Positions 1-64,000 of a stretch of DNA of 64,000 nt are shown piece after piece. Numbering within the stretch: the first letter of the stretch is position 1; each line of letters opens with the position of its first letter. Under the pieces are notes generated by a model. The model searched no databases. It was not told the origin of the DNA and saw nothing but the letters and a program-made list of their open reading frames with translations. The DNA lies in contig JAJPEN010000069.1 in assembly GCA_021166835.1 (NCBI GenBank), positions 1-64,000 on the forward strand, written 5' to 3'. This stretch comes from Burkholderiaceae bacterium (GTDB lineage: Bacteria; Pseudomonadota; Gammaproteobacteria; Burkholderiales; Burkholderiaceae). A program made the position numbers and the translations under genes.

Positions 1-7
1 GTGACGG

Positions 8-808
8 TCAATGCATCGGCCCGCCAAGCCGTTTGCTCGCCCTTGATATCGCGTAGTTCACGAGGCAGTAAAGCACGGCCACGACGAGGTACACGGGCAC
101 CAGCGCGTGGTAGTTGGCAATGAGCACCTTGGCGTTCTGCATCAATTCACCATAGGTGACGACGTAGCCGAAGGTGGTGTCCTTGACCACGATGACCAGT
201 TGCGCAACCAGTGCCGGAACAATATAGCGAAGCGCCTGAGGGAAGACGACGAGGAAGAAAATCTGGGCTTCTGTCAGTCCCAGGCTGCGCGCAGCCTGGG
301 TTTGGCCGCGAGGAACGGCAAGCACGCCCGCGCGGTACACCTCGGCCACCACCGCGGCGGTGCCGAGGCCGATGGGCAAGGTCAACATCCAGTATGTGCT
401 CAGCTTGATCCCGACCGAGGGAAGCACCAGAAAACACACATAGATGAGCAGCAGCGTCGGCGTGCCACGCAGGAACTCGATAACTGCGATGCTCGGCCAA
501 CGCAGGAGCCGCAGCCGCGCCAGGCGCCCCACCAACAGCACCAGCCCGAGGGTCAGCGCGATGATGGCGGCCATCGCCGACGATGCCAGCGTGCCGAGCA
601 GGCCCCTGGCCAGGAAGGCCCAGGTCGTCGGCCATACGAAGAAGTTCCAGAATCGGGCGTCGAGCTGCCCTGCGGCATGGAACCGGAACACGATACCCGC
701 CGCCAGCAGGAGCAGCACGGCCCCTGCGGTCACGCTGCCCCCCCTTATGACAGTCTGGGACTGGGGGCTGGGAGCACCGAACAGAATGTCTTCCAGTGGG
801 CGGCTCAT
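8..808 (-). CDS. Polar amino-acid ABC transporter permease
   Basis: Inner-membrane permease (266 aa) of the His/Glu/Gln/Arg ABC importer family. About five or six hydrophobic segments are visible. The permease-family EAA loop appears around residues 165-185 (EVYRAGVLAVPRGQTQAARS followed by LGLT). The start codon overlaps the stop of the neighbouring permease at 805-808, so the two are translationally coupled and probably form the heterodimeric channel. The ATPase gene is not in the window and would lie beyond position 1. The arrangement (binding protein, permease, permease) resembles glutamate GluBCD systems, but the substrate cannot be fixed from sequence. Confidence 0.9.
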   Translation of the reverse strand: MSRPLEDILFGAPSPQSQTVIRGGSVTAGAVLLLLAAGIVFRFHAAGQLDARFWNFFVWPTTWAFLARGLLGTLASSAMAAIIALTLGLVLLVGRLARLRLLRWPSIAVIEFLRGTPTLLLIYVCFLVLPSVGIKLSTYWMLTLPIGLGTAAVVAEVYRAGVLAVPRGQTQAARSLGLTEAQIFFLVVFPQALRYIVPALVAQLVIVVKDTTFGYVVTYGELMQNAKVLIANYHALVPVYLVVAVLYCLVNYAISRASKRLGGPMH

Positions 809-1467
809 CGCAGTATCCGCACCTTCTTTTCCAGGGCGGCGCCAGCCCAGGCGATGAGCAACCCGGTCGCCACGTACATCGCCGCTGCCACGGCGAACGC
901 GGGAATGCCGGCGGCGGAGTCGTTGGCGATCTTGGCCACGAGCGCAGTGAGCTCGCGGCCGGGAAACGGCACCTGCGACGCCAGCGAGGTCGATAACATC
1001 AGTGCAATGAGCAGCGAGGTCATCGGCTGCACCACCGCGCGCAGCGCCTGGGGCAATACCACCGCGGAGATGATGCGCATCGGCCGCATGCCCAGGCTGA
1101 GTGCGGCCTCGATTTGGCCGCCGTGGACGGTGTTGATGCCGGAGCGCAGGTAGTCCGCCGTGAACGCGGAGCAGATCAGCGTCAACGTGAGGATCACGCT
1201 GGGCTCATAGCCGATCAGGACGTTCAGATCGGGTAGCGCAAAGACGATGAAGATCAGTAACGCGACGCCGGGAATGTTGCGGAAGATCTCGACGTAGCCG
1301 GTCAGGACGAAGCGCAGCGGCGGCAACGGGAGGAGCCGAAGCACCGTCACGACCACGCCCAGCAGGAAGCCGGGCACGAACGACACGACAGTGAGCTTCC
1401 AGGTCAGAAAGAGGGCCTGCCCGAAGGCAGGCCCATAGTCGGCCAGGAGCTTGGAAACATCGCCCAT
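805..1467 (-). CDS. Polar amino-acid ABC transporter permease
   Basis: Second permease subunit (220 aa) of the same importer. Hydrophobic segments lie near residues 20-45, 60-80 and 185-210. The EAA loop is centred on YLRSGINTVHGGQIEAALSL (about residues 105-125) and is followed by GMRPMRI, as in HisMQ/GlnP proteins. It begins 3 nt after the binding-protein stop and overlaps the next permease by 4 nt, which marks a tight operon. It partners the 8-808 protein in the membrane channel. Confidence 0.9.
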   Translation of the reverse strand: MGDVSKLLADYGPAFGQALFLTWKLTVVSFVPGFLLGVVVTVLRLLPLPPLRFVLTGYVEIFRNIPGVALLIFIVFALPDLNVLIGYEPSVILTLTLICSAFTADYLRSGINTVHGGQIEAALSLGMRPMRIISAVVLPQALRAVVQPMTSLLIALMLSTSLASQVPFPGRELTALVAKIANDSAAGIPAFAVAAAMYVATGLLIAWAGAALEKKVRILR

Positions 1468-1470
1468 CGG

Positions 1471-2373
1471 TTATGGGAGGGCGGGCGGCGTCGGAACGGC
1501 TGTGCTGCCGGTGCGCTGTCCGATGGAGACGGTCCAGAGCTTGGCCCAGGTGCCGTCGGCTTCCAGCTTCTTCAGGAAGGTATTGACGAAGGCCACGCCG
1601 TCCGAGCCCTTGGGCAGTCCGACGCCGTAGGGATCCTGCGCGCCGAAGGGCGCGCCCGCCAGGCGCGCGTCGCCGGTTCCCAGGCTCAGGGCGTTGAGCA
1701 GCAGCGTGTAATCGGTCACGTAGGCGTCCACGCGTCCCTGGCGCAGTGCGTCGAGCGCTTCCTGATGCGTCTGGAACTCCTGTACGGCAGCCTTGGGAGC
1801 GTACTGCGCCAGTATCGCTGGCCCCGTGGAGCCAGCCTGCGTGGCGACGTTCTTGCCAGCCAGGTCGTTGTACGACTGGATCGTCTTGTTGTTCGCCTTG
1901 ACCAGCACCCCAGCCTGCGAGGTGTAGTAAGGACCGGCGAACGAGATCTTCTCGGCGCGGGCGGGGGTGATGGAGTAGGTGGCCAGCACCATGTCCACCT
2001 GATTGTTGATGAGCACCTGTTCGCGCGTGGACGAGGTCACCTGCGTGAACTGGTACTTGGCGCCATCGCCCAGGATGTAGCGCGTGATGAGTTGGGCCAG
2101 ACCTGCGTCGAAGCCGCGGATCTTGCCGTCTTTCTCGTTGAGCAGCGAGAAGAGATTCGAGGTTTGTGTGCCACCAAGGCGCAACGCGCCGGCCTGCCTG
2201 ATCTTGCTGGCCCAGGTGCTCGATGCGATGGTCGCGGCGTCGGCGACGGGGCCCTTCGCAACCAGCGCGTCGAACGCCGCTGCATCGATGGATGTGCCCT
2301 GCCCGAAAAGCGGCCCACTGGTCACCATCGCCAGTGCCACCACGGTGGATTTCAGAACGGATCTGATCGACAT
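1471..2373 (-). CDS. Amino-acid ABC transporter substrate-binding protein
   Basis: Periplasmic binding protein of the family-3 (SBP_bac_3) type, 300 aa from the chosen start. The reading frame is open upstream to 2562, but the ATG at 2371-2373 has an AGGAGGA ribosome site 3-4 nt before it and opens a typical signal peptide (MSIRSVLKSTVVALAMVTSG). The family core is visible: GFDAGLAQLI, an arginine-rich VTSSTREQVLINNQVDMVLA stretch, and YTSQAGVLVK. It is first in the operon with the two permeases. The ligand is probably glutamate, glutamine or a related polar amino acid; this is inferred from family and operon only. Confidence 0.88.
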   Translation of the reverse strand: MSIRSVLKSTVVALAMVTSGPLFGQGTSIDAAAFDALVAKGPVADAATIASSTWASKIRQAGALRLGGTQTSNLFSLLNEKDGKIRGFDAGLAQLITRYILGDGAKYQFTQVTSSTREQVLINNQVDMVLATYSITPARAEKISFAGPYYTSQAGVLVKANNKTIQSYNDLAGKNVATQAGSTGPAILAQYAPKAAVQEFQTHQEALDALRQGRVDAYVTDYTLLLNALSLGTGDARLAGAPFGAQDPYGVGLPKGSDGVAFVNTFLKKLEADGTWAKLWTVSIGQRTGSTAVPTPPALP

Positions 2374-2436
2374 GCGTCCTCCTGGGTGGTCTGTGACGCA
2401 AATCAATATATATAGCAGCCATGGCGCGCCAAGAGC

Positions 2437-3063
2437 GTGTCGTTCAAGGCGCGGCACGAGCGGGCCAACTTCCTTCGCCACGCTGATTCGTGCCTTCGGC
2501 CCACGCAAGCGCGAGGCGATCATGTTCCGGCCCAACGAGTGCCTGGTGAACTTCGCCGACACCGGCCTGCCCCAGGCCGAGAAGCAGGGCGAGGACTACG
2601 TGTGGGTGCGTCAGGGCGCCAAGGGCGGCCGCCGCGCTTCGTGCCGATGAACACGCCGCGCCGCCGGCAGGCCATCGCCAGCGCACAGCAGGTGGCCGAC
2701 TGGGACAACCACTCCCACACGGGCGACCCCGACCGCGATTTCAAGCAGAACATGGTCCGCTTCGGCTACGTGCTGCGGGAGTTCGGCATCACCTCGAAGG
2801 GCCTGGACATCACCGCCCACGGCCTGCGGCACGAAGCTCTGATCGAGGAGTACATCGCGATCACCGGCCATGAACCGCCGCTGCGGGGCGGTGGGGAAGG
2901 GCTGACGCGGGAGCAGGAGGACGCGGCGCGGTTGGCGGTGAGCAGGTTGGCCGGCTACAACAGAGGGAGGGCCTCGGCAGCGTACTTGGGCGCCGTGCTT
3001 CACAAGAAGAAAGGTGAGGCGAAGGGCGGTGGCAGCGTGGCGGGTGGCGACGCTGCAGCGTGA
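2437..3063 (+). pseudogene. Relic of an ICE-type integrase (Integrase_1 family)
   Basis: Fragment of a tyrosine recombinase of the Integrase_1 type. Two frames must be joined. The upstream part reads REAIMFRPNECLVNFADTG and continues to VRQGAKGGRR near 2636. The downstream part begins RFVPMNTPRRRQAIASAQQV and contains the catalytic-like TAHGLRHEAL (HxxR) box and RAAGY-type ending RLAGYNRGRASAAYLG. The N-terminus is missing, and one frameshift lies at about 2636-2648. It is therefore a dead remnant. It sits directly upstream of the amino-acid transporter promoter and marks the left edge of the accessory region. Confidence 0.75.
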
Positions 3064-3102
3064 TGCAACACAGCGGACGGTGACCGGGCCGGCCGCTGGT
3101 CT

Positions 3103-4026
3103 TCAGTTCGCCTTGGGTTCCTGCGCGTACAGCGGTGTCACGGTTCGGCACCGCTGTTCGACCTGGTGCGCGATCCGCTGAACGTCCTGGGCTGTCAGAG
3201 CTTGGGTGCCCCGCAACTTCAGCAGGCCGGCCAGTTCCTTACCACTGAAGACCCGAACCCGTCCACGCTCGGTGCGCTCCACGAACCAGCCCGGCAGTGC
3301 GATCACGGGCAGCACCGAGACAGGCGATCCGACGGCACTCGACAGCCACTTGGCCAACCAGGCGGCCTGGCGCTCGGCCTGTTCCAGCGGCTCCTTGGTC
3401 GTCCAGTTGGGGAACCTGAGGATCTCGCCGTCGTAGACCACCGTGGCGTCGGCCTTTCCGCGGCCCTGGTTCGGCTTCGTGAAACCCTTGGTCTCGATGG
3501 CAAAGACGCCCTCGGCAGCGACAACGACATGGTCGATGTTGAACTGCTCGGCCGGCAGGTCGTGGAAGGTGGCGGCGCCCTGGCGCATCAGTTGGTCGAG
3601 CTCCTGGCCGACGGCCACCTCGGCGTCATATCCGGCCTTCAGGTGATCGAGGCGGATGCCAACCCTCAGCAGCTTGCGCAGCATGTAGGCGATGAAGGCG
3701 ATCACCGCCAAGGCGTAGACCGGCGCCAGGTGCGCCATCTGCGGCAGGCCGCGCAGATGACTCTGCGCCAGGAACAGCGCCAGCGTCAGCAGCGGCACCA
3801 CCATCAACAGCGCGAGGTCCCAGGTCAGATCGTTGTGGGCCTCGTCGAGCTGTTCACGCAGCGAGTGGCCTGGGCCGCGCAGCAGCGCGATGCCGATTGG
3901 AGAGCGGCGGTTTTGCCGCGCCTTCGCCTTCCTGCGGATCAGGACGAAGAGGGCTGCGGCAGGCCCGGCCAAGCCGGCGACGAGGACGGCAAAGACGATG
4001 GCAATTTGGTTGGTGACCTCTCCCAT
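3103..4026 (-). CDS. NERD-domain (nuclease-related) membrane protein
   Basis: Protein of 307 aa with three hydrophobic segments (about residues 7-30, 72-90, 100-118) followed by a NERD domain at about 130-250. The NERD features are AEVAVGQELDQL, the FNIDHVVVAAEGVFAIETKG strand with the D and ExK residues expected of this PD-(D/E)xK-like fold, and a later LPVIALPGW segment. NERD proteins are thought to act on DNA, often in plasmid- or defence-linked settings; the precise activity here is unknown. It lies between an integrase relic and hipA on the same strand, with 25 nt to hipA. Confidence 0.8.
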   Translation of the reverse strand: MGEVTNQIAIVFAVLVAGLAGPAAALFVLIRRKAKARQNRRSPIGIALLRGPGHSLREQLDEAHNDLTWDLALLMVVPLLTLALFLAQSHLRGLPQMAHLAPVYALAVIAFIAYMLRKLLRVGIRLDHLKAGYDAEVAVGQELDQLMRQGAATFHDLPAEQFNIDHVVVAAEGVFAIETKGFTKPNQGRGKADATVVYDGEILRFPNWTTKEPLEQAERQAAWLAKWLSSAVGSPVSVLPVIALPGWFVERTERGRVRVFSGKELAGLLKLRGTQALTAQDVQRIAHQVEQRCRTVTPLYAQEPKAN

Positions 4027-4051
4027 TGATCCGTCTTTCCTGCAGCTGCCG

Positions 4052-5311
4052 TCACGCGGTCAGGCGTGCTGCGAGCTTTTTGGTGGTGGACGACACGAAG
4101 CGCTCGATCCGCTCGGCGAGGGGGCGGGCCGATGGCGTCAGCGAGGGCGCGATCTCGCGCGTGGCCTGGTCGATGGCTGTGGGCACGCGGTCGGCCATGT
4201 CCCGCGCCTGCTGAGCCAGGAAGCGCGGTTGCATGCCCAGTTGCCTGGCCATCAGAGCCAGGTGCTCGGCCCCCATCTCACCCGGCCTGACCTCGCCGCC
4301 GATCGCAAACGCGAACTCGGGCGACAGGCCCGCGTACAGCCGCGTGCACATCAGGTCGTAGAACGGCGTCAGCGTCACGCCCTGGCCGGGCACGCTGTAG
4401 ATCGACAGGTTCTTGGCGTGGCTGTCGTTGTTGCCGACGTACAGGTTGAAGAAGACCCAGCGCACCAGGTGGCGCAGGTCGACGGCCGGCTGCGCGCTGT
4501 AGCGACGGATCAGTTCGGCGCAGGCGGACAGTCCCGGGCCGCCTTCCTTCTCGTACTTGCGGTCCGACACGGTTCCGGCCAGTTGGCAAAGGTCGTACTG
4601 CACCAGCCGGGCCAGCGTGCCGTCGGGCCGGAGCTGTCGGTCGAAGCGGCGTACGACGCAGGCTTCGGTGCGCGGTTCGTAGAAGACCTCGGCCGTCGGC
4701 AGGCCGGCCAGCTTGGCAGCGCGCATCACGATGGCCTCGTTCGCTGCGGAGTGCCAGACCTTGGTCAGGCGGCGGATGTTGGGCTTGAGGATGTGCGTGG
4801 ACGGCGAGGTGCCCTTGGGCAGCATCGGGACACCGTCGTCGAAGATCGCCAGACTGGTCTTGTCCTGCGCGCCGGCCAGTGAGATGCGGGCGCCTTGCTC
4901 GTGGATATCGATCGCAGAGGCCGACCGCTTGGCCAGGATCGCGGCGATGGCCTCCCAGGTCGTGGCTTCGTAGCGGGGCGGGTCCGGCGTCTGTCCGGAC
5001 GCTACCAGCACGAAGGCCCCCGCGGTGTCGCCAGCCACCTCCAGCAGCAGCGAGAAGAGCGTGGACGCCTTGCGCTGCGTGGCCAGGTAGTCGCGCAGTT
5101 CACCTTCGGGCAGCAGGTTCTCGAAGAAGGCCTGCACCTCGGGCGTGGCCTGCCGCCCGGGCTGCAGAGGAATAGCCGCCAGCGACATGCGCTGGGTGCC
5201 ATCCAGCCACGTCGGTTCGTACTCGAAGGCCAGCGGCGCGCTGTCATGCACCGCGCCGACCAGGTCGCTGCCGTAGTAGACATCCAGCCTGTCGGGCCGT
5301 GGCTGCATCAC
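4052..5311 (-). CDS. hipA: HipA-family serine/threonine kinase toxin
   Basis: Toxin of a HipBA type II module, 419 aa (usual about 440). HipA kinases phosphorylate targets such as glutamyl-tRNA synthetase and cause growth arrest. Visible are the N-terminal HipA_N domain (LDVYYGSDLVGAVHD), the loop ISLAGAQDKTSLAIFDDG that binds nucleotide and carries the autophosphorylation region, the catalytic YVGNNDSHAKNLSI loop with the general-base Asp, and the metal-binding YDLMCTRLY Asp. It starts 7 nt after hipB ends, so it is co-transcribed and controlled by the antitoxin. No disabling change was seen. Confidence 0.92.
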   Translation of the reverse strand: MMQPRPDRLDVYYGSDLVGAVHDSAPLAFEYEPTWLDGTQRMSLAAIPLQPGRQATPEVQAFFENLLPEGELRDYLATQRKASTLFSLLLEVAGDTAGAFVLVASGQTPDPPRYEATTWEAIAAILAKRSASAIDIHEQGARISLAGAQDKTSLAIFDDGVPMLPKGTSPSTHILKPNIRRLTKVWHSAANEAIVMRAAKLAGLPTAEVFYEPRTEACVVRRFDRQLRPDGTLARLVQYDLCQLAGTVSDRKYEKEGGPGLSACAELIRRYSAQPAVDLRHLVRWVFFNLYVGNNDSHAKNLSIYSVPGQGVTLTPFYDLMCTRLYAGLSPEFAFAIGGEVRPGEMGAEHLALMARQLGMQPRFLAQQARDMADRVPTAIDQATREIAPSLTPSARPLAERIERFVSSTTKKLAARLTA

Positions 5312-5318
5312 CCGTTCC

Positions 5319-5597
5319 TCACAGCGACGAGGTCGAACGAGAGGCCTTGGTGCGCACCACCACCTCCAGGCCCAGCAGGTCCATGAGGTCCAGCACCTTC
5401 TGCAGTTGCACCGTCGGCTTGCCGTTCTCCAGGTCGACGATGAAGCGGTTGCCGGTGTTGCCCAGGCCGGCCAGATCGAGCTGCTTCAGCGCCAACCGCT
5501 TGCGTTGATCGCGGATGACCGCGCCCAGCTCAACGGAGGAGCGGATCGGCGTCTCAGTGGAGTGACCGACCGGTAAGTCTTTGGCCGAGGACGACAT
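5319..5597 (-). CDS. hipB: HipB-family antitoxin (XRE helix-turn-helix)
   Basis: DNA-binding antitoxin of 92 aa. A helix-turn-helix of the Cro/cI type spans about residues 22-75 (LGAVIRDQRKRLALKQLDLA then FIVDLENGKPTVQLQKVLDL), followed by a short beta-strand GLEVVVR as in other HipB proteins. It precedes hipA by 7 nt in the standard antitoxin-first order. By family behaviour it neutralises HipA and represses its own promoter, which should lie in 5598-5690; no operator was identified by eye. Confidence 0.88.
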   Translation of the reverse strand: MSSSAKDLPVGHSTETPIRSSVELGAVIRDQRKRLALKQLDLAGLGNTGNRFIVDLENGKPTVQLQKVLDLMDLLGLEVVVRTKASRSTSSL

Positions 5598-5689
5598 GGC
5601 AGGTGCTGTAAGTTACCTCCCGGTCATTTTCTGAGTTGACCCGCTGTAGGTCAAGCGGAAAGTGACTGCTAGGTAATCAGCGTCCCGCC

Positions 5690-6430
5690 TGCGGTCAGCA
5701 GCTGGTGCCTCAGCGCGAGCCGCACACGTGCGGGAACCATCCGGATTTGGAGCTTGTGCGCCGGCAGCACATGCGCTGCGTTGCAGGCAAGCTCCTTTAG
5801 CTTATGCAGCCATTCCACCGCCATGGTCGGCAGCGGGACGTCCCGTTCTGCACGCTGAAGCCTTTGGCCTGGCGCATCGCCTCGAACAGCGACACCCGCT
5901 CGTCGCGTGACAGCGCGCGCTCGCGGGCGAGTTCCTTGCCGCCTGCGTCCGCCAAGTCGAAGGCTGCCGCCGGGTTGAAGTGCAACAGGTGGCGCTTGAT
6001 GGCGTAGTCGAACATGCGCCGCACCCAGCGCAGCACGTCGCTGGCGATGGTCGGCGCCCCGCGCTTGACGACGGCGCGCAGCATCGCGTCGATGTGCCGC
6101 GGCTCCACCGCATCCAGGGCCAGCTTGCCCAGATGCGGCTTGATGTCCTTCTCGACGCGGCTGCGCATGATGTTCGGTGCTTCCAGCGCCCGCTGATCAT
6201 GCGCTCGAAGTACTCGTCGGCGAGCTGGCCGACGGTGGTGATGCTGCGCGCAGCCTCGATGCGGGCCAGGGCGGTGGACTTGCGCTCCTGCTTCTCGCCG
6301 GTCACGTCATGGCCCAGGGCGATTTTGGCGCGCAGTTTCTTGGCGGCTTGGCGTACGGCGGCGAGGATGAGATCCGAGTAGCTGTCGATTTCCCGCTTAG
6401 GGGTGTCAAGAGACGCCGTGAAACCTCACT
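5690..6430 (-). pseudogene. Relic tyrosine integrase with frameshift and internal deletion
   Basis: Decayed integrase of the P4/phage type. From its 5' side (high coordinates) one frame reads SLDTPKREIDSYSDLILAAV through to FERMISGRWK. A one-base frameshift at about 6178-6182 then leads into NIMRSRVEKDIKPHLGKLAL and the core-binding domain up to LFEAMRQAKGFSVQNG. The segment with the first catalytic Arg is missing. The frame resumes near 5820 as LPTMAVEWLHKLKELACNAA and ends around LLTAGGTLIT at about 5690, before the HxxR and Tyr motifs. At least two lesions are present, so it is inactive. The AlpA gene lies upstream in the opposite direction. Confidence 0.72.
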
Positions 6431-6704
6431 CGATGTACTGCACCTGAATATCGATTGATTTGGCGGAAGATCGGTATAGGCCTGAAGTCATTGATTTATA
6501 AAGAGTTTCTCGTACGCGTGCTCGGCGAAGTTACCAGTGAACCGCCTCCCCAACTTGGGCTTGGATGATACGGCATGGGAGAGGGGGGAACGCGGTCTTG
6601 GACAATCTCAGCGGCGGTGTCTCTCTGACTGTGGCTGGTCGATGACCATGCTGTAGTTGGACGCGTCGCCTGAACCTTGTGCTTATATTTTTTGAGACAG
6701 TTGA

Positions 6705-6953
6705 ATGACGACTTGCTTCCAGAAGGCTTCGGCCGCTGATCCCCATTTTTCTTTCATCCCAGACTTGCCTCCAACCGGCTTCGTGCGCCAAGCGCATGTG
6801 CTCAGCCTCATCCCGATCTCGAGGTCGACGCTGTGGCGTCAAGTGTCCACGGGTGCATTTCCCGCGACAGTGAAGCTTTCGCAGAGCATTACAGCATGGC
6901 GGGTTGAGGACGTGCGGAATTGGATCGCTGAACGGTGTGGGGAGGGTCTTTGA
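6705..6953 (+). CDS. AlpA-family phage/island regulator
   Basis: Small DNA-binding protein of 82 aa in the AlpA (MerR-like winged helix) family. Typical features are GFVRQAHVLSLIPISRSTLW, then the FPATVKLS motif and the end AWRVEDVRNWIAERC. AlpA proteins activate excision or integrase genes of P4-like elements and satellites. It lies between the integrase relic at 5.7-6.4 kb and the large unknown genes, so it probably belonged to the same original element. The gene appears intact. Confidence 0.85.
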   Translation: MTTCFQKASAADPHFSFIPDLPPTGFVRQAHVLSLIPISRSTLWRQVSTGAFPATVKLSQSITAWRVEDVRNWIAERCGEGL

Positions 6954-7473
6954 TGTAGTTTTCTGGCTCCCCGCTCCTGCTAGTTCGAGTGCGTCACTCT
7001 TAGTTGTCGAGAATCGGCAGCATGGTCAATGCGGGGATTGTCTGAGCAAGCTGGAAAGCCGCTTTACAGCGGTTGCTGCCCTTCGACCTCGAACGGCGAG
7101 TTCACGGTATCACCCACATCGCCATCATTCATACGGTCTTGCGTTCAAAGACACAAGAACCTCCCTGGAGAGTTTCTATGTCTTTGGATGCGAGTTGGTA
7201 TCAGGCCTTTGTTGAGTGTGCAACGCGGCCCCGATCTCGATGGTGCTGCCTTCACTCGGCGTGTGGCCGAGTTCCACGCCCCGTACCGCTCGACCGAATG
7301 ACCGCTCCCTCAAGCTTCGTACTCACGTAGTCGACCCAAAGCGGAAGTTCAGTTTGCAGATTTCAATGTTCGGTGGAGGCTGGTTGCGGTCGTTGATCAG
7401 CAGTGGTTGAACATGCGCAAGGCCTGCAAGAGACATTCGTCGCGACTGGTTACTGGACCGCTCCGGCGCGCTC
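6954..7473. other. Spacer without a supported gene
   Basis: About 520 bases between alpA and the SEC-C gene. Several short open frames exist in all directions, but none shows a ribosome site together with a family motif or a plausible protein composition. A degraded gene is possible; I could not identify one. Confidence 0.5.
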
Positions 7474-9807
7474 TTAACGGCCATGACACCTTTTGACCTT
7501 CGCGCCACTGCCGCATGGACAGAGATCATTTCGTCCCGGTTTTTTGGTCTTCCCAAGAGAGGGCACGTTTTCCGGTTGCTTGAGATTCACTGCCCGCGTT
7601 GGGTGAACCATTCGGGCAGCGTCTTCGTAGATGGAGGCGTTTTCTTGCGTTCGCTCTGTTGGTATGTGAACTGCGAACGATTGCGCCCGGCGATAGGTTC
7701 CATCGGAACTAATCTCTGCAACAACGCCGACCACATTAGAAGCCTTAACGGCTAACGAAGCTGCACTGGCCTTCTCATTTACCTTTTTCCAGTCAATTTG
7801 CTGGCCGTGTTGTTGTAGCCAGACAAAGAGCGGCTCTCCGTCCCCAGCCAGAACAAAGTAACGGGCGGGATGTTGATTCAGGGTTTGGCGAAGGTCGGTG
7901 AGCATCTTGGCCAGATCTTTCCGGCCTTCTTCTCCTAGGTCACGGATATGGCTCTCCGCCGAAAGCCAACCTTGTACTCGGGTTACGTCAAGAGCATCAA
8001 GCAGCTTTAGCACCTCTTTAGGGAAGTGCTGGGTCGGAAACGGCCTGGCCTCCCAGTCTTCACCCTCGAAGCTCCTATCAACGATGTCGCTCATGCCGTC
8101 CCAGATAAGCATGTTCACCTTGCCGTCCTGCAGTTGCTCGGCGATGTCCTGATCGAATCGGTTCTTCTTCAGGTACGCGCCAAGGTGGTCAAACTCGTCG
8201 AAGAGATGAGCCCGGCGCATCCCCGCCACAGCTTGCCGCACCTCCATGTAATGGGCGAACTGGCCGGGTGTGGGCAGGAGTCGCTTGAGTACAAACAGGT
8301 CGTCAATGGACAGCGAAACGAAGGGATGCCTTCCAAGTAGCGGCTCAACCTGCGGCAATTTCTTGCAGTACGCTGAAAAGGGCGAGAATGACTCAACCGT
8401 CAGCCCAATCGGTACCATCACTCGGTAGTCGGAGCGGCAGACGCGGCCACACTCCTCATATTTTCCGTCCACTAGGCGGTAGAGGGACACTTCATCGGCC
8501 GAATTCAGGTAATTGAAGAAGCGCTCACATTGCTTGTACGCTTTAAGCACCAAGTCCTGAACGGATTGGGCGTGGCGGCCGAAATCAAGCGCTGGCGATG
8601 CGATGGTGGCGGCTGCACCGGCCTTGGCCTCAACTAAAAACAGCACGTCATCAATCAGGATGAGAGTGTCATTTTCGGACCACTGCTTACTGGCAGGATC
8701 CTTGTAGTAGATCTCCTGGAGAACTGTGGCACCGGGAAGCTGATCGGCCAGAATGTCTGCGAAGGCAGCTTCGCTCATCGTCTTCTGATGATTCTCAAAG
8801 GTCTTCTTGTAGTCCGGTTTTCGTTGAAGTAGGTTGTAGAGAAGAGCACGGTACCCCGCATCGCGGGCGAAACACGAATCGACGGCGTAGTAATCTGACC
8901 CAAGCTGAATTAGGGGTTTCTTCCGGGCCGGTAGTGTCCGGTAGGGTGTCCCTGCAAAATCGCCAGCAGCGAAGAACTCGGTTTCCTCGCCGCGCTGGTA
9001 CGCCAAGTCTGCGAGCAGCGTTGATGGTAGCTTCGTGTGACGGCTCACGTTGGCGATGCCGCCCCGAAACATGTCATCCATTGCCCGTCCGGCGGCTTTC
9101 GCCTGTTCCGCGTTCGCCGCAACCCATGCCTCCATAATTTCTTCAAGAGGCTTTTCCTGTGCCGAAGCGAAGGCCTGAGCGGCCTCCATCTGCTTAATCA
9201 TCTCCATCGTGGCTTCGGCATGCCCAGAACGCGTGGCGTCGGCCATGGTCTGGAAGCCTTCCGCGATATAGGCGGCACCAACGCCATACACTTCTTCCAA
9301 AACCTCATTGTGAGGCGCCAGAACATAGCGGTAGAACTCACCTTCCAAAACTTGGTAGCGGTTCCCGCGCATCATGACCCAATTGGATTTCGCGCGAAAT
9401 TCAATGTCGGCGGTGTCGGGACCGAAGATTCCATCTTTGTTATCAGTAGACGTGGCCATAGCAAAAAATATAGCTTGCTCTCGCAGTTTGCGGCCAAGTT
9501 CAAACAGCTCTGCGCACTGGGCCTCGTCAAGTGTCATATTTGCAGGAGCGGCATCTGACGCGAGAACCGCGTGCACGTACTCCAGCAAGAACTGGTTTTC
9601 GTTAATCAGGTCATCCGAAGCGTCTGTTTGGCATTGCTCCTCGGCGGCGCTTTGGTCCGCCATCGCTTTTATTACACGCTGTGCGTAGATGTAGCCAAGC
9701 AAATCATGCGGAGGCATAGCGACGATCAGCTCGCGCATGCGGGCGGATGTGGCTTCCATGTCTTTCAGCAGGGAAGCAGCGGCCTCTTTCCGTTTTTTAT
9801 CGTCCAT
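7474..9807 (-). CDS. Unknown large protein with PD-(D/E)xK-like motif and C-terminal SEC-C zinc motif
   Basis: Protein of 777 aa with no full-length family I recognise. The last 20 residues hold a SEC-C motif, GRNDLCPCGSGAKVKRCHGR (CxCx8CH), a zinc-binding tail found in SecA and many unrelated proteins. In the middle (about residues 378-400) is NDTLILIDDVLFLVEAKAG, whose D..ExK arrangement (D380 or D386, E393, K395) resembles a PD-(D/E)xK nuclease core. A helical Glu/Ala-rich region fills about 190-245. It is the last of the co-oriented set at 7.5-15.5 kb, 126 nt after the 570-aa gene. A role in defence is inferred from context only. Confidence 0.75.
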   Translation of the reverse strand: MDDKKRKEAAASLLKDMEATSARMRELIVAMPPHDLLGYIYAQRVIKAMADQSAAEEQCQTDASDDLINENQFLLEYVHAVLASDAAPANMTLDEAQCAELFELGRKLREQAIFFAMATSTDNKDGIFGPDTADIEFRAKSNWVMMRGNRYQVLEGEFYRYVLAPHNEVLEEVYGVGAAYIAEGFQTMADATRSGHAEATMEMIKQMEAAQAFASAQEKPLEEIMEAWVAANAEQAKAAGRAMDDMFRGGIANVSRHTKLPSTLLADLAYQRGEETEFFAAGDFAGTPYRTLPARKKPLIQLGSDYYAVDSCFARDAGYRALLYNLLQRKPDYKKTFENHQKTMSEAAFADILADQLPGATVLQEIYYKDPASKQWSENDTLILIDDVLFLVEAKAGAAATIASPALDFGRHAQSVQDLVLKAYKQCERFFNYLNSADEVSLYRLVDGKYEECGRVCRSDYRVMVPIGLTVESFSPFSAYCKKLPQVEPLLGRHPFVSLSIDDLFVLKRLLPTPGQFAHYMEVRQAVAGMRRAHLFDEFDHLGAYLKKNRFDQDIAEQLQDGKVNMLIWDGMSDIVDRSFEGEDWEARPFPTQHFPKEVLKLLDALDVTRVQGWLSAESHIRDLGEEGRKDLAKMLTDLRQTLNQHPARYFVLAGDGEPLFVWLQQHGQQIDWKKVNEKASAASLAVKASNVVGVVAEISSDGTYRRAQSFAVHIPTERTQENASIYEDAARMVHPTRAVNLKQPENVPSLGKTKKPGRNDLCPCGSGAKVKRCHGR

Positions 9808-9933
9808 AACTACTTATGCCTGATGTTTCCGAATCTGCAAGTCCGCCGAGAGGAGCAGAAGCCGGGAGAAAACAAACGCACCCACTTGTTCGTAGAGTCG
9901 TAGTTAGCCCGGCAAGCGCCGACGCGTAGACTT

Positions 9934-11646
9934 TCAGGGATTGAGATCTCCCGCATCCAGAGCCTTTAGTGCGGCGTCGAAAGCCTTGTCGCACTCGCCC
10001 GCCAACCACTTGAAGTGAGCGCGCAGCGTCCCGTGGGTGGATCTTGCTAGCCTTTCCTCTTTGTCCTTCTCAATGACTGAACTGTGAGCCCTGAGCGTGC
10101 TCCGCAGTCCGTGCAGCCTTGAAAGCGGCGTGAGCGTGGTTTTGGCCTGTTCTTCGGTGAGTCCGGTGGCAACCAGGATCGCCCCCAGAACCCGGAGCGA
10201 TGCCCAGCTGGACTCCGCTTTTGCGCCCTTGTCTTCGAGGACCTTGCGCAATGGCTTGAGCTGGAACCCCTCGACCAGTAGGTGGTCAAGAGCCATGATC
10301 TCGTTGGCCCACTCGAACGTCGAATCGGTTGCCGGGTAGCGGGCCGCATCGAGATGCTCGGGGCTCCGTGGTAACCACCATGCGGGCGGCGCGTCGTTGA
10401 GTTTTCCGATCTTGTATTTCAAGAGGTGGAGTGGGTCGTACTCCGAGCTGAACTCGCCCATGATGTCGTTCTCATGCGCGCGCTTCGAAATGGGGCCCTT
10501 CGGCCACTCGTTGAACGATTGCCAATAGCGCTGCTCCTCAATCGGCAGGCGTGCGAGATCGCCGATATAGGCGTGCACCTGCCCTGCTTCGTTGATGTCG
10601 TAGCCCTTCAAGTACCAGGCGTTGCGGCAGCTAATCGCGCGGTCGTCGAGGGCGTACTTTTCGGGATCGGACTTGAATCGGTGCAGGACATCCGGCCGGA
10701 AGAAGGCCGGCGATATCTCCCACGGAAGATCTGACTCCTGGAAATAGTTGGAAAGGAACTCGGGAGCGCAGGACGTTTCGACCTCGACGCCATTCTTGCG
10801 GTCGAAGATCTTAAAAGTTGCGTACTCGCGCTTGGTCGGGTTCGACTCTTCCTTCCATTCGTCGATGAGCTGTTGAAGTGGTATGACGGAACGGACGATC
10901 ATCCGGCCGTTCACGTAGCTGGCATTGGCGATGCCACCACCGTGATAGAAGAGGTCGGGAGCCCTTCGGTCGATTCGGTCGTGATCGCCCCAGCCGTTGA
11001 AGCTGCCCGGGACAAAGCGCGTGAAGTCGAACAAGAACACCAGCGCCATGTCCGCCAGCGTCATGTACGTCGAGAGATCTCTGGCGAGGATTGTCACGGC
11101 CGTCAGTCTTTCGTGACCGCTTCCGAGCTCGACTAGCAGGACGCGAATCACATCTTCGATGTCGCCTCGGTTATCGAGCCGGCAGTAGGCATTGCGTTCG
11201 ACTACGAAGTGCAGGCCGAGCGAGTGCACCAGTTTTTGGTTCAACTCGACAGGACTCTCTCCCTTTTGTACGCCGTCGAAGGATCTGCGGAAGATCAGCT
11301 TCTCGCCGCCAGAGAGCGACTTCCCCGCGTGCCTCAGCGGCGGCTCAAGATAGACCTTGTGCCCTTCGCCGCCTCCGTAACTCTTCTGGATTACCCAGCT
11401 CTCGTCGGTCTGGACAAAGCCGCGCATCAGGTCCTCTTGGTCCGCAGGCGTCACCTGCTTAACGGGGGCGAGCACGCCGTGTATCAGGACGGCCGGGCCA
11501 CTCGCGTAGATGACGATTTCCTCGCTCTGCACATTCGCCTTGAGGAACGCGACCGAATCTTCCGCGCCGACGAGCCAGTTTTTGGCTTTGTCACCTGGAG
11601 CCTGCGAGAGTGCCTTTAGCGTTGCAATGTTGAATCGACGGGTCAT
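9934..11646 (-). CDS. Unknown conserved-looking protein, middle gene of the nuclease cassette
   Basis: Protein of 570 aa, start ATG at 11644-11646. I recognise no domain. It has normal soluble-protein composition, no membrane segment and no signal peptide. Recognisable stretches include FTRFVPGSFNGWGDHDRIDR, FFRPDVLHRFKSDPEKYAL, and a Trp/Tyr-rich segment EEQRYWQSFNEWPKGPISKR; the C-terminal 150 residues are largely helical. It begins 49 nt after the upstream nuclease-like gene and ends 126 nt before the SEC-C gene, all on one strand, so the three are likely co-transcribed. Function unknown. Confidence 0.72.
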   Translation of the reverse strand: MTRRFNIATLKALSQAPGDKAKNWLVGAEDSVAFLKANVQSEEIVIYASGPAVLIHGVLAPVKQVTPADQEDLMRGFVQTDESWVIQKSYGGGEGHKVYLEPPLRHAGKSLSGGEKLIFRRSFDGVQKGESPVELNQKLVHSLGLHFVVERNAYCRLDNRGDIEDVIRVLLVELGSGHERLTAVTILARDLSTYMTLADMALVFLFDFTRFVPGSFNGWGDHDRIDRRAPDLFYHGGGIANASYVNGRMIVRSVIPLQQLIDEWKEESNPTKREYATFKIFDRKNGVEVETSCAPEFLSNYFQESDLPWEISPAFFRPDVLHRFKSDPEKYALDDRAISCRNAWYLKGYDINEAGQVHAYIGDLARLPIEEQRYWQSFNEWPKGPISKRAHENDIMGEFSSEYDPLHLLKYKIGKLNDAPPAWWLPRSPEHLDAARYPATDSTFEWANEIMALDHLLVEGFQLKPLRKVLEDKGAKAESSWASLRVLGAILVATGLTEEQAKTTLTPLSRLHGLRSTLRAHSSVIEKDKEERLARSTHGTLRAHFKWLAGECDKAFDAALKALDAGDLNP

Positions 11647-11695
11647 CTGGAAGCAGCGTTTGGAGTCAGGGATGCGGTGGGATGGCTTGGATCAC

Positions 11696-14600
11696 TTAAC
11701 GCAGGCCCGCAACCGTGAAAAGCTCGGTCTTCAGCCAAGAATCCAACGTCGAAATTCTCACAAAGTGGGTCGGCACTGGGTAAGGAGGATGGACCATCCA
11801 GTAGTAGATGTCCCTGCTGACGTAGAGTTCGACATAGCGCTCTGCAGCGTTGACGGGCTTCGGCCATCCGAGGAGCTCCAGCATCCGGGTTCGGTGCTGC
11901 TCCAAAAAGGCACCTCTGCGGAGTACCTTTCCGATCTGGCCATTGTCGCCCTCCTTGCGCCCAAAGATCTTGTCGCGGATCCGGCGACCGTCCTTCATCG
12001 TGTAAAACGGCTGGTTGTACTTGCACTCGATCGCGACCATGAGATTGTGGTCGGGCCAATACGCGAGGACGTCGAAGTCGCCAACATCTTCGAATCCTTC
12101 GGTTCTAAACTTCCGGTAGAAGTCGATGTCCCGCGCGACAAACGGGGTATGCCGGCGGAAGATCTCTTCACTGCAGAATTCCAGCCGCCTCTCGATGCTG
12201 GCCTTCACCTGCCGAACGACGAGTTCGATGTTAGGCCAACCGAAATCGGCAGGCAGGTAGCCATCACGCACCGAGGACATCCAATTGAACATGCAGCGAC
12301 TCGCCGCCTCCGCGCCCCAGCGCAGCTCATCACCGACCTGCACCAGTGGCCGGATGGCGTATCGGTGAATACGCTTTCTGTGCTCCCAGTAGGGCACTTC
12401 CCCCTCTTGGACGTCCCGGCCAGCGAGCCGCAGAAGCCCCGTTTCTGAGAGGGTCAGGAAGGCCACAATGCGCTCTGCCTTCTCCTGTCCAAGGTCCTTG
12501 ATCTCGGAGGCAAGCTTCCCTGCCAGTTTGTCTGGACTGGCGCCGTAGGAAAGCGACAGCTCCTTGGCAAGACCACGGTGCTGAGCTTGGGCGAGCACGG
12601 ATAAGGACGTGAACAGGTCCGAAAGGTTGAAACCAAGGTCGGCCTCGAAGGCATTGTTGAAATTAGCCGATTCCAACAGGGCCTCCGACTCTCCCTCGAC
12701 CACGTCCTTGCGGTTTTCTCCGAGTCCAAGTCGTGTCTTGGCGTACTCACGCGCGAACCGAATCTCCCGGTCATTGGAACCGTCGGAGTAGAAGACTTCC
12801 GGGATGAACGAATCGTCGATGGCGACGCCTGCTACATCGACCCCGTTGTGGAGGACGTCGCTGGCTCCTGCAAGCGACATGAGCCAGTCAACTTTCCCGA
12901 CCAGTTCGCGCAGCACATCGGGAGTGACCTCGCCGGGTCCAGATGCCTGGCTACTGACGGCCTTCTCCAGCAGGTATCGATAGTGACGAGCTACAGTGCC
13001 GTATTGCGCGCGCGCCTCTTCAACTGCGTCAACTCGGTCATAGTCCACCTCGTGAGACAGGCTCTGACGGGCTCTTTCAATCCGCTCTCGCTCGGTGGCT
13101 AGAAGCGCATCGTGCTGTTCGATGCAAGCTCGAATCAGATGAAGTCGGTCGAGCTGAGCGAGCCGCCCTTCGATGCGAAGCCTGAATTGGGCGCTGGCCA
13201 GGTCAATTTTCTCTTTGGCCTCCGACAGCGCGTATCGACCAGGTGCCAGGCCCAGGTCTCGGATTACCTCGGCGAGTTGCTTACGAGCCAGCTTGTAGTC
13301 CGACATCCTTGGAATGACCACCGACGGGTGATCGGGAACGTCGACGCGTCGATTGGCAACCCGCAGCGTGTATCGGGCGAGCTCCCCCGCCGTTGACACA
13401 ACCGCCTCATCCAGACCCTCAGGAAGTGCCATGCAAAGGGCGTCGTGGCTCTTGCGAATCGTCTCCGCAAGGCACTGCACCTCGAAACTCCGGTCGGTAG
13501 CGTCGGTCAAGCCTGCGAGCACCGCACGTACATCGACATCAAGGTGAACGACTGTAGTTCTGCCGAAGCTTCCTTCGGCAGCAGTTACGACCGGGCCTGC
13601 ATTCTTAGCCGTGCCGGAATCCGCTCCGTCACCGCCAATGATGGTGCTGGACGCGCTACGTTTGCTGACGAACAGAACATGGTGCAACTGGAACAGTGGC
13701 ACGGTAGCCAGCAGTCCACGGCACCTGAAAGCGCTGTCGGCGAGGATCTGGATGAACAGGTCGATCATGCGCCCGTCTTCCAAGACTAGGTCGTCCTTGA
13801 TTTCCAGCAGAGCTTGAACGGTGCAATCGCCGACGAGAGTGGAGTAGGCGATGACCTTGCGGCCGCGCGAGCTCATCTCGATGACGCCTTCGGTCCCTTC
13901 GCTTAATCTCCAGCTAGATGTGCCATCGGGAAAGACGCGAGGAGCCCTTGACCAGAACTCAGCGAGCACCTTGAACCTCCATGATGTACCCCAACTCGGC
14001 TCGAGGCTGATCATCGAGGGCTCCACGGCACCGTCAACAAGAACCTCGTCGGTGTCCTTAAATGAAGCGAACAGATCGGCAGGGCCACGGGAGAAGGGAT
14101 TTAGGGCTGACCGCTGCCCATCGCAAAAGGCCCAATAGCGCTGCAGATCCTCCAGATTCTTCAGGCTGTCAAAGATGGTGATGAGATCCGCAAGCGGTAG
14201 GAGTCGCAACGGTTCGTCAGGAAGGTTGAGGAGCCCGGCAGAGGTAGCCGCTAAAGTAGGTGCGAGGATGATGTGGAGCTCATCGGCTGACGGGCCGTTG
14301 ACGCCGTCCTTCGAGAGCAGGACCTCTGGACCTCCAACGATCTTGAAGCGAATGCTCTTTGCCTGCCGGGCCTTGGCCAGAACTCTGCCGGCTGCCACCG
14401 ACTGCTCGTCAAGCTGCTCATGATGGCAAGCGCAAATGAGGTACACACCTGTCGGCGCAGAGGTCACGCTGCTGATGGAAAGCTCTCTGCATACCTCGCC
14501 GTCGAGAACCAACATCACCGGTCCTGGCAGAGTGCCCTCAAAGCGCTCGAAGACAAACTGCCCCAGCCTCCTGTGCACCTGAAGGCTGACACCCGACGTG

Positions 14601-14929
14601 TTCTTCTTTGCCCAGTGATCGACGACTGTCCCCGGAGCGCTTCGTAGCGCCATCGGGTACCAGGTCCCGGCGACATTGACGCCCAAGAAGGGAACGGCAT
14701 CGCCAGTGAATGCTGCGTTGCCGAACGATTCCCAAGTCAGCGGCGCCTTGTAGCCACCGACTTCCCCATCGAGAAAGGTTCCCGCGCGCTGGCGCCAGGC
14801 GACGCTCTGTTGACCGATGTTCTGCAGCACATTCCTGCACGAGAGCCAGAAATCTTCCGGGGGAAGCTCTACGTGGCCACGTTCCGCATCGACAACAGGG
14901 GACTGCCCGAGATGGGGGGATTGCTTCAA
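11696..14929 (-). CDS. Large unknown protein with C-terminal PD-(D/E)xK-like nuclease domain
   Basis: Open frame of 1077 aa. The only start near its 5' end is a TTG at 14927-14929, inside the preceding frame, and the protein reads as a continuation of the 14930-15497 product (see there). The C-terminal 130 residues hold GDFDVLAYWPDHNLMVA then IECKYNQ: acidic D951/D953 and E968-x-K970 fit a restriction-endonuclease-like core. A coiled-coil-prone region rich in Glu/Arg lies at about 570-670. The remaining 550 N-terminal residues match nothing I know. First large gene of the cassette; the next gene starts 49 nt after its stop. Confidence 0.72.
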   Translation of the reverse strand: MKQSPHLGQSPVVDAERGHVELPPEDFWLSCRNVLQNIGQQSVAWRQRAGTFLDGEVGGYKAPLTWESFGNAAFTGDAVPFLGVNVAGTWYPMALRSAPGTVVDHWAKKNTSGVSLQVHRRLGQFVFERFEGTLPGPVMLVLDGEVCRELSISSVTSAPTGVYLICACHHEQLDEQSVAAGRVLAKARQAKSIRFKIVGGPEVLLSKDGVNGPSADELHIILAPTLAATSAGLLNLPDEPLRLLPLADLITIFDSLKNLEDLQRYWAFCDGQRSALNPFSRGPADLFASFKDTDEVLVDGAVEPSMISLEPSWGTSWRFKVLAEFWSRAPRVFPDGTSSWRLSEGTEGVIEMSSRGRKVIAYSTLVGDCTVQALLEIKDDLVLEDGRMIDLFIQILADSAFRCRGLLATVPLFQLHHVLFVSKRSASSTIIGGDGADSGTAKNAGPVVTAAEGSFGRTTVVHLDVDVRAVLAGLTDATDRSFEVQCLAETIRKSHDALCMALPEGLDEAVVSTAGELARYTLRVANRRVDVPDHPSVVIPRMSDYKLARKQLAEVIRDLGLAPGRYALSEAKEKIDLASAQFRLRIEGRLAQLDRLHLIRACIEQHDALLATERERIERARQSLSHEVDYDRVDAVEEARAQYGTVARHYRYLLEKAVSSQASGPGEVTPDVLRELVGKVDWLMSLAGASDVLHNGVDVAGVAIDDSFIPEVFYSDGSNDREIRFAREYAKTRLGLGENRKDVVEGESEALLESANFNNAFEADLGFNLSDLFTSLSVLAQAQHRGLAKELSLSYGASPDKLAGKLASEIKDLGQEKAERIVAFLTLSETGLLRLAGRDVQEGEVPYWEHRKRIHRYAIRPLVQVGDELRWGAEAASRCMFNWMSSVRDGYLPADFGWPNIELVVRQVKASIERRLEFCSEEIFRRHTPFVARDIDFYRKFRTEGFEDVGDFDVLAYWPDHNLMVAIECKYNQPFYTMKDGRRIRDKIFGRKEGDNGQIGKVLRRGAFLEQHRTRMLELLGWPKPVNAAERYVELYVSRDIYYWMVHPPYPVPTHFVRISTLDSWLKTELFTVAGLR

Positions 14930-15497
14930 TGATCAGTGCCTGCAGCGCGACGACCAAGTCCATCTGGGCCAGGGCGTCGGGAACATCGGCGTAGGTGATT
15001 CGAAAGGCCTCTATGAAGTCCGGCACTCGCTCGATGCTGCTGCCGTAGAAGACCGGCACGAACCGGCCGCCGAGGCTTACCTTGGTCTGTCCCCAATCCG
15101 CCTCAGGCGCGAAGTCTTCAAGGGTAGGAAATTGGGGCCACACCGCGTAAAGTGCTTGGGAGAACTGTTGGAAGTCGGCGTAGCTCTCGATTCTTCTACC
15201 GCCGCGTCCTTTGAGCGGGGCGTCCAGAAACACGCACCATGCGAACGCATGTTTGACGTGACTTCCGGCGTTCGCCGGCCAGAGCTCAGACACGCCAATC
15301 GCAAGCGCTACTTCTGCGGCGTCATACTGGCTGAGGAGGGTGCGGGTCTGCCCCACTTGGACGAGAAAGGCGTTTTTCAGCTGTTGGCGTTCGCCAAACT
15401 GGTCGTGCCAGCTCATCATCTGGTGGAGTAAGACATCAGGATCTCCCGCGCTCTTGGCAAGTCGGCGCTCGCGCTTCTCTTTTGACTTCCTGCCCAC
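14538..15497 (-). CDS. N-terminal part of the large nuclease-like protein, probably frameshifted
   Basis: The first 190 residues (from ATG 15497) look like genuine protein: a basic start MGRKSKEKRERRLAKSAG, then MMSWHDQFGERQQLKNAFLV and IERVPDFIEAFRITYAD. After ALIIEAIPPS the composition turns into Arg/Cys-rich shadow sequence, running to a stop at 14538. Exactly there (14914-14919) lies a run of six C on the coding strand. Removing one C joins the frames as ALIIEAIPHLGQSPVVDAER and continues into the 11696-14929 frame. The gene may therefore be one 1265-aa protein with a lesion, a sequencing error, or a recoding site. Confidence 0.6.
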   Translation of the reverse strand: MGRKSKEKRERRLAKSAGDPDVLLHQMMSWHDQFGERQQLKNAFLVQVGQTRTLLSQYDAAEVALAIGVSELWPANAGSHVKHAFAWCVFLDAPLKGRGGRRIESYADFQQFSQALYAVWPQFPTLEDFAPEADWGQTKVSLGGRFVPVFYGSSIERVPDFIEAFRITYADVPDALAQMDLVVALQALIIEAIPPSRAVPCCRCGTWPRRASPGRFLALVQECAAEHRSTERRLAPARGNLSRWGSRWLQGAADLGIVRQRSIHWRCRSLLGRQCRRDLVPDGATKRSGDSRRSLGKEEHVGCQPSGAQEAGAVCLRAL

Positions 15498-15835
15498 GAG
15501 ACCTCCCCAATGTTATTGAAGATTCACCTGTTGGTGACTTCTGGCTCTCACCGCGCAGCGGAGACACCGTTAGCGCAGCAGTGCATGCGCAACGCTTGCG
15601 TGAGGTGAAGCGAACGACCGCTTGATGGGACTCCGCCGTAAGTACGAGCTGCGCCAGCAAAGGACAGCAACCGCCGCAAAACAGACCTTCAATTGCATCT
15701 TCTGAACTTCCGCTCCTGGCCGAGAGCCTCACATCGATTGAGACGCCGCATCGATTGACCGCTTGAGCGGGGAGCGGTCACAGCCTCGCCCGGCGCGAGT
15801 GACGGCTTTCAGTCTGAAGCGGTCCGGGGAGCAGA
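15498..15835. other. Spacer between the nuclease cassette and the Fic gene
   Basis: About 340 bases that should carry the promoter of the 15497-7474 gene set and the 3' region of the Fic gene. A 98-codon open frame on the minus strand overlaps it but has unlikely composition. No hairpin-plus-T-run terminator was evident. Confidence 0.45.
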
Positions 15836-17401
15836 TCAGTCTGGCCGTGGCAAGGGGCTCAGTGCCTGCCCCCGAGTCAGTTGCGCAATGAAGTCCGTGA
15901 ACGGCCCAATCTCACCATAGGAACTGGCGCGTTCCAGCGCCTGCATATAGCGCTGCCGCTGCTGCACGGGGATGATGGTCCAGACATAGCCGCCGGTGAC
16001 GAGCATGGCGTTCATCAGGAAGCGGGCTAGACGGCCGTTGCCATCCATGTAGGGATGGATGAAGACGAACAGGAAATGCCCGAGGATTGCCCGGACGGCG
16101 GGGTGCGGTTCGTTTTCGATGAGCTCGAACAGCACGGGCATACATTCGCGCACGGCTTCCTTGGCGGGAGGAACATGCAAGGCGCCACGAATGAACACCT
16201 GATTGTTGCGCCATCCAGCCAGATCCGAAGGCTTGAGCAGGCCGGCTTGTACGCTAGGGCTGAAAAGCGCCGGATACCACGCACCTAGCGCTTCGCGCAG
16301 GCCTTGTAGCCCAGCTTGTTTCGCCTGCTGCTGCAGCGTCTTGGAGATGAAGTCCTTGACGAGTTTGTAGGCTTCGAAATAGCCCTTCGCCGCCATGGCA
16401 TCGCGTTGTTGACGATCAACTCCTTCCGGATCCCAGGCGCCGTTGCGGACCTTCTCGATCAAGTCCGCCGTGACATGGTAGCCCTCGATGGACAGCGAGT
16501 GATAAGCATCTGCCACATAGCGCGCTTCGATGTACATGAGAACCCGCGCTTCATCAATGGGCAGGGGACCGGGAGCAGGAAAAGCGGTGATGACTGCGTC
16601 GCGCATGGTCGCCCAATTCAGACGCAGGCGTTGCACGTGGGGAGAAGTTGGGCGGCCAGTGAGCAGCGGCGGCGGAGGTGCGTCGAACGGAGAGACTTCT
16701 TGAACCGTGTAGCCGGCGCCGCGCATGGTGCTGATGATGCTGTTGGCGAAGTCGGCCCGGCCCACCGCGCGGAACGCGCCTGCCAGCCGCCCGGCGACGA
16801 CGGAGTGCGAACCGTCGAGCAGTCGTTGCAACAGCGGCGCGGTGTCATCGACCATGCCCAGGGCAATGCGTGCGGCCAAGGGCTGTTGCACGAAAAACGT
16901 GGGCGACACGGCCACGAGCGCATCTGTGAGGTTCACGAGACGGATGCCTCGATCCTCCGGATGCGGCCCGGCGGGCAGGAGTTGGGGGGCTCGATATAGG
17001 AACAAAGAACACCCGTGGGGCAGCTGCACCAACTGGTTGTTGCCCGCGGTGGACCAGACCTGCAATTGCCAGGGGAGGGTGCGCTCGCCAGACCTCAGCA
17101 ACAGGGATAGCTCGGGACTCAGGTGCCAACTTTCCCCGAAACGCGCATCGCAGTAGCCGGCGACGAAGTCGCGCATGCCGGCGAACCATGCGGCGGTGCT
17201 GCCTTCGATGCTGCCGATGGAGAGATCAGGCCGTGCTGGGAGGTACCAGCCCTTGATGACTTCCTGCAGGTAGCCCGCCTTGCTCAGACGCTCCCGATGG
17301 GTTCGCGACAAGGCCGAGCTTCGAACGACGCGTTGGCCGTTCTCCTGTATCGCCCTGAGCTGTTCGAGGGACGTGGCAAGTTTTTCGTTGGGCGTCGCCA
17401 T
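15836..17401 (-). CDS. Fic-domain AMPylase-like protein with AbiEi-like N-terminal winged helix
   Basis: About 521 aa from ATG 17401 (a GTG at 17407 is also possible). The C-terminal half is a Fic domain with HPYMDGNGRLARFLMNAM (His about 451), the motif that transfers AMP from ATP to target hydroxyls. An autoinhibitory motif of the S/TxxxE(G/N) type is seen upstream as SLSIEG (about 304-309), so this is an internally inhibited class II-like Fic protein. The N-terminus (RVVRSSALSRTHRERLSKAG then WYLPARPD) resembles the winged helix of AbiEi antitoxins. Target unknown. A promoter with repeated CACTACT-type motifs lies just upstream. Confidence 0.85.
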   Translation of the reverse strand: MATPNEKLATSLEQLRAIQENGQRVVRSSALSRTHRERLSKAGYLQEVIKGWYLPARPDLSIGSIEGSTAAWFAGMRDFVAGYCDARFGESWHLSPELSLLLRSGERTLPWQLQVWSTAGNNQLVQLPHGCSLFLYRAPQLLPAGPHPEDRGIRLVNLTDALVAVSPTFFVQQPLAARIALGMVDDTAPLLQRLLDGSHSVVAGRLAGAFRAVGRADFANSIISTMRGAGYTVQEVSPFDAPPPPLLTGRPTSPHVQRLRLNWATMRDAVITAFPAPGPLPIDEARVLMYIEARYVADAYHSLSIEGYHVTADLIEKVRNGAWDPEGVDRQQRDAMAAKGYFEAYKLVKDFISKTLQQQAKQAGLQGLREALGAWYPALFSPSVQAGLLKPSDLAGWRNNQVFIRGALHVPPAKEAVRECMPVLFELIENEPHPAVRAILGHFLFVFIHPYMDGNGRLARFLMNAMLVTGGYVWTIIPVQQRQRYMQALERASSYGEIGPFTDFIAQLTRGQALSPLPRPD

Positions 17402-17428
17402 GATCACATGGTTGCACTAATATCACGT

Positions 17429-17492
17429 AGTATATTTTCACTACTATTACGCGTTGTCAACACACTACTTTCGCGTATTTCGCGCGCACTAC
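17429..17492 (-). promoter_or_regulatory. Putative promoter and repeated operator motif of the Fic gene
   Basis: On the minus strand a TTGACA box (17455-17460) and a TATACT box (17429-17434) precede the Fic start, with a rather long 20-nt spacing. On the plus strand the motif CACTACT recurs (CACTACTATTACGCG, CACTACTTTCGCG, then GCACTACC), along with ACGTAGTA nearer the start. The segment is clearly AT-richer than its surroundings. Such repeats next to a protein with an AbiEi-like DNA-binding domain suggest autoregulation; this is inference. Confidence 0.45.
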
Positions 17493-18844
17493 CTTTCTGT
17501 TTCCCCGGGTATATGAGGAGCGCTTGCCCTCTGCAATGGCACCGTGCGGATGGCTTGGTCGCTCGCGACAGCCACCGGCAGGTCATCGGCTGACGTATGA
17601 CCGTGCTCCAGCAAATGCAGATATTCCGCCCACTTGGTAAGTGTCGTTCGACGTTCGAGAAGGTAGTCGTATTGGTTGTAGATTCCCTCGACGGACTGCA
17701 GCGCATGGTTCAGGGCTCGCTCAGCAATGTCGGAGGCGATGCCCATGCGCGCCAGGTGGGTCCGGGCCGTGCGCCGCATGTCGTGCACCGTGAAGTGAGC
17801 GATCTCCAAGTTCGTCAGGCGCCTCAGCGCGACGTTGAGCGTGTCGGGAGAGACGTGAGGAAAACGGTTCTTGACGGATTTGCCCAGCCGAGACCGTACT
17901 CGTCACCGAGCAGGGAAGAGGTACTCGCTATTCCCTGAGAACACCATGACCTCCTCCAGCCAGCCCAATACGACATCGGATAGCGGAATGACGATGGGCG
18001 CCCGGGTTTTCGTGTCTTCGCTCATCAGCGTCCATTCGGCACGCTCGAAGTTGAAGGCGGATTTCTTCGCGGACAGCAGTTCCATCTTGCGCACGCATAG
18101 AGCCAAGAGCAGCCACACGGACAGTTCGTTGATCCGCCCGAAGCTCTCCGTCTCACGCATTGCCGTGGCAAGAACCGCCAGTTGATCGCAGTCGAGCCAC
18201 CGCGTGCGTGGATGCTCCGTTCCTTCGGCGTCCAGCAGCGTGAAGCCCGTCGTGGGATTGTTCAGCCGGTAGCGTTTACGGATGGCGAAGTTGAACATCC
18301 GGACCATGTATCGGAGCAGATCGTTCGCGACGGTCGGGGCTCCGGCTTTCACCGCCCGGTCGAGAATGCGCTCGACGTGTTCCGGTTGCACCTGGTCGAC
18401 CATCAGGTGCCCGATGATGGGATCGACGTAGCGTATGAAAGAGGATTCGACCCGTTCCGGTTTGTCGTAGTTCGGGGCGATATAGCGCGTGTACCAGACC
18501 CTGCGCAGGGCAAGGCATGGCCGCTTCCGCCGGTTGACCAGCTTGAAGTGTTGCTTCTCCGCGGCGACGTCCACGCCTTGCTGAATCTTCGCCCGATCGA
18601 TTCGAGCGAGCTCGCGGGCGGCTTGCAGGGAGATGTCCGGGTATCGACCGAGTGCCTTCTCCTTGCTCTTTCCCGCGAAGCGGTAACGCAGAATCCAGGA
18701 TGCTTGGCACTCCCGGGCCGCGGAGGCCGAGGCCATGAAGGTCAGGCCACCTCCAATTCCCTTGTCGACCGGACCGGCGCGCAACCATGCCCGCAGGGTC
18801 AGCTCGGTAACGCGTTTTTCGGCTTCATGGTTCACTACTGACAT
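17489..18844 (-). pseudogene. P4-type tyrosine integrase, broken by one frameshift
   Basis: An almost complete integrase. ATG 18844 has a GGAGAT ribosome site. The N-terminal DUF4102-like domain (WILRYRFAGKSKEKALGRYP, ISLQAARELARID) and the core-binding domain (VDQVQPEHVERILDRAVKAG) are followed by the first catalytic region LLLALCVRKMELLSAKKSAF. At about 17900-17905, after YLFPAR, the frame hits TGA. The C-terminus continues in another frame as RFPHVSPDTLNVALRRL and HFTVHDMRRTARTHLARMGI (HxxR), RALNH and GIYNQYDY (Tyr nucleophile region). One indel therefore separates all catalytic C-terminal residues from the rest. The core gene yicC lies just beyond its 5' end. Confidence 0.82.
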
Positions 18845-18946
18845 CACGCAATCTCCTTTCCAAGTGCTTCGGAACATGGAGTGCGCGCCAGTCAGGCGAA
18901 CGCGGCAAATCGCGCAGAATCAAGCTTGGCGCGGCTCTCCGGGAGC

Positions 18947-19018
18947 TTGTGGGGGTCGGTGCGGAAAAACGACAGGGAATCAGGCGCTTAGCCCAAAAAC
19001 CCCCACATACCCCCACAA
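18947..19018. repeat. GTGGGGGT repeats upstream of the integrase (possible arm sites)
   Basis: TTGTGGGGGT at 18947-18956 is followed by two inverse copies in ACCCCCACATACCCCCACAA (18999-19018). Similar G-run repeats flank the integrase of the 39-47 kb element. They lie between the integrase start and yicC, where arm-type binding sites and the att site of a P4-type element are expected. Confidence 0.45.
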
Positions 19019-19123
19019 CAGCGTGCGATGCGGTAAGACGCCGCGCTACGGCTTGAACCTACTTACCACCGAAAATCAACGACTTAGGAGACGGTTTAGG
19101 GTGGCACGACACCCCTTGAAAAC

Positions 19124-20002
19124 CTACTCCAAATTTTGCACCTGCTCCCGAATCTGCTCGATCAGCACCTTCAACTCGATCGACGCCCCGGTAAGGTCGA
19201 TCGCCGCAGCCTTCGACCCCAGCGTATTCGCCTCACGGTTCAGCTCCTGCAACAGGAAGTCGAGTCGCTTGCCCACCGGCCCCGGTCCGGACAGCACACG
19301 GCGCAGTTCGACGACGTGCGCCTGCAGTCGGCCGATCTCCTCGGCGACGTCGATGCGCAGGCCATAGGCCGCGACCTCCTGGCGCACGCGCGCCATCGTC
19401 TCTTCGACGGGAATCGCCGCGCCCGTTTGCTCGAGCGCCTCGCGCAGCCGTTCGACGAGCTTGCGCTGCCAGGCGTCGATCAGCTCCGGGCCGCGGGCGG
19501 CGAGCGGGGCGACGATCGCGTCGATCGCGTCGGCTCGGTCGAGGACGAAGGCGATCAGCTTGTCGCCTTCGCGCACGCGACTGGCGGCGAATTCGGCGAG
19601 CGCTTCGCGCGCTGCCGCGACGATCTCGGCGTTCAGGTCGACTTCCTGCGTCTCGTCGGCGACGACGCCGGGCCAGCGCAACGCTTCGACGACGGTGGGG
19701 GCCGGGGCATCCGGCATCGCCTGGGCGACCTGCCGGGCGAGGTCGGCGAAGCGCGCGAGCGCACGCTCGTCGATGCGCGCGTCCGCTTCGTCGGCGCGTA
19801 CGCCGGCGCGCAGCGCGAGGCGGCATTCGAGCTTGCCGCGCTGTACTGCCGCACCGATCAGCTCGCGCAGCGCCGGTTCGGCGCTGCGCAGCTCGTCGGG
19901 AGCGCGCACGACGAGGTCGAGAAAACGTGCGTTGACGCTGCGCAGTTCGACCACGAGCTGGCCGGCGGCGGTGTTGCGCGTAGACAGCGCATAACCGGTC
20001 AT
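19124..20002 (-). CDS. yicC: YicC-family protein (stress-induced, RNase-related)
   Basis: YicC/YloC family protein of 292 aa, the usual length. The start is placed at the conserved MTGYA opening (ATG 20002) although the frame extends to 20035. The C-terminus shows the family signature: VRQEVAAYGLRIDVAEEIGR, then HVVELRRVL, GKRLDFLLQELNREANTLGS and the ending LIEQIREQVQNLE. Family members are endoribonuclease-like proteins implicated in small-RNA turnover. It is the first core gene after the accessory region and divergent from the kinase gene. Confidence 0.93.
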   Translation of the reverse strand: MTGYALSTRNTAAGQLVVELRSVNARFLDLVVRAPDELRSAEPALRELIGAAVQRGKLECRLALRAGVRADEADARIDERALARFADLARQVAQAMPDAPAPTVVEALRWPGVVADETQEVDLNAEIVAAAREALAEFAASRVREGDKLIAFVLDRADAIDAIVAPLAARGPELIDAWQRKLVERLREALEQTGAAIPVEETMARVRQEVAAYGLRIDVAEEIGRLQAHVVELRRVLSGPGPVGKRLDFLLQELNREANTLGSKAAAIDLTGASIELKVLIEQIREQVQNLE

Positions 20003-20112
20003 GCTCTGGATCGGGCGCCGTTCGGCGGATCGCATGGTTCGGGGAAGTCGATTCGTGAGGGGATGTCTTTAGAATGGGTGCGCCCGGATCGACGACGAAT
20101 TCTCATCGAGAG

Positions 20113-21117
20113 ATGGCCACCCAGACCAACGCGCCGTTGCCCGAGGGGCTCGAAGTCGGCGGGTATCGCATTGTAAGGAAGATCTCGAGCGGCGGATTCT
20201 CGATCGTCTATCTCGCCGAGGACGAGAGCGGCGTCCAATACGCGATCAAGGAGTACCTGCCCAGCTCGCTGGTGCAGCGCGCTGCCGGCGAACTCGAGCC
20301 GCGCGTGGCCGAGGCGAGCGAGCCGACCTTCCTCAACGGGCTGCGCTGCTTCTTCGAGGAGGGCCGCGCGCTGGCGCGCATCTTCCATCCGAACGTGGTG
20401 CGCGTCGTGAATTTCTTCCGCGCGAACGGTACGGTCTATCTGGTGATGGCCTACGAGCGCGGGCGCAGTCTGCAGGAACTGGTGCTGCGCCACCGTGGGC
20501 GGCATCACGGGCGCACGCTCGCCGAGCGGCACCTGCTGCGCGTGTTCCATCTGGCGATGAACGGCCTGCGCGAGGTGCATGCCAACCGGCTGCTGCACCT
20601 GGACCTGAAGCCGGCGAACGTCTACCTGCGCCTGGACGGCACGCCGCTGCTGCTCGACTTCGGCGCCGCTCGTCGGGCGCTCGACGTGCAGCCGCACAAG
20701 CTCTTTCCGATGTACACGCCCGGCTTCGCCGCGCCCGAGCTGTACCGGCGCAACCAGCAGCTCGGGCCGTGGACCGACGTCTACGGGATCGGTGCGAGCC
20801 TGTTCGGCTGCATGGCCGGGCAGCCGCCGCAACCGGCCGACCAGCGCGAACTCGACGACAAGGTTCCGGCCGCGCTCGACGCGATGGAGCACGCGTATTC
20901 GCGGGCGCTGCTCGATCTGGTCGGCTGGTGCCTGAAGCTCGATGCGCTCGAGCGCCCGCAGAGCGTGTTCGCGCTGCAGCGGGCGATGCGCCACATCGAG
21001 CCGCCGCCGGAGGACGCCCCGCGCGCGCCGAGTACCGTCGGGCGCTGGATCGACACGCTGGCGAACCGGGTGCCGGCGCGCCGGCGCGGCAGCGAGAGCG
21101 TCGGTTCGATCGGTTGA
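20113..21117 (+). CDS. Ser/Thr protein kinase
   Basis: Hanks-type kinase, 334 aa, cytosolic (no transmembrane segment seen). Visible are the glycine loop ISSGGFSIVYLAE, the lysine of YAIKEYLP, the catalytic HLDLKPANVYLRLDG loop, and LLLDFGAAR in place of DFG. The APE-like segment is TPGFAAPELY. ATG 20113 is preferred over the in-frame 20074 because it opens directly before GYRIVRK. A PP2C phosphatase follows 13 nt later, the usual kinase-phosphatase pair of Burkholderiales at this locus. Substrates are unknown. Confidence 0.92.
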   Translation: MATQTNAPLPEGLEVGGYRIVRKISSGGFSIVYLAEDESGVQYAIKEYLPSSLVQRAAGELEPRVAEASEPTFLNGLRCFFEEGRALARIFHPNVVRVVNFFRANGTVYLVMAYERGRSLQELVLRHRGRHHGRTLAERHLLRVFHLAMNGLREVHANRLLHLDLKPANVYLRLDGTPLLLDFGAARRALDVQPHKLFPMYTPGFAAPELYRRNQQLGPWTDVYGIGASLFGCMAGQPPQPADQRELDDKVPAALDAMEHAYSRALLDLVGWCLKLDALERPQSVFALQRAMRHIEPPPEDAPRAPSTVGRWIDTLANRVPARRRGSESVGSIG

Positions 21118-21130
21118 CCAGGAGCCGCTC

Positions 21131-22042
21131 ATGCGATTCTCGATCTACCAGGACTCGCTGTGCGGCGCGCGCTCGACGAACCAGGACCGCATGGGCTACT
21201 GCTTCACGCGCGACAGCCTGCTGATGGTCGTGGCCGACGGCATGGGCGGGCATCTGCACGGCGAGGTGGCCGCGCACCTGGCGTTGCAGGCCGCCGCCGC
21301 GTGCTTCCAGGCCGATGCCCGGCCGCTGCTCGCCGATCCGCCGGCTTTTCTCGATCGCGCGCTGCGTCACGCGCATCGCGAGATCCTGCGGCATCAGACG
21401 CTGCACGACCTGCCCGAGGCGCCGCGCACGACCATCGTCGCCTGCGTCGTCCAGCAGGGCCGTGCGTGGTGGGCGCACGCCGGCGATTCGCGGCTGTATT
21501 GGCTGCGCGATGCGCGGGTCGTCGGGCGCACGCGCGATCACTCGAAAGTGCAAAGTCTGATCGATCTCGGGCAGATCGATCCGGCCGACGCCGACACCCA
21601 TCCCGAACGCAACAAGGTGCTCAACTGCCTGGGCTCGCCTTTCGAGCCGACGATCGACCTGGGCGGCAACGTGGCGCTCGCGCCCGGCGATACGCTGCTG
21701 CTGTGCACCGACGGCGTCTGGTCGGCGTTGCCCGAAGCTGCGCTGCTCGCGCTGCTGTCGGCCGACAGCGTGCTCGCGTCGGTGCCCTGCGTGGTGCGCG
21801 CGGCGGTCGACGAGGCGGGCGCGACGGCCGACAACGCGACCGCGCTGGCGATGACCTGGGGGGATGAGGCGACGGCAGGGGCGCTGCTGTCGTCCGACGA
21901 CGTGCCCGACGGCGCGATCACGACGACGATCGCCGTGGGGCAGCTCGATGCCGGTTCGCCGGCCGAGGTGCTGAGCGAGGACGAGATCGAGCGTACGATC
22001 CGGGAGATCCGCGAGGCGATCTCGCGCACCGGGAATCATTGA
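21131..22042 (+). CDS. PP2C-family Ser/Thr phosphatase
   Basis: Metal-dependent phosphatase of 303 aa. ATG 21131 has an AGGAG site. PPM motifs are in order: the metal-binding [16 protein letters not shown], then [15 protein letters not shown] with the second Asp region, [28 protein letters not shown] and ADNATALAM with the final Asp. It lies directly downstream of the kinase and presumably reverses its phosphorylation. The last 60 residues are a less conserved acidic tail. Confidence 0.92.
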
Positions 22043-22046
22043 AGGC

Positions 22047-22769
22047 ATGTCGATACGTCCGAGCGGGCGCGCGCCCGACGCGCTGCGTCCGGTTCGTCTG
22101 GAGAGGGGATTCACCAGGCACGCCGAGGGCTCCGTGCTCGTCGCCTTCGGCGATACGCGCGTGCTGTGCACGGCGAGCGTCGAGAGCAGGGTGCCGCCGT
22201 TCCTGCGCGGAGCGGGAAGCGGCTGGCTCACCGCCGAATACGGAATGCTGCCGCGCTCCACGCATACGCGCAGCGAACGCGAGGCCGCGCGCGGCAGGCA
22301 GAGCGGTCGCACGCAGGAGATCCAGCGGCTGATCGGTCGCAGCCTGCGCGCGATATTCGATCTCGAACGACTCGGCGAGCGCACGATCACGCTCGATTGC
22401 GACGTGCTGCAGGCCGACGGCGGCACGCGCACCGCGGCGATCACCGGCGCCTTCGTCGCCGCGCACGATGCGGTCGCGTTGCTGCTCGAGCGCGGCGAGC
22501 TGGAGGCGAGCCCGGTGCGCGATTTCGTTGCCGCCGTTTCGGTCGGCCTCTACGAGGGCACGCCGGTGCTCGATCTCGACTACGCCGAGGATTCCTCCTG
22601 CGACACCGACCTGAACGTCGTGATGACCGGCGCCGGCGGCTTCGTGGAAGTGCAGGGCACCGCCGAGGGCGAAGCCTTCACGCGCGCGCAGATGGACACG
22701 CTGCTCGACCTGGCGAGCGGCGGGATCGCGCGGCTGATCGAGCTGCAGCGAAAGGCGCTCGCGTCGTGA
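22047..22769 (+). CDS. rph: Ribonuclease PH
   Basis: Phosphorolytic 3'-5' exoribonuclease that trims tRNA 3' ends, 240 aa as usual. Family landmarks are [32 protein letters not shown], the RNA-binding SERE(A)[22 protein letters not shown] region, [20 protein letters not shown] and [20 protein letters not shown]. It follows the phosphatase stop by 4 nt and precedes rdgB by 13 nt, so a transcript covering all of them is likely. Confidence 0.96.
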
Positions 22770-22782
22770 CGGGGCGGGCGCG

Positions 22783-23418
22783 ATGAAGATCGATCGCATC
22801 GTGCTCGCATCGGGCAACGCCGGGAAGCTTGCCGAGCTGAACGCGCTGCTCGCGCCGCTCGGCGTCGCCGTGCAGGCGCAGGCCGCGCTCGGCGTCACCG
22901 AGGCGGAGGAACCGCACTGCACGTTCATCGAGAACGCGCTGGTGAAGGCGCGGCGCGCGAGCCGGCTCACCGGCCTGCCGGCGATCGCCGACGACTCCGG
23001 GCTGTGCGTGGACGCGCTGGGCGGCCGGCCGGGCGTGCTGTCGGCGCGCTGGGCATCGGCCGGGGGCAACGACAGCATCGACACCGATCGCGTCGAGCGC
23101 GATCGTGCGAACAACGCCAGGCTGGTGCAGGAACTTGCCGGCGTCCGCGACCGCCGCGCTCATTTCTACTGCGTGCTCGTGCTGCTGCGTGCCGCCGACG
23201 ACCCGCAGCCGATCGTCGCCGATGCGAGCTGGGCGGGCGAGGTGATCGACGTAGGGCGTGGGACCGGCGGTTTCGGCTACGACCCTCATCTGCTGATTCC
23301 CTCGCTCGGCCGCACGGCGGCCGAACTCGACGCGGCGACGAAGAATCGGCTCAGCCACCGCGGCCGTGCAACGCGCGCGCTGATCGAGCGCCTGCGCGAG
23401 GCCGGCGCGATCGGGTGA
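22783..23418 (+). CDS. rdgB: XTP/dITP diphosphatase (non-canonical purine NTP pyrophosphatase)
   Basis: Ham1/RdgB family enzyme that removes ITP, XTP and dITP from the nucleotide pool, 211 aa. The substrate motif LASGNAGKLAEL opens the protein. The catalytic IADDSGLCVDALGGRPGVLS segment follows at about 70, and GFGYDPHLLIPSLGRTAAEL plus NRLSHRGRAT close it. Its stop overlaps the hemW start (TGATG), which indicates translational coupling. Confidence 0.96.
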   Translation: MKIDRIVLASGNAGKLAELNALLAPLGVAVQAQAALGVTEAEEPHCTFIENALVKARRASRLTGLPAIADDSGLCVDALGGRPGVLSARWASAGGNDSIDTDRVERDRANNARLVQELAGVRDRRAHFYCVLVLLRAADDPQPIVADASWAGEVIDVGRGTGGFGYDPHLLIPSLGRTAAELDAATKNRLSHRGRATRALIERLREAGAIG

Positions 23419-24749
23419 TGGCGGCGGGTTCGGGAGGGCCGGGCGCGGAATCGCGCGTGCGCACGATCGCGCGTCGTCCCGCGGGCGAGGAGAGCTCGGG
23501 CGTGCGGTCGGCGCCTCCGCTGTCGGTGTACGTGCATCTGCCGTGGTGCGTTCGCAAGTGCCCATACTGCGATTTCAACTCGCACGCGGTGCTCGGCAAC
23601 TCGCCCGCGGTGCTCGGCAACTCGCACGCCGCGCTCGCCAACTCGCCCGCCGCGCCCGGCAACTCCCACGCCTCGCCCGACGGCGACGAAGTCCCCGAGC
23701 ATCGCTATCTCGACGCACTGCGCGCCGACCTCGAGGCGGCGCTGCCGGAGGTATGGGGACGGCCGGTGCAGACGATCTTCGTCGGAGGCGGCACGCCGAG
23801 CCTGTTCTCGCCCGAATCGATCGACGCGCTGCTGACGATGTTGCGCACGCTGCTGCCGGTCGTGCCGGGCGCCGAGATCACGATGGAGGCGAACCCGGGC
23901 ACCTTCGAGGCCGCGCGCTTCCGCGCCTTCGCGCAGGCGGGCGTCACGCGCCTTTCGATCGGCGTGCAGAGCTTCGACGACGACGCGCTGCGCCGCATCG
24001 GACGCGTGCACGACGCCGCGCAGGCGCGACGCGCGATCGAGACCGCCGCGCAGCACTTCGACAGCTGGAATCTCGACCTGATGTACGCGTTGCCGGGGCA
24101 GACGCTCGATGCGCTGCGCGCGGACCTGCGCGAGGCGCTGTCCTTCGCGCCGCCGCACCTGTCGTACTACCACCTGACGCTCGAGCCGAACACCGCTTTC
24201 GCGCTGCGCCCGCCCGTGCTGCCCGACGAGGACGCGGCGAGCGACATGCAGTCGCTGATCGAGGACGAGACGCAGCTCGCCGGCCTGCAGCACTACGAGG
24301 TTTCGGCCTACGCGCGGCGCCATCGGCGCTGCGCGCACAACCTGAACTACTGGCAGTTCGGCGACTATCTCGGGCTGGGAGCGGGTGCGCACGGCAAGCT
24401 GTCGTTCCAGGACCGCATCGTGCGCGAGGCGCGCGTGCGCAACCCGCGCGAGTACATGCGCGCAGCGCTCGGCGAGAGCCGCGAAGGGCCGATCGCGTCG
24501 TCGCATGCGGTTCCGGCGCGCGAGCTGCCTTTCGAGTTCATGCTCAATGCATTGCGCCTGACCGACGGCGTGCCGGCCGCGTGGTTCGTCGAGCGCACCG
24601 GATTGTCGACGCTGGCGATCGCCGATCCGGTGGCGCGCGCGGTGGAGCGGGGGCTGCTCGATCCCGATCCGACGGCGTACCGGCCCACTGCGCTGGGCGC
24701 GCGCTTCCTGAATGATCTGCAGCAGATGTTCCTGCCCGAACAACGATAG
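23418..24749 (+). CDS. hemW: Radical SAM heme chaperone HemW
   Basis: HemW (formerly HemN-like) of 443 aa; it hands heme to membrane targets and binds a 4Fe-4S cluster and SAM. The cluster motif is CVRKCPYCDFNSH near residue 42-54, then the SAM-binding FVGGGTPSLFSPESID and the substrate region YYHLTLEPNT. GTG/ATG choice: ATG 23418 overlaps the rdgB stop. The N-terminus before LSVYVHLPWC is a variable 35-residue extension. Oddly, a four-fold 21-bp repeat is inserted directly after the cluster motif (see separate entry). Confidence 0.94.
   Translation: MAAGSGGPGAESRVRTIARRPAGEESSGVRSAPPLSVYVHLPWCVRKCPYCDFNSHAVLGNSPAVLGNSHAALANSPAAPGNSHASPDGDEVPEHRYLDALRADLEAALPEVWGRPVQTIFVGGGTPSLFSPESIDALLTMLRTLLPVVPGAEITMEANPGTFEAARFRAFAQAGVTRLSIGVQSFDDDALRRIGRVHDAAQARRAIETAAQHFDSWNLDLMYALPGQTLDALRADLREALSFAPPHLSYYHLTLEPNTAFALRPPVLPDEDAASDMQSLIEDETQLAGLQHYEVSAYARRHRRCAHNLNYWQFGDYLGLGAGAHGKLSFQDRIVREARVRNPREYMRAALGESREGPIASSHAVPARELPFEFMLNALRLTDGVPAAWFVERTGLSTLAIADPVARAVERGLLDPDPTAYRPTALGARFLNDLQQMFLPEQR
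23583..23666 (+). repeat. 21-bp in-frame tandem repeat inside hemW
   Basis: Four units of 21 bp encode HAVLGNS, PAVLGNS, HAALANS and PAAPGNS, immediately after CDFNSH. Units 1 and 2 differ by one base; units 3 and 4 are more diverged. Ordinary HemW proteins have only a few residues between this motif and the conserved YLDAL helix. The array keeps the frame open. Confidence 0.85.
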
Positions 24750-24759
24750 AGGAGGAGTC

Positions 24760-26466
24760 ATGGACGAAATCCGGACGACGATGATGCCGGTGCCGCTGTC
24801 GCTTAACCGGCTGCTCGAACATGCGGGCCGGCTCTTTCCCGAGCGCGAGATCGTCTCGCGCCTGCCCGACAAGTCGCTGCGCCGGCACAGCTACGGCCAG
24901 TGGTACGCGCGCACGCGCGCGCTCGCCGCCGCGCTGCAGAAGCTCGGCCTGCGCCGCGGCGATCGTGTCGCGACTTTGTGCTGGAACCATCATGCGCACC
25001 TCGAGGCGTATTTCGGCATTCCGGCCGCCGGCGGCGTGATGCATACGCTGAACCTGCGGCTGGCGCCCGACGACCTCGGCTGGATCGCGCATCACGCGAA
25101 GGATCGCTTTCTCATCGTCGACGACACGCTGCTGCCGCTGTACGAGCGCTTCGCGTCGCTGCACCGCTTCGAACGCGTGCTGGTGTTTCCGTTCTCCGGC
25201 GCGCCGGTGGCCGAGCGCGAGGCCGACGAGGCGCAGGGGCTCGCGGCGATCGACGATTACGAGCGGCTGCTGTCGCAGGCGGGCGCCGCACTGGCCGGGG
25301 CGAAGGAGGGCGAGGGCTTCGCCTACGTGGCGCACGACGAGAACGATCCGGTGGCCATGTGCTACACGTCGGGGACCACCGGTCGGCCGAAGGGCGTCGT
25401 CTATTCGCACCGCTCCACGGTGCTGCATTCGCTGAACTGCGCGTTGCCCGACTACGTCGCGCTGTCGGCCAACGACGTCGTGCTGCCGGTCACGCCGATG
25501 TTCCATGCGAACTCGTGGGGCATCCCGTACGCCGCCGTGATGCTCGGCTCGAAGATCGTCTTTCCCGGGCCGCACCTGCATCCGGACGATCTTCTCGACC
25601 TGATGCAGCTCGAGCCGCCGACGCTCGCGCTCGGCGTGCCGACCATCTGGCTCGGCATGATCCAGTCTTTCGAGGCGAACCCGGGCCGCTGGAAGCTGCC
25701 CGCCGGGATGCGCAGCATGGTGGGCGGGGCCGCCGTGCCGGAGTCGCTGATCCGCGCCTTCGCGCGCAACGGCGTGCGGCTCGCACAGGGCTGGGGAATG
25801 ACCGAGACCTCGCCGATGGCGTCGCTCTTCTTCGAGAAGCCCGAGCTGCGCGGCGCGACGAGCGAGGACGAATGGTTTGCCCGCAAGGCCACCTGCGGCA
25901 TTCCGGTGCCGCTGGTCGAATTGCGCATCATGGGCGAGCACGGTCCGGCGCCGTGGAACGGCAAGGACGTCGGCGAGCTGCAGGTGCGCGGTCCCTTCAT
26001 CACCGGCTCGTATCACGACGAGCCGCGCAGCGCCGAGAAGTTCACCGACGACGGCTGGCTGCGCACCGGCGACGTCGCGTCGGTGGATCCGCAGGGCTAC
26101 GTGCGCATCAGCGACCGCACGAAAGACCTGATCAAGTCGGGCGGCGAGTGGATCAGTTCGGTCGATCTCGAGAACGCGATCATGGCGCACCCGGCGGTGG
26201 CCGAAGCTGCGGTCATCGCGATCGCGCATCCGAAGTGGGGCGAACGGCCGCTCGCCTGCGTCGTGCTCAAGCCCGGCAGGCAGCTCGCCGCGGGCGAGCT
26301 GCGCGAATTCCTCGCGCCGAAGTGCGCGCGCTGGCAGTTGCCCGATGCGATCGAGTTCGTCGACGAGATCCCGCGCACCTCCACCGGCAAGTTCTGGAAG
26401 GTGAAGCTGCGCGAGCGCTACGCCGACTGGCGCTGGCCGCAGGACGCGGTGACGCCGCAGGAGTAG
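24760..26466 (+). CDS. Fatty acyl-CoA ligase (AMP-forming, AlkK/DmdB-like)
   Basis: ANL-superfamily ligase of 568 aa that activates a carboxylic acid with ATP and CoA. ATG 24760 has a strong GGAGGAG site. Motifs are the P-loop-like CYTSGTTGRPKGVVYSHRST, the adenylate site GWGMTETSPMASLF, the hinge YVRISDRTKDLIKSGGEWIS, and the catalytic lysine in PRTSTGKFWKVKLRERY. N-terminal LSLNRLLEHAGRLFPEREIV is typical of medium-chain AlkK-like ligases. It follows hemW by 10 nt. Exact chain length is not predictable. Confidence 0.9.
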   Translation: MDEIRTTMMPVPLSLNRLLEHAGRLFPEREIVSRLPDKSLRRHSYGQWYARTRALAAALQKLGLRRGDRVATLCWNHHAHLEAYFGIPAAGGVMHTLNLRLAPDDLGWIAHHAKDRFLIVDDTLLPLYERFASLHRFERVLVFPFSGAPVAEREADEAQGLAAIDDYERLLSQAGAALAGAKEGEGFAYVAHDENDPVAMCYTSGTTGRPKGVVYSHRSTVLHSLNCALPDYVALSANDVVLPVTPMFHANSWGIPYAAVMLGSKIVFPGPHLHPDDLLDLMQLEPPTLALGVPTIWLGMIQSFEANPGRWKLPAGMRSMVGGAAVPESLIRAFARNGVRLAQGWGMTETSPMASLFFEKPELRGATSEDEWFARKATCGIPVPLVELRIMGEHGPAPWNGKDVGELQVRGPFITGSYHDEPRSAEKFTDDGWLRTGDVASVDPQGYVRISDRTKDLIKSGGEWISSVDLENAIMAHPAVAEAAVIAIAHPKWGERPLACVVLKPGRQLAAGELREFLAPKCARWQLPDAIEFVDEIPRTSTGKFWKVKLRERYADWRWPQDAVTPQE

Positions 26467-26502
26467 GGCGCGCCGGCACGGCGCCCCACTCGGCGCGGCG
26501 CC

Positions 26503-28308
26503 CTACTTCTTCAGGTGGCCGGCTGCCTCCGCGATGTACGGCCCGCAGATCGCTGCGTTGATCTTGCAGTCGAGCAGCACCGGGCCTTCGTCGCGCGAGC
26601 GCAGCAGCGGCGCTGCCTCGTGCAGCTGCGCGAGCGTGCGGATCGTCGCCGTGCGGAATCCGAAGGCCTCGGCCACCGGCGCGTAGTCGACGTCGGGAAA
26701 CATCGCCTGCGCGACCGGCATGTTCTCCAGGCGCAGATAGTGCATCTCGGCACCGTAGGCGCAGTCGTTCATCACGACGACGACCAGCGGAACGTCTTCG
26801 CGCACCGCGGTCTCCAGCTCGCCGAGCGTCATCAGCAGGCCGCCGTCGCCGATGACGAGCACTGTCGTCTCGTCGGGCCGCGCCTTCGCGAAGCCGAGCG
26901 CCGTGCCGAAGGCCATGCCCACCGAGAAGAAATCCCAGGGAAGCTTCAGGTGCTCGGGCCCCAGCGTGGAGAGGAAAGGCAGCGTCTGCACGAAGTTGCC
27001 CGAGTCGAAGACCAGGTTGCGATCGGCCGGAAGCAGGCGATCGAGCTCGAGCGCGAGTGCGCGCGGATCGACTGTGCGCGGCGTGTGCTCGGGACGGAAT
27101 TCGTGCGCCCATTCGAACTGCGCCAGGCGCCGGCGGTTGTCTTCGCTGCGGAACGGCTTTTCGGCGGGCGCGCGCTCGGGCAGCGCGTCGAGCAGCTGTT
27201 CGGCCACGGCTCTCGCATCGCCGACCACCGCGACGTCGGCAGGGCCCCAGCGGCCGATGTGGCTGCGATCGCGATCGACGTGGACAATCGGTGCGCCGGC
27301 GGCCAGCGCTGCGCCGGCGCTCGTCGTGCGCTGGTTGAAGCTCGCGCCGAAGACGACGATGCAGTCGGCCTCGTCCATCAGGCGCCGGCCGGCCGAATGC
27401 GAGAACGAGCCGATGACGCCGACGTGGAAAGGATGTCCGCGAAACAGATCCTTCGCCTTCAGCGAAGTGGCGAGCACGGCGCCCACCCGATCGGCGAGCC
27501 GCTCGATCGCTTCGCGGGTGTCCGCCTGCCTTGCGCCGACGCCGCAGACAAAGAGCAGCTTGCGGCTGCGCTGCAGGACGGCCGCTGCGGTGACGATCGA
27601 CGCGGGCGAGGCGCGGCCGACGTCGCGCGGTCGGCGTGCGGCGGCGAGCGCGTCGGCGGCGATCCGGGCTGCCGAGGTCGATTGCGTGTCGCGGTGATCC
27701 GCCGCCTCGGCGTCGCCCGGGTATGCCTCGGCGGTTTCGGCTTCGAAATCGATCTCGGCGGTCTGCACGTCCACCGGAAGCAGCAGCGCGACGGCCTGCC
27801 CACGCTGCGCGTGCGCGATCGCCAGCCGCAGCGTCTCGCGCGCGCCGGCCGGCGAACGCGCGACGAAGGTGCGGATGCCGGCCGCGGTGAGCACGGCCTC
27901 GGCGTTCAATGCCTTGCCGTCGGGCCCCAGCTCGTTCGGCGACGGAACGCCGATCGGCGCATCGCCGTACATCAGCAGCAGCTTCGAGCCGGTGCGGCTC
28001 GCGCTCACTGCGCCGTGCAGGCTGTTCGCCGTTGCCGGGCCGCGGCCGATCAACGCCAGCCCGAGCCTGCCGCTGGCCGACGCCCATCCGTCGGCCATCG
28101 CGATCGCGTTGTTCTCGTGCCTCGCCGCGTGGAACGGAACGCCCATCGCGTCCAGCGTCGAGGCCAGCAGCATCGTGTCGTCGCTCATCAGCCCGAACAC
28201 CGGCGCGTCGAGCGCCCGCAGGTCGCGGGCGAGCGCCTCGTAGACGGGAAGCGTCGAGGACGAAAGGCCCGCCGGTCGGATCGTCGCTTGCGGCTCGAAT
28301 GCGGACAC
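26503..28308 (-). CDS. Thiamine-diphosphate-dependent enzyme (acetolactate synthase-like)
   Basis: ThDP enzyme of 601 aa in the IlvB/benzoylformate-decarboxylase superfamily. GTG 28308 is chosen because it follows a GGAG site and precedes the N-terminal domain; an ATG further up would add an unlikely extension. Seen are the catalytic Glu region ARHENNAIAMADGWAS, the central FAD/nucleotide-like domain (LLFVCGVGARQADTREAIER) and the ThDP motif GDGGLLMTLGELETA through MNDCAYG. It is not beside ilv genes, so a catabolic role is as likely as branched-chain synthesis. Divergent from glnA. Confidence 0.85.
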   Translation of the reverse strand: MSAFEPQATIRPAGLSSSTLPVYEALARDLRALDAPVFGLMSDDTMLLASTLDAMGVPFHAARHENNAIAMADGWASASGRLGLALIGRGPATANSLHGAVSASRTGSKLLLMYGDAPIGVPSPNELGPDGKALNAEAVLTAAGIRTFVARSPAGARETLRLAIAHAQRGQAVALLLPVDVQTAEIDFEAETAEAYPGDAEAADHRDTQSTSAARIAADALAAARRPRDVGRASPASIVTAAAVLQRSRKLLFVCGVGARQADTREAIERLADRVGAVLATSLKAKDLFRGHPFHVGVIGSFSHSAGRRLMDEADCIVVFGASFNQRTTSAGAALAAGAPIVHVDRDRSHIGRWGPADVAVVGDARAVAEQLLDALPERAPAEKPFRSEDNRRRLAQFEWAHEFRPEHTPRTVDPRALALELDRLLPADRNLVFDSGNFVQTLPFLSTLGPEHLKLPWDFFSVGMAFGTALGFAKARPDETTVLVIGDGGLLMTLGELETAVREDVPLVVVVMNDCAYGAEMHYLRLENMPVAQAMFPDVDYAPVAEAFGFRTATIRTLAQLHEAAPLLRSRDEGPVLLDCKINAAICGPYIAEAAGHLKK

Positions 28309-28432
28309 CTCGGTTTCTCCATAAGATATATCTGTGATGAAGAATATGCGCCGCGCTGGCCCGTTCGGGCAATGGCCCTGTCGCGAGCGCGCCATACGGT
28401 GAGCGGTGTGCCCGGCAGTGGAGGCGATACCA

Positions 28433-28449
28433 TGCACCGGTACGGTGCA
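28433..28449 (+). promoter_or_regulatory. NtrC binding site upstream of glnA
   Basis: TGCACCGGTACGGTGCA matches the NtrC consensus TGCACC-N5-GGTGCA exactly, extended by a flanking A and T. It lies about 40 bases upstream of the sigma-54 promoter, in the region divergent to the ThDP gene. A second, weaker CACCGGTG palindrome sits at 28460-28467. Confidence 0.8.
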
Positions 28450-28488
28450 TCGCGCCTGCCACCGGTGCGGAATCAGCCCCGAGTCGCG

Positions 28489-28505
28489 TGGCACGCATCC
28501 TGCTT
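28489..28505 (+). promoter_or_regulatory. Sigma-54 promoter of glnA
   Basis: TGGCACGCATCCTGCTT has the invariant GG and GC of the -24/-12 elements separated by exactly 10 bases. The predicted start lies about 85 bases before glnA. With the NtrC site upstream and ntrBC downstream, this is nitrogen-controlled transcription. Confidence 0.78.
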
Positions 28506-28598
28506 CCAGGTAACTGCGGCTCGCTTTCGAGCCGAGCCGAAAAGAGCGCAGAATCGCGCCTTCGCGACCGAATCCCGACCCTCAGGAGAGTTCCCCAG

Positions 28599-30011
28599 AT
28601 GGCTAGCGTCCAGGACGTGACCCGCATGATCGCGGACAACGAAGTGAAATTCGTCGATCTGCGCTTCACCGACACGCGCGGCAAGGAGCAGCACGTCTCG
28701 GTTCCGGCCAAGGGCTTCGACGCCGAGAAGTTCGAGACCGGCCACGCCTTCGACGGCTCGTCGATCGCGGGCTGGAAGGGCATCGAGGCGTCCGACATGC
28801 TGCTGATGCCCGATCCCGATACCGCGTGCCTCGATCCCTTTCGCGAGGAGGCGACGCTGCTGCTCACCTGCGACGTGATCGAACCGGCCGACGGCGTCGG
28901 CTACACGCGCGACCCGCGTTCGATCGCGCGCCGCGCCGAGGCGTACCTGAAGTCGAGCGGCATCGGCGACACCGCGTATTTCGGTCCGGAGCCCGAGTTC
29001 TTCATCTTCGACTCGGTGACCTGGTCGATCGACATGTCGGGCTGCTCCGTGCGCATCCAGTCGGAGGAGGCGTCGTGGTCCACCGGCCGCGAGATCGAGG
29101 GCGGCAACCTCGCGCATCGTCCGCCGGTGAAGGGCGGCTATTTCCCGGTGCCGCCGGTCGATTCCTTCCAGGACATGCGCTCGGAGATGTGCCTGATCCT
29201 CGAGCAGATGGGCGTTCCGGTCGAGGTGCACCACCACGAGGTGGCCGGGGCCGGGCAGAACGAGATCGGCACGCGCTTCTCCACGCTGGTGCAGCGCGCC
29301 GACTGGCTGCAGCGAATGAAATACGTCATTCATAACGTGGCGCACAGCTACGGCAAGACGGCGACCTTCATGCCGAAGCCGATCGTCGGCGACAACGGCT
29401 CGGGCATGCACGTGCACCAGTCGATCTGGAAGGAAGGGCAGAACCTCTTCGCCGGCGACAAATACTCGGGCCTGTCGGACTTCGCGCTGCACTACATCGG
29501 CGGTGTCATTCATCACGCGCGCGCGCTGAATGCGATCGCCAATCCGTCGACCAACTCGTATCGCCGGCTCGTGCCGCATTTCGAGGCGCCGGTGAAGCTC
29601 GCCTACTCGGCGCGCAACCGGTCGGCGTCGATCCGCATCCCGTACGTCGCGAGCCCCAAGGGCCGGCGCGTCGAGGTGCGCTTCCCCGACCCGATGGCCA
29701 ATCCGTACCTGCTGTTCGCCGCGCTGATGATGGCGGGCCTGGATGGCGTGCAGAACCGCATGCATCCGGGCGAGCCGGCCGACAAGAACCTCTACGATCT
29801 GCCGCCCGAAGAGGAGGCGCGCATCCCGACCGTGTGCGCGTCGCTCGACCAGGCGCTCGAGGCGCTCGACCGCGATCGCGAGTTCCTCACGCGCGGCGGC
29901 GTCTTCACCGACGACATGATCGACGCGTACCTGGCGCTGAAGGCCGAGGAGGTCGAGCGCGTGCGAATGACGACGCATCCGGTCGAGTTCGACCTCTACT
30001 ACAGCCTGTGA
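28599..30011 (+). CDS. glnA: Type I glutamine synthetase
   Basis: Makes glutamine from glutamate, ammonia and ATP; dodecameric GSI, 470 aa as expected. ATG 28599 has an AGGAGAG site. Landmarks are [86 protein letters not shown] and the adenylylation site [10 protein letters not shown] with its Tyr. Regulation is by NtrC/sigma-54 (sites upstream) and by adenylylation. It leads a cluster with ntrB and ntrC. Confidence 0.97.
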
Positions 30012-30123
30012 GCGGCGCGGGTCGGGCTGCGCGTTCCGCAGGTCGGTCGGCCGTCCGGTCGTCTTGGATTCGCCGTGCGCGCGTCTTACACTCGGACGCC
30101 CGCCGCACAGGATCCTGCCGTCC

Positions 30124-30630
30124 ATGATCGTCCGTTCCCGCCCCGAGATCCTCGCCTGCCTGCTCGCGGGCGCCGGCCTCGCTGCCTGCGCTCCGTCGGC
30201 GCTCGCGCAGGTGTATCGCTGCGAATCGCCCAACGGCGTGCCGGTCTACCAGGGCACGCCGAACGGCGCGAACTGCCACCCGATCGACCTGCAGCCGCTC
30301 ACGACGATTCCGGCGCCGAAGCAGCCTGCCGCGAAGGCCACGGCGCCGGCAGCGCGCCCGTCTCCCGAAAGCTTCCCGAAGGTCGATGGCGCCGCGCAGC
30401 GCGCGCGCGACGGCGATCGGCGCCGCATTCTCGAAGACGAGTTGCAGAAGGAGCAGCAGCGGCTCGGCGAATTGAATGCCGAGTACAAGAACGGCGAACC
30501 CGACCGCCTCGGCAACGAACGCAACTACCAGAAATACCTCGATCGCGTTGCCCGGCTGCAGGAGGACATCGCACGAACCGAGAGCAACATCGCGTCGCTG
30601 CGACGCGAGCTGAGCACGATCCGCGAGTAG
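30124..30630 (+). CDS. DUF4124 secreted protein with coiled-coil tail
   Basis: Small exported protein, 168 aa. A signal peptide covers about residues 1-28 (ILACLLAGAGLAACAPSALA). It is followed by a DUF4124 domain (QVYRCESPNGVPVYQGTPNG), a Pro/Ala linker, and a Glu/Arg-rich helical region at about 100-165 likely to form a coiled coil. The family is common between glnA and ntrB in Burkholderiales; its function is not known. ATG 30124 is chosen over 30064 because it begins the signal peptide. Confidence 0.8.
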   Translation: MIVRSRPEILACLLAGAGLAACAPSALAQVYRCESPNGVPVYQGTPNGANCHPIDLQPLTTIPAPKQPAAKATAPAARPSPESFPKVDGAAQRARDGDRRRILEDELQKEQQRLGELNAEYKNGEPDRLGNERNYQKYLDRVARLQEDIARTESNIASLRRELSTIRE

Positions 30631-30632
30631 CG

Positions 30633-31751
30633 CCCGCAGGCTCCGCAACGGCGGGCGGCGGGACCGCGCCGGCCGGCGTCTCGCGCGCGTCGACGGCGGA
30701 GGCGCAGCCTTTTGCCGCGTTCGACTGGCTCTCCGTCGCGGTCGTCGTCGCCGATGCGCGTGGGCGCGTGCGCTTCCTCAATGCCGCAGCGGAACAGCTC
30801 TTCGGACTGTCGCGACGACAGGCGCTGGGTCGGCGCTTCGCGGCGCATTTCGTCGACGCCCAGCCGCTCGAGCGCCTGCTCGCCGACGCGGCCCGCGGCG
30901 GCTTCGACGAGAAGACGATCGATCTGTCGCTCGCCCGCCCGGGGAGCGAGGCGCAGGCGCTGATCGTCTCGGCGGTGGCCGGCGCCGACCCGGCCGCACC
31001 AGTGCTGCTCGAGTTCCGTCCGCACGAGCAGCGCCAGCGCGTCGATCGCGCCGAGCGGCTGATCGAATCGACCAGCGCCTATCGCGAGCTGGTGCGCCAG
31101 CTGGCGCACGAGATCGGCAACCCGCTCGGCGGCATCCGCGGCGCGGCGCAGCTGCTCGACGCCGAGCTGGACAGCGCGCGGCTGCGCGAGTACACGGAGG
31201 TGATCGTCAAGGAGGCCGACCGACTGCAGTCGCTGGTCGACCGACTGCTCGCACCGCATCGCGGCCGGCCGCGCGAGACGCGTGTGAACATCCACGAGGT
31301 CTGCGAGTGGGTGCGCTCGGTGGTGCTCGCCGAGTTTCCGCAGGGGCTGGAGATCCTGCGCGACTACGACGCGAGCCTGCCCGAGCTGCTCGCCGATCGC
31401 GAGCGGCTCGTGCAGGCGCTGCTGAACCTCGTCCGCAACGCGGCGCAGGCGATGCAGGGGCGCGGGCGCATCGTGCTGCGCACGCGCATCGCGCGCCAGC
31501 AGACGATTGCGCGCCGGCGCTGGAAGCTCGCCGTCGATGTGCACGTCATCGACGACGGGCCGGGCGTGCCGCCGGCCATCGCCGATCGCGTGTTCGATCC
31601 GCTCGTCTCGGGGCGCGACGGCGGCACCGGCCTGGGGCTGACGCTGGCGCAGAACCTGGTGCAGCAGCACGGCGGAATCATCGAATTCGACAGCCGCCCC
31701 GGAAGGACCGATTTCCGCATCCGCCTGCCGCTGCGGGAGGACGTTGCGTGA
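30633..31751 (+). CDS. ntrB: Nitrogen-regulation sensor histidine kinase NtrB
   Basis: PAS-containing kinase that phosphorylates NtrC under nitrogen limitation. The PAS domain starts near 30720 (FDWLSVAVVVADARGRVRFL). The H-box is VRQLAHEIGNPLGGIRGAAQ, the N-box LLNLVRNAAQAM, and the G-boxes DDGPGVPPAIADRVF and GGTGLGLTLAQNLV. The true start is not resolved: between the previous stop and the PAS domain this frame has no ATG, GTG or TTG. The first downstream one, GTG 30768, would cut into the PAS domain. The given start is only the limit set by the upstream gene. Confidence 0.85.
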   Translation, partial: PAGSATAGGGTAPAGVSRASTAEAQPFAAFDWLSVAVVVADARGRVRFLNAAAEQLFGLSRRQALGRRFAAHFVDAQPLERLLADAARGGFDEKTIDLSLARPGSEAQALIVSAVAGADPAAPVLLEFRPHEQRQRVDRAERLIESTSAYRELVRQLAHEIGNPLGGIRGAAQLLDAELDSARLREYTEVIVKEADRLQSLVDRLLAPHRGRPRETRVNIHEVCEWVRSVVLAEFPQGLEILRDYDASLPELLADRERLVQALLNLVRNAAQAMQGRGRIVLRTRIARQQTIARRRWKLAVDVHVIDDGPGVPPAIADRVFDPLVSGRDGGTGLGLTLAQNLVQQHGGIIEFDSRPGRTDFRIRLPLREDVA

Positions 31752-31794
31752 GCCTGCCTCGGTTCAGCTCCACGCTTGCACGGAGGGTAGTCCC

Positions 31795-33432
<1,638 letters not shown>

Positions 33433-33533
33433 GGCAAACCCGGGCGTTTCGGCGCGCGAGCAACGCGGGCGCGAGGCGCATCTCTTGCCGGCGACAGCGA
33501 AGGGTAGACTCGCCCGCGGGAGGATCGGATCGG

Positions 33534-34988
33534 ATGCCCACGGAAAGCTTCGGCGAGGCGATGCGGCGCGCGCTCGGCACGCAACTGATCACGGTGGCCG
33601 GCGCCGTCGTGCTGTTGCTGCTCGGCTGGGCGATCGGACTGGTGGCCGCCGCGGGTACGCGGCGCGCGCTGTCGATGGCGCAGGTGAACCGCCGGCTCGC
33701 CCCGGCCTTCGGGCGCGCGGTCGACCTCGAGCTGCTCGCTTCGCGGCTGGTGTTCTGGTTCGTGCTGCTCGTGGCGCTGGTCGCCGCCTTCAACACGCTC
33801 GATCTGCAGATGGCGTCGGCGCCGTTCGCCGCGATGGTCGGCGACGTCGTCTCGTACCTGCCGCAGGTTCTCGCCGCGCTGGTGCTGGCGCTGGTCGGCT
33901 GGCTGCTCGCGCTGCTCGTGCGCAACGGCCTGACGCGCCTGCTCGACAGCACGACGCTCGACGAGCGCCTGAGCGCCGAGGCCGGCATGCGCCCGATCAG
34001 CGACAGCATCGGACACGTCGGCTACTGGGTCGTGCTGCTGCTGTTCCTGCCGATGGTGCTCGGCGCGCTCGGCCTGCAGGGCCTGCTGTTGCCCGTGCAG
34101 AACCTGATCGACCAGCTGCTCGCCTTCCTGCCGCGGCTGTTCGGCGCGGTGGTGGTGGTCGTCGTCGGCTACTACGTCGCGAAGATCGCGCGCGGCATCG
34201 TGGCGAACCTGCTGGTCGCCACCCGCGTGCAGTCGCTCGCGCGCAGCGTCGGACTGGGAGAGGGAACCGACCTGCCGCGCCTGGTCGGCACGATCGTCTT
34301 CCTGGCGATCTTCGTGCCGACGCTGATCTCGGCGCTTGATGCGCTGCAGATCGAGGCCGTCTCCGAGCCGGCGACGACGATGCTCGCCGAGTTCGTGTCG
34401 GCGATTCCCGAACTGCTCGCCGCCGCGCTCATTCTCGCGGTGACCTGGTACGTCGCGCGTTTCGTCGCCGCGCTCACCACCAGCGTGCTCGACGGCGCCG
34501 GCCTCGATCGGCTGGCCACGCGCACCGGGCTGCAGCCGATGCTCGGATTGCTGCGCCTGTCGCAGCTGATCGGCCGGCTGCTGCTGTTCTTCGCGATGCT
34601 GCTGGCGATCGCCGAGGCGGCGAACCGGCTGCACTTCGGCCAGGTGAGCGAACTCGTCGGCGCCTTCATCGTGTTCGGCGGCGACGTGCTGCTCGGCATC
34701 GTGATCCTGCTGGTCGGGCTGTGGCTGGCGAACCTGCTCGGTTCGGCAGTGGCGCGCAGTCCGGCCGAAGGCGCAACCTGGCTCGGCGGCCTGGTGCGCG
34801 CGCTGATCATCGGGCTCGTGCTCGCCATGGGCCTGCGCGCGATGGGCATCGCCGACTCGATCGTCAATCTCGCCTTCGGCCTGACGCTGGGCGCGGTGGC
34901 GGTGGCCTTCGCGCTGTCCTTCGGCCTGGGCGGACGCGAGGCGGCCGGGCGTCTGCTCGAGCACTGGCTGTCGAAGCTGCGTCGCTGA
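33534..34988 (+). CDS. Mechanosensitive-channel-like membrane protein with repeated TM helices
   Basis: Integral membrane protein of 484 aa; ATG 33534 follows GGGAGGATCGG. At least ten hydrophobic helices occur, including repeated units such as LPQVLAALVLALVGWLLALL, FLPRLFGAVVVVVVGYYVAK and IPELLAAALILAVTWYVARF, which match the conserved TM-helix repeat of small-conductance MscS-related proteins. A recognisable MscS beta domain is missing. It probably acts in osmotic or membrane-tension sensing. No clear operon partner; ntrC ends 100 nt upstream. Confidence 0.82.
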   Translation: MPTESFGEAMRRALGTQLITVAGAVVLLLLGWAIGLVAAAGTRRALSMAQVNRRLAPAFGRAVDLELLASRLVFWFVLLVALVAAFNTLDLQMASAPFAAMVGDVVSYLPQVLAALVLALVGWLLALLVRNGLTRLLDSTTLDERLSAEAGMRPISDSIGHVGYWVVLLLFLPMVLGALGLQGLLLPVQNLIDQLLAFLPRLFGAVVVVVVGYYVAKIARGIVANLLVATRVQSLARSVGLGEGTDLPRLVGTIVFLAIFVPTLISALDALQIEAVSEPATTMLAEFVSAIPELLAAALILAVTWYVARFVAALTTSVLDGAGLDRLATRTGLQPMLGLLRLSQLIGRLLLFFAMLLAIAEAANRLHFGQVSELVGAFIVFGGDVLLGIVILLVGLWLANLLGSAVARSPAEGATWLGGLVRALIIGLVLAMGLRAMGIADSIVNLAFGLTLGAVAVAFALSFGLGGREAAGRLLEHWLSKLRR

Positions 34989-35018
34989 TCGCGCGGCGCC
35001 GGCGCCTCATCTATCCGA

Positions 35019-35819
35019 TCAGAAGCGGATCGGGTTCGGTCCCGTGCGAAACGACGCGGGCGACAGCAGGCTGTCGACGTCGCGCGGCGTTGCATCGGCC
35101 GAAGCGGCGCTAGAGGCCGCGGCCGGTGCATCGGGCGTCGCTTCCGCCGTCGCCGGACGCGTTTCGGTGCGCATCGGCGCCACCGTCCGCGGATCGCGCC
35201 GGGGCGGCAGCATCGACGACCTCGGGTAGCCGGTCGCGTCCAGCGCACGATCCCAGCCGACCGACTCGAAACCGCTGAGCTTCTCGGGTCCGATCGAAAC
35301 GCTCGGAAAGAACGCCTTTTCGAAGCCGAGTGCGTGGAAGGCCTTCAGGTCGGCAGCGTCGTTCACGCGCTTTTCGGTATAAGGCACGCCGCGCTGCGCG
35401 AGGTGCTCGCGGGCGAGCCCGCAGGGCTCGCACTCGGCCGACGTGTACAGCGTCACCGGGTAGCGCGCCGCCGCCGAGCGCAGCGCCCACGGCAGCGTCG
35501 GATCGCCGATCGAGGGTTCGGCAGGACGCGCGGCGATCGCCTGGGGGCTCGTGCCGCGGCCCAGCGCGTCGGGCGAGGGCTGCCGGTCACTGTAGTGCAC
35601 GCGTCCGGAGGCGTCGACCCACTTGAGCGGCAGGCGCGATGCGCTCGGCGCAGGCGGTGCAGGCGGTGCGGCGAAGGCGACGGCCTGCACGAGCAGGGCG
35701 GCTGCAGCGAAGGCGAGGGCGCCGAGCGCGAACGCGGGGCGATCGGCCGGCGTGATCGGCGCGAGGGCGGCTGCGGCGGCTTCGGCGATGCGGCTACGAC
35801 GGCTGCGAAGAACGGACAT
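35019..35819 (-). CDS. DUF4124 and glutaredoxin-like membrane-anchored or exported protein
   Basis: Protein of 266 aa. ATG 35819 has a GGAG site; the frame is open farther upstream inside prlC. A hydrophobic segment at about 35-52 follows a basic N-terminus. Then come DUF4124 (LKWVDASGRVHYSDRQPSPD) and a glutaredoxin-type domain with YTSAECEPCGLA (CxxC, about residue 135) and VPYTEKRVN. A Pro/Ala-rich tail ends the protein. It may handle periplasmic thiols; substrate unknown. Its start overlaps the end of prlC by 26 nt. Confidence 0.8.
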   Translation of the reverse strand: MSVLRSRRSRIAEAAAAALAPITPADRPAFALGALAFAAAALLVQAVAFAAPPAPPAPSASRLPLKWVDASGRVHYSDRQPSPDALGRGTSPQAIAARPAEPSIGDPTLPWALRSAAARYPVTLYTSAECEPCGLAREHLAQRGVPYTEKRVNDAADLKAFHALGFEKAFFPSVSIGPEKLSGFESVGWDRALDATGYPRSSMLPPRRDPRTVAPMRTETRPATAEATPDAPAAASSAASADATPRDVDSLLSPASFRTGPNPIRF

Positions 35820-37938
35820 GGGACGACTCCGGGGCGCGGGCCTCGACCATCCCATTGTGTCGCAGCAGAGCGTCGATTTCGGGCTCACGTCCCCTGAACG
35901 AACGGAACGAGTCGATGGCCGGTCGGCTGCCGCCCACGGCGAGGATCTCGTCGAGGAAACGGCGTCCGGTGCGCGCCACACCGGCGATCGGATCGGGCTC
36001 CTGCATCGCTTCCTCGAACGCCGCGTAGGCGTCGGCCGACAGCACCTCGGCCCACTTGTAGCTGTAGTAGCCGGCCGAGTAGCCGCCGGCGAAGATGTGC
36101 GAGAAGCTGTTCTGGAAGCGGTTCCAGGCGGGCGGCGCGATGACCGCGACCTCGTCGCGCACCTCGTCGAGCAACTGCTGCACGGTCTGCGCGCCGTCCG
36201 GCTCGTATTCGCTGTGCAGGCGCATGTCGAACAGCGCGAACTCGATCTGGCGCAGCGTCGTCATTCCGCTCTGGAAGTTCTTCGCGGCGAGCATCCGCTC
36301 GAAGAGTTTTTTCGGGATCGGCTGGCCGGTGTCGACGTGCGCGCTCATCGACTCGACGATCTCCCATTCCCAGCAGAAGTTCTCCATGAACTGGCTCGGC
36401 AGTTCCACCGCGTCCCATTCGACGCCGGAGATGCCCGAGACGCCGAGCTCGTCGACGCGCGTGAGCAGGTGATGCAGGCCGTGGCCGAACTCGTGGAAGA
36501 GCGTGGTGACGTCGTCGTGCGTGAGCAGCGCGGGGCGCGTACCGACCGGCGGCTGGAAATTGCAGGTGAGGTAGGCCACCGGCGTCTGCAGCGAAGACCC
36601 GCGACGGCGGCGCGAGCGCGCGTCGTCCATCCAGGCGCCGGGCCGCTTCGACTCGCGCGCGTACAGGTCGGTGTAGAACTGGCCGATCAGTGCGCCGTCG
36701 CGCTCGATGCGGAAGAAGCGGACGTCCGGGTGCCAGGTCGGCGCTTCGTCGGGCGAGATGCGCACCGAGAACAGCCGCTCGACGAGGCGGAACAGTCCGT
36801 CCAGCACGCGCGGCAACTGGAAGTACTGCTTGACCTCGCGATCGGAGAACGCATAGCGCGCTTCCTTGAGCTTCTCGCTGGCCCAGGCGAGGTCCCACGA
36901 CTTGAGGTCGGGCAGCGAGAGGTCGCGTGCGGCGAACTCGCGCAGCTCGTCGAGGTCGCGCTCCGCGAAGGGGCGGGCGCGCGCGGCCAGCTCGCGCAGG
37001 AACTTCTTCACCTCGTCGGGCGACTGCGCCATCTTGGGGACGAGCGACACCTCGGCGAAGTTGCGGTAGCCGAGCAGCTTCGCTTCCTCGGCGCGCAGCG
37101 CGAGCAGCTCGTCGATGATCGGCTCGTTGTCGAGCGCGATCACGCGATCGCCTTCGGGCGCGACGGCGCCTTTCGAGGCGCGCGTCGCATACGCGCGGTA
37201 CATCTCCTCGCGCAGCGGCCGGTCGTGCGCGTACTGCATCACCGGGAAGTACGACGGAAACTGCAGCGTGAACTTCCAGCCGTCGATGCCCGCGCGCTGC
37301 GCGGCCTCGCGCGCGGCTTCGCGCGCGTCGTCGGGCAGGCCATCGAGCTGCGCCTCGTCGGTGACGATCTTCGCGTAGGCGTTGGTCGCATCGAGCACGT
37401 TCTCGGAGAACTTCTGCGCGAGCGTGGCCTGGCGCTGCTGCAGTTCGGCGAAACGCTCGCGCGCCGGAGAGACGAGTTCCGCGCCGCCGAGGCGGAAATC
37501 GCGCAGCGCGTTCTCGACGATGCGCCTGCGCGACGGCGGCAGCGCGGCGAACTCGGGCGACGCGGCGTAGCGCTTGTACTTCTCGAACAGCTCCTGGTTC
37601 TGCCCCAGCTCGGTCCAGAACTCGGTGACCTTCGACAGGTTCGCGTTGTAGGCCTCGCGCAGATCCGGCGTATCGGCGACCGCGTTCAGGTGACCGACCA
37701 TTCCCCAGGCGCGACCAAGGCGCTCGGTGGCGTCGTCCAGCGGCTCGACGAAGGCGTCCCACGACAGCGGCGTGTCGGGCGCCGTGACGTGCTGCAGCGC
37801 CGTTCGGGCCTCGGCGATGAGCCGATCGATGGCGGGCGCGACCTGCGCCGGAGAAAAATCGGCGAAACGCGGAAGTCCGGAGAAATCGAGCAGCGCGTTC
37901 GACGCGGCGTCGGCGCGTCGGGTGTCGGTGTCAGGCAT
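35794..37938 (-). CDS. prlC: Oligopeptidase A (M3 zinc metallopeptidase)
   Basis: Cytosolic peptidase that degrades signal peptides and other short peptides, 714 aa. The zinc site is [11 protein letters not shown] (HExxH variant with F; HEFGH) near residue 480, with the downstream Glu in [20 protein letters not shown]. The M3 C-terminal [20 protein letters not shown] is also present. Its start overlaps the folD stop by 8 nt, giving a folD-prlC operon with the glutaredoxin-like gene following. Confidence 0.95.
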
Positions 37939-38794
37939 CGTTGCTTTCCTGCTTGCGCTCGGCGGCCTCGATCGTGTTGACCAGCAGCATCGCGCGCGTC
38001 ATCGGTCCGACGCCGCCGGGCACCGGCGTGATCCACGAGGCGACGCGGCTGGCGCTGTCGAAGTCGACGTCGCCGCACAGCCTGCCGTTCTCGTCGCGGT
38101 TCATGCCGACGTCGATGACGATCGCCCCGGGCTTGATCATGTCGCCGGTGATCATCCGCGCGCGGCCCACCGCGGCGACCAGGATGTCGGCGCGACGCGT
38201 GTGCGCGGCGAGATCGCGCGTCCTGCTGTGGCAGATGGTGACGGTGGCGTCGGCCTGCAAGAGCAGCATCGCCTGCGGCTTGCCGACGATGTTGCTGCGC
38301 CCGACGACGACCGCTTCCGCGCCGCGCAGCTGCGCGCCGGCCTGCGCGAGCAGGCGCATCACGCCGTAGGGCGTGCACGGACGGAAGCCGGGCTGGCCGG
38401 TCATCAGCGCGCCGGCGCTGGCGACGTGAAAGCCGTCGACGTCCTTCGCCGGCGAGATCGTCTCGATGACGGTGAACGGATCGATCTGCGGCGGCAGCGG
38501 CAGCTGCACGAGGATGCCGTCGATGGCGTCGTCTTCGTTCAGCTCGCGGATGCGGGCGAGCAGCGTCGACTGCGTCGTCGATGCCGGCAGGCGGTCGAGC
38601 GTGGAGCGGATACCGGCCTCCTCGCAGTCCTTCACCTTGTTGCGCACGTAGATCGCCGAACCCGGGTCGTCGCCGACCAGGATCACGGCCAGGCCGGGCG
38701 CGCGGCCGGCTGCGGCGAGCTTCGCCGCACGTTGCGCCACGTCGGCGCGGATCGATTTCGCCAGCGCGGCGCCGTCGAGGATTTGTGCGCTCAT
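37931..38794 (-). CDS. folD: Methylene-THF dehydrogenase / methenyl-THF cyclohydrolase
   Basis: Bifunctional folate enzyme that interconverts 5,10-methylene-THF and 10-formyl-THF with NADP, 287 aa. Key parts are [20 protein letters not shown] with the catalytic Lys region, [25 protein letters not shown], and the Rossmann motif [20 protein letters not shown], then [13 protein letters not shown]. It is first in the folD-prlC operon, and lies 149 nt from the tRNA pair, transcribed away from it. Confidence 0.96.
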
Positions 38795-38901
38795 GTCGGG
38801 AAAGGGATGATCGGAACGAGGGGAGGAAATCGACGACAGGCATTCGCAAGCCGCATGCCGCCGGGGGTGCGATCGAGTCTAGCACGTGCCCCCGCGCCGA
38901 C

Positions 38902-38931
38902 TTGCGCGCTCTCGCGCTCGTGGCATATACT
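38902..38931 (+). promoter_or_regulatory. Sigma-70 promoter for the tRNA pair
   Basis: TTGCGC (38902-38907) and TATACT (38926-38931) are separated by 18 nt and end 12 nt before tRNA-Ala, the expected position of a stable-RNA promoter. Confidence 0.6.
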
Positions 38932-38943
38932 CGCTGGCTCTCT

Positions 38944-39019
<76 letters not shown>

Positions 39020-39027
39020 GACATCCG

Positions 39028-39103
39028 GTCCCGTTCGTCTAGAGGCCTAGGACACGACCCTTTCACGGTCGGTACAGGGGTTCGAATCCCCTACGGGACG
39101 CCA
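39028..39103 (+). tRNA. tRNA-Glu (UUC)
   Basis: Cloverleaf of 76 nt with acceptor GTCCCGT/ACGGGAC and GCCA end. The anticodon arm CGACC-CTTTCAC-GGTCG gives UUC. The T arm is AGGGGTTCGAATCCCCT. It lies 8 nt after tRNA-Ala and is the likely integration target of the element that follows. Confidence 0.96.
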
Positions 39104-39146
39104 AGACTTGATTCGAGAAGGTCCGGAGAACACCGGAAAACGACGC

Positions 39147-39174
39147 AAAGCCCTGAGATATCGGGGCTTTTTTG
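39147..39174 (+). terminator. Rho-independent terminator after the tRNA pair
   Basis: AAAGCCC (39147-39153) pairs with GGGCTTT (39164-39170), and a run of T follows. It lies 44 nt after tRNA-Glu. Confidence 0.75.
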
Positions 39175-39214
39175 TTTTCTGTCGTCCGACATAGTTCGTT
39201 GACGTTCGGGAAAG

Positions 39215-39279
39215 GTGGGGGTACGGTCCGGGGGAACGGCTGTCATGTTCCCCCATTCCCCCGGAGCTTGTTCCCCCAT
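39215..39279 (+). repeat. G-run direct and inverted repeats upstream of the satellite integrase
   Basis: A unit of the form GTGGGGGTACG-GTCC-GGGGGAACG covers 39215-39238; it recurs at 47088-47111 with two mismatches. Inverse copies of GGGGGAAC (as TTCCCCCATTCCCCCGG and GTTCCCCCAT) fill 39248-39279, running into the integrase start codon. These look like arm-type integrase sites. Confidence 0.7.
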
Positions 39280-40507
39280 GCTGACCGACGCGAAGTGCAG
39301 GAATGCGAAATGTCCGACCGACAAGGCGCGCGCGCGTTTGAGCGACGCCGAAGGGCTCTATCTCGAAGTCTCGCCACAGTCCGCGCGGTGGTTCTGGAAG
39401 TACCGATTCGAGGGAAAGGAAAAGCGGCTTGCGCTCGGCGTGTATCCGGCGGTCGGTCTGAGCGAGGCGCGCAAGGCGCGCGACGAGGCGCGAACGACGC
39501 TCAAGACCGGCGCCGATCCAGTTGCCTCGCGGCAGGAATCACGGCGCGAGGAACGTAGGCGCGAGGCCGAGCAGGCGTCGAACACGTTCGAGGCGGTCGC
39601 CCGGCGCTGGTACGAGCACTGGCGCGGCGCACAGACGGAGCGCCACGCCGAGTATGTCCGCCGCCGGCTCGAAGCCGACGTCTTTCCGGCGATCGGTGCG
39701 CGTCCGATCGGCGAAATCACGGCGCGCGAACTCGTCGCGATGGCCGAGAAGATTCAGGAACGCGAGGCGCTCGAACTCGCGCGCCGGTCGATCCAGTATT
39801 GCGGGCAGGTTTTCCGGTGGGCAGTCGCACGCGATATCGTCGAACGCAACCCTGCGGCCGACGTGAAGCCGCGCGACGTGCTCAAGCCGCGCGATCGGCG
39901 GAACTACGCTCGCCTGAGTGCGAAAGAGCTTCCGGAATTGCTCCGGAAGATCGAAGGCTATGCCGGCGCGTATACCCGGCTCGCGATGAAGCTCATGGCG
40001 TTGACGTTCGTTCGCACGGGTGAATTGATCGGCGCGCGGTGGGACGAATTCGAGAATCTCGACGGCGGCGCGGGCCTGTGGCGCATTCCGGCGGCGCGAA
40101 TGAAGATGAAGACCGAGCACCTTGTCCCGCTATCGCGGCAAGCGGTCGACGTGTTGCACAGCCTGTACGAAATCCGCGGGCGGTCGGGCCTTCTGTTCGT
40201 CGGCGAACGCAACCACGAAAAGCCGATGAGCAATAACACGATCCTCAAGGCGCTCGAACGCATGGGGTACAAGCACCGGATGACCGGGCACGGCTTCCGC
40301 GGCGTCGCGTCGACCGAGTTGCACGAATTGGGCTTCCCGCACGAGTGGATCGAGTTGCAATTGGCGCATCAGCAGCGCGACCAAGTCGCGGCGGCGTACA
40401 ACCATGCGGGCTATCTCGCGCAGCGTCGGCAGATGATGCAGGCATGGGCCGATCGGCTCGACGAGTTGCGGCAGGGAGCGAAGGTCGTTCCGATCCGGGC
40501 GGCGTGA
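39278..40507 (+). CDS. int: P4-type tyrosine integrase
   Basis: Site-specific recombinase of 409 aa, apparently intact. ATG 39278 opens the DUF4102 N-terminal domain (MLTDAKCRNAKC, then LYLEVSPQSARWFWKYRFEG and KRLALGVYPAVGLSEARKAR). The catalytic residues are visible: Arg in FVRTGELIGARWDEF, HxxR in MTGHGFRGVASTEL, His in LAHQQRDQVAAAYNH and Tyr in HAGYLAQRRQ or AAYNHAGY. It is next to tRNA-Glu and reads into the element, as usual for integration into a tRNA 3' end. The adjacent GTGGGGG repeats may bind its N-terminal domain. Confidence 0.94.
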   Translation: MLTDAKCRNAKCPTDKARARLSDAEGLYLEVSPQSARWFWKYRFEGKEKRLALGVYPAVGLSEARKARDEARTTLKTGADPVASRQESRREERRREAEQASNTFEAVARRWYEHWRGAQTERHAEYVRRRLEADVFPAIGARPIGEITARELVAMAEKIQEREALELARRSIQYCGQVFRWAVARDIVERNPAADVKPRDVLKPRDRRNYARLSAKELPELLRKIEGYAGAYTRLAMKLMALTFVRTGELIGARWDEFENLDGGAGLWRIPAARMKMKTEHLVPLSRQAVDVLHSLYEIRGRSGLLFVGERNHEKPMSNNTILKALERMGYKHRMTGHGFRGVASTELHELGFPHEWIELQLAHQQRDQVAAAYNHAGYLAQRRQMMQAWADRLDELRQGAKVVPIRAA

Positions 40508-40956
40508 TCGTGGCGACAACGAAACCTCGTCGGCGCCTTGTTCGCATCGAACTTGCGGCGGCGCATTGGCGCGGCGCGTTCGTTACCGTTCGATGGAAAA
40601 GCGCGCCCGACGCCGAGCCGATGGAGCGCTTCGCGATCTTCGTCTTCGATCGGCCGCGCGGCGGCGCCGTATGGGTCGAAGGCGGTTACGCCGATCCGTG
40701 GGGCACGTCGAGCCCGGCAATGCATGAGATCGAGCGCGTGCGCGAAGTCGCGCCGCGTCGCTCGGCGGGACCGGCGTTCGAGGGGGACGGCGGTAACGGC
40801 GCGTGGACGGCGACGATCGAGCCGTATCGCGCCGGTGCGTCGCCCGATTTCGACCGGGCGTTGCGGTGGTTCGATACTGTGTACCTGCCCGAGAAGGGGC
40901 GTACCTGGGCCGAAGAACGCGAGTGGGTTCGCGGCGCAGTGCGCGGGGGCAAATGA
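40504..40956 (+). CDS. Unknown satellite protein
   Basis: 150 aa from GTG 40504, which overlaps the integrase stop (GTGA). No recognised family. The N-terminus is basic (TTKPRRRLVRIELAAAHWRG), followed by a beta-rich region with VTVRWKSAPDAEPMERFAIF and VWVEGGYADPWGTS, and a Trp-rich end. The next gene overlaps its stop in the same manner, so it belongs to the integrase transcript. Function unknown. Confidence 0.65.
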   Translation: MIVATTKPRRRLVRIELAAAHWRGAFVTVRWKSAPDAEPMERFAIFVFDRPRGGAVWVEGGYADPWGTSSPAMHEIERVREVAPRRSAGPAFEGDGGNGAWTATIEPYRAGASPDFDRALRWFDTVYLPEKGRTWAEEREWVRGAVRGGK

Positions 40957-41600
40957 CGATGATGAAACCGTGGCGAAAGGTCTTCCCTGAGAGCGTTCCG
41001 CGCGGGCTACAGCAGTGGCTATGGAATGTCGCGGAAAGCTCGCGTGAACCGAAGGAAACCGGTGCTTCGGGCAGCGGCAAGAATCGCAATCCGTCGGCCG
41101 CTGCGGAGAAGATCGAGAAGAAGGCCGACGAACTGATCAAGATGATCCGCGACTTCTACACGGACCACGCGAATGCTGCGTGCGACGTCGACGTGCGCGG
41201 CTTGGCAGAGGAGTCGTTGCCCGGTCTGGCGATTAACAAGGAAGTTGCCGCAATTGCCTTCGATCGACTGAATCTTTCCGCTGTGCTGGTCGCGCTTCGG
41301 GTTCAGATGCACTACGTTCAGAAGCTCAATCCGCCCAAACAAGGGCGGCCGAGAAAGCTTGTCGCCGGGCGACTCGTTTGGATCGCTGCCGGAGGGTTCG
41401 AGCGCTACGGCTTGCCGGTGGGACGTGCGGGAAAGTACGGGCATCCGCCGAGCGATTTCTCTGCGACGTGCGAAGCGATGTTCAGGATCGCCGGAATCGT
41501 GGGGCCTGATGAATCGGCTCCGAACCTCGACAACCTGATCAGAGAAGTCGAGGAGGATTGGAAGGCGCGCGGTATTTACTCGGCGATGCTCCGCGATTAA
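40953..41600 (+). CDS. Unknown satellite protein
   Basis: 215 aa from ATG 40953, overlapping the previous stop (ATGA). A Lys/Glu-rich helix lies at about 45-70 (EKIEKKADELIKMIRDFYTD). A likely DNA-contacting basic stretch LNPPKQGRPRKLVAGR lies near 130. The C-terminus is VEEDWKARGIYSAM. I recognise no family. Position between integrase and alpA matches where satellites keep regulatory or interference genes, but this is inference. Confidence 0.65.
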   Translation: MTMMKPWRKVFPESVPRGLQQWLWNVAESSREPKETGASGSGKNRNPSAAAEKIEKKADELIKMIRDFYTDHANAACDVDVRGLAEESLPGLAINKEVAAIAFDRLNLSAVLVALRVQMHYVQKLNPPKQGRPRKLVAGRLVWIAAGGFERYGLPVGRAGKYGHPPSDFSATCEAMFRIAGIVGPDESAPNLDNLIREVEEDWKARGIYSAMLRD

Positions 41601-41669
41601 GTACCGCAGGCGCGTCATCGGTTCAGCTTCAATTCGCAGCGTGTCAACGCTGCCCGAGGGGGGCCGAAC

Positions 41670-41885
41670 GTGTCGAACCGTACCGCTCAAGCACCGACCG
41701 AATTTCCCGATTCCATTCGCCGACTTCCCGCAACGCTCGCGATCGTCGGCCTGAGCCGGAGCACGTGGCTCGATCTCGTGCGCAGGAAGGAGGCGCCGGC
41801 GCCGATTCGGCTGTCGCTCAAGGCGGTAGGCTGGCGCGAATCGGAACTTCGCAATTGGCTCGATAACCGCCCGTCCGCGCGCTGA
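41670..41885 (+). CDS. AlpA-family transcriptional regulator
   Basis: Short helix-turn-helix protein, 71 aa, GTG start after a GAGGGGGG ribosome site. The signature is IRRLPATLAIVGLSRSTWLD followed by PAPIRLSLKAVGWRESELRN and WLDNR. In P4-like satellites and PICIs, AlpA activates the excision/replication module. It precedes the zinc-finger and helicase genes by 9 nt, fitting that role. Confidence 0.88.
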   Translation: MSNRTAQAPTEFPDSIRRLPATLAIVGLSRSTWLDLVRRKEAPAPIRLSLKAVGWRESELRNWLDNRPSAR

Positions 41886-41894
41886 GTCGCCGTT

Positions 41895-42365
41895 GTGTCG
41901 ATCGAAATGCTGCTTTCGCGGCTCGATCGCGTGCGCCGCGTCGGGCAAGGGAAATGGATCGCCCGGTGCCCGGTGCACGACGATCGCAGCCCGTCGCTGA
42001 CGATCAGCGAAACCGCGGACGGGAAAATTTTGGTGCATGACTTCGGCGCCGGTTGCCCCGCTGCCGAGATACTCGACGCCGTCGGACTCGATTTCGCCGC
42101 GCTGTTTCCCGAGCGCGACCCGGACGACGTCGGCCGGATGAAGGGGTGGCGCTCGGCCGGCGTGCGTGACTCACGCCAGCGAATCGAATCGATCCCGCCG
42201 CGTGTCGCGCTCGTTGCGATCCATGCCGACGCCGTCGAGGCGGCCGTGATTGCCTCCGACTTAGCCGACGGCCGATGCACCGCCGAATCTGTGCGCGTGA
42301 AGCTTTGGACGATCGCCGGGCGCATCGCTTCGGCGGCTTCGATGACCGAGGTTCGCCGTGGCTGA
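41895..42365 (+). CDS. Primase-type CHC2 zinc-finger protein, no catalytic domain
   Basis: 156 aa, GTG 41895. The N-terminal 60 residues resemble the DnaG/P4 zinc finger: KWIARCPVHDDRSPSLTISE (CPxH) and LVHDFGAGCPAAEILDAVGL. The usual downstream TOPRIM or archaeo-eukaryotic primase domain is absent. The C-terminal 90 residues are helical and unrecognised. It overlaps the helicase start by 8 nt, so the two are probably a split replication pair. Confidence 0.75.
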   Translation: MSIEMLLSRLDRVRRVGQGKWIARCPVHDDRSPSLTISETADGKILVHDFGAGCPAAEILDAVGLDFAALFPERDPDDVGRMKGWRSAGVRDSRQRIESIPPRVALVAIHADAVEAAVIASDLADGRCTAESVRVKLWTIAGRIASAASMTEVRRG

Positions 42366-43506
42366 TGCAATTGCACAGGCGCGCGCGGTAGTCGATCGAG
42401 CCGTCCGCGAGCAACGCGAACAGGCGCCGCGGCTGCGATTCCTCAAGGTCGACGAGTTACTGCATCAGCCGGCGCCCGCATGGCGCGTGCTTCGCATCAT
42501 CCCGGCGCGCGGTCTCGTTGTGATCTGGGGGGCTTCGGGCTCGGGCAAGACGTTCGCCGCGCTCGATATCGCAGGCGCGATCGTGCGCGGCTTGCCGTGG
42601 GCCGGGCGCCGTACGCGACGCGGCGTCGTCGCCTACGTCGCGGCCGAAGGGCAATTGCGCGATCGGCTGGATGCATACCTGCAGCACGGCGACCTGTCGC
42701 TCGACGATCTCGGCGGCCTGCGCATCCTCGATTCCGCGATAAACCTGCTCGATCCGTCGGGCGCCGTTCACGCGCTGATCGACGCGCTCCGAGAAGTCGC
42801 CGACGAAGCCGGCGGCGTCGCAGTCGTCATCGTCGACACGTTGAATCGATCAATGCCGGGCGGCGACGAGAACTCGTCTGAGGACATGGGCAACCTGATC
42901 GCCGCGGCGAAGCTGATCGAGCGCGAACTCGGCTGCGCCGTCGTGTTCGTGCATCACAGCGGGAAGGACGAAACGAAGGGTAGCCGCGGGCATTCGTCGC
43001 TCAAGGCCGCGACCGACGCCGAGATCAGCGTCAAGCGCGACGGCGACGTGCGCACGGTAACGGCCGAGAAGGTCCGGGACGGTGCCGACGGCGAGGTGCT
43101 GATGACGTTTCGGCTCGCGTCGGTCGATCTCGGCGCAATGATCGAAGTCGATCCCGAAGCCGACCCCGATGAGCGGCGTACTTCGTGCGTCGTCGAGCCG
43201 ATCAATTCGCCCGTACAGCGTGCGTCGTCGGCGCGGTTCTCCGACACGGACGAGATCGCGCTGCGCGTGCTTCGTGATCTGTGCGCCGACACAGAGGACC
43301 GGACGGAATCGACTTCGCTGCATCCGGCCGGAAAGCCGCGCGTCGCGCTCGACGATTGGCGCGAGCGCTTCCGCAAGGAACGCGGCGTTGCGAAGGACGA
43401 TCGGCAGGCAATGGAATCGAGCAAGAAGGCATTCCAGCGCGCCGTCGACAAACTCAAGAACGCCGGGATTGTCGGCGTTTACGAAGCGCGGACGTGGCTA
43501 TGGTGA
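42358..43506 (+). CDS. RepA-like AAA/RecA-fold replicative helicase
   Basis: 382 aa, GTG 42358. It is a RecA-fold ATPase similar to hexameric RSF1010-RepA helicases. Walker A is IWGASGSGKTFAALDIAGAI (about residue 56), Walker B VVIVDTLNRSMPGGDEN, and the sensor region VFVHHSGKDETKGSRGHSSL. The C-terminal 110 residues contain a likely winged helix (ALDDWRERFRKE). It probably unwinds the element's origin, which by repeat content lies in the 300 bp directly downstream. Confidence 0.87.
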   Translation: MADAIAQARAVVDRAVREQREQAPRLRFLKVDELLHQPAPAWRVLRIIPARGLVVIWGASGSGKTFAALDIAGAIVRGLPWAGRRTRRGVVAYVAAEGQLRDRLDAYLQHGDLSLDDLGGLRILDSAINLLDPSGAVHALIDALREVADEAGGVAVVIVDTLNRSMPGGDENSSEDMGNLIAAAKLIERELGCAVVFVHHSGKDETKGSRGHSSLKAATDAEISVKRDGDVRTVTAEKVRDGADGEVLMTFRLASVDLGAMIEVDPEADPDERRTSCVVEPINSPVQRASSARFSDTDEIALRVLRDLCADTEDRTESTSLHPAGKPRVALDDWRERFRKERGVAKDDRQAMESSKKAFQRAVDKLKNAGIVGVYEARTWLW

Positions 43507-43796
43507 ACGGCTTTCAGCGGGACATTTCCGCTTCCGCTCGGGCTCGCGTGGCGCCGCTGCCCCGCTCGTTCGAGAAAGGGGAGCGGGACAACGACGCAGA
43601 AGCGCGTTCGCTCGTCGGAAAGCAAGCATTGGCGCGCCTTTTCCGTGAAGCGGGACAGCGGGACACAGCGGGACATTTGCGGGACATGTCCCGCCCGGAA
43701 CGGACGCCAACAGCGGGACGGGACGGGACAGCAGCCTATAAGGCTGTCCCGCTGTCCCGCTGCCCCGTCCCGCGATCGCGTCGGAGTGCGTCATGA
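43500..43796 (+). CDS. Possible small protein over the repeat array
   Basis: 98 aa from ATG 43500, overlapping the helicase stop. The N-terminal half (MVNGFQRDISASARARVAPL and ARSLVGKQALARLFREAGQR) could be protein, but the C-terminal half merely translates the GCGGGACA repeats. The start/stop overlaps with both neighbours favour translation; the repeat content argues that DNA function dominates. Confidence 0.4.
   Translation: MVNGFQRDISASARARVAPLPRSFEKGERDNDAEARSLVGKQALARLFREAGQRDTAGHLRDMSRPERTPTAGRDGTAAYKAVPLSRCPVPRSRRSAS
43517..43773. repeat. Iteron-like GCGGGACA array, candidate replication origin
   Basis: Exact GCGGGACA copies begin at 43517, 43583, 43650, 43658, 43668 and 43679. Exact inverse copies (TGTCCCGC) begin at 43687, 43745 and 43753. 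Variants begin at 43713, 43723 and 43766. Copies at 43679 and 43687 form the perfect palindrome GCGGGACATGTCCCGC. The direct and inverse sets face each other across an AT-richer hairpin CAGCCTATAAGGCTG (43732-43746). The array directly follows the helicase gene, as iterons do in replicons with a RepA/P4-like initiator. Confidence 0.8.
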
Positions 43797-44005
43797 CCGA
43801 CGATCGCCGCGCAATCCGTCGCACGTTTCGCGTCGGTCGCTTCACCTGCGAATTGACCATTCCGCTGCTCGGTCCCGGCGTCGTCGCGATGGCGAGCGCC
43901 GAATGGTCGCCGCGCGTGCCCGAGCGCCTGTCGTCGCGCGAACGAGCGATCTACGAGGCGGAATTGGCGCGGGCACTCGCGCAAGCAACCGAGGGTGAGC
44001 CGTGA
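43793..44005 (+). CDS. Small conserved-looking satellite protein
   Basis: 70 aa, ATG 43793 overlapping the previous stop. Sequence begins MTDDRRAIRRTFRVGRFTCE and includes LTIPLLGPGVVAMASAEWSP, a pattern I associate with small hypothetical genes of Burkholderiales prophages and islands; no function is known. Its stop overlaps the next start. Confidence 0.65.
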   Translation: MTDDRRAIRRTFRVGRFTCELTIPLLGPGVVAMASAEWSPRVPERLSSRERAIYEAELARALAQATEGEP

Positions 44006-44334
44006 ACGAAGCGCGACCCGTCTTCGTCGAATTCGTCGCGCCGGTCGAGCAGCCGGTGCCGCCCGACGTCGAAGCGACGTTCGCCGAATGCGTGCGTGTC
44101 GGGCTGTACTCCGAAGCCGATCGCGAAGGGCTGCGCGCCGGGTACCGGGTCGCCCCCGAGGCGATGCGCCGGCTCGTCGCGGACATGGCCGAGCGCATCG
44201 ACCGTTGTTCGCGTTGTCGATATCTACGCGGCGTCGGCGCTTCCGCGCGCTGTCTCGGTCGTGACGTGAACCGCTTGCCGGCGGATCGGGGCGCGCATTG
44301 CAGCGCGTTCGCGCCGGCGGTGCCGCAACGATGA
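44002..44334 (+). CDS. Small Cys-rich satellite protein (possible zinc ribbon)
   Basis: 110 aa from GTG 44002, overlapping the previous stop (GTGA). The C-terminus has a Cys/His cluster, RCSRCRYLRGVGASARCLGR, then HCSAFAP, which could bind zinc. The rest is acidic and helical. Function unknown; part of the small-gene run after the origin-like repeats. Confidence 0.6.
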   Translation: MNEARPVFVEFVAPVEQPVPPDVEATFAECVRVGLYSEADREGLRAGYRVAPEAMRRLVADMAERIDRCSRCRYLRGVGASARCLGRDVNRLPADRGAHCSAFAPAVPQR

Positions 44335-44459
44335 ACGTGGCCGCCACAAAATCGGGCCTACAGCGCGCGATCGGGCGTGCGTGGCTACCGACCTATTCCC
44401 CGATGCCGAAGAACGCGCCTGCGTCGATCTGGTGCGTCCGGGCGTCGATTCTTCTGTAG
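44331..44459 (+). CDS. Possible 42-aa protein
   Basis: ATG 44331 overlaps the previous stop (ATGA), and the frame ends at 44459, 21 nt before the next gene. The peptide begins MNVAATKSGLQRAIGRAWLP. Only the overlap and spacing support it. Confidence 0.35.
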   Translation: MNVAATKSGLQRAIGRAWLPTYSPMPKNAPASIWCVRASILL

Positions 44460-44480
44460 TGAAACCGGAGCAACGAGAGA

Positions 44481-45152
44481 ATGAAATTTTCCGTCACCCC
44501 CCAGGTTGCCGATCTTCGACGCGCGAAGGCGCGCCACGATCGCGCGAAGGCCGAAGTCGAGCGGATCGCGGCAAGTGCCGAGCAGGCGCCGGCCGCCGAG
44601 ACAACCGCGGCGACCGACGAAGCGCTTGCCGCCGCGCGCCGAGCGTACGAAGACGCGGCCGGCGCGCGTGCGCTCGGCGATGCGACCGACGCCGATCTCG
44701 CGCAAGCGTATTCCCGGCTCGACGCGGCGCAACGAGCAGCGAACCGAGCGAACGACGACGCGCAGCGCACCGAGGCGGCCGTCGTCGGTCTGGCGCGAAG
44801 GCTCGACGCGGCGAAGGGCGAACGCGACGAGGCCGCGAAAGCCCTGCGCGAAGCGGAAGTCGCATGGCTGAACGCCGAGCTTGTCGCGGCGGATCGCGAG
44901 CATTGCGAGGCTATCGAGAGGCTCGGCCGAGCATTCGGACGCGCGAAGGCGATCGGCAATGCAATCGTGCGACGCGGCGCGCCGTGCTCCGCGTACCTCA
45001 CTCATGCGTCCGTTATCAGCGATCTTCCGTTTTTCGGTATCGCGTCGAGCCGTGAGGATCAGCGAGCCGAGATGCGCAAAGCTTTCGCAATCGACGCGCA
45101 GCAGGCCGAAGCGGCCGTCGCGCGCGCTGCACAGACGACGATGAACCGATGA
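44481..45152 (+). CDS. Coiled-coil satellite protein
   Basis: 223 aa, ATG 44481 after a GAGAGA site. Residues 8-150 are Ala/Arg/Glu-rich with heptad spacing (LRRAKARHDRAKAEVERIAA, LARRLDAAKGERDEAAKALR), a probable long coiled coil. A short globular end follows (SAYLTHASVISDLPFFGIAS). No family recognised. In satellites such proteins are sometimes scaffolding- or capsid-interfering, but nothing here proves that. Confidence 0.6.
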   Translation: MKFSVTPQVADLRRAKARHDRAKAEVERIAASAEQAPAAETTAATDEALAAARRAYEDAAGARALGDATDADLAQAYSRLDAAQRAANRANDDAQRTEAAVVGLARRLDAAKGERDEAAKALREAEVAWLNAELVAADREHCEAIERLGRAFGRAKAIGNAIVRRGAPCSAYLTHASVISDLPFFGIASSREDQRAEMRKAFAIDAQQAEAAVARAAQTTMNR

Positions 45153-45225
45153 CACGCGATTCGGCTGCCGTTCGTCGGAACGTGCATCAACTTTCGGTAG
45201 TGGATCCACTCGAAAAGCGTGTCCC

Positions 45226-45350
45226 GTGCAACCGAAAAGCGGTGAACTTTCGGGCGTTCGAGCCGTGCGAAGCCGGCGCGGCGCGGGATGCGACGCCGAG
45301 CGCGCGCATCGCCCGCCGTTCGTCGCCCGTTTCGTGCGCTTTTCGGTTGC
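45226..45350. repeat. Perfect 15-bp inverted repeat
   Basis: GTGCAACCGAAAAGC at 45226-45240 is matched by GCTTTTCGGTTGCAC at 45336-45350, with 95 nt between. A partial direct copy CGAAAAGCG lies at 45211. It falls in a low-confidence open frame (45149-45439) between the coiled-coil gene and the 75-aa gene. Confidence 0.75.
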
Positions 45351-45435
45351 ACCGTACTACCAAGAATCGCGTTGCATCAACCGGCGCTCGTCGCGCATTG
45401 TCGATCCATCGCAACCTTGCACGGAGTGAACGAAG

Positions 45436-45663
45436 ATGAACGCAACCGCCGTAGCCACGCTGTCGCCCGAGCGCGGAGAGAAGCTGCGCAGGTTCGTCGC
45501 GAACTGGATTCAGGAAACGTCGGTCGTCGGCGTCGATGCCGTCGAGATCATCGGCGATGACGTGATCGCGCGCGATCGGTTCGGCTCGTACGGCGTGGGC
45601 ACGATCGCCGATTGGTTGCCGGTCGCGCGTGCGCTCGGCGCGTTGCGCGGTTCGGTCGAATGA
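45436..45663 (+). CDS. Small satellite protein, 75 aa
   Basis: ATG 45436 follows GGAGTGAACGAAG. Composition looks like a real folded protein (LRRFVANWIQETSVVGVDAV, VIARDRFGSYGVGTIADWLP). No family known. Its stop overlaps the next start. Confidence 0.55.
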   Translation: MNATAVATLSPERGEKLRRFVANWIQETSVVGVDAVEIIGDDVIARDRFGSYGVGTIADWLPVARALGALRGSVE

Positions 45664-45956
45664 GGCGCCCGATCATGACGACGAACGAGCACGAAGGGAC
45701 CGACGTTCAGTCGATCGCGTTGTACGACGACGGCTTCGCGTGGGAGGCGATCGTACGGGTTCGCGGCGTCGCGTACGTCGCGCGGTACGTTGCCGGCCGG
45801 CTGTCGGTCGATGCGGCGCCCGGGCGTCGGCGCGCGGCGCGCGCGGCTTTGGCACGCCGAAGTCGTGCGCGAGTGGTCGATGGCGAAGGTAGCGCGCCTG
45901 CCGCGAAGCTGGCATCGCCGGCACGAGGCGATGCACGGGATTCGTCGCGAGCGTAA
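45660..45956 (+). CDS. Small satellite protein, about 98 aa
   Basis: ATG 45660 overlaps the previous stop; a second ATG at 45675 is an alternative. The first 60 residues (VQSIALYDDGFAWEAIVRVR, GVAYVARYVAGRLSV) look genuine. The C-terminus turns Arg/Ala-rich, while an overlapping frame (45790-46017) reads WHAEVVREWSMAKVARLPRS, so a frameshift near 45830 is possible. Function unknown. Confidence 0.5.
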   Translation: MRRPIMTTNEHEGTDVQSIALYDDGFAWEAIVRVRGVAYVARYVAGRLSVDAAPGRRRAARAALARRSRARVVDGEGSAPAAKLASPARGDARDSSRA

Positions 45957-46326
45957 TGCCGTCCGGCGCGCCGTGCGTGCGCGCCTTGCGGCCGAACAAC
46001 CGAGCGCGTGCGCGTGACGCGAGCGGCGCATCGAGCGCGAAAGGCGACCGGCGGCCTTGCCGTGGCTGTCGGCTCGCGGTACATCGGATGGGAGGCGGCG
46101 CGCGGCGCCCGAGGCGCCCGATAGGGGAATAGGACCGGCCGATCCTGTTCGGGCGGCCGGGCGGGCCTTAGTCGTGAGTCGCCCGCGTCAAAAAGCAACC
46201 GCGACAGCCCGCGGCGGCGATCTCAAGCCGCGCGGCGGGCACCTATGCCGACCACGAGGGAGGGGCGAAACGTGACGAACGAAGACGCGGCGCAGGCCGC
46301 CGGCCGAGTACTCGGCGCGATTCGGA

Positions 46327-46461
46327 GTGCTTCCGCCGTTCCCGTTCGGCGTCGAAGATTTGTTCTACGTTCGTGTGCTGCGGCAGGCGCTTGACGACGG
46401 AAAGCCGATCGACCCGGAATTCGATTGGTATCCCGACTTGCCGCCGGGCGCGCTCGCTTGA
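46327..46461 (+). CDS. Possible short protein upstream of the DUF2280 gene
   Basis: 44 codons from GTG 46327. The peptide PPFPFGVEDLFYVRVLRQAL then DDGKPIDPEFDWYPDLPPGA is clearly protein-like, but the start is weak. A GTG at 46272 with a better ribosome site (AGGGGCG) is in another frame (TNEDAAQAAGRVLGAIRS), so an indel between them may have broken a somewhat longer gene. Confidence 0.4.
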   Translation: MLPPFPFGVEDLFYVRVLRQALDDGKPIDPEFDWYPDLPPGALA

Positions 46462-46512
46462 GCGGTGCGGCGCCGCCCCGCAACCTGTACCGGTCCGATA
46501 CGATTCGAGGAA

Positions 46513-47055
46513 ATGGCAAGGCTCGACGATCGAACCAAGACGCGCATCGTTCAAGCGCTGGCGTGCTACGACCCGCCCGCGCAGGTCGTCGCGACTGTCA
46601 AGGACGAATGCGGCGTCGCCGTCACGCGGCAGCAGGTCCAGTGTTACGACCCCGAGAAGGTCGCCGGGCGTTCGCTGGCGAAGCGCTGGTCGGACCTTTT
46701 CTTCGCGACCCGCGAAGCGTTCCTGCGCGACGCGGCCTCGATCCCGATCGCGAATCAGTCGTTCCGCCTTCGCGCGTTGCAACGGATGTACGAACAGGCG
46801 TCGACGCGCGGGAATATCCCGCTCGCAGCCGCGGCGCTCGAACAGGCGGCGAAGGAAGTCGGCGGCCTGTTCACGAACCGGCGCGAGCACTCGGGGCCGG
46901 CCGGCGGACCGATCCGAACCGACAGCGTGCATCATCTGAGCGACGCCGAGCTTGAGCGGATCGCCGCGAGTGGCACGCCTGATCAAGTCCCGGTTCACTG
47001 TTGCGAAACGCCGTCGCTTTCGCCGCGCGCCGGGGCGGTTAGAATCGTTCGCTGA
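46513..47055 (+). CDS. DUF2280 protein (putative phage small terminase subunit)
   Basis: 180 aa from ATG 46513, where the family normally starts (MARLDDRTKTRIVQALACYD). Further family features are PPAQVVATVKDECGVAVTRQ, the CYDPEKVAGRSLAKRWSDLF segment, SIPIANQSFRLRALQRMYEQ and AAAALEQAAKEVGG. In complete phages DUF2280 genes lie just upstream of the large terminase and are taken as TerS. Here no large subunit follows; the element ends about 130 nt later. A lone TerS is the tool satellites use to redirect a helper phage's packaging. Confidence 0.85.
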   Translation: MARLDDRTKTRIVQALACYDPPAQVVATVKDECGVAVTRQQVQCYDPEKVAGRSLAKRWSDLFFATREAFLRDAASIPIANQSFRLRALQRMYEQASTRGNIPLAAAALEQAAKEVGGLFTNRREHSGPAGGPIRTDSVHHLSDAELERIAASGTPDQVPVHCCETPSLSPRAGAVRIVR

Positions 47056-47087
47056 TATCCGCGTTGATCCGCCTGCATCCGGCCCAA

Positions 47088-47111
47088 GTGGGGGAACGAT
47101 CCGGGGGAACG
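47088..47111 (+). repeat. Right copy of the element's 24-bp direct repeat
   Basis: Matches 39215-39238 in the same orientation at 22 of 24 positions (GTGGGGGAACG-ATCC-GGGGGAACG). The copies are 7.87 kb apart and bracket all element genes, beginning 32 nt after the DUF2280 stop. Confidence 0.75.
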
Positions 47112-47160
47112 CTCGATATCAGGATCCCGCGAAAGCCTTATCCGGCGCGGCTTTCCGGCC

Positions 47161-47186
47161 GATATTCGGAGTCCCTACGGCCATCT
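47161..47186 (+). other. Possible degenerate att half-site
   Basis: TTCGGAGTCCCTACGGCCA (47165-47183) resembles the tRNA-Glu 3' part TTCGAATCCCCTACGGGA with gaps, and is followed by a terminator just as a tRNA would be. The match is imperfect, so this is a suggestion for the right boundary only. Confidence 0.3.
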
Positions 47187-47215
47187 AACCCGCTGATTTC
47201 ACAGCGGGTTTTTCG
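47187..47215 (+). terminator. Rho-independent terminator at the right end of the element
   Basis: AACCCGCTG (47187-47195) pairs with CAGCGGGTT (47202-47210) and is followed by TTTTT. It would end the satellite's rightward transcript. Confidence 0.8.
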
Positions 47216-47514
47216 TTTCTGGCGCTCAAAAGTGCGGAAAATGTCCGGAATCACGAATTCGGCGCGTCGTCCACCGGCCTCGTGACGACCGTCTGCCGAA
47301 CGATCTTGCGAGACCCTTTACCTGCGCCGCAATGGACTTCGGTGCCGGGCGGCACATCGACGATGCAGCCCTCAGTCGCCGCATACGAGGTTCTGCTGAT
47401 TGCCGGCGACATTCACCACGGGGGCACGCGGATCTGGAACTCCCGCGATGATGACGACATCACGCTGCGGCTCGCTGTGAAACTATCGATCAACATCGAT
47501 CATTCAGTCGAAGA
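47216..47514. other. Spacer where a fitB toxin would be expected
   Basis: About 300 bases. Downstream of fitA on the minus strand no PIN-domain start (such as MIVLDTN) is present; the first ATG frame stops after six codons. A 55-codon minus-strand frame near 47254-47421 (MSPAISRTSYAATEGCIVDV) has a protein-like look but no recognised family. Confidence 0.45.
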
Positions 47515-47757
47515 TCAGCGTTTGGCCGGCGCCTTGTCGCGCACGTTCTCGAAAACGGCGAAATCTTCATTGGTCAGCCCGATCCTGCGACCGATGGCGG
47601 CCAGGGCTTCGCCCACACGCACGCGCTTCTCCGGCTTGACCACAGCCGCCAGAATCTCCCGCACCTCGGCTTCCGTGCTGCGGCCGTGCTGGGCTGCCCG
47701 CACGCGCAAAGCGCGATGCACGTCATCGGGCACATTCCTTACAGTCAGGATTGCCAT
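47515..47757 (-). CDS. fitA: FitA/VapB-like ribbon-helix-helix antitoxin, orphan
   Basis: 80 aa. The N-terminus AILTVRNVPDDVHRALRVRA is a ribbon-helix-helix DNA-binding domain, followed by AAQHGRSTEAEVREILAAVV, typical of FitA-type antitoxins. FitA normally pairs with a downstream PIN-domain RNase FitB; none follows here, so the module seems truncated. It borders the right end of the satellite, where insertion or deletion may have removed the toxin. Confidence 0.82.
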   Translation of the reverse strand: MAILTVRNVPDDVHRALRVRAAQHGRSTEAEVREILAAVVKPEKRVRVGEALAAIGRRIGLTNEDFAVFENVRDKAPAKR

Positions 47758-47814
47758 GATTCAAAATCAAAATCTATTACATGCTTTCAATGACTGCAGT
47801 CACCCGCGCAAGCG

Positions 47815-48465
47815 TCAAGCTCCGCCCCCGAGCAGCCCCGGCTTCCCCGCCTCCCACCGCGCATATTCCGTGCTCAGCATCCGCACGTGCTCGAGTTCCT
47901 CCGCGGCGAGCTCCCGATAGAGCTGCTGCTCGACCGACCCTTCGCCGGCGCGCGTCGCGCAGTCGCTGAAATACGCGCTCGCGCGGTTCTCGAGCGCGAT
48001 GGCGATGCGGAACAGGTTCGCCGGATCGGCCGGGCGATTGACCACGCCGCCGAACACCGCAGCCGCGTCCAGGTCGGCGATGCTCACGTCCGTCGGCACC
48101 TCGACGTGATACCGGCGCGACAGGGTGCGCATGTGTTCGCTCTCCATCTGCGCCAGCGCTTCGAACAGCTTTTCGAGGATCGGTTCGTCGGTGTCGGCCG
48201 CGGCGCGGCGATAGAACGCCTGCCCGCCGAGTTCGATCTCGAATGCCTTGCGGATGCCTTCGAGGGCCGACGCGTCTTCGATCTCCCGCGCGTCGAGCAT
48301 CTCCAGCTCGCCGCCGCACTGCGGGCATCGTCCGTACGGAAACGCGAAGCCGTCGCTGACCTTGGCGCAGCGCGTGCAGCGCCATTGCAGGACGGCGTCG
48401 GCGCAGCAGATGTAGACGCCGTCGTCCGCGTCGTCGAGGGGCCGGTGGCATTTCGGACATTGCAT
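47815..48465 (-). CDS. Reverse-type rubrerythrin (zinc ribbons plus ferritin-like di-iron domain)
   Basis: 216 aa, ATG 48465 with GAGGAG site. The N-terminal 60 residues carry four Cys pairs (QCPKCHRPL, YICCAD, WRCTRCAKVS, GRCPQCGGEL) forming rubredoxin/zinc-ribbon elements. The ferritin-like four-helix domain follows with Glu/ExxH ligand sets FEIELGGQAFYRRAA, MESEHMRTL, ALENRASAYF and ELAAEELEHVRML. Standard rubrerythrin has the rubredoxin domain at the C-terminus; here the order is reversed. It probably reduces peroxide. It starts 10 nt after the NfnAB-like gene, in one operon. Confidence 0.85.
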   Translation of the reverse strand: MQCPKCHRPLDDADDGVYICCADAVLQWRCTRCAKVSDGFAFPYGRCPQCGGELEMLDAREIEDASALEGIRKAFEIELGGQAFYRRAAADTDEPILEKLFEALAQMESEHMRTLSRRYHVEVPTDVSIADLDAAAVFGGVVNRPADPANLFRIAIALENRASAYFSDCATRAGEGSVEQQLYRELAAEELEHVRMLSTEYARWEAGKPGLLGGGA

Positions 48466-48475
48466 GGTGCGCTCC

Positions 48476-50815
48476 TCAGGCCGTCGTCGCGGCGAGCGGG
48501 GTGGGGGGCACGAAGGTCTCGAGATCCTCGACGGCGATCGGCCATTGGCGCGGCTGCCGCTGCAGGTACGTGGCGATCGCCCGGGCCGCGCGGCGCCCGG
48601 CGCTCATCGCGAGGATCACGGTCGCGCCGCCGGTGACGATGTCGCCGCCCGCGAACACGCCGGGCAGGTTGGTCGCCTGCGTGCGATCGTCGGCGACGAT
48701 GTAGCCCCACTTGTTTCGCGCGAGCCCCTGCGTGGCCTGGGCGACGATCGGGTTGGCCTTGGTGCCCAGCGCGTAGATCACGGTGTCGCACGGCCACTCG
48801 ACGAATTCGCCTAGCGGCACCGGCGAGCGCCGACCGCGCTCGTCGGGTTCGCCCAGCGCCATCTTCTGCACGCGGATCCCGCGCACGTCGCCGTCGTCGG
48901 TGAGCAGGATTTCCACCGGCGCGTGCAGGAAGCTGAATTCGATGCCTTCTTCCTTCGCGTGGCGCAGTTCCTCGACGCGCGCGGGCGCCTCGGCCTCCGA
49001 GCGGCGATAGACGCAGCGCACGTGCGCCGCGCCGACGCGCTTCGCTACGCGCAGGCAATCCATCGCGGTATTGCCCGCGCCGATGACGACGACGTTGTCG
49101 CCGAGGCTGATCGGGGTGTCGCGATACGGGAACTGATCGCCGCCCATCAGGTTCACGCGCGTGAGGAACTCGTTGGCCGAGTACACCTGTCCGGCGAACT
49201 CGCCCGGGATGCCGAGGAAGGCGGGCGCGCCGGCGCCCGCGGCGATGAACACCGCATCGAATCCCATCTCGCCGGTGAGCTGCGGCACGGTGAAGGTCTT
49301 GCCGATCACCTTGTTGGTCTCGAAGCGCACGCCGCAGTCCTGCAGGCGCCGGACTTCGCGATCGATGATCTCGCGCGGCAGCCGGAACGACGGAATGCCG
49401 TAGCGCAGTACGCCGCCGACTACGTGCAGCGCTTCGTAGACCGTGACCTCGGCGCCGTACTTGACGAGGTCGGCGGCGGCGGCGAGCCCGCCCGGTCCGG
49501 AGCCGACGATCGCTACCCTGCCCAGCGAGGTCTCGAAGCGCGGAGGCACGACCGGCGCGGGCTTCGCGTTGTCGCCGACGAAGCGCTCGAGCCTGCCGAT
49601 CGCCACCGGCTCCATCTTCGCCTTGACGAGGATGCATTGCGCTTCGCACTGGCTTTCCTGCGGGCACACGCGTCCGCACACCGACGGAAAGATGCTCGAC
49701 TCGTGAATCGCGCCGACGGCGCCTTCGAGGTCGCGCACCATCAGGTGACGGATGAAGCGCGGAATGTCGATGCTCACCGGACAGCCGTCGATGCAGGTGG
49801 GGTTGATGCACTGGATGCAGCGCTCGGCCTCGCGCAGCGCCGCGCCGTAGTCGTAGCCGAGATTCACTTCGGCGAAGCTCTGCGCGCGCTCGGTCGGGTC
49901 GCGCTCGGGCATCTTCACCTGGTGACGCTCGAGCGCCGAGAACTTCTTGTACGTGCGCTTGCCCTCGACGAAGAGCTTCTGCTCGATGCTGCAGACATGC
50001 GCCGCGTCCTCGTTGGCCTGCGCTTCCTGCCTGCGGAAACGCTTCTGGCGTGCGTGCAGTTCCTTGAAGTCGACCAGGTGGCCGTCGAAATCGGGGCCGT
50101 CGACGCAGGCGAACTTCACTTCGCCGCCCACGGTGACGCGGCAGGACCCGCACATGCCGGTGCCGTCGACCATGATCGTGTTCAGCGAGACCATGGTCTT
50201 CGCGCCGTACGGCCGCGTCGTCTCGACGCAGGCGTGCATCATCGGCATCGGGCCGATCGCCACGACGAGATCGGGCTTCTCCCGATCGAGCAGGTCCTTC
50301 AGCGCTTCGGTGACGAAACCGGGGCGCCCCGCGCTGCCGTCGTCGGTGCACACGACCAGTTCGTCGGCGTATTCGGCGAGCTTGTCCGCCCAGAACACGA
50401 GGTCCCGGTTGCGAAAGCCCACGATGCAGGTCGTGCGGTTGCCGGCCTGCCGGAAGGCGCGCAACTGCGGAAAGATCGGCGCCACGCCGAGGCCGCCGCC
50501 CACCAGCACGACGTGCCCGACCTCGTCGATGTGCTGCGGCAGGCCGAGCGGGCCGACGAAGTCGTCGAAGGTGTCGCCTTCGGCGTAGTCGTCGCGCATC
50601 TGCCGGGTGGTCTTGCCGAGCGCCTGCACGACGATGGTCACGGTGCCGCGCTCGCGGTCGTAGTCGGCCACCGTCAAGGGGATGCGTTCGCCGCCTTCGT
50701 ACAGGCGCAGCATGACGAAGTGCCCCGGCTCGGCGGCCCTGGCGACGTCGGGCGCCAGGACTTCCCAGAGGAACGCGTTCTCCGAGAAGATCTCGTGGCG
50801 AACGATCGTGTACAT
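48476..50815 (-). CDS. Fused ferredoxin-NADP reductase / glutamate synthase small-subunit-like flavoprotein (NfnAB-like)
   Basis: 779 aa, ATG 50815 with GGAG site. Residues 1-280 are a ferredoxin-reductase-like FAD/NAD domain with a 2Fe-2S site (VLVGGGLGVAPIFPQLRAF, GTGMCGSCRVTVGG, KFACVDGPDFDGH). Residues 320-779 resemble GltD/NfnB: 4Fe-4S ligands in RCIQCINPTCIDGCPVSIDI and CGRVCPQESQCEAQC, then FAD motif VAIVGSGPGGLAAAADLV and NAD motif NVVVIGAGNTAMDCLRVAKR. NfnAB bifurcates electrons among NADH, NADPH and ferredoxin. Here it probably supplies electrons, possibly to the adjacent rubrerythrin. Confidence 0.88.
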   Translation of the reverse strand: MYTIVRHEIFSENAFLWEVLAPDVARAAEPGHFVMLRLYEGGERIPLTVADYDRERGTVTIVVQALGKTTRQMRDDYAEGDTFDDFVGPLGLPQHIDEVGHVVLVGGGLGVAPIFPQLRAFRQAGNRTTCIVGFRNRDLVFWADKLAEYADELVVCTDDGSAGRPGFVTEALKDLLDREKPDLVVAIGPMPMMHACVETTRPYGAKTMVSLNTIMVDGTGMCGSCRVTVGGEVKFACVDGPDFDGHLVDFKELHARQKRFRRQEAQANEDAAHVCSIEQKLFVEGKRTYKKFSALERHQVKMPERDPTERAQSFAEVNLGYDYGAALREAERCIQCINPTCIDGCPVSIDIPRFIRHLMVRDLEGAVGAIHESSIFPSVCGRVCPQESQCEAQCILVKAKMEPVAIGRLERFVGDNAKPAPVVPPRFETSLGRVAIVGSGPGGLAAAADLVKYGAEVTVYEALHVVGGVLRYGIPSFRLPREIIDREVRRLQDCGVRFETNKVIGKTFTVPQLTGEMGFDAVFIAAGAGAPAFLGIPGEFAGQVYSANEFLTRVNLMGGDQFPYRDTPISLGDNVVVIGAGNTAMDCLRVAKRVGAAHVRCVYRRSEAEAPARVEELRHAKEEGIEFSFLHAPVEILLTDDGDVRGIRVQKMALGEPDERGRRSPVPLGEFVEWPCDTVIYALGTKANPIVAQATQGLARNKWGYIVADDRTQATNLPGVFAGGDIVTGGATVILAMSAGRRAARAIATYLQRQPRQWPIAVEDLETFVPPTPLAATTA

Positions 50816-51010
50816 CGACGGCTCCGATTGATGAACGGCGGCGGCGCGCACCTGATCGCCGCGCGTTCTCCACGGAACGGCCGGCGAGCGCGATGCACCC
50901 GCGCGATCATGCGCGAGCGATGTGCGGCCGTCCAGAGCGACGTCGGGCCCGGGGGCGTGGACCTTGCAGCCGACCGGGTGCGATCGATCAGCCGGCGCGC
51001 CTCGAAGGCG

Positions 51011-51688
51011 TCAGCCCGCGTCGGACGCTTGGCGGTCTTTGGCCAGTTCTTCCAGCGCGCGCTCGAAGGCCTCCGGGGGCTGGCCGCCGGAGATCAGGTA
51101 GCGGTCGTCGACGATGGTGGCCGGCACGGAACGGATGCCGCTTTGCTGGTAGCGGCGTTCGAGGGCGCGCACTTCGTCGGCGTATTCGCCGCTCTCCAGC
51201 ATGCGGCGTGCTTCGTTCGCGTCGAGACCGGTGTCGGCGGCCAGGCGGATCAGCACGGCATGGTCGGCGACGTTCTCGTTGTCGGCGAAGTAGGCATGGA
51301 AGAGCGCTTTCTGCAGCGCCAGCGCTCGTTCGGAATCCTGCAGCGCGGCCCAATGCAGCAGCCGGTGCGCATCGAAGGTGTTCCACACGCGGGTGCCGGG
51401 GCTATACGCGATCGTCACGCCGAGCGACGCCGCGCGTTCGCGGATCGTCGAGCGGTTGGCTTGCAGTTGCGCCTCGTCGATGCCGTATTTGCGCATCAGG
51501 TGAGCGCCGGCATCGACGCCCTCGAAGGGCATGTCGGGCTCGAGCTCGAAGGGCTGCAGGTGGATGTCGGCTCGCACGCGATCGGCCAGGCGCGCCAGTG
51601 CGACCTGCAGGCCGGCGAGACCGATCGCGCACCACGGGCAGGCGATGTCGGAGACGAAGTCGATGCGCAGGCGTACGGGTTCGGTCAT
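51011..51688 (-). CDS. FrnE-like DsbA-family oxidoreductase
   Basis: 225 aa thioredoxin-fold protein of the DsbA/FrnE group. The active site is IDFVSDIACPWCAIG (CPWC, residues 17-20), with the cis-Pro region GIRSVPATIVDDRYLISGGQ. There is no signal peptide, so it is cytosolic, as is usual for FrnE. Its partner is unknown. It lies alone between the Nfn operon and cbbR, separated from the former by about 195 nt. Confidence 0.9.
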   Translation of the reverse strand: MTEPVRLRIDFVSDIACPWCAIGLAGLQVALARLADRVRADIHLQPFELEPDMPFEGVDAGAHLMRKYGIDEAQLQANRSTIRERAASLGVTIAYSPGTRVWNTFDAHRLLHWAALQDSERALALQKALFHAYFADNENVADHAVLIRLAADTGLDANEARRMLESGEYADEVRALERRYQQSGIRSVPATIVDDRYLISGGQPPEAFERALEELAKDRQASDAG

Positions 51689-51736
51689 CGTGGTTCCCTG
51701 AATCTTTTCATTTTGCGCCTTGCGTGCGGCGCACCT

Positions 51737-54232
<2,496 letters not shown>

Positions 54233-54284
54233 GCGCGGCCGGATCGATCCCGCGGCACACAGAACCCTCTCCGGAGCTTCCGTC

Positions 54285-54713
54285 ATGCGTATCACCCAGG
54301 GCGCCTTCTCTTTCCTTCCGGATCTCGACGACACGCAGGTCCGCGCGCAGATCGACTACTGCCTGCGCAACGGCTGGGCCGTGAGCCTCGAGTACACCGA
54401 CGACATCCATCCGCGCAACGTCTACTGGCAGATGTACGGCCAGCCGATGTTCGACCTGGCCGACGCCGGCGGCGCGATGCTCGAGCTGCAGGCGTGTCGC
54501 GAGACCTTTCGCGACCACTACATCCGCGTGAACGGCTTCGACTCCACGCGCGGCTGGGAAACGGTGCGCCTTTCGTTCCTCGCGAACCGTCCGGCGCACG
54601 AGCCGGGACTGCGGCTGCGACGCACCGAGGCGGGCGGCCGTCTGCAGCGCTATGCGCTCGACGGCTACGCCGCGCAGCGCGAGCCGGGTCGGCGCTACGG
54701 CGAACGCTGCTGA
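54285..54713 (+). CDS. cbbS: RuBisCO small subunit, red type
   Basis: 142 aa. Begins [20 protein letters not shown], and has the [15 protein letters not shown] and [17 protein letters not shown] segments of red-type small subunits, with the C-terminal extension (beta-hairpin region, residues 100-142) that is characteristic of form IC/ID. It assembles with CbbL as L8S8. It follows cbbL by 52 nt. Confidence 0.96.
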
Positions 54714-54762
54714 AGACGCCGGCGAGCGCAAGCGCCGCAATGCGAACCGGAGGCACGACGCG

Positions 54763-55649
54763 ATGAACCCGATCGACGAGCGCGAAGTGCTCGCGCTGCT
54801 GGCCGAACTCGATGCCGAACTCGTGGGCCTGGCGCCGGTCAAGCAGCGCATCCGCGACATCGCCGCACTGCTGCTGGTCGATGCGGCCCGCAAGGCGCAC
54901 GGATTGGCTTCGCCCCCGCCCACGCTGCACATGTGCTTCACCGGCAACCCCGGCACCGGCAAGACGACGGTGGCGCAGCGCATGGCCTCGATCCTGCACC
55001 GGCTCGGCTACGTGCGCAAAGGGCACCTCGTCTCGGTGACGCGCGACGACCTGGTCGGGCAGTACATCGGGCACACCGCACCGAAAACGCGCGAGGTGCT
55101 CAAGCGCGCGATCGGCGGCGTGCTGTTCATCGACGAGGCGTACTACCTGTACCGCCCCGAGAACGAGCGCGACTACGGACAGGAGGCGATCGAGATCCTG
55201 CTGCAGGCGATGGAGAACCAGCGCGAGGACCTCGTCGTGATCCTCGCCGGCTACGCCGACCGGATGGCGGCTTTCTTCGAATGCAATCCGGGCTTCCGTT
55301 CGCGCATCGCGCACCACATCGATTTCCCCGACTACGGGCGCGAAGAGCTGATGGGCATCGCCGAACTGATGCTCGGGCGGCTCGGCTATGCGCTCGATGA
55401 GCAGGCGCGCGAGCTGTTCGAGCGCTACCTGGAGCTGAGGATGCGCCAACCGCATTTCGCCAATGCGCGCAGCGTGCGCAACGCGCTCGACCGGGCGCGG
55501 CTGCGGCATGCGAGCCGGCTGTTCGGCTCGATCGCGCAGGCCGATGCCGCTACCTTGTCCACGCTGACCGCGGAAGATTTCCGCGCGAGTCGCGTTTTCC
55601 GGCCATCTCAGCCGGCATCGCAGCGCCGCGCGGAAGAGGAGTGCCCGTC

Positions 55650-55653
<4 letters not shown>
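54763..55653 (+). CDS. cbbX: Red-type RuBisCO activase CbbX
   Basis: AAA+ ATPase of 296 aa that remodels inhibited red-type RuBisCO by pulling on the CbbL C-terminus. ATG 54763 follows GGAGGCACGACG. Walker A is [17 protein letters not shown] (about residue 62), Walker [21 protein letters not shown], the arginine finger region [18 protein letters not shown]. The stop overlaps the fbp start (ATGA). Confidence 0.96.
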
Positions 55654-56735
<1,082 letters not shown>

Positions 56736-56736
56736 G

Positions 56737-57618
56737 ATGTCGGCCAGGCACCCGATCATCGCGATCACCGGCTCCTCCGGCGCCGGCACGACCTCGGTCA
56801 CCCGCACCTTCGAGAAGATCTTCCGTCGCGAGAAGCTGAAGGCGGCGATCATCGAGGGGGACAGCTTCCATCGCTACGACCGCCAGGAGATGCGGCGGAT
56901 GCTCGCCGAGCAGGAGGCGGCCGGCAACCGGCACTTCAGCCACTTCGGCGAACAGGCGAACCTCTTCGAGGAACTCGAGCAGACCTTTCGCGACTACAGC
57001 GAAACCGGCAACGGACGTCATCGCCGGTATCTGCACGACGACGCCGAGGCGTCGCGCCACGGGCAGGAAGCCGGCACGTTCACGTCGTGGAGCGAGTTCG
57101 AGCCCGGCACCGACCTGCTGTTCTACGAGGGACTGCACGGCGCGGTGCGCACCGCCACCGTCGACGTCGCGCGCTACCCGGACCTGCTGATCGGCGTCGT
57201 GCCGGTGATCAACCTGGAATGGATCCAGAAACTGCACCGCGACAAGTCGACGCGCGGCTATTCCACCGAAGCCGTCACCGACGTGATCCTGCGGCGGATG
57301 AACGACTACGTGCACTACATCTGTCCGCAGTTCGAGCGCACGCACGTGAACTTCCAGCGCGTGCCCACCGTCGACACGTCGAACCCGTTCATCGCGCGCG
57401 ACATCCCGACCGCCGACGAGAGCTTCCTGGTGATCCGCTTCGCCAATCCGGCGGGCATCGACTTTCCCTATCTGCTGACGATGCTCGGCGGCTCGTTCAT
57501 GTCGCGCGCGAACACGATCGTCGCCCCGGGCGGGAAGATGGAACTGGCGATGCAGCTGATCTTCACGCCGTTCATCTGGCGGATGATGGAGCGGCGCCGC
57601 AAGGCGCTGGGCGGGTGA
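56737..57618 (+). CDS. prk: Phosphoribulokinase
   Basis: Converts ribulose-5-phosphate to RuBP with ATP, 293 aa, proteobacterial class I type. The start is ATG 56737, 1 nt after the fbp stop. The P-loop is PIIAITGSSGAGTTSVTRTF, then IIEGDSFHRYDRQEMRRMLA, and the Walker-B/catalytic segment TDLLFYEGLHGAVRTATVDV. Together with cbbLS it completes the two Calvin-cycle-specific steps, so autotrophic potential is likely. The operon seems to end here. Confidence 0.96.
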   Translation: MSARHPIIAITGSSGAGTTSVTRTFEKIFRREKLKAAIIEGDSFHRYDRQEMRRMLAEQEAAGNRHFSHFGEQANLFEELEQTFRDYSETGNGRHRRYLHDDAEASRHGQEAGTFTSWSEFEPGTDLLFYEGLHGAVRTATVDVARYPDLLIGVVPVINLEWIQKLHRDKSTRGYSTEAVTDVILRRMNDYVHYICPQFERTHVNFQRVPTVDTSNPFIARDIPTADESFLVIRFANPAGIDFPYLLTMLGGSFMSRANTIVAPGGKMELAMQLIFTPFIWRMMERRRKALGG

Positions 57619-57682
57619 AGCGCGCGGCTCGCCGCCCGAGACGCGCAGCCGCCCTCCGCGGGCCGCGCAGCCGACCGCCGCG

Positions 57683-58777
57683 CTAGCCGTTGCGCCGTCG
57701 CATCCGCACCGCCGCGTCCAGCGCATCGAGCACGCGCACCGAGTCGTCCCAGCCGAGGCAGGCGTCGGTGATGCTCTGACCGTAGACGAGCGCGCGCGGG
57801 TCGTCGGTACCCGGCGTGAAGGGCTGGCGACCCTCGACGAGATGGCTCTCGATCATCGCGCCGAGGATGGCGCGGCTGCCGCCGGCGATCTGCGCGCACA
57901 CCGCATCGGCGACCTCGCGCTGCCGAAGCGCCTGCTTGCCGCTGTTCGCGTGCGAGAAATCGATCATCAGCGACGGGCGGCAACCGCTGTCGGAGAGCGT
58001 GCGGCAGGCGGCCTCGACGTTCGCCGCGTCGTAGTTCGGCGTACGCCCGCCGCGCAGGATCAGGTGGCAGTCGGGATTGCCGAGCGTGCGCACCATCGCG
58101 ACGTGGCCGTTCTTGTGGATGCCCAGGAAATTGTGCGGCGCGCGTGCGGCGAGCATCGCGTCGATGGCCACGCGCACGTTGCCGTCGGTGCCGTTCTTGA
58201 AGCCGATCGGCGCCGAGGTGCCCGAGGCCAGTTCGCGATGCACCTGGCTCTCGGTGGTGCGCGCGCCGATCGCACCCCAGGCGACGAGGTCGGCGAGATA
58301 TTGCGGCGACATCGTGTCGAGCAGCTCGCTGCCGGCCGGCACGCCCAGTCGCGCGACGTCGATCAGCAGCGAGCGCGCGATGCGCAGTCCTTCGTTGATG
58401 CGGCAGCTCTCGTCGAGATACGGATCGTTGATCAGGCCCTTCCAGCCGACGGTCGTGCGCGGCTTCTCGAAATACACGCGCATCACGATCTCGAGCGTGT
58501 CGCGCAGGCGCATGCGCTGCTCGGCCAGCCGGCCCGCGTATTCGAGCGCCGCGCGCGGATCGTGGATGGAGCAGGGGCCGATCACGACGAGCAGCCGGTC
58601 GTCCTCGTTGCGCACGATCGCACGCACCGCGGCGCGGCTTTCGAGCACCTGCCGCTCGACCGGCGTGCCGGCGATCGGGAAGAAGCGGAGCAGGTCCTCG
58701 GGCGGGGGCAGCACGAGCATCTGCGCGATGCGCTCGTCGTCGGCGCGCGTGCTCGGGTCGGTCGGATCGGGGTGCAT
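57683..58777 (-). CDS. aroG: 3-deoxy-7-phosphoheptulonate (DAHP) synthase, class I
   Basis: First shikimate-pathway step, condensing PEP and erythrose-4-phosphate; 364 aa from ATG 58777 (frame open to 58840). Signatures are LLVVIGPCSIHDPRAALEYA, RVYFEKPRTTVGWKGLINDP, GFKNGTDGNVRVAIDAMLAA and the C-terminal SHLVEGRQPFTPG. Which aromatic amino acid inhibits it cannot be told by eye. It is convergent with prk, and divergent from the DsrE-like gene. Confidence 0.93.
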   Translation of the reverse strand: MHPDPTDPSTRADDERIAQMLVLPPPEDLLRFFPIAGTPVERQVLESRAAVRAIVRNEDDRLLVVIGPCSIHDPRAALEYAGRLAEQRMRLRDTLEIVMRVYFEKPRTTVGWKGLINDPYLDESCRINEGLRIARSLLIDVARLGVPAGSELLDTMSPQYLADLVAWGAIGARTTESQVHRELASGTSAPIGFKNGTDGNVRVAIDAMLAARAPHNFLGIHKNGHVAMVRTLGNPDCHLILRGGRTPNYDAANVEAACRTLSDSGCRPSLMIDFSHANSGKQALRQREVADAVCAQIAGGSRAILGAMIESHLVEGRQPFTPGTDDPRALVYGQSITDACLGWDDSVRVLDALDAAVRMRRRNG

Positions 58778-58908
58778 GGACGAGGGGCTGGGCGGGAACG
58801 AAGGATGGTACTGCGAGTGGTGGCATCCCGTGCCGAGCACGGCGATTGCTCGATGATCCGCATTTCGCCGCAGCCGGGCGGGACGAACGGCTCACGAGGA
58901 GACAGACG

Positions 58909-59397
58909 ATGAAACGAGGAATCGGAAAAGCGATGAAGGCGGCCCCGCTGTTCGTCACCGCCGCGCTGTTCGGCTGGGCCGGCGGCGTCGCCGCGCAGGG
59001 GATGCAGCCGGCTACACCCGCTACGCCCGCCGTTGCCCGCCCCGCGGCTGCGGAGCCGATGAAGGTCGTCGTGCAGGTGAGCGACGACGACCCGCGCACC
59101 TGGAACCTGGCGTTGAACAACCTGCGCAACCTGCAGAGCGCGCTCGGCGCGCAGAACGTCGTCGCCGAACTGGTCGCCTACGGACCCGGCATCGGCATGC
59201 TGCAGCGCGACTCGTCGGTGCAGGCGCGGATCACGCAGGCGCTGGGCGACGGCGTGCGCGTCCTGGCCTGCGAGAACACGATGCGCGGCCGCAAGCTCGC
59301 GCCGCCCGACATGATTCCCGGCATCGGCTATGTGCCGTCGGGCGTGGTCGAGATCGTCGAGCGCGAACGCGACGGCTACGCGTATCTGCGGCCGTAG
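58909..59397 (+). CDS. DsrE-like exported protein
   Basis: 162 aa, ATG 58909 with GAGGAG site. A signal peptide covers about 1-30 (APLFVTAALFGWAGGVAAQG). The mature part is a DsrE/DsrF-like fold: MKVVVQVSDDDPRTWNLALN, VVAELVAYGPGIGMLQRDSS, and one Cys in VRVLACENTMRGRKLAPPDM. Family members handle sulfur; the periplasmic variants are of unknown function. Confidence 0.87.
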   Translation: MKRGIGKAMKAAPLFVTAALFGWAGGVAAQGMQPATPATPAVARPAAAEPMKVVVQVSDDDPRTWNLALNNLRNLQSALGAQNVVAELVAYGPGIGMLQRDSSVQARITQALGDGVRVLACENTMRGRKLAPPDMIPGIGYVPSGVVEIVERERDGYAYLRP

Positions 59398-59403
59398 GCT
59401 GCG

Positions 59404-60876
59404 CTACAGCGCGGGCGCCCTGAAGGCGCCCAGCAGTTCCTGGCTCAGCGCCGCGAAGCGGATCGTGCTGCGATCTTCCAGATACGGACCAACCGCCTGC
59501 ACGCCGAGCGGCAGGCCGTCGAGCAACGTGGCCAGCGGAATCACCGTGCTCGGCAGATGGGCCACGGTCACCAGTCCGGACCACATCAGGTTGTCCAGGT
59601 ACGGCCGTGCTGCGCCGTTCACCTGCAGCGTGCGCTTCAGTTGCGGCACCGGGCCGTGACCGTCGTCGACCTGGTGCGGGAAGGCCGGGCCCATCGCAAC
59701 GGGGCACAGAAGCAGGTCGTAGCGGCGGAAGAAGGCGGACCATTGCTGGCGCAGTTGCGCCTGCTGCGCCGATCGCGCCACCCAGTGGCGCAGCGGCTGC
59801 GCGGTCGCGCGCCCGAGCCGTGCGGCATAGCTGTCCTCGGCCGCGCCGTCGGCCGCTGCGCGATACGCCGCCAGCTCCGACTCCGGCGAGCCCGAACCGA
59901 TCACGCCGAAAAGCAGATCCAGATAGATCGCCCACGAGGCGGCCGGATCGACCGGTCCGTCGTGCAGCAATTCGACCCGTACACCGGCCTCGGCGAGCGT
60001 GCGCGCGAAGTTCTCGATCGCCGACGCGTAAGCGTCGTCCACCGGATAGGCATCGAGCCACAGGCCGACGCGGTAGTCGCGCAGGTTTTCGTGGCGCGGC
60101 GCCGGCAGGCGCAGCGACCAGGCGACGGCGTCGTCCTGCGCCGGTCCGGCGAGCAGGCCCAGTGCGAGGTCCAGGTCGGCCGCCGAGCGCGCGATAGGAC
60201 CCGCTACCGCCAGCGGCGGCGGCGGAACCACCTCGCCGGGCATCGGCGGGATGTGGCCGCGGCCGCAGACGATGCCCCAGCTCGGCTTGTGGCCGTATAC
60301 CCCGCAGTAGTGACTGGGCACGCGGATCGATCCGCCGATGTCGCTGCCCAGCTCCAGCGCGCAGAAGCCCGCCGCCAGCGCCGCGGCGGCACCGCCGGAG
60401 GAGCCGCCGACGGTTCGCGCCGGGTTCCACGGGTTGCGCGTCAGGCCGTACACCGGGTTGTAGCTCTGGTGGTCGGCCGCGCCGAGCGGACAGTTGGTCT
60501 TGCCGTAGATCACCGCGCCGGCCGCGCGCAGCCGCGCCACCGCGTCGGCATCGCGCTGCGGCCGGTACTGCGCGAGATCGGGAATACCGCAGGTGGCCGG
60601 CAGGCCGACGACCTCGAAGCTGTCCTTGATCGTCATCGGTAGGCCGGCCAGCGGCGGCAGCGTCTCGCCGCGGGCGCGGCGCGCGTCGATGTCGCGCGCC
60701 GCGCGGCGTGCGCCCTCCGGGTCGATGGCGACGACGGCATTCACCTGTCCGTCGAGCGCGGCCTGGCGCGCGAGGTAGTGTTCGAGCAGCTCGAGCGCGC
60801 CGATGCGCCCGGCCTTCAGTTCGGCCAGCGACTCGATGGCCGTCCAGCGATGGGGAGGCTGCGCAGCGGTGCTCAT
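59404..60876 (-). CDS. Amidase (amidase-signature family)
   Basis: 490 aa. The catalytic Ser-cisSer-Lys triad is visible as Lys in LAGLPMTIKDSFEVVGLPAT and the serines in TVGGSSGGAAAALAAGFCAL then GSDIGGSIRVPSHYCG. ATG 60876 is preceded by GGAGGG. It hydrolyses an unknown carboxamide. It is the last gene of a minus-strand operon, 20 nt after the deacetylase-like gene and downstream of Liv-type transporter genes, so the substrate may be imported by that transporter. Confidence 0.92.
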   Translation of the reverse strand: MSTAAQPPHRWTAIESLAELKAGRIGALELLEHYLARQAALDGQVNAVVAIDPEGARRAARDIDARRARGETLPPLAGLPMTIKDSFEVVGLPATCGIPDLAQYRPQRDADAVARLRAAGAVIYGKTNCPLGAADHQSYNPVYGLTRNPWNPARTVGGSSGGAAAALAAGFCALELGSDIGGSIRVPSHYCGVYGHKPSWGIVCGRGHIPPMPGEVVPPPPLAVAGPIARSAADLDLALGLLAGPAQDDAVAWSLRLPAPRHENLRDYRVGLWLDAYPVDDAYASAIENFARTLAEAGVRVELLHDGPVDPAASWAIYLDLLFGVIGSGSPESELAAYRAAADGAAEDSYAARLGRATAQPLRHWVARSAQQAQLRQQWSAFFRRYDLLLCPVAMGPAFPHQVDDGHGPVPQLKRTLQVNGAARPYLDNLMWSGLVTVAHLPSTVIPLATLLDGLPLGVQAVGPYLEDRSTIRFAALSQELLGAFRAPAL

Positions 60877-60896
60877 CGCTCATCCCTCCGTGGTCG

Positions 60897-62015
60897 TCAC
60901 AGGCCTTGCAGCGCGGCCATCTCGTCGATCAGCTGCCGCTGCAGCGCCATGAAGCGCGCGCCCGGCTGCTGCAGCGCGAAGAAGTCGGTGAAAGGGTCCT
61001 GCACCTCGGTGCGGTGGCCGGACAGTTCCTCCATCACCGCCAGGCCGCAGAAGGGCACGCAGGCCTCGGAATAGCCGCCCTCGTGCACGATGACGAGCTT
61101 TCCGCCGGCGTGGCGCGCGGCCAGTGCCTTCGCCTGCTTCGTCATCCAGCGGAACGATTCGGGATGCAGCTGCATGCGCGCCAGCGGGTCGACGCCGTTG
61201 GCATCGAGCCCGCTGGCCACGATGATCAGCTGCGGCCGGTAGCGGTCGATTGCCGGGATCACGATGCGCTCGAAGGCGTAGACGTAGGCGTCGTGGCCGC
61301 CGCCCGGCTGCAGCGGCACGTTGATGTTGAAGCCCAGGCCGGGGCCGGCGCCGCGGTCCTCGGCGCCGCTGTAGCCCGGCGGGAAGCAGTGCTCCTGGTG
61401 CAGCGACAGCGTCAGCACGTCGGCGCGGTCGTAGAAGATCTGCTGCGTGCCGTTGCCGTGGTGCACGTCCCAGTCGATCACCGCGATGCGCTCGATTCCG
61501 TGCCGCGCCCTGGCCGCCTCGATCGCGAGCGCGATGTTGTTCAGCAGGCAGAAGCCCATGCTGTGCTCGCGCAGGCAGTGGTGGCCCGGCGGCCGCGACA
61601 TCGCGAAGGCATTGGCGAACTCGCCGCGCCAGACGCTGTCCACCGCGGCGATCGCCAGCCCGGCCGACAGCTTCGCGATCTCGTAGCTGCCCCGGCCGAA
61701 GGGCGCCACCTCGCCCAGATCGCCGCCGCCGGCATCGCTCAGTCGCTTGAATTCGTCGAGGTAGCTGCGCGGGTGCACGCGCGCGAGATCTTCCTCGGTG
61801 GCCAACTGTGCGCTGCGCACGGCGAGCCGGTCGGTGAGTCCGCAGGCGTCCATCAACGACTTGATGCGCCGCTTGCTGTCGGGCGATTCGGCCATGCCGC
61901 TGCCCGCCATGGGCTGCACCCAGCCGCCCACCGGCAGGAACAGCGCGTGCAGGCCGCCGGGCACGTGCCACAGCGTGCGTTCGTCGTGGAAGAAAGCGGT
62001 CGTCGTTGCGCTCAT
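60897..62015 (-). CDS. Histone-deacetylase-family amidohydrolase (acetylpolyamine/acyl-amine type)
   Basis: 372 aa from ATG 62015 with GGAGAG site. The zinc enzyme core shows HSRPPGHHCLREHSMGFCLL-type sequence (RPPGHHCLREHSMGFCLLNN), the metal ligands in VIDWDVHHGNGTQQIFYD (Asp, His), YSGAEDRGAGPGLGFNINVP and IVASGLDANGVDPLARMQL with the second Asp. Class II HDAC-like bacterial proteins deacetylate acetylpolyamines or similar amides. It sits between livM and an amidase. Confidence 0.9.
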   Translation of the reverse strand: MSATTTAFFHDERTLWHVPGGLHALFLPVGGWVQPMAGSGMAESPDSKRRIKSLMDACGLTDRLAVRSAQLATEEDLARVHPRSYLDEFKRLSDAGGGDLGEVAPFGRGSYEIAKLSAGLAIAAVDSVWRGEFANAFAMSRPPGHHCLREHSMGFCLLNNIALAIEAARARHGIERIAVIDWDVHHGNGTQQIFYDRADVLTLSLHQEHCFPPGYSGAEDRGAGPGLGFNINVPLQPGGGHDAYVYAFERIVIPAIDRYRPQLIIVASGLDANGVDPLARMQLHPESFRWMTKQAKALAARHAGGKLVIVHEGGYSEACVPFCGLAVMEELSGHRTEVQDPFTDFFALQQPGARFMALQRQLIDEMAALQGL

Positions 62016-62052
62016 GGGGCTCTCCGGTCGTGCGCGGCGCATTCGTCGTGGG

Positions 62053-63042
62053 TCATGCATCTGCTCCTTCGGTGGCGGGGGCCGGTGGCACGCGCCGCAC
62101 CGGGAAGCCCTGCCAGCCCCGGTTTTCGTGCACCCAGCCCCACAGGCCGCGCGGCGCAACGAGCATCACGACGATGGCCACCAGCCCCATCGCCACCAGG
62201 TACCAGCTGCCGGACACGCCCGCCCAGGCGGTGAAGCCTTCGCGCAGCGCGAAATACAGCGCGGTGCCGAGGATCGGCCCTTCGATCGTGCCGATGCCGC
62301 CGATGATGACGATGAACATCATCGCGACCACCCAGTTGACGTCGAAGCCGGCCTCCGGACTGACGTACATCGTGCCCATGAAGTGGGTCGCGCCGGCCAG
62401 CCCGCAGCCGAAGGCCGAGATCACGAACGCGGCGAAGCGGTTGCGCCAGACGTCGATGCCGATGCTGGTGGCGGCCAGCTCGTTGTCGCGCACGGCCATC
62501 AGGCCCAGCCCGAGGCGCGAACGCATCAGCGCGTGAACGCCGCCGACCGCCAGAAGCGCGATCAGCGCGCTGATCCAGAAAGTGTCGCGCACGAAGGTTT
62601 CGGTATCGACCAGGCGCACCGACTTCAGCGCCACGCCGCTGGTGGCGCCCAGTTCGCGCGTCTTCGATACCAGCACGTAGACGATCTCGGCGAAGACCCA
62701 GATGCCCACCGAGAAGTAGGCGTCGCGCAGCCGGAACAGCAGCGGCGCGATCAGCGCGGCCAGCACGGCACAGGCCGCGCCGGCCGCGGGCGCCAGCAGA
62801 AAGGGGTGGATCTCGAAGCGGTCCGAGACGTAGAAGAGCAGGTATGCACCGACGCCGATGAAGGCCTGGTGGCCGAACGAGACGAGCCCCGTGTAGCCGG
62901 CGAGCAGGTTCCACATCTGCGCCATCGCGAGCATCAGCAGGATCTCGGAACCCAGGCGCAGCCAGCCGGCGTCGAGCTGCGTCGGCGCGGCCGCCACCAG
63001 CAGCGCGTAGCCGAGCAGGGCGGCGATGCCGAGCGGCTTCAT
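62053..63042 (-). CDS. livM: Branched-chain amino-acid-type ABC permease LivM
   Basis: 329 aa integral membrane protein, ATG 63042 overlapping the livH stop by 4 nt. Family motifs: WNLLAGYTGLVSFGHQAFIG, the loop GLMAVRDNELAATSIGIDVW, and the C-terminal MMFIVIIGGIGTIEGPILGT. About nine hydrophobic helices. Liv-type importers carry branched-chain amino acids but also amides and urea, so the downstream amidohydrolases hint at an amide substrate. Confidence 0.92.
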   Translation of the reverse strand: MKPLGIAALLGYALLVAAAPTQLDAGWLRLGSEILLMLAMAQMWNLLAGYTGLVSFGHQAFIGVGAYLLFYVSDRFEIHPFLLAPAAGAACAVLAALIAPLLFRLRDAYFSVGIWVFAEIVYVLVSKTRELGATSGVALKSVRLVDTETFVRDTFWISALIALLAVGGVHALMRSRLGLGLMAVRDNELAATSIGIDVWRNRFAAFVISAFGCGLAGATHFMGTMYVSPEAGFDVNWVVAMMFIVIIGGIGTIEGPILGTALYFALREGFTAWAGVSGSWYLVAMGLVAIVVMLVAPRGLWGWVHENRGWQGFPVRRVPPAPATEGADA

Positions 63043-63905
63043 CGTCCGCGCCCCGCCAGGCCGGTGGGCCGCAGGATCAGCACGACGAAGAACAGCAGGT
63101 GCGCGTACAGCGAGCCGGCGTTGGAGTCGATCTTCTGCCCCAGCAGCTGCGCGACGCCCAGCGCCATGCCGCCGGCGAAGGCGCCCCAGAAGGAGCCGAG
63201 TCCGCCGAGGATCACCACCTCGAAGGCGATCAGCAGTCGCTCGACGCCCGAGTAGGGCGTGAACGAGGTGCGCAGCGCGAGCAGCATGCCGGCCACCGCG
63301 GTGAAGGCCAGTGCCAGGCCCATCACGGTGTTGTAGACGCGGTTCGGCTCCACCCCCATCAGCCGCACGATGCGGAAGTTGTCGGAGGTGGCGCGCACGA
63401 TGCGGCCCCATTCGGTACGCGTCAGCAGCCATTGCAGCGCGAAGAACATCACTGCGGCGATCGCCAGCGCCGTCAGCGGGAAGAGGCCGATGCGCAGGCC
63501 GAGGAGGTCGATGCCGGCGCGCGTGAACTGTCCGCCGTCGAGCGCGCGCGGATCGGTGCCGAAGATCTCGACCATCAGGTTGCGCAGCACGACCGCGAGA
63601 CCGAAAGTCAGCAGCAACGGCGTCAGCGGGTCGCCGGTGCGAACGGCGCGGTTCACGAGCAGCGCCTGCAGCGCGTAGCCGACCCCGAAGGCCGCCACCG
63701 CCACCGGAAGCACCCACAGCAGCGGCGGCACGCCCGGCGCCATCGCCGCCAGCGTCGTGCCGGCGTAGGCGGCGAGCACGATGAACTCGCCGTGCGCCAG
63801 GTTGACGACGCGCATCACGCCGAACACCAGCGCCAGGCCCAGGCCGAACAGGCCGTACAGGCCGCCGAGCAGCAGGCCGTTGACGATCGTCTCGATCCAG
63901 TCCAT
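63039..63905 (-). CDS. livH: Branched-chain amino-acid-type ABC permease LivH
   Basis: 288 aa, ATG 63905 overlapping the livF stop (TGATG). The family opening GLLLGGLYGLFGLGLALVFG and MRVVNLAHGEFIVLAAYAGT are present, then the loop VRATSDNFRIVRLMGVEPNR and AFEVVILGGLGSFWGAFAGG. It pairs with LivM as the membrane channel. Confidence 0.93.
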   Translation of the reverse strand: MDWIETIVNGLLLGGLYGLFGLGLALVFGVMRVVNLAHGEFIVLAAYAGTTLAAMAPGVPPLLWVLPVAVAAFGVGYALQALLVNRAVRTGDPLTPLLLTFGLAVVLRNLMVEIFGTDPRALDGGQFTRAGIDLLGLRIGLFPLTALAIAAVMFFALQWLLTRTEWGRIVRATSDNFRIVRLMGVEPNRVYNTVMGLALAFTAVAGMLLALRTSFTPYSGVERLLIAFEVVILGGLGSFWGAFAGGMALGVAQLLGQKIDSNAGSLYAHLLFFVVLILRPTGLAGRGR

Positions 63906-64000
63906 CAGTGCCCGAAGTAGGCCTGCGCGATCTGCGCGTGATCGAAGGCGCCGGCCGCTCCCTGCAGCGTGACGCGGCCCTTGAGCAGGCAGCACACGCG
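63905..64000 (-). CDS. livF: ABC transporter ATP-binding protein LivF, 3' end only
   Basis: Last 31 codons of a gene running in from beyond 64000. The visible C-terminus, KGRVTLQGAAGAFDHAQIAQ then AYFGH, matches LivF ATPases. Overlap with livH confirms the operon. Confidence 0.8.
   Translation of the reverse strand, partial: RVCCLLKGRVTLQGAAGAFDHAQIAQAYFGH

Follow-up and report, generated by a model that had tools for sequence, protein, structure and literature searches.

The element described here lies in a 64 kb stretch of Burkholderiaceae DNA (the window), in which it spans positions 39104-47180, a length of about 8 kb, with a tRNA-Glu gene on one side and a degraded copy of the 3' end of that tRNA on the other. 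This bears out the initial annotation, which had placed a compact element beside tRNA-Glu; its far end, set there at 47186, is corrected to 47180 from the position of the second copy of the core. The attachment gene, tRNA-Glu (ttc; 39028..39103, plus strand), follows a tRNA-Ala (38944-39019) and carries the attL core CCCTACGG at 39089-39096, and attR (47173..47183, plus strand) consists of a shortened 3' fragment of tRNA-Glu, CCCTACGG----CCA, from which 4 nt of the tRNA end are absent. The window core is just 8 bp long; on the plus strand of the 64 kb it is found at 39089 and 47173 only, and on the opposite strand at 1625 and 38364. The GC content of the element (66.3%) is lower than that of its flanks (70.2% and 69.2%).

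Near each end we located a doubled GGGGGwAC motif on the plus strand, one in the P' arm (39217..39236, centre 134 bp from the core; a putative arm site of the integrase or AlpA) and the other in the P arm (47090..47109, centre 77 bp from the core). There are two such motifs in the 64 kb and none in 100 Markov shuffles. In L082, the closest complete relative, which shares 10 collinear genes and the same tRNA, the doubled arm motifs lie 76 and 135 bp from the core (76 bp by coordinate subtraction). HE-PICIs possess a doubled att motif at 81 and 132 bp; its sequence differs from GGGGGwAC and, in the sections of PMC10111431 drawn upon here, it was seen among PICIs only in the HE-PICIs. The same sections report tRNA-fragment deletions at attR solely from PICIs, and the affected tRNAs that they name exclude Glu (PMC10111431). 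Such a deletion is 1 nt long in L082, as measured against the empty site of genome G071, and 4 nt long in the window, where no empty site serves as control. The nearest relatives of the window, G072 and G075, were rejected as empty sites, other DNA occupying the place. As regards the PICI trait of an att site that prophages do not use, 15 further tRNA-Glu loci from the family, which are of unequal length, contained no full-length match to the window integrase (the only one queried; 0/15), with a fragment present in G070. A phage megablast with the whole element retrieved 4 records, all of them aligning solely to the tRNA end of the query.

Integration genes

The first gene encodes an inward-pointing P4-type tyrosine integrase (39278..40507, plus strand) with Arm-DNA-bind_3, Phage_int_M and Phage_integrase domains above cut-off; comparison with L082, whose integrase is 82% identical, indicates that it probably starts at ATG 39278. 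It is overlapped by 4 nt (GTGA) by g2 (40504..40956, plus strand), an arrangement present in both the window and L082. The position of g2 is like that of the PICMI iolg, and g2 is a candidate excision partner. No known fold convincingly matches its structure model (pLDDT 80; best E 0.0077, TM about 0.3), and an alignment search of viral contigs found no relative of it. A further 4-nt overlap joins g2 to g3 (40953..41600, plus strand), which has no assigned function and a 36% identical homologue in L082. Next comes AlpA (41670..41885, plus strand; PF05930, 1.4e-10), an excisionase/regulator that is counted in 1/169 prophage models and in 203/203 and 259/273 satellite models in the part of PMC10111431 used here, where an inward integrase is likewise given as a satellite trait in which prophages differ.

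The genes had been described as all running in one direction. This holds for the assigned genes; a crude composition caller, however, favoured minus-strand ORFs at five places, at which, the iteron array excepted, L082 homologues back the plus-strand genes.

Replication module

The replication module opens with a primase-type CHC2 zinc-finger protein (41895..42365, plus strand), matched by the PHROG DNA primase family at 3.2e-11 and by CHC2 at 19.3 bits, against a cut-off of 24.9. It is 67% identical to its L082 homologue; profile searches detected no catalytic primase domain in it, and a search of viral contigs gave no confirmed relative. The adjoining gene (42358..43506, plus strand) encodes a RepA-type, RSF1010-like helicase (AAA_25, 3e-37; the helicase profile matches RSF1010 RepA), 72% identical to that of L082. 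Its overall predicted structure is poor (pLDDT 66), and we rely on the model only for the winged helix at the C terminus and for the general resemblance to RecA/RepA. Directly after the helicase, an iteron array around a palindrome forms a putative replication origin (43507..43792, plus strand), with 13 copies of CGGGAC/GTCCCG, compared with a Markov mean of 0.41 and a maximum of 4 in 2000 shuffles. L082 has an array in the same place, with the unit CGGACA. Profile matches and the repeat count thus confirm the AlpA, zinc finger, RepA-like helicase and iteron-like array of the initial annotation.

A close form of the helicase was found in 1/74 genomes of the family (with 4 more at 40-45%) and in 1/399 genomes of the order, the same genome in both cases. 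The closest helicases come from metagenome sequences and MAGs, and among viral contigs the best match has 53% identity. Helicases at 59-97% identity are those of P0001, P0002, P0006, P0011, P0024 and P0031. Helicase matches also occur in 17 plasmid records, at 27-35% identity among the 15 matches listed. Related helicases lie near TerL at 3/16 loci tested (L001-L003, from viral contigs), and also at L086.

Middle genes and late zone

Five genes without assigned function, all on the plus strand, follow the origin. These are g7 (43793..44005; 70% identical in L082), g8 (44002..44334; 39% and 34% to two L082 stretches), g9 (44481..45152; 42%), g10 (45436..45663; 39%) and the small ORF g11 (45675..45956), whose DNA is 71% identical to L082 10698-11024; g7, g8 and g10 are likewise small. 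The stretch 45960-46510 has no clear gene call, and all assigned genes are unbroken. The last gene (46513..47055, plus strand; start ATG 46513) belongs to DUF2280 (8.4e-40). Because DUF2280 genes lie immediately upstream of terL in 4/4 phages opened (318 records matched), we read this gene as the small terminase subunit (TerS); its PHROG family, phrog_546, is itself annotated 'unknown'. Two phosphatases matched it in the PDB at E 0.06-0.07; they were taken as chance, leaving no PDB relative. Beyond DUF2280/phrog_546, no virion family was found among 10 proteins scanned plus g10, with ORFs below 100 aa (including g11) partly covered, so that the description of a terminal DUF2280 gene without virion genes stands for these proteins.

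Upstream of TerS lies a diverged copy of the Proteo-phage-1 RNA (RF03044; 46129..46209, plus strand), with a hairpin and a possible pseudoknot (28.3 bits, E 0.067). By covariance the match is full-length, yet it falls under the gathering score of 42, as does that of L082 (34.1 bits). Across 8 above-cut-off copies, the 10 pairs of the hairpin and 3' pairing are paired in 80/80 cells; in the window and L082 copies both helices can form with different letters, and the predicted minimum-energy fold differs. Elsewhere RF03044 mostly adjoins terminase or late genes. Blastn with the window RNA and the copies of two relatives found no phage, the conserved 34-mer of the RNA, as an exact pattern, had no match in viral contigs, and C4 and isrK RNAs had no match at E 0.5. 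RF03044 matches in G136 and G179 (32-33 bits) failed to reappear at E 0.01, and we treat them as chance. A search for Proteo-phage-1 by name found no literature.

Relatives of the element

Homologues of 10/12 queried proteins are present in L082, the exceptions being TerS and a flanking antitoxin. No virion genes were found there (7 proteins scanned; 13 TerL/portal/capsid queries). The TerS of L082 is unrelated to DUF2280 and belongs to a family that precedes terL in 4/4 phages opened, directly in 3 of them (76 matched), and that bears the PHROG label 'Rnase E'. The order integrase, AlpA, zinc finger, helicase, DUF2280, which the initial annotation proposed to look for in relatives at tRNA-Glu, is collinear in L082 up to its last member, where an unrelated TerS lies instead. 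After this TerS, L082 carries a BglII-type REase and an MT-A70 MTase as cargo. Genomes G071 and G001 agree over 1263 bp on the left (99.8%) and 3115 bp on the right (98.7%), and the site in G071 is without the L082 element; since a near-identical genome lacks it, the element has, on sequence comparison, recently moved into its tRNA-Glu site. The window and L082 are the two complete members that were read.

A more distant element, in G174, has an integrase 58% and a zinc finger 40% identical, together with an AlpA-like gene, and continues into capsid, protease, portal, HNH and TerL genes, with RF03044 located after TerL. The 18 kb that were read, with part of their genes scanned, showed no tail module, and in its sequence this element resembles a capsid-forming PICI. 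At L081 a major head protein lies upstream of the integrase. Both G174 and L081 are compatible with PICIs bearing other late genes.

Nature of the element

Taken together, gene content, att site and relatives make it very probable that the element is a Gram-negative PICI-type phage satellite. The satellite reading of the initial annotation is the best supported, with a collinear relative devoid of detected virion genes, an empty site in G071 and PICI-like traits of att site and gene order. A helper phage would switch on alpA, and AlpA and the integrase, probably with g2, would excise the element. The helicase may then bind the iterons via its winged helix and open the origin, and the zinc-finger protein would bring in a primase of the host or helper. 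The DUF2280 TerS would finally join the large terminase of the helper, and satellite DNA would enter helper capsids.

A temperate phage stripped of its head, tail and lysis genes, with the integration and replication genes left over and, at its end, the first terminase gene kept by chance, would account for the related helicases near TerL (L001-L003 and L086), for a DUF2280 gene that in phages normally has terL after it, and for the GC content below that of the flanks. We consider it quite unlikely, however, as the layout is common to two complete elements, one recently moved, with virion genes found in neither; no assigned gene is broken (45960-46510 having no clear call); and the late zone holds unrelated TerS families in the window and L082. 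The portion of PMC10111431 used here gives AlpA, an inward integrase and tRNA damage as satellite traits, and prophage hallmark genes (capsid, portal, TerL, tail) had no match in the window proteins scanned. Relatives running on into capsid and large terminase genes had been named beforehand as the sign of a deleted prophage; the closest complete one, L082, shows no such genes in the searches made, and only the more distant G174 does. It is this distant element, whose integrase, AlpA-like gene and zinc finger are related and lead into capsid, portal, HNH and TerL genes and then RF03044, that speaks for a fragment of a capsid-forming PICI, either decayed or captured, whose capsid block was lost and TerS kept or gained. 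The window and L082 are, nevertheless, collinear with a capsid gene found in neither, and the form is therefore inherited rather than a private deletion of the window, which renders such a fragment unlikely. Least probable, indeed very improbable, is an integrative mobilisable or plasmid-like element, in which the RepA-type helicase and iterons would be a plasmid replicon and DUF2280 an accidental passenger. The match to RSF1010 RepA, the iteron array and the 17 plasmid records (27-35% among the 15 matches listed) would fit, yet no relaxase or initiator family was detected among the proteins scanned, TerS is retained in both complete members, and AlpA and the PICI-like att geometry would be left unexplained.

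Returning to the satellite reading, the RF03044-like structure beside TerS may work as an RNA switch of the late zone or as a site associated with packaging. We tentatively raise a broader possibility, itself rather doubtful: Proteo-phage-1 could control packaging or the late operon in tailed phages and have been taken over by satellites. A PICI-like lineage of its own, equipped with a zinc finger and a RepA-type helicase but without its own primase, could then move between helpers by exchanging the interchangeable TerS that lies next to this conserved structured RNA. If true, the RNA element would gain an assigned function, which its link to terminase and late genes renders testable, and TerS exchange offers a handle on helper change by satellites. 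The element further suggests PICI-like satellites in Burkholderiales with a different replication module. L082 and G071 provide a clean pair of occupied and empty sites, and L082 an example of a restriction-modification pair carried by a satellite. As the viral-contig helicase is at best 53% identical and g2 found no relative there, the lineage may escape virus-centred surveys.

Comparison with known systems

P4-like satellites combine a P4-type integrase, an AlpA/Vis-type regulator and a tRNA site with Psu/Sid/delta and an alpha primase-helicase. The window shares the first three traits; alpha primase-helicase, Psu/Sid/delta and late-activator families had no match among 10 window proteins. 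With the Proteo-phage-1 RNA, it shares the same hairpin and possible pseudoknot, kept by different letters, whereas its copy and that of L082, at 28-34 bits, lie under the 42-bit gathering score and adjoin TerS in a satellite.

The remaining comparisons draw on parts of the cited papers. With Gram-negative PICIs (EcCICFT073 and others; PMC6092414, PMC10111431) the element has in common an inward integrase, AlpA and unidirectional genes, a late zone with TerS, 3'-end cargo (in L082) and no lytic or tail genes found. Of the primase/Rep module that an origin follows in PICIs, it shows the zinc finger and the helicase, with the iteron array as a putative origin directly after them, and no catalytic primase domain was detected. 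The shortened attR tRNA fragment and the doubled att motif spaced as in HE-PICIs are shared as well (PMC10111431). Among PICIs, terS is present in some, not all (PMC6092414). Unlike those described, the element would replicate by a zinc finger and a RepA-type helicase that are separate proteins; no Bro-zone gene was recognised in it, its size of 8 kb is small and its host belongs to the Burkholderiales. PICMIs, the minimalist islands of Vibrionaceae, share small size, AlpA and the 4-nt gene overlap with the integrase, the latter being overlapped by few nt in 21/35 subfamilies (PMC10803314). PICMI115, however, is without terS, and the PICMI model has a DUF3987/DUF5906 primase (PF13148/PF19263) and a fis site (PMC10803314), in contrast to the TerS and tRNA-Glu site of the window; that primase had no match among 10 window proteins. 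As for cfPICIs (PMC11389934), the G174 relative has its integration zone and zinc finger in common with the window and also encodes capsid, protease, portal and TerL, whereas neither the window nor L082 yielded a capsid gene or TerL. Judging by titles and abstract openings, none of the papers retrieved on PICIs with Burkholderia or betaproteobacteria describes such an element. That the lineage is undescribed, as first proposed, is plausible because the closest helicases come from metagenome sequences and MAGs, with PICIs compared by their published descriptions. The element looks like a little-sampled Burkholderiales lineage resembling known phage-inducible islands.

Organization and ends of the element

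The element (39104-47180), found on a contig of 112,610 bases, lies downstream of tRNA-Ala and tRNA-Glu. An integrase gene (39278-40507, + strand) is followed by g2, g3, AlpA, a zinc-finger protein, a helicase, an iteron array, g7 to g11 and a terminal DUF2280 gene (46513-47055, + strand), which codes for the small terminase subunit (TerS). Gene calls, Pfam and PHROG matches and shuffles bear out the initial annotation, which had described this integrase-AlpA-zinc finger-helicase-iteron-DUF2280 layout at tRNA-Glu. The integrase, AlpA, helicase and DUF2280 proteins exceed the curated Pfam cut-offs; the zinc finger falls under its cut-off, yet has a clear match in PHROGs. Searches of Pfam, PHROGs and NCBIfam assigned no family to g2, g3, g7, g8 or g9; g10 likewise had no hit in Pfam or NCBIfam. 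The replication module has no detectable primase domain. All assigned genes share a single direction, as had been claimed; a crude composition-based caller favoured ORFs on the minus strand at five places, at four of which genes on the + strand are backed by homology to the closest complete relative element (L082, in genome G001), while the fifth overlaps the iteron array. There, CGGGAC or its complement occurs 13 times (mean 0.41, maximum 4 in 2000 first-order Markov shuffles), and CGGACA or its complement occurs 10 times at the equivalent place of L082 (shuffle mean 0.26, maximum 3).

The att core CCCTACGG is present at only two + strand positions of the 64 kb, 39089 and 47173, with two copies elsewhere on the other strand. 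The window contains just two copies of a doubled motif of 20 bases, one towards each end of the element (0 in 100 shuffles); their distances from the attP centre are 77 bp on the upstream and 134 bp on the downstream side, and the corresponding distances in L082 are 76 bp (by coordinate subtraction) and 135 bp. The right end of the element was set by the core and the end sequence common to L082. Just beyond attR lies a FitA-like antitoxin gene (47515-47757), where the DNA has no homology to that of the nearest relatives. Elsewhere in the window, a second island of lower GC content (about 55-62%; 6000-18900) carries a shortened integrase (17903-18877, - strand), a Fic-domain protein (15836-17407, - strand) and two large proteins that match nothing in Pfam; it is possibly a defence island.

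A collinear sister element that moved recently

A helicase scan of genome contigs yielded 16 loci, among which L082, from a MAG labelled Burkholderiaceae, is the best complete one. The tRNA-Ala/tRNA-Glu pair of the window recurs in L082, downstream of folD. Ten of the 12 window proteins queried match L082 collinearly: integrase (82% identity), g2 (58%), g3 (36%), AlpA (38%), zinc finger (67%), helicase (72%), g7 (70%), g8 (39% and 34%, in two stretches), g9 (42%) and g10 (39%). The other two, TerS and the flanking antitoxin, have no match there; g11 matches at the DNA level.

In the near-identical genome G071, the right-hand flank of the L082 element begins immediately after the same tRNA-Glu; identity to G001 is 99.8% across the left flank (1263 bp) and 98.7% across the right one (3115 bp). 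Because this empty site has matching flanks, the L082 element (3450 to about 14795, some 11.3 kb) is, by sequence comparison, a precise insertion; this sister element has moved recently. At attR, L082 has the fragment CCCTACGG-ACGCCA and the window CCCTACGG----CCA, versus CCCTACGGGACGCCA at the empty site. For the window element no empty site was found: in G072 and G075, whose flanks are 91-93% identical, different DNA follows tRNA-Glu until homology returns. L082 also possesses an internal copy of its right arm (8270-8360), comprising the doubled motif and the end sequence but lacking the att core, which suggests that it is a fusion of two tandem satellites. A remnant at the same tRNA-Glu (L200 in genome G070, from 1266) has a left end like that of the window element and an integrase fragment.

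In L081 (a Steroidobacteraceae MAG), an integrase with no detectable similarity to that of the window precedes a zinc finger (60%) and a helicase (73%), after which the contig stops. Searched against 5.8 billion proteins, the helicase has 64-97% identity in the 25 best-scoring of 152 clusters; its best match is 53% in IMG/VR, 37% in phages among the matches listed (40 of 62 records) and 35% in plasmids (15 of 17 listed). The same protein search returned eight relatives of g2 besides the window's own entry and none of g3. Integrases of 50-60% identity occur in 13 further genomes of 399; since all seven opened loci with such integrases (G174, described below, and six others) are at tRNA-Ser, the integrase alone is not a marker of the lineage.

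Probable exchange of the small terminase

The large terminase gene (terL) directly follows DUF2280 in all four phages opened (Magia, JBD44, RHph_TM3_3_3 and phiAH14a) from 318 matching records. No DUF2280 match was found in L082, which carries in its stead a PHROG 645 protein without significant similarity to the DUF2280 TerS. This PHROG is named 'Rnase E'; among the 25 phage relatives listed, 10 are annotated as terminase small subunit and 5 as Rnase E, and terL lies downstream in all four phages opened (directly in three, after five small genes in one). As unrelated families that precede terL occupy the late zones of two otherwise collinear elements, comparison of their sequences indicates that TerS has very probably been exchanged while the remaining genes stayed in place. 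In L082, TerS is followed by satellite cargo (12095-13689): a BglII-type restriction endonuclease and then an MT-A70 methyltransferase (PADLOC MTase_II).

A structured element resembling RF03044

A full-length match to RF03044 (Proteo-phage-1) is located at 46129-46209 (28.3 bits, E 0.067) and another at 11846-11925 of L082 (34.1 bits, E 0.017), against a gathering score of 42; at the DNA level they share 85% identity. The family was retrieved from 3 of 74 family genomes (2 above the cut-off) and 6 of 399 order genomes (3 above). Of the eight above-cut-off copies examined, five come immediately after the 3' end of a terL-related ORF, 1 to 168 nt away from it (G066, G174, G338 and two in G010, where only C-terminal parts of TerL are present); two are located between early genes and the lysis-terminase operon (phages phiAH14a and Solano), and one, in G085, has no terminase match within 1.5 kb on each side. 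The copy in G066 belongs to a short element (L206:9001 to L155:7073) with an integrase, an unknown gene, major head protein, portal, TerS, TerL, the RF03044 RNA and a 63-aa gene, which looks like a minimal capsid-forming satellite.

Across the eight copies, the hairpin and pseudoknot are paired in 80 of 80 cells. Double-sided changes affect 5 of 10 pairs (14 of 500 shuffles reach as many) and the covariation score is 0.60 versus a shuffled mean of 0.13 (0 of 500 shuffles), controls that are not probabilities, the copies being related and the helices chosen on the same alignment. Both helices are possible in the window and L082 with other letters, but the minimum-energy folds predicted there are different ones. 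An inverted-repeat DNA site could likewise covary, while one G-U pair weakly favours RNA. The element may serve as an RNA switch or a packaging site.

Satellite or deleted prophage

According to the initial annotation, relatives in which the same genes run on into capsid and large terminase genes would point to a deleted prophage. Such a relative, albeit a more distant one, was found in G174, on a 4.6-Mb contig at tRNA-Ser: a related integrase (58%), an ATGA-overlapping gene, an AlpA-like protein (phrog_66, 7e-4), a zinc finger (40%) and a helicase-like protein are followed by major head protein, protease, portal, HNH endonuclease, TerL, an RF03044 structure 1 nt past the terL ORF, and a head-tail adaptor. 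Relatives of the integration zone can therefore continue into head genes. No tail module was detected in the 18 kb read (8 proteins scanned), nor was attR found, and this element looks like a capsid-forming PICI (phage-inducible chromosomal island). A major head protein (phrog_617) also lies upstream of the L081 integrase, in a contig whose two ends do not overlap. TerL matched in 3 of the 16 helicase loci (L001, L002 and L003; helicase 48-53%) when these were queried with 13 terminase, portal and capsid sequences, a set covering few TerL types, so that misses say little. In a further locus (L086, helicase 38%), two tRNA-Glu 3' ends bound an element of 11.4 kb in which an open frame (10287-12344) encodes TerL (1-467) and then, in frame, an SSB-like part (544-685). 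According to PMC10111431, 21 of 29 reference PICIs carry a major capsid gene, so L081 and G174 by themselves are no argument for a prophage. The collinear L082, the recent movement of this sister, the TerS family and the PICI-like att traits make the originally proposed satellite nature very probable.

Comparison with PICIs and PICMIs

The insertion site, gene order, TerS family and origin-like repeats of the element are established. By analogy with EcCICFT073 and PICMI115, for which PMC6092414 and PMC10803314, respectively, describe helper-triggered AlpA expression, a helper phage would trigger expression of AlpA. Int, AlpA and g2 would then excise the element, the helicase might open the origin via the winged helix at its C terminus (modelled with confidence, although the model is poor overall), a host or helper primase would prime, and TerS would package the DNA together with the TerL of the helper. 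PICI-like is a better label for the element than proven PICI, because its replication module shows no primase domain and helper dependence is putative.

PMC10111431 describes Gram-negative PICIs as combining AlpA and an inward-pointing integrase with a replication zone and a late zone that varies, and reports AlpA in 1 of 169 prophage models versus 203 of 203 and 259 of 273 satellite models. Deletions in the tRNA fragment at attR are reported there for PICIs only, Glu not being among the tRNAs listed. In HE-PICIs, not in other PICIs, the paper places a doubled motif at 81 bp on the upstream and 132 bp on the downstream side of the attP centre; that of the window is similarly spaced but differs in sequence. 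Finally, excision of PICMI115 is reported in PMC10803314 to need a gene overlapping int by 4 nt, and g2 overlaps int by 4 nt in the window and L082 alike.
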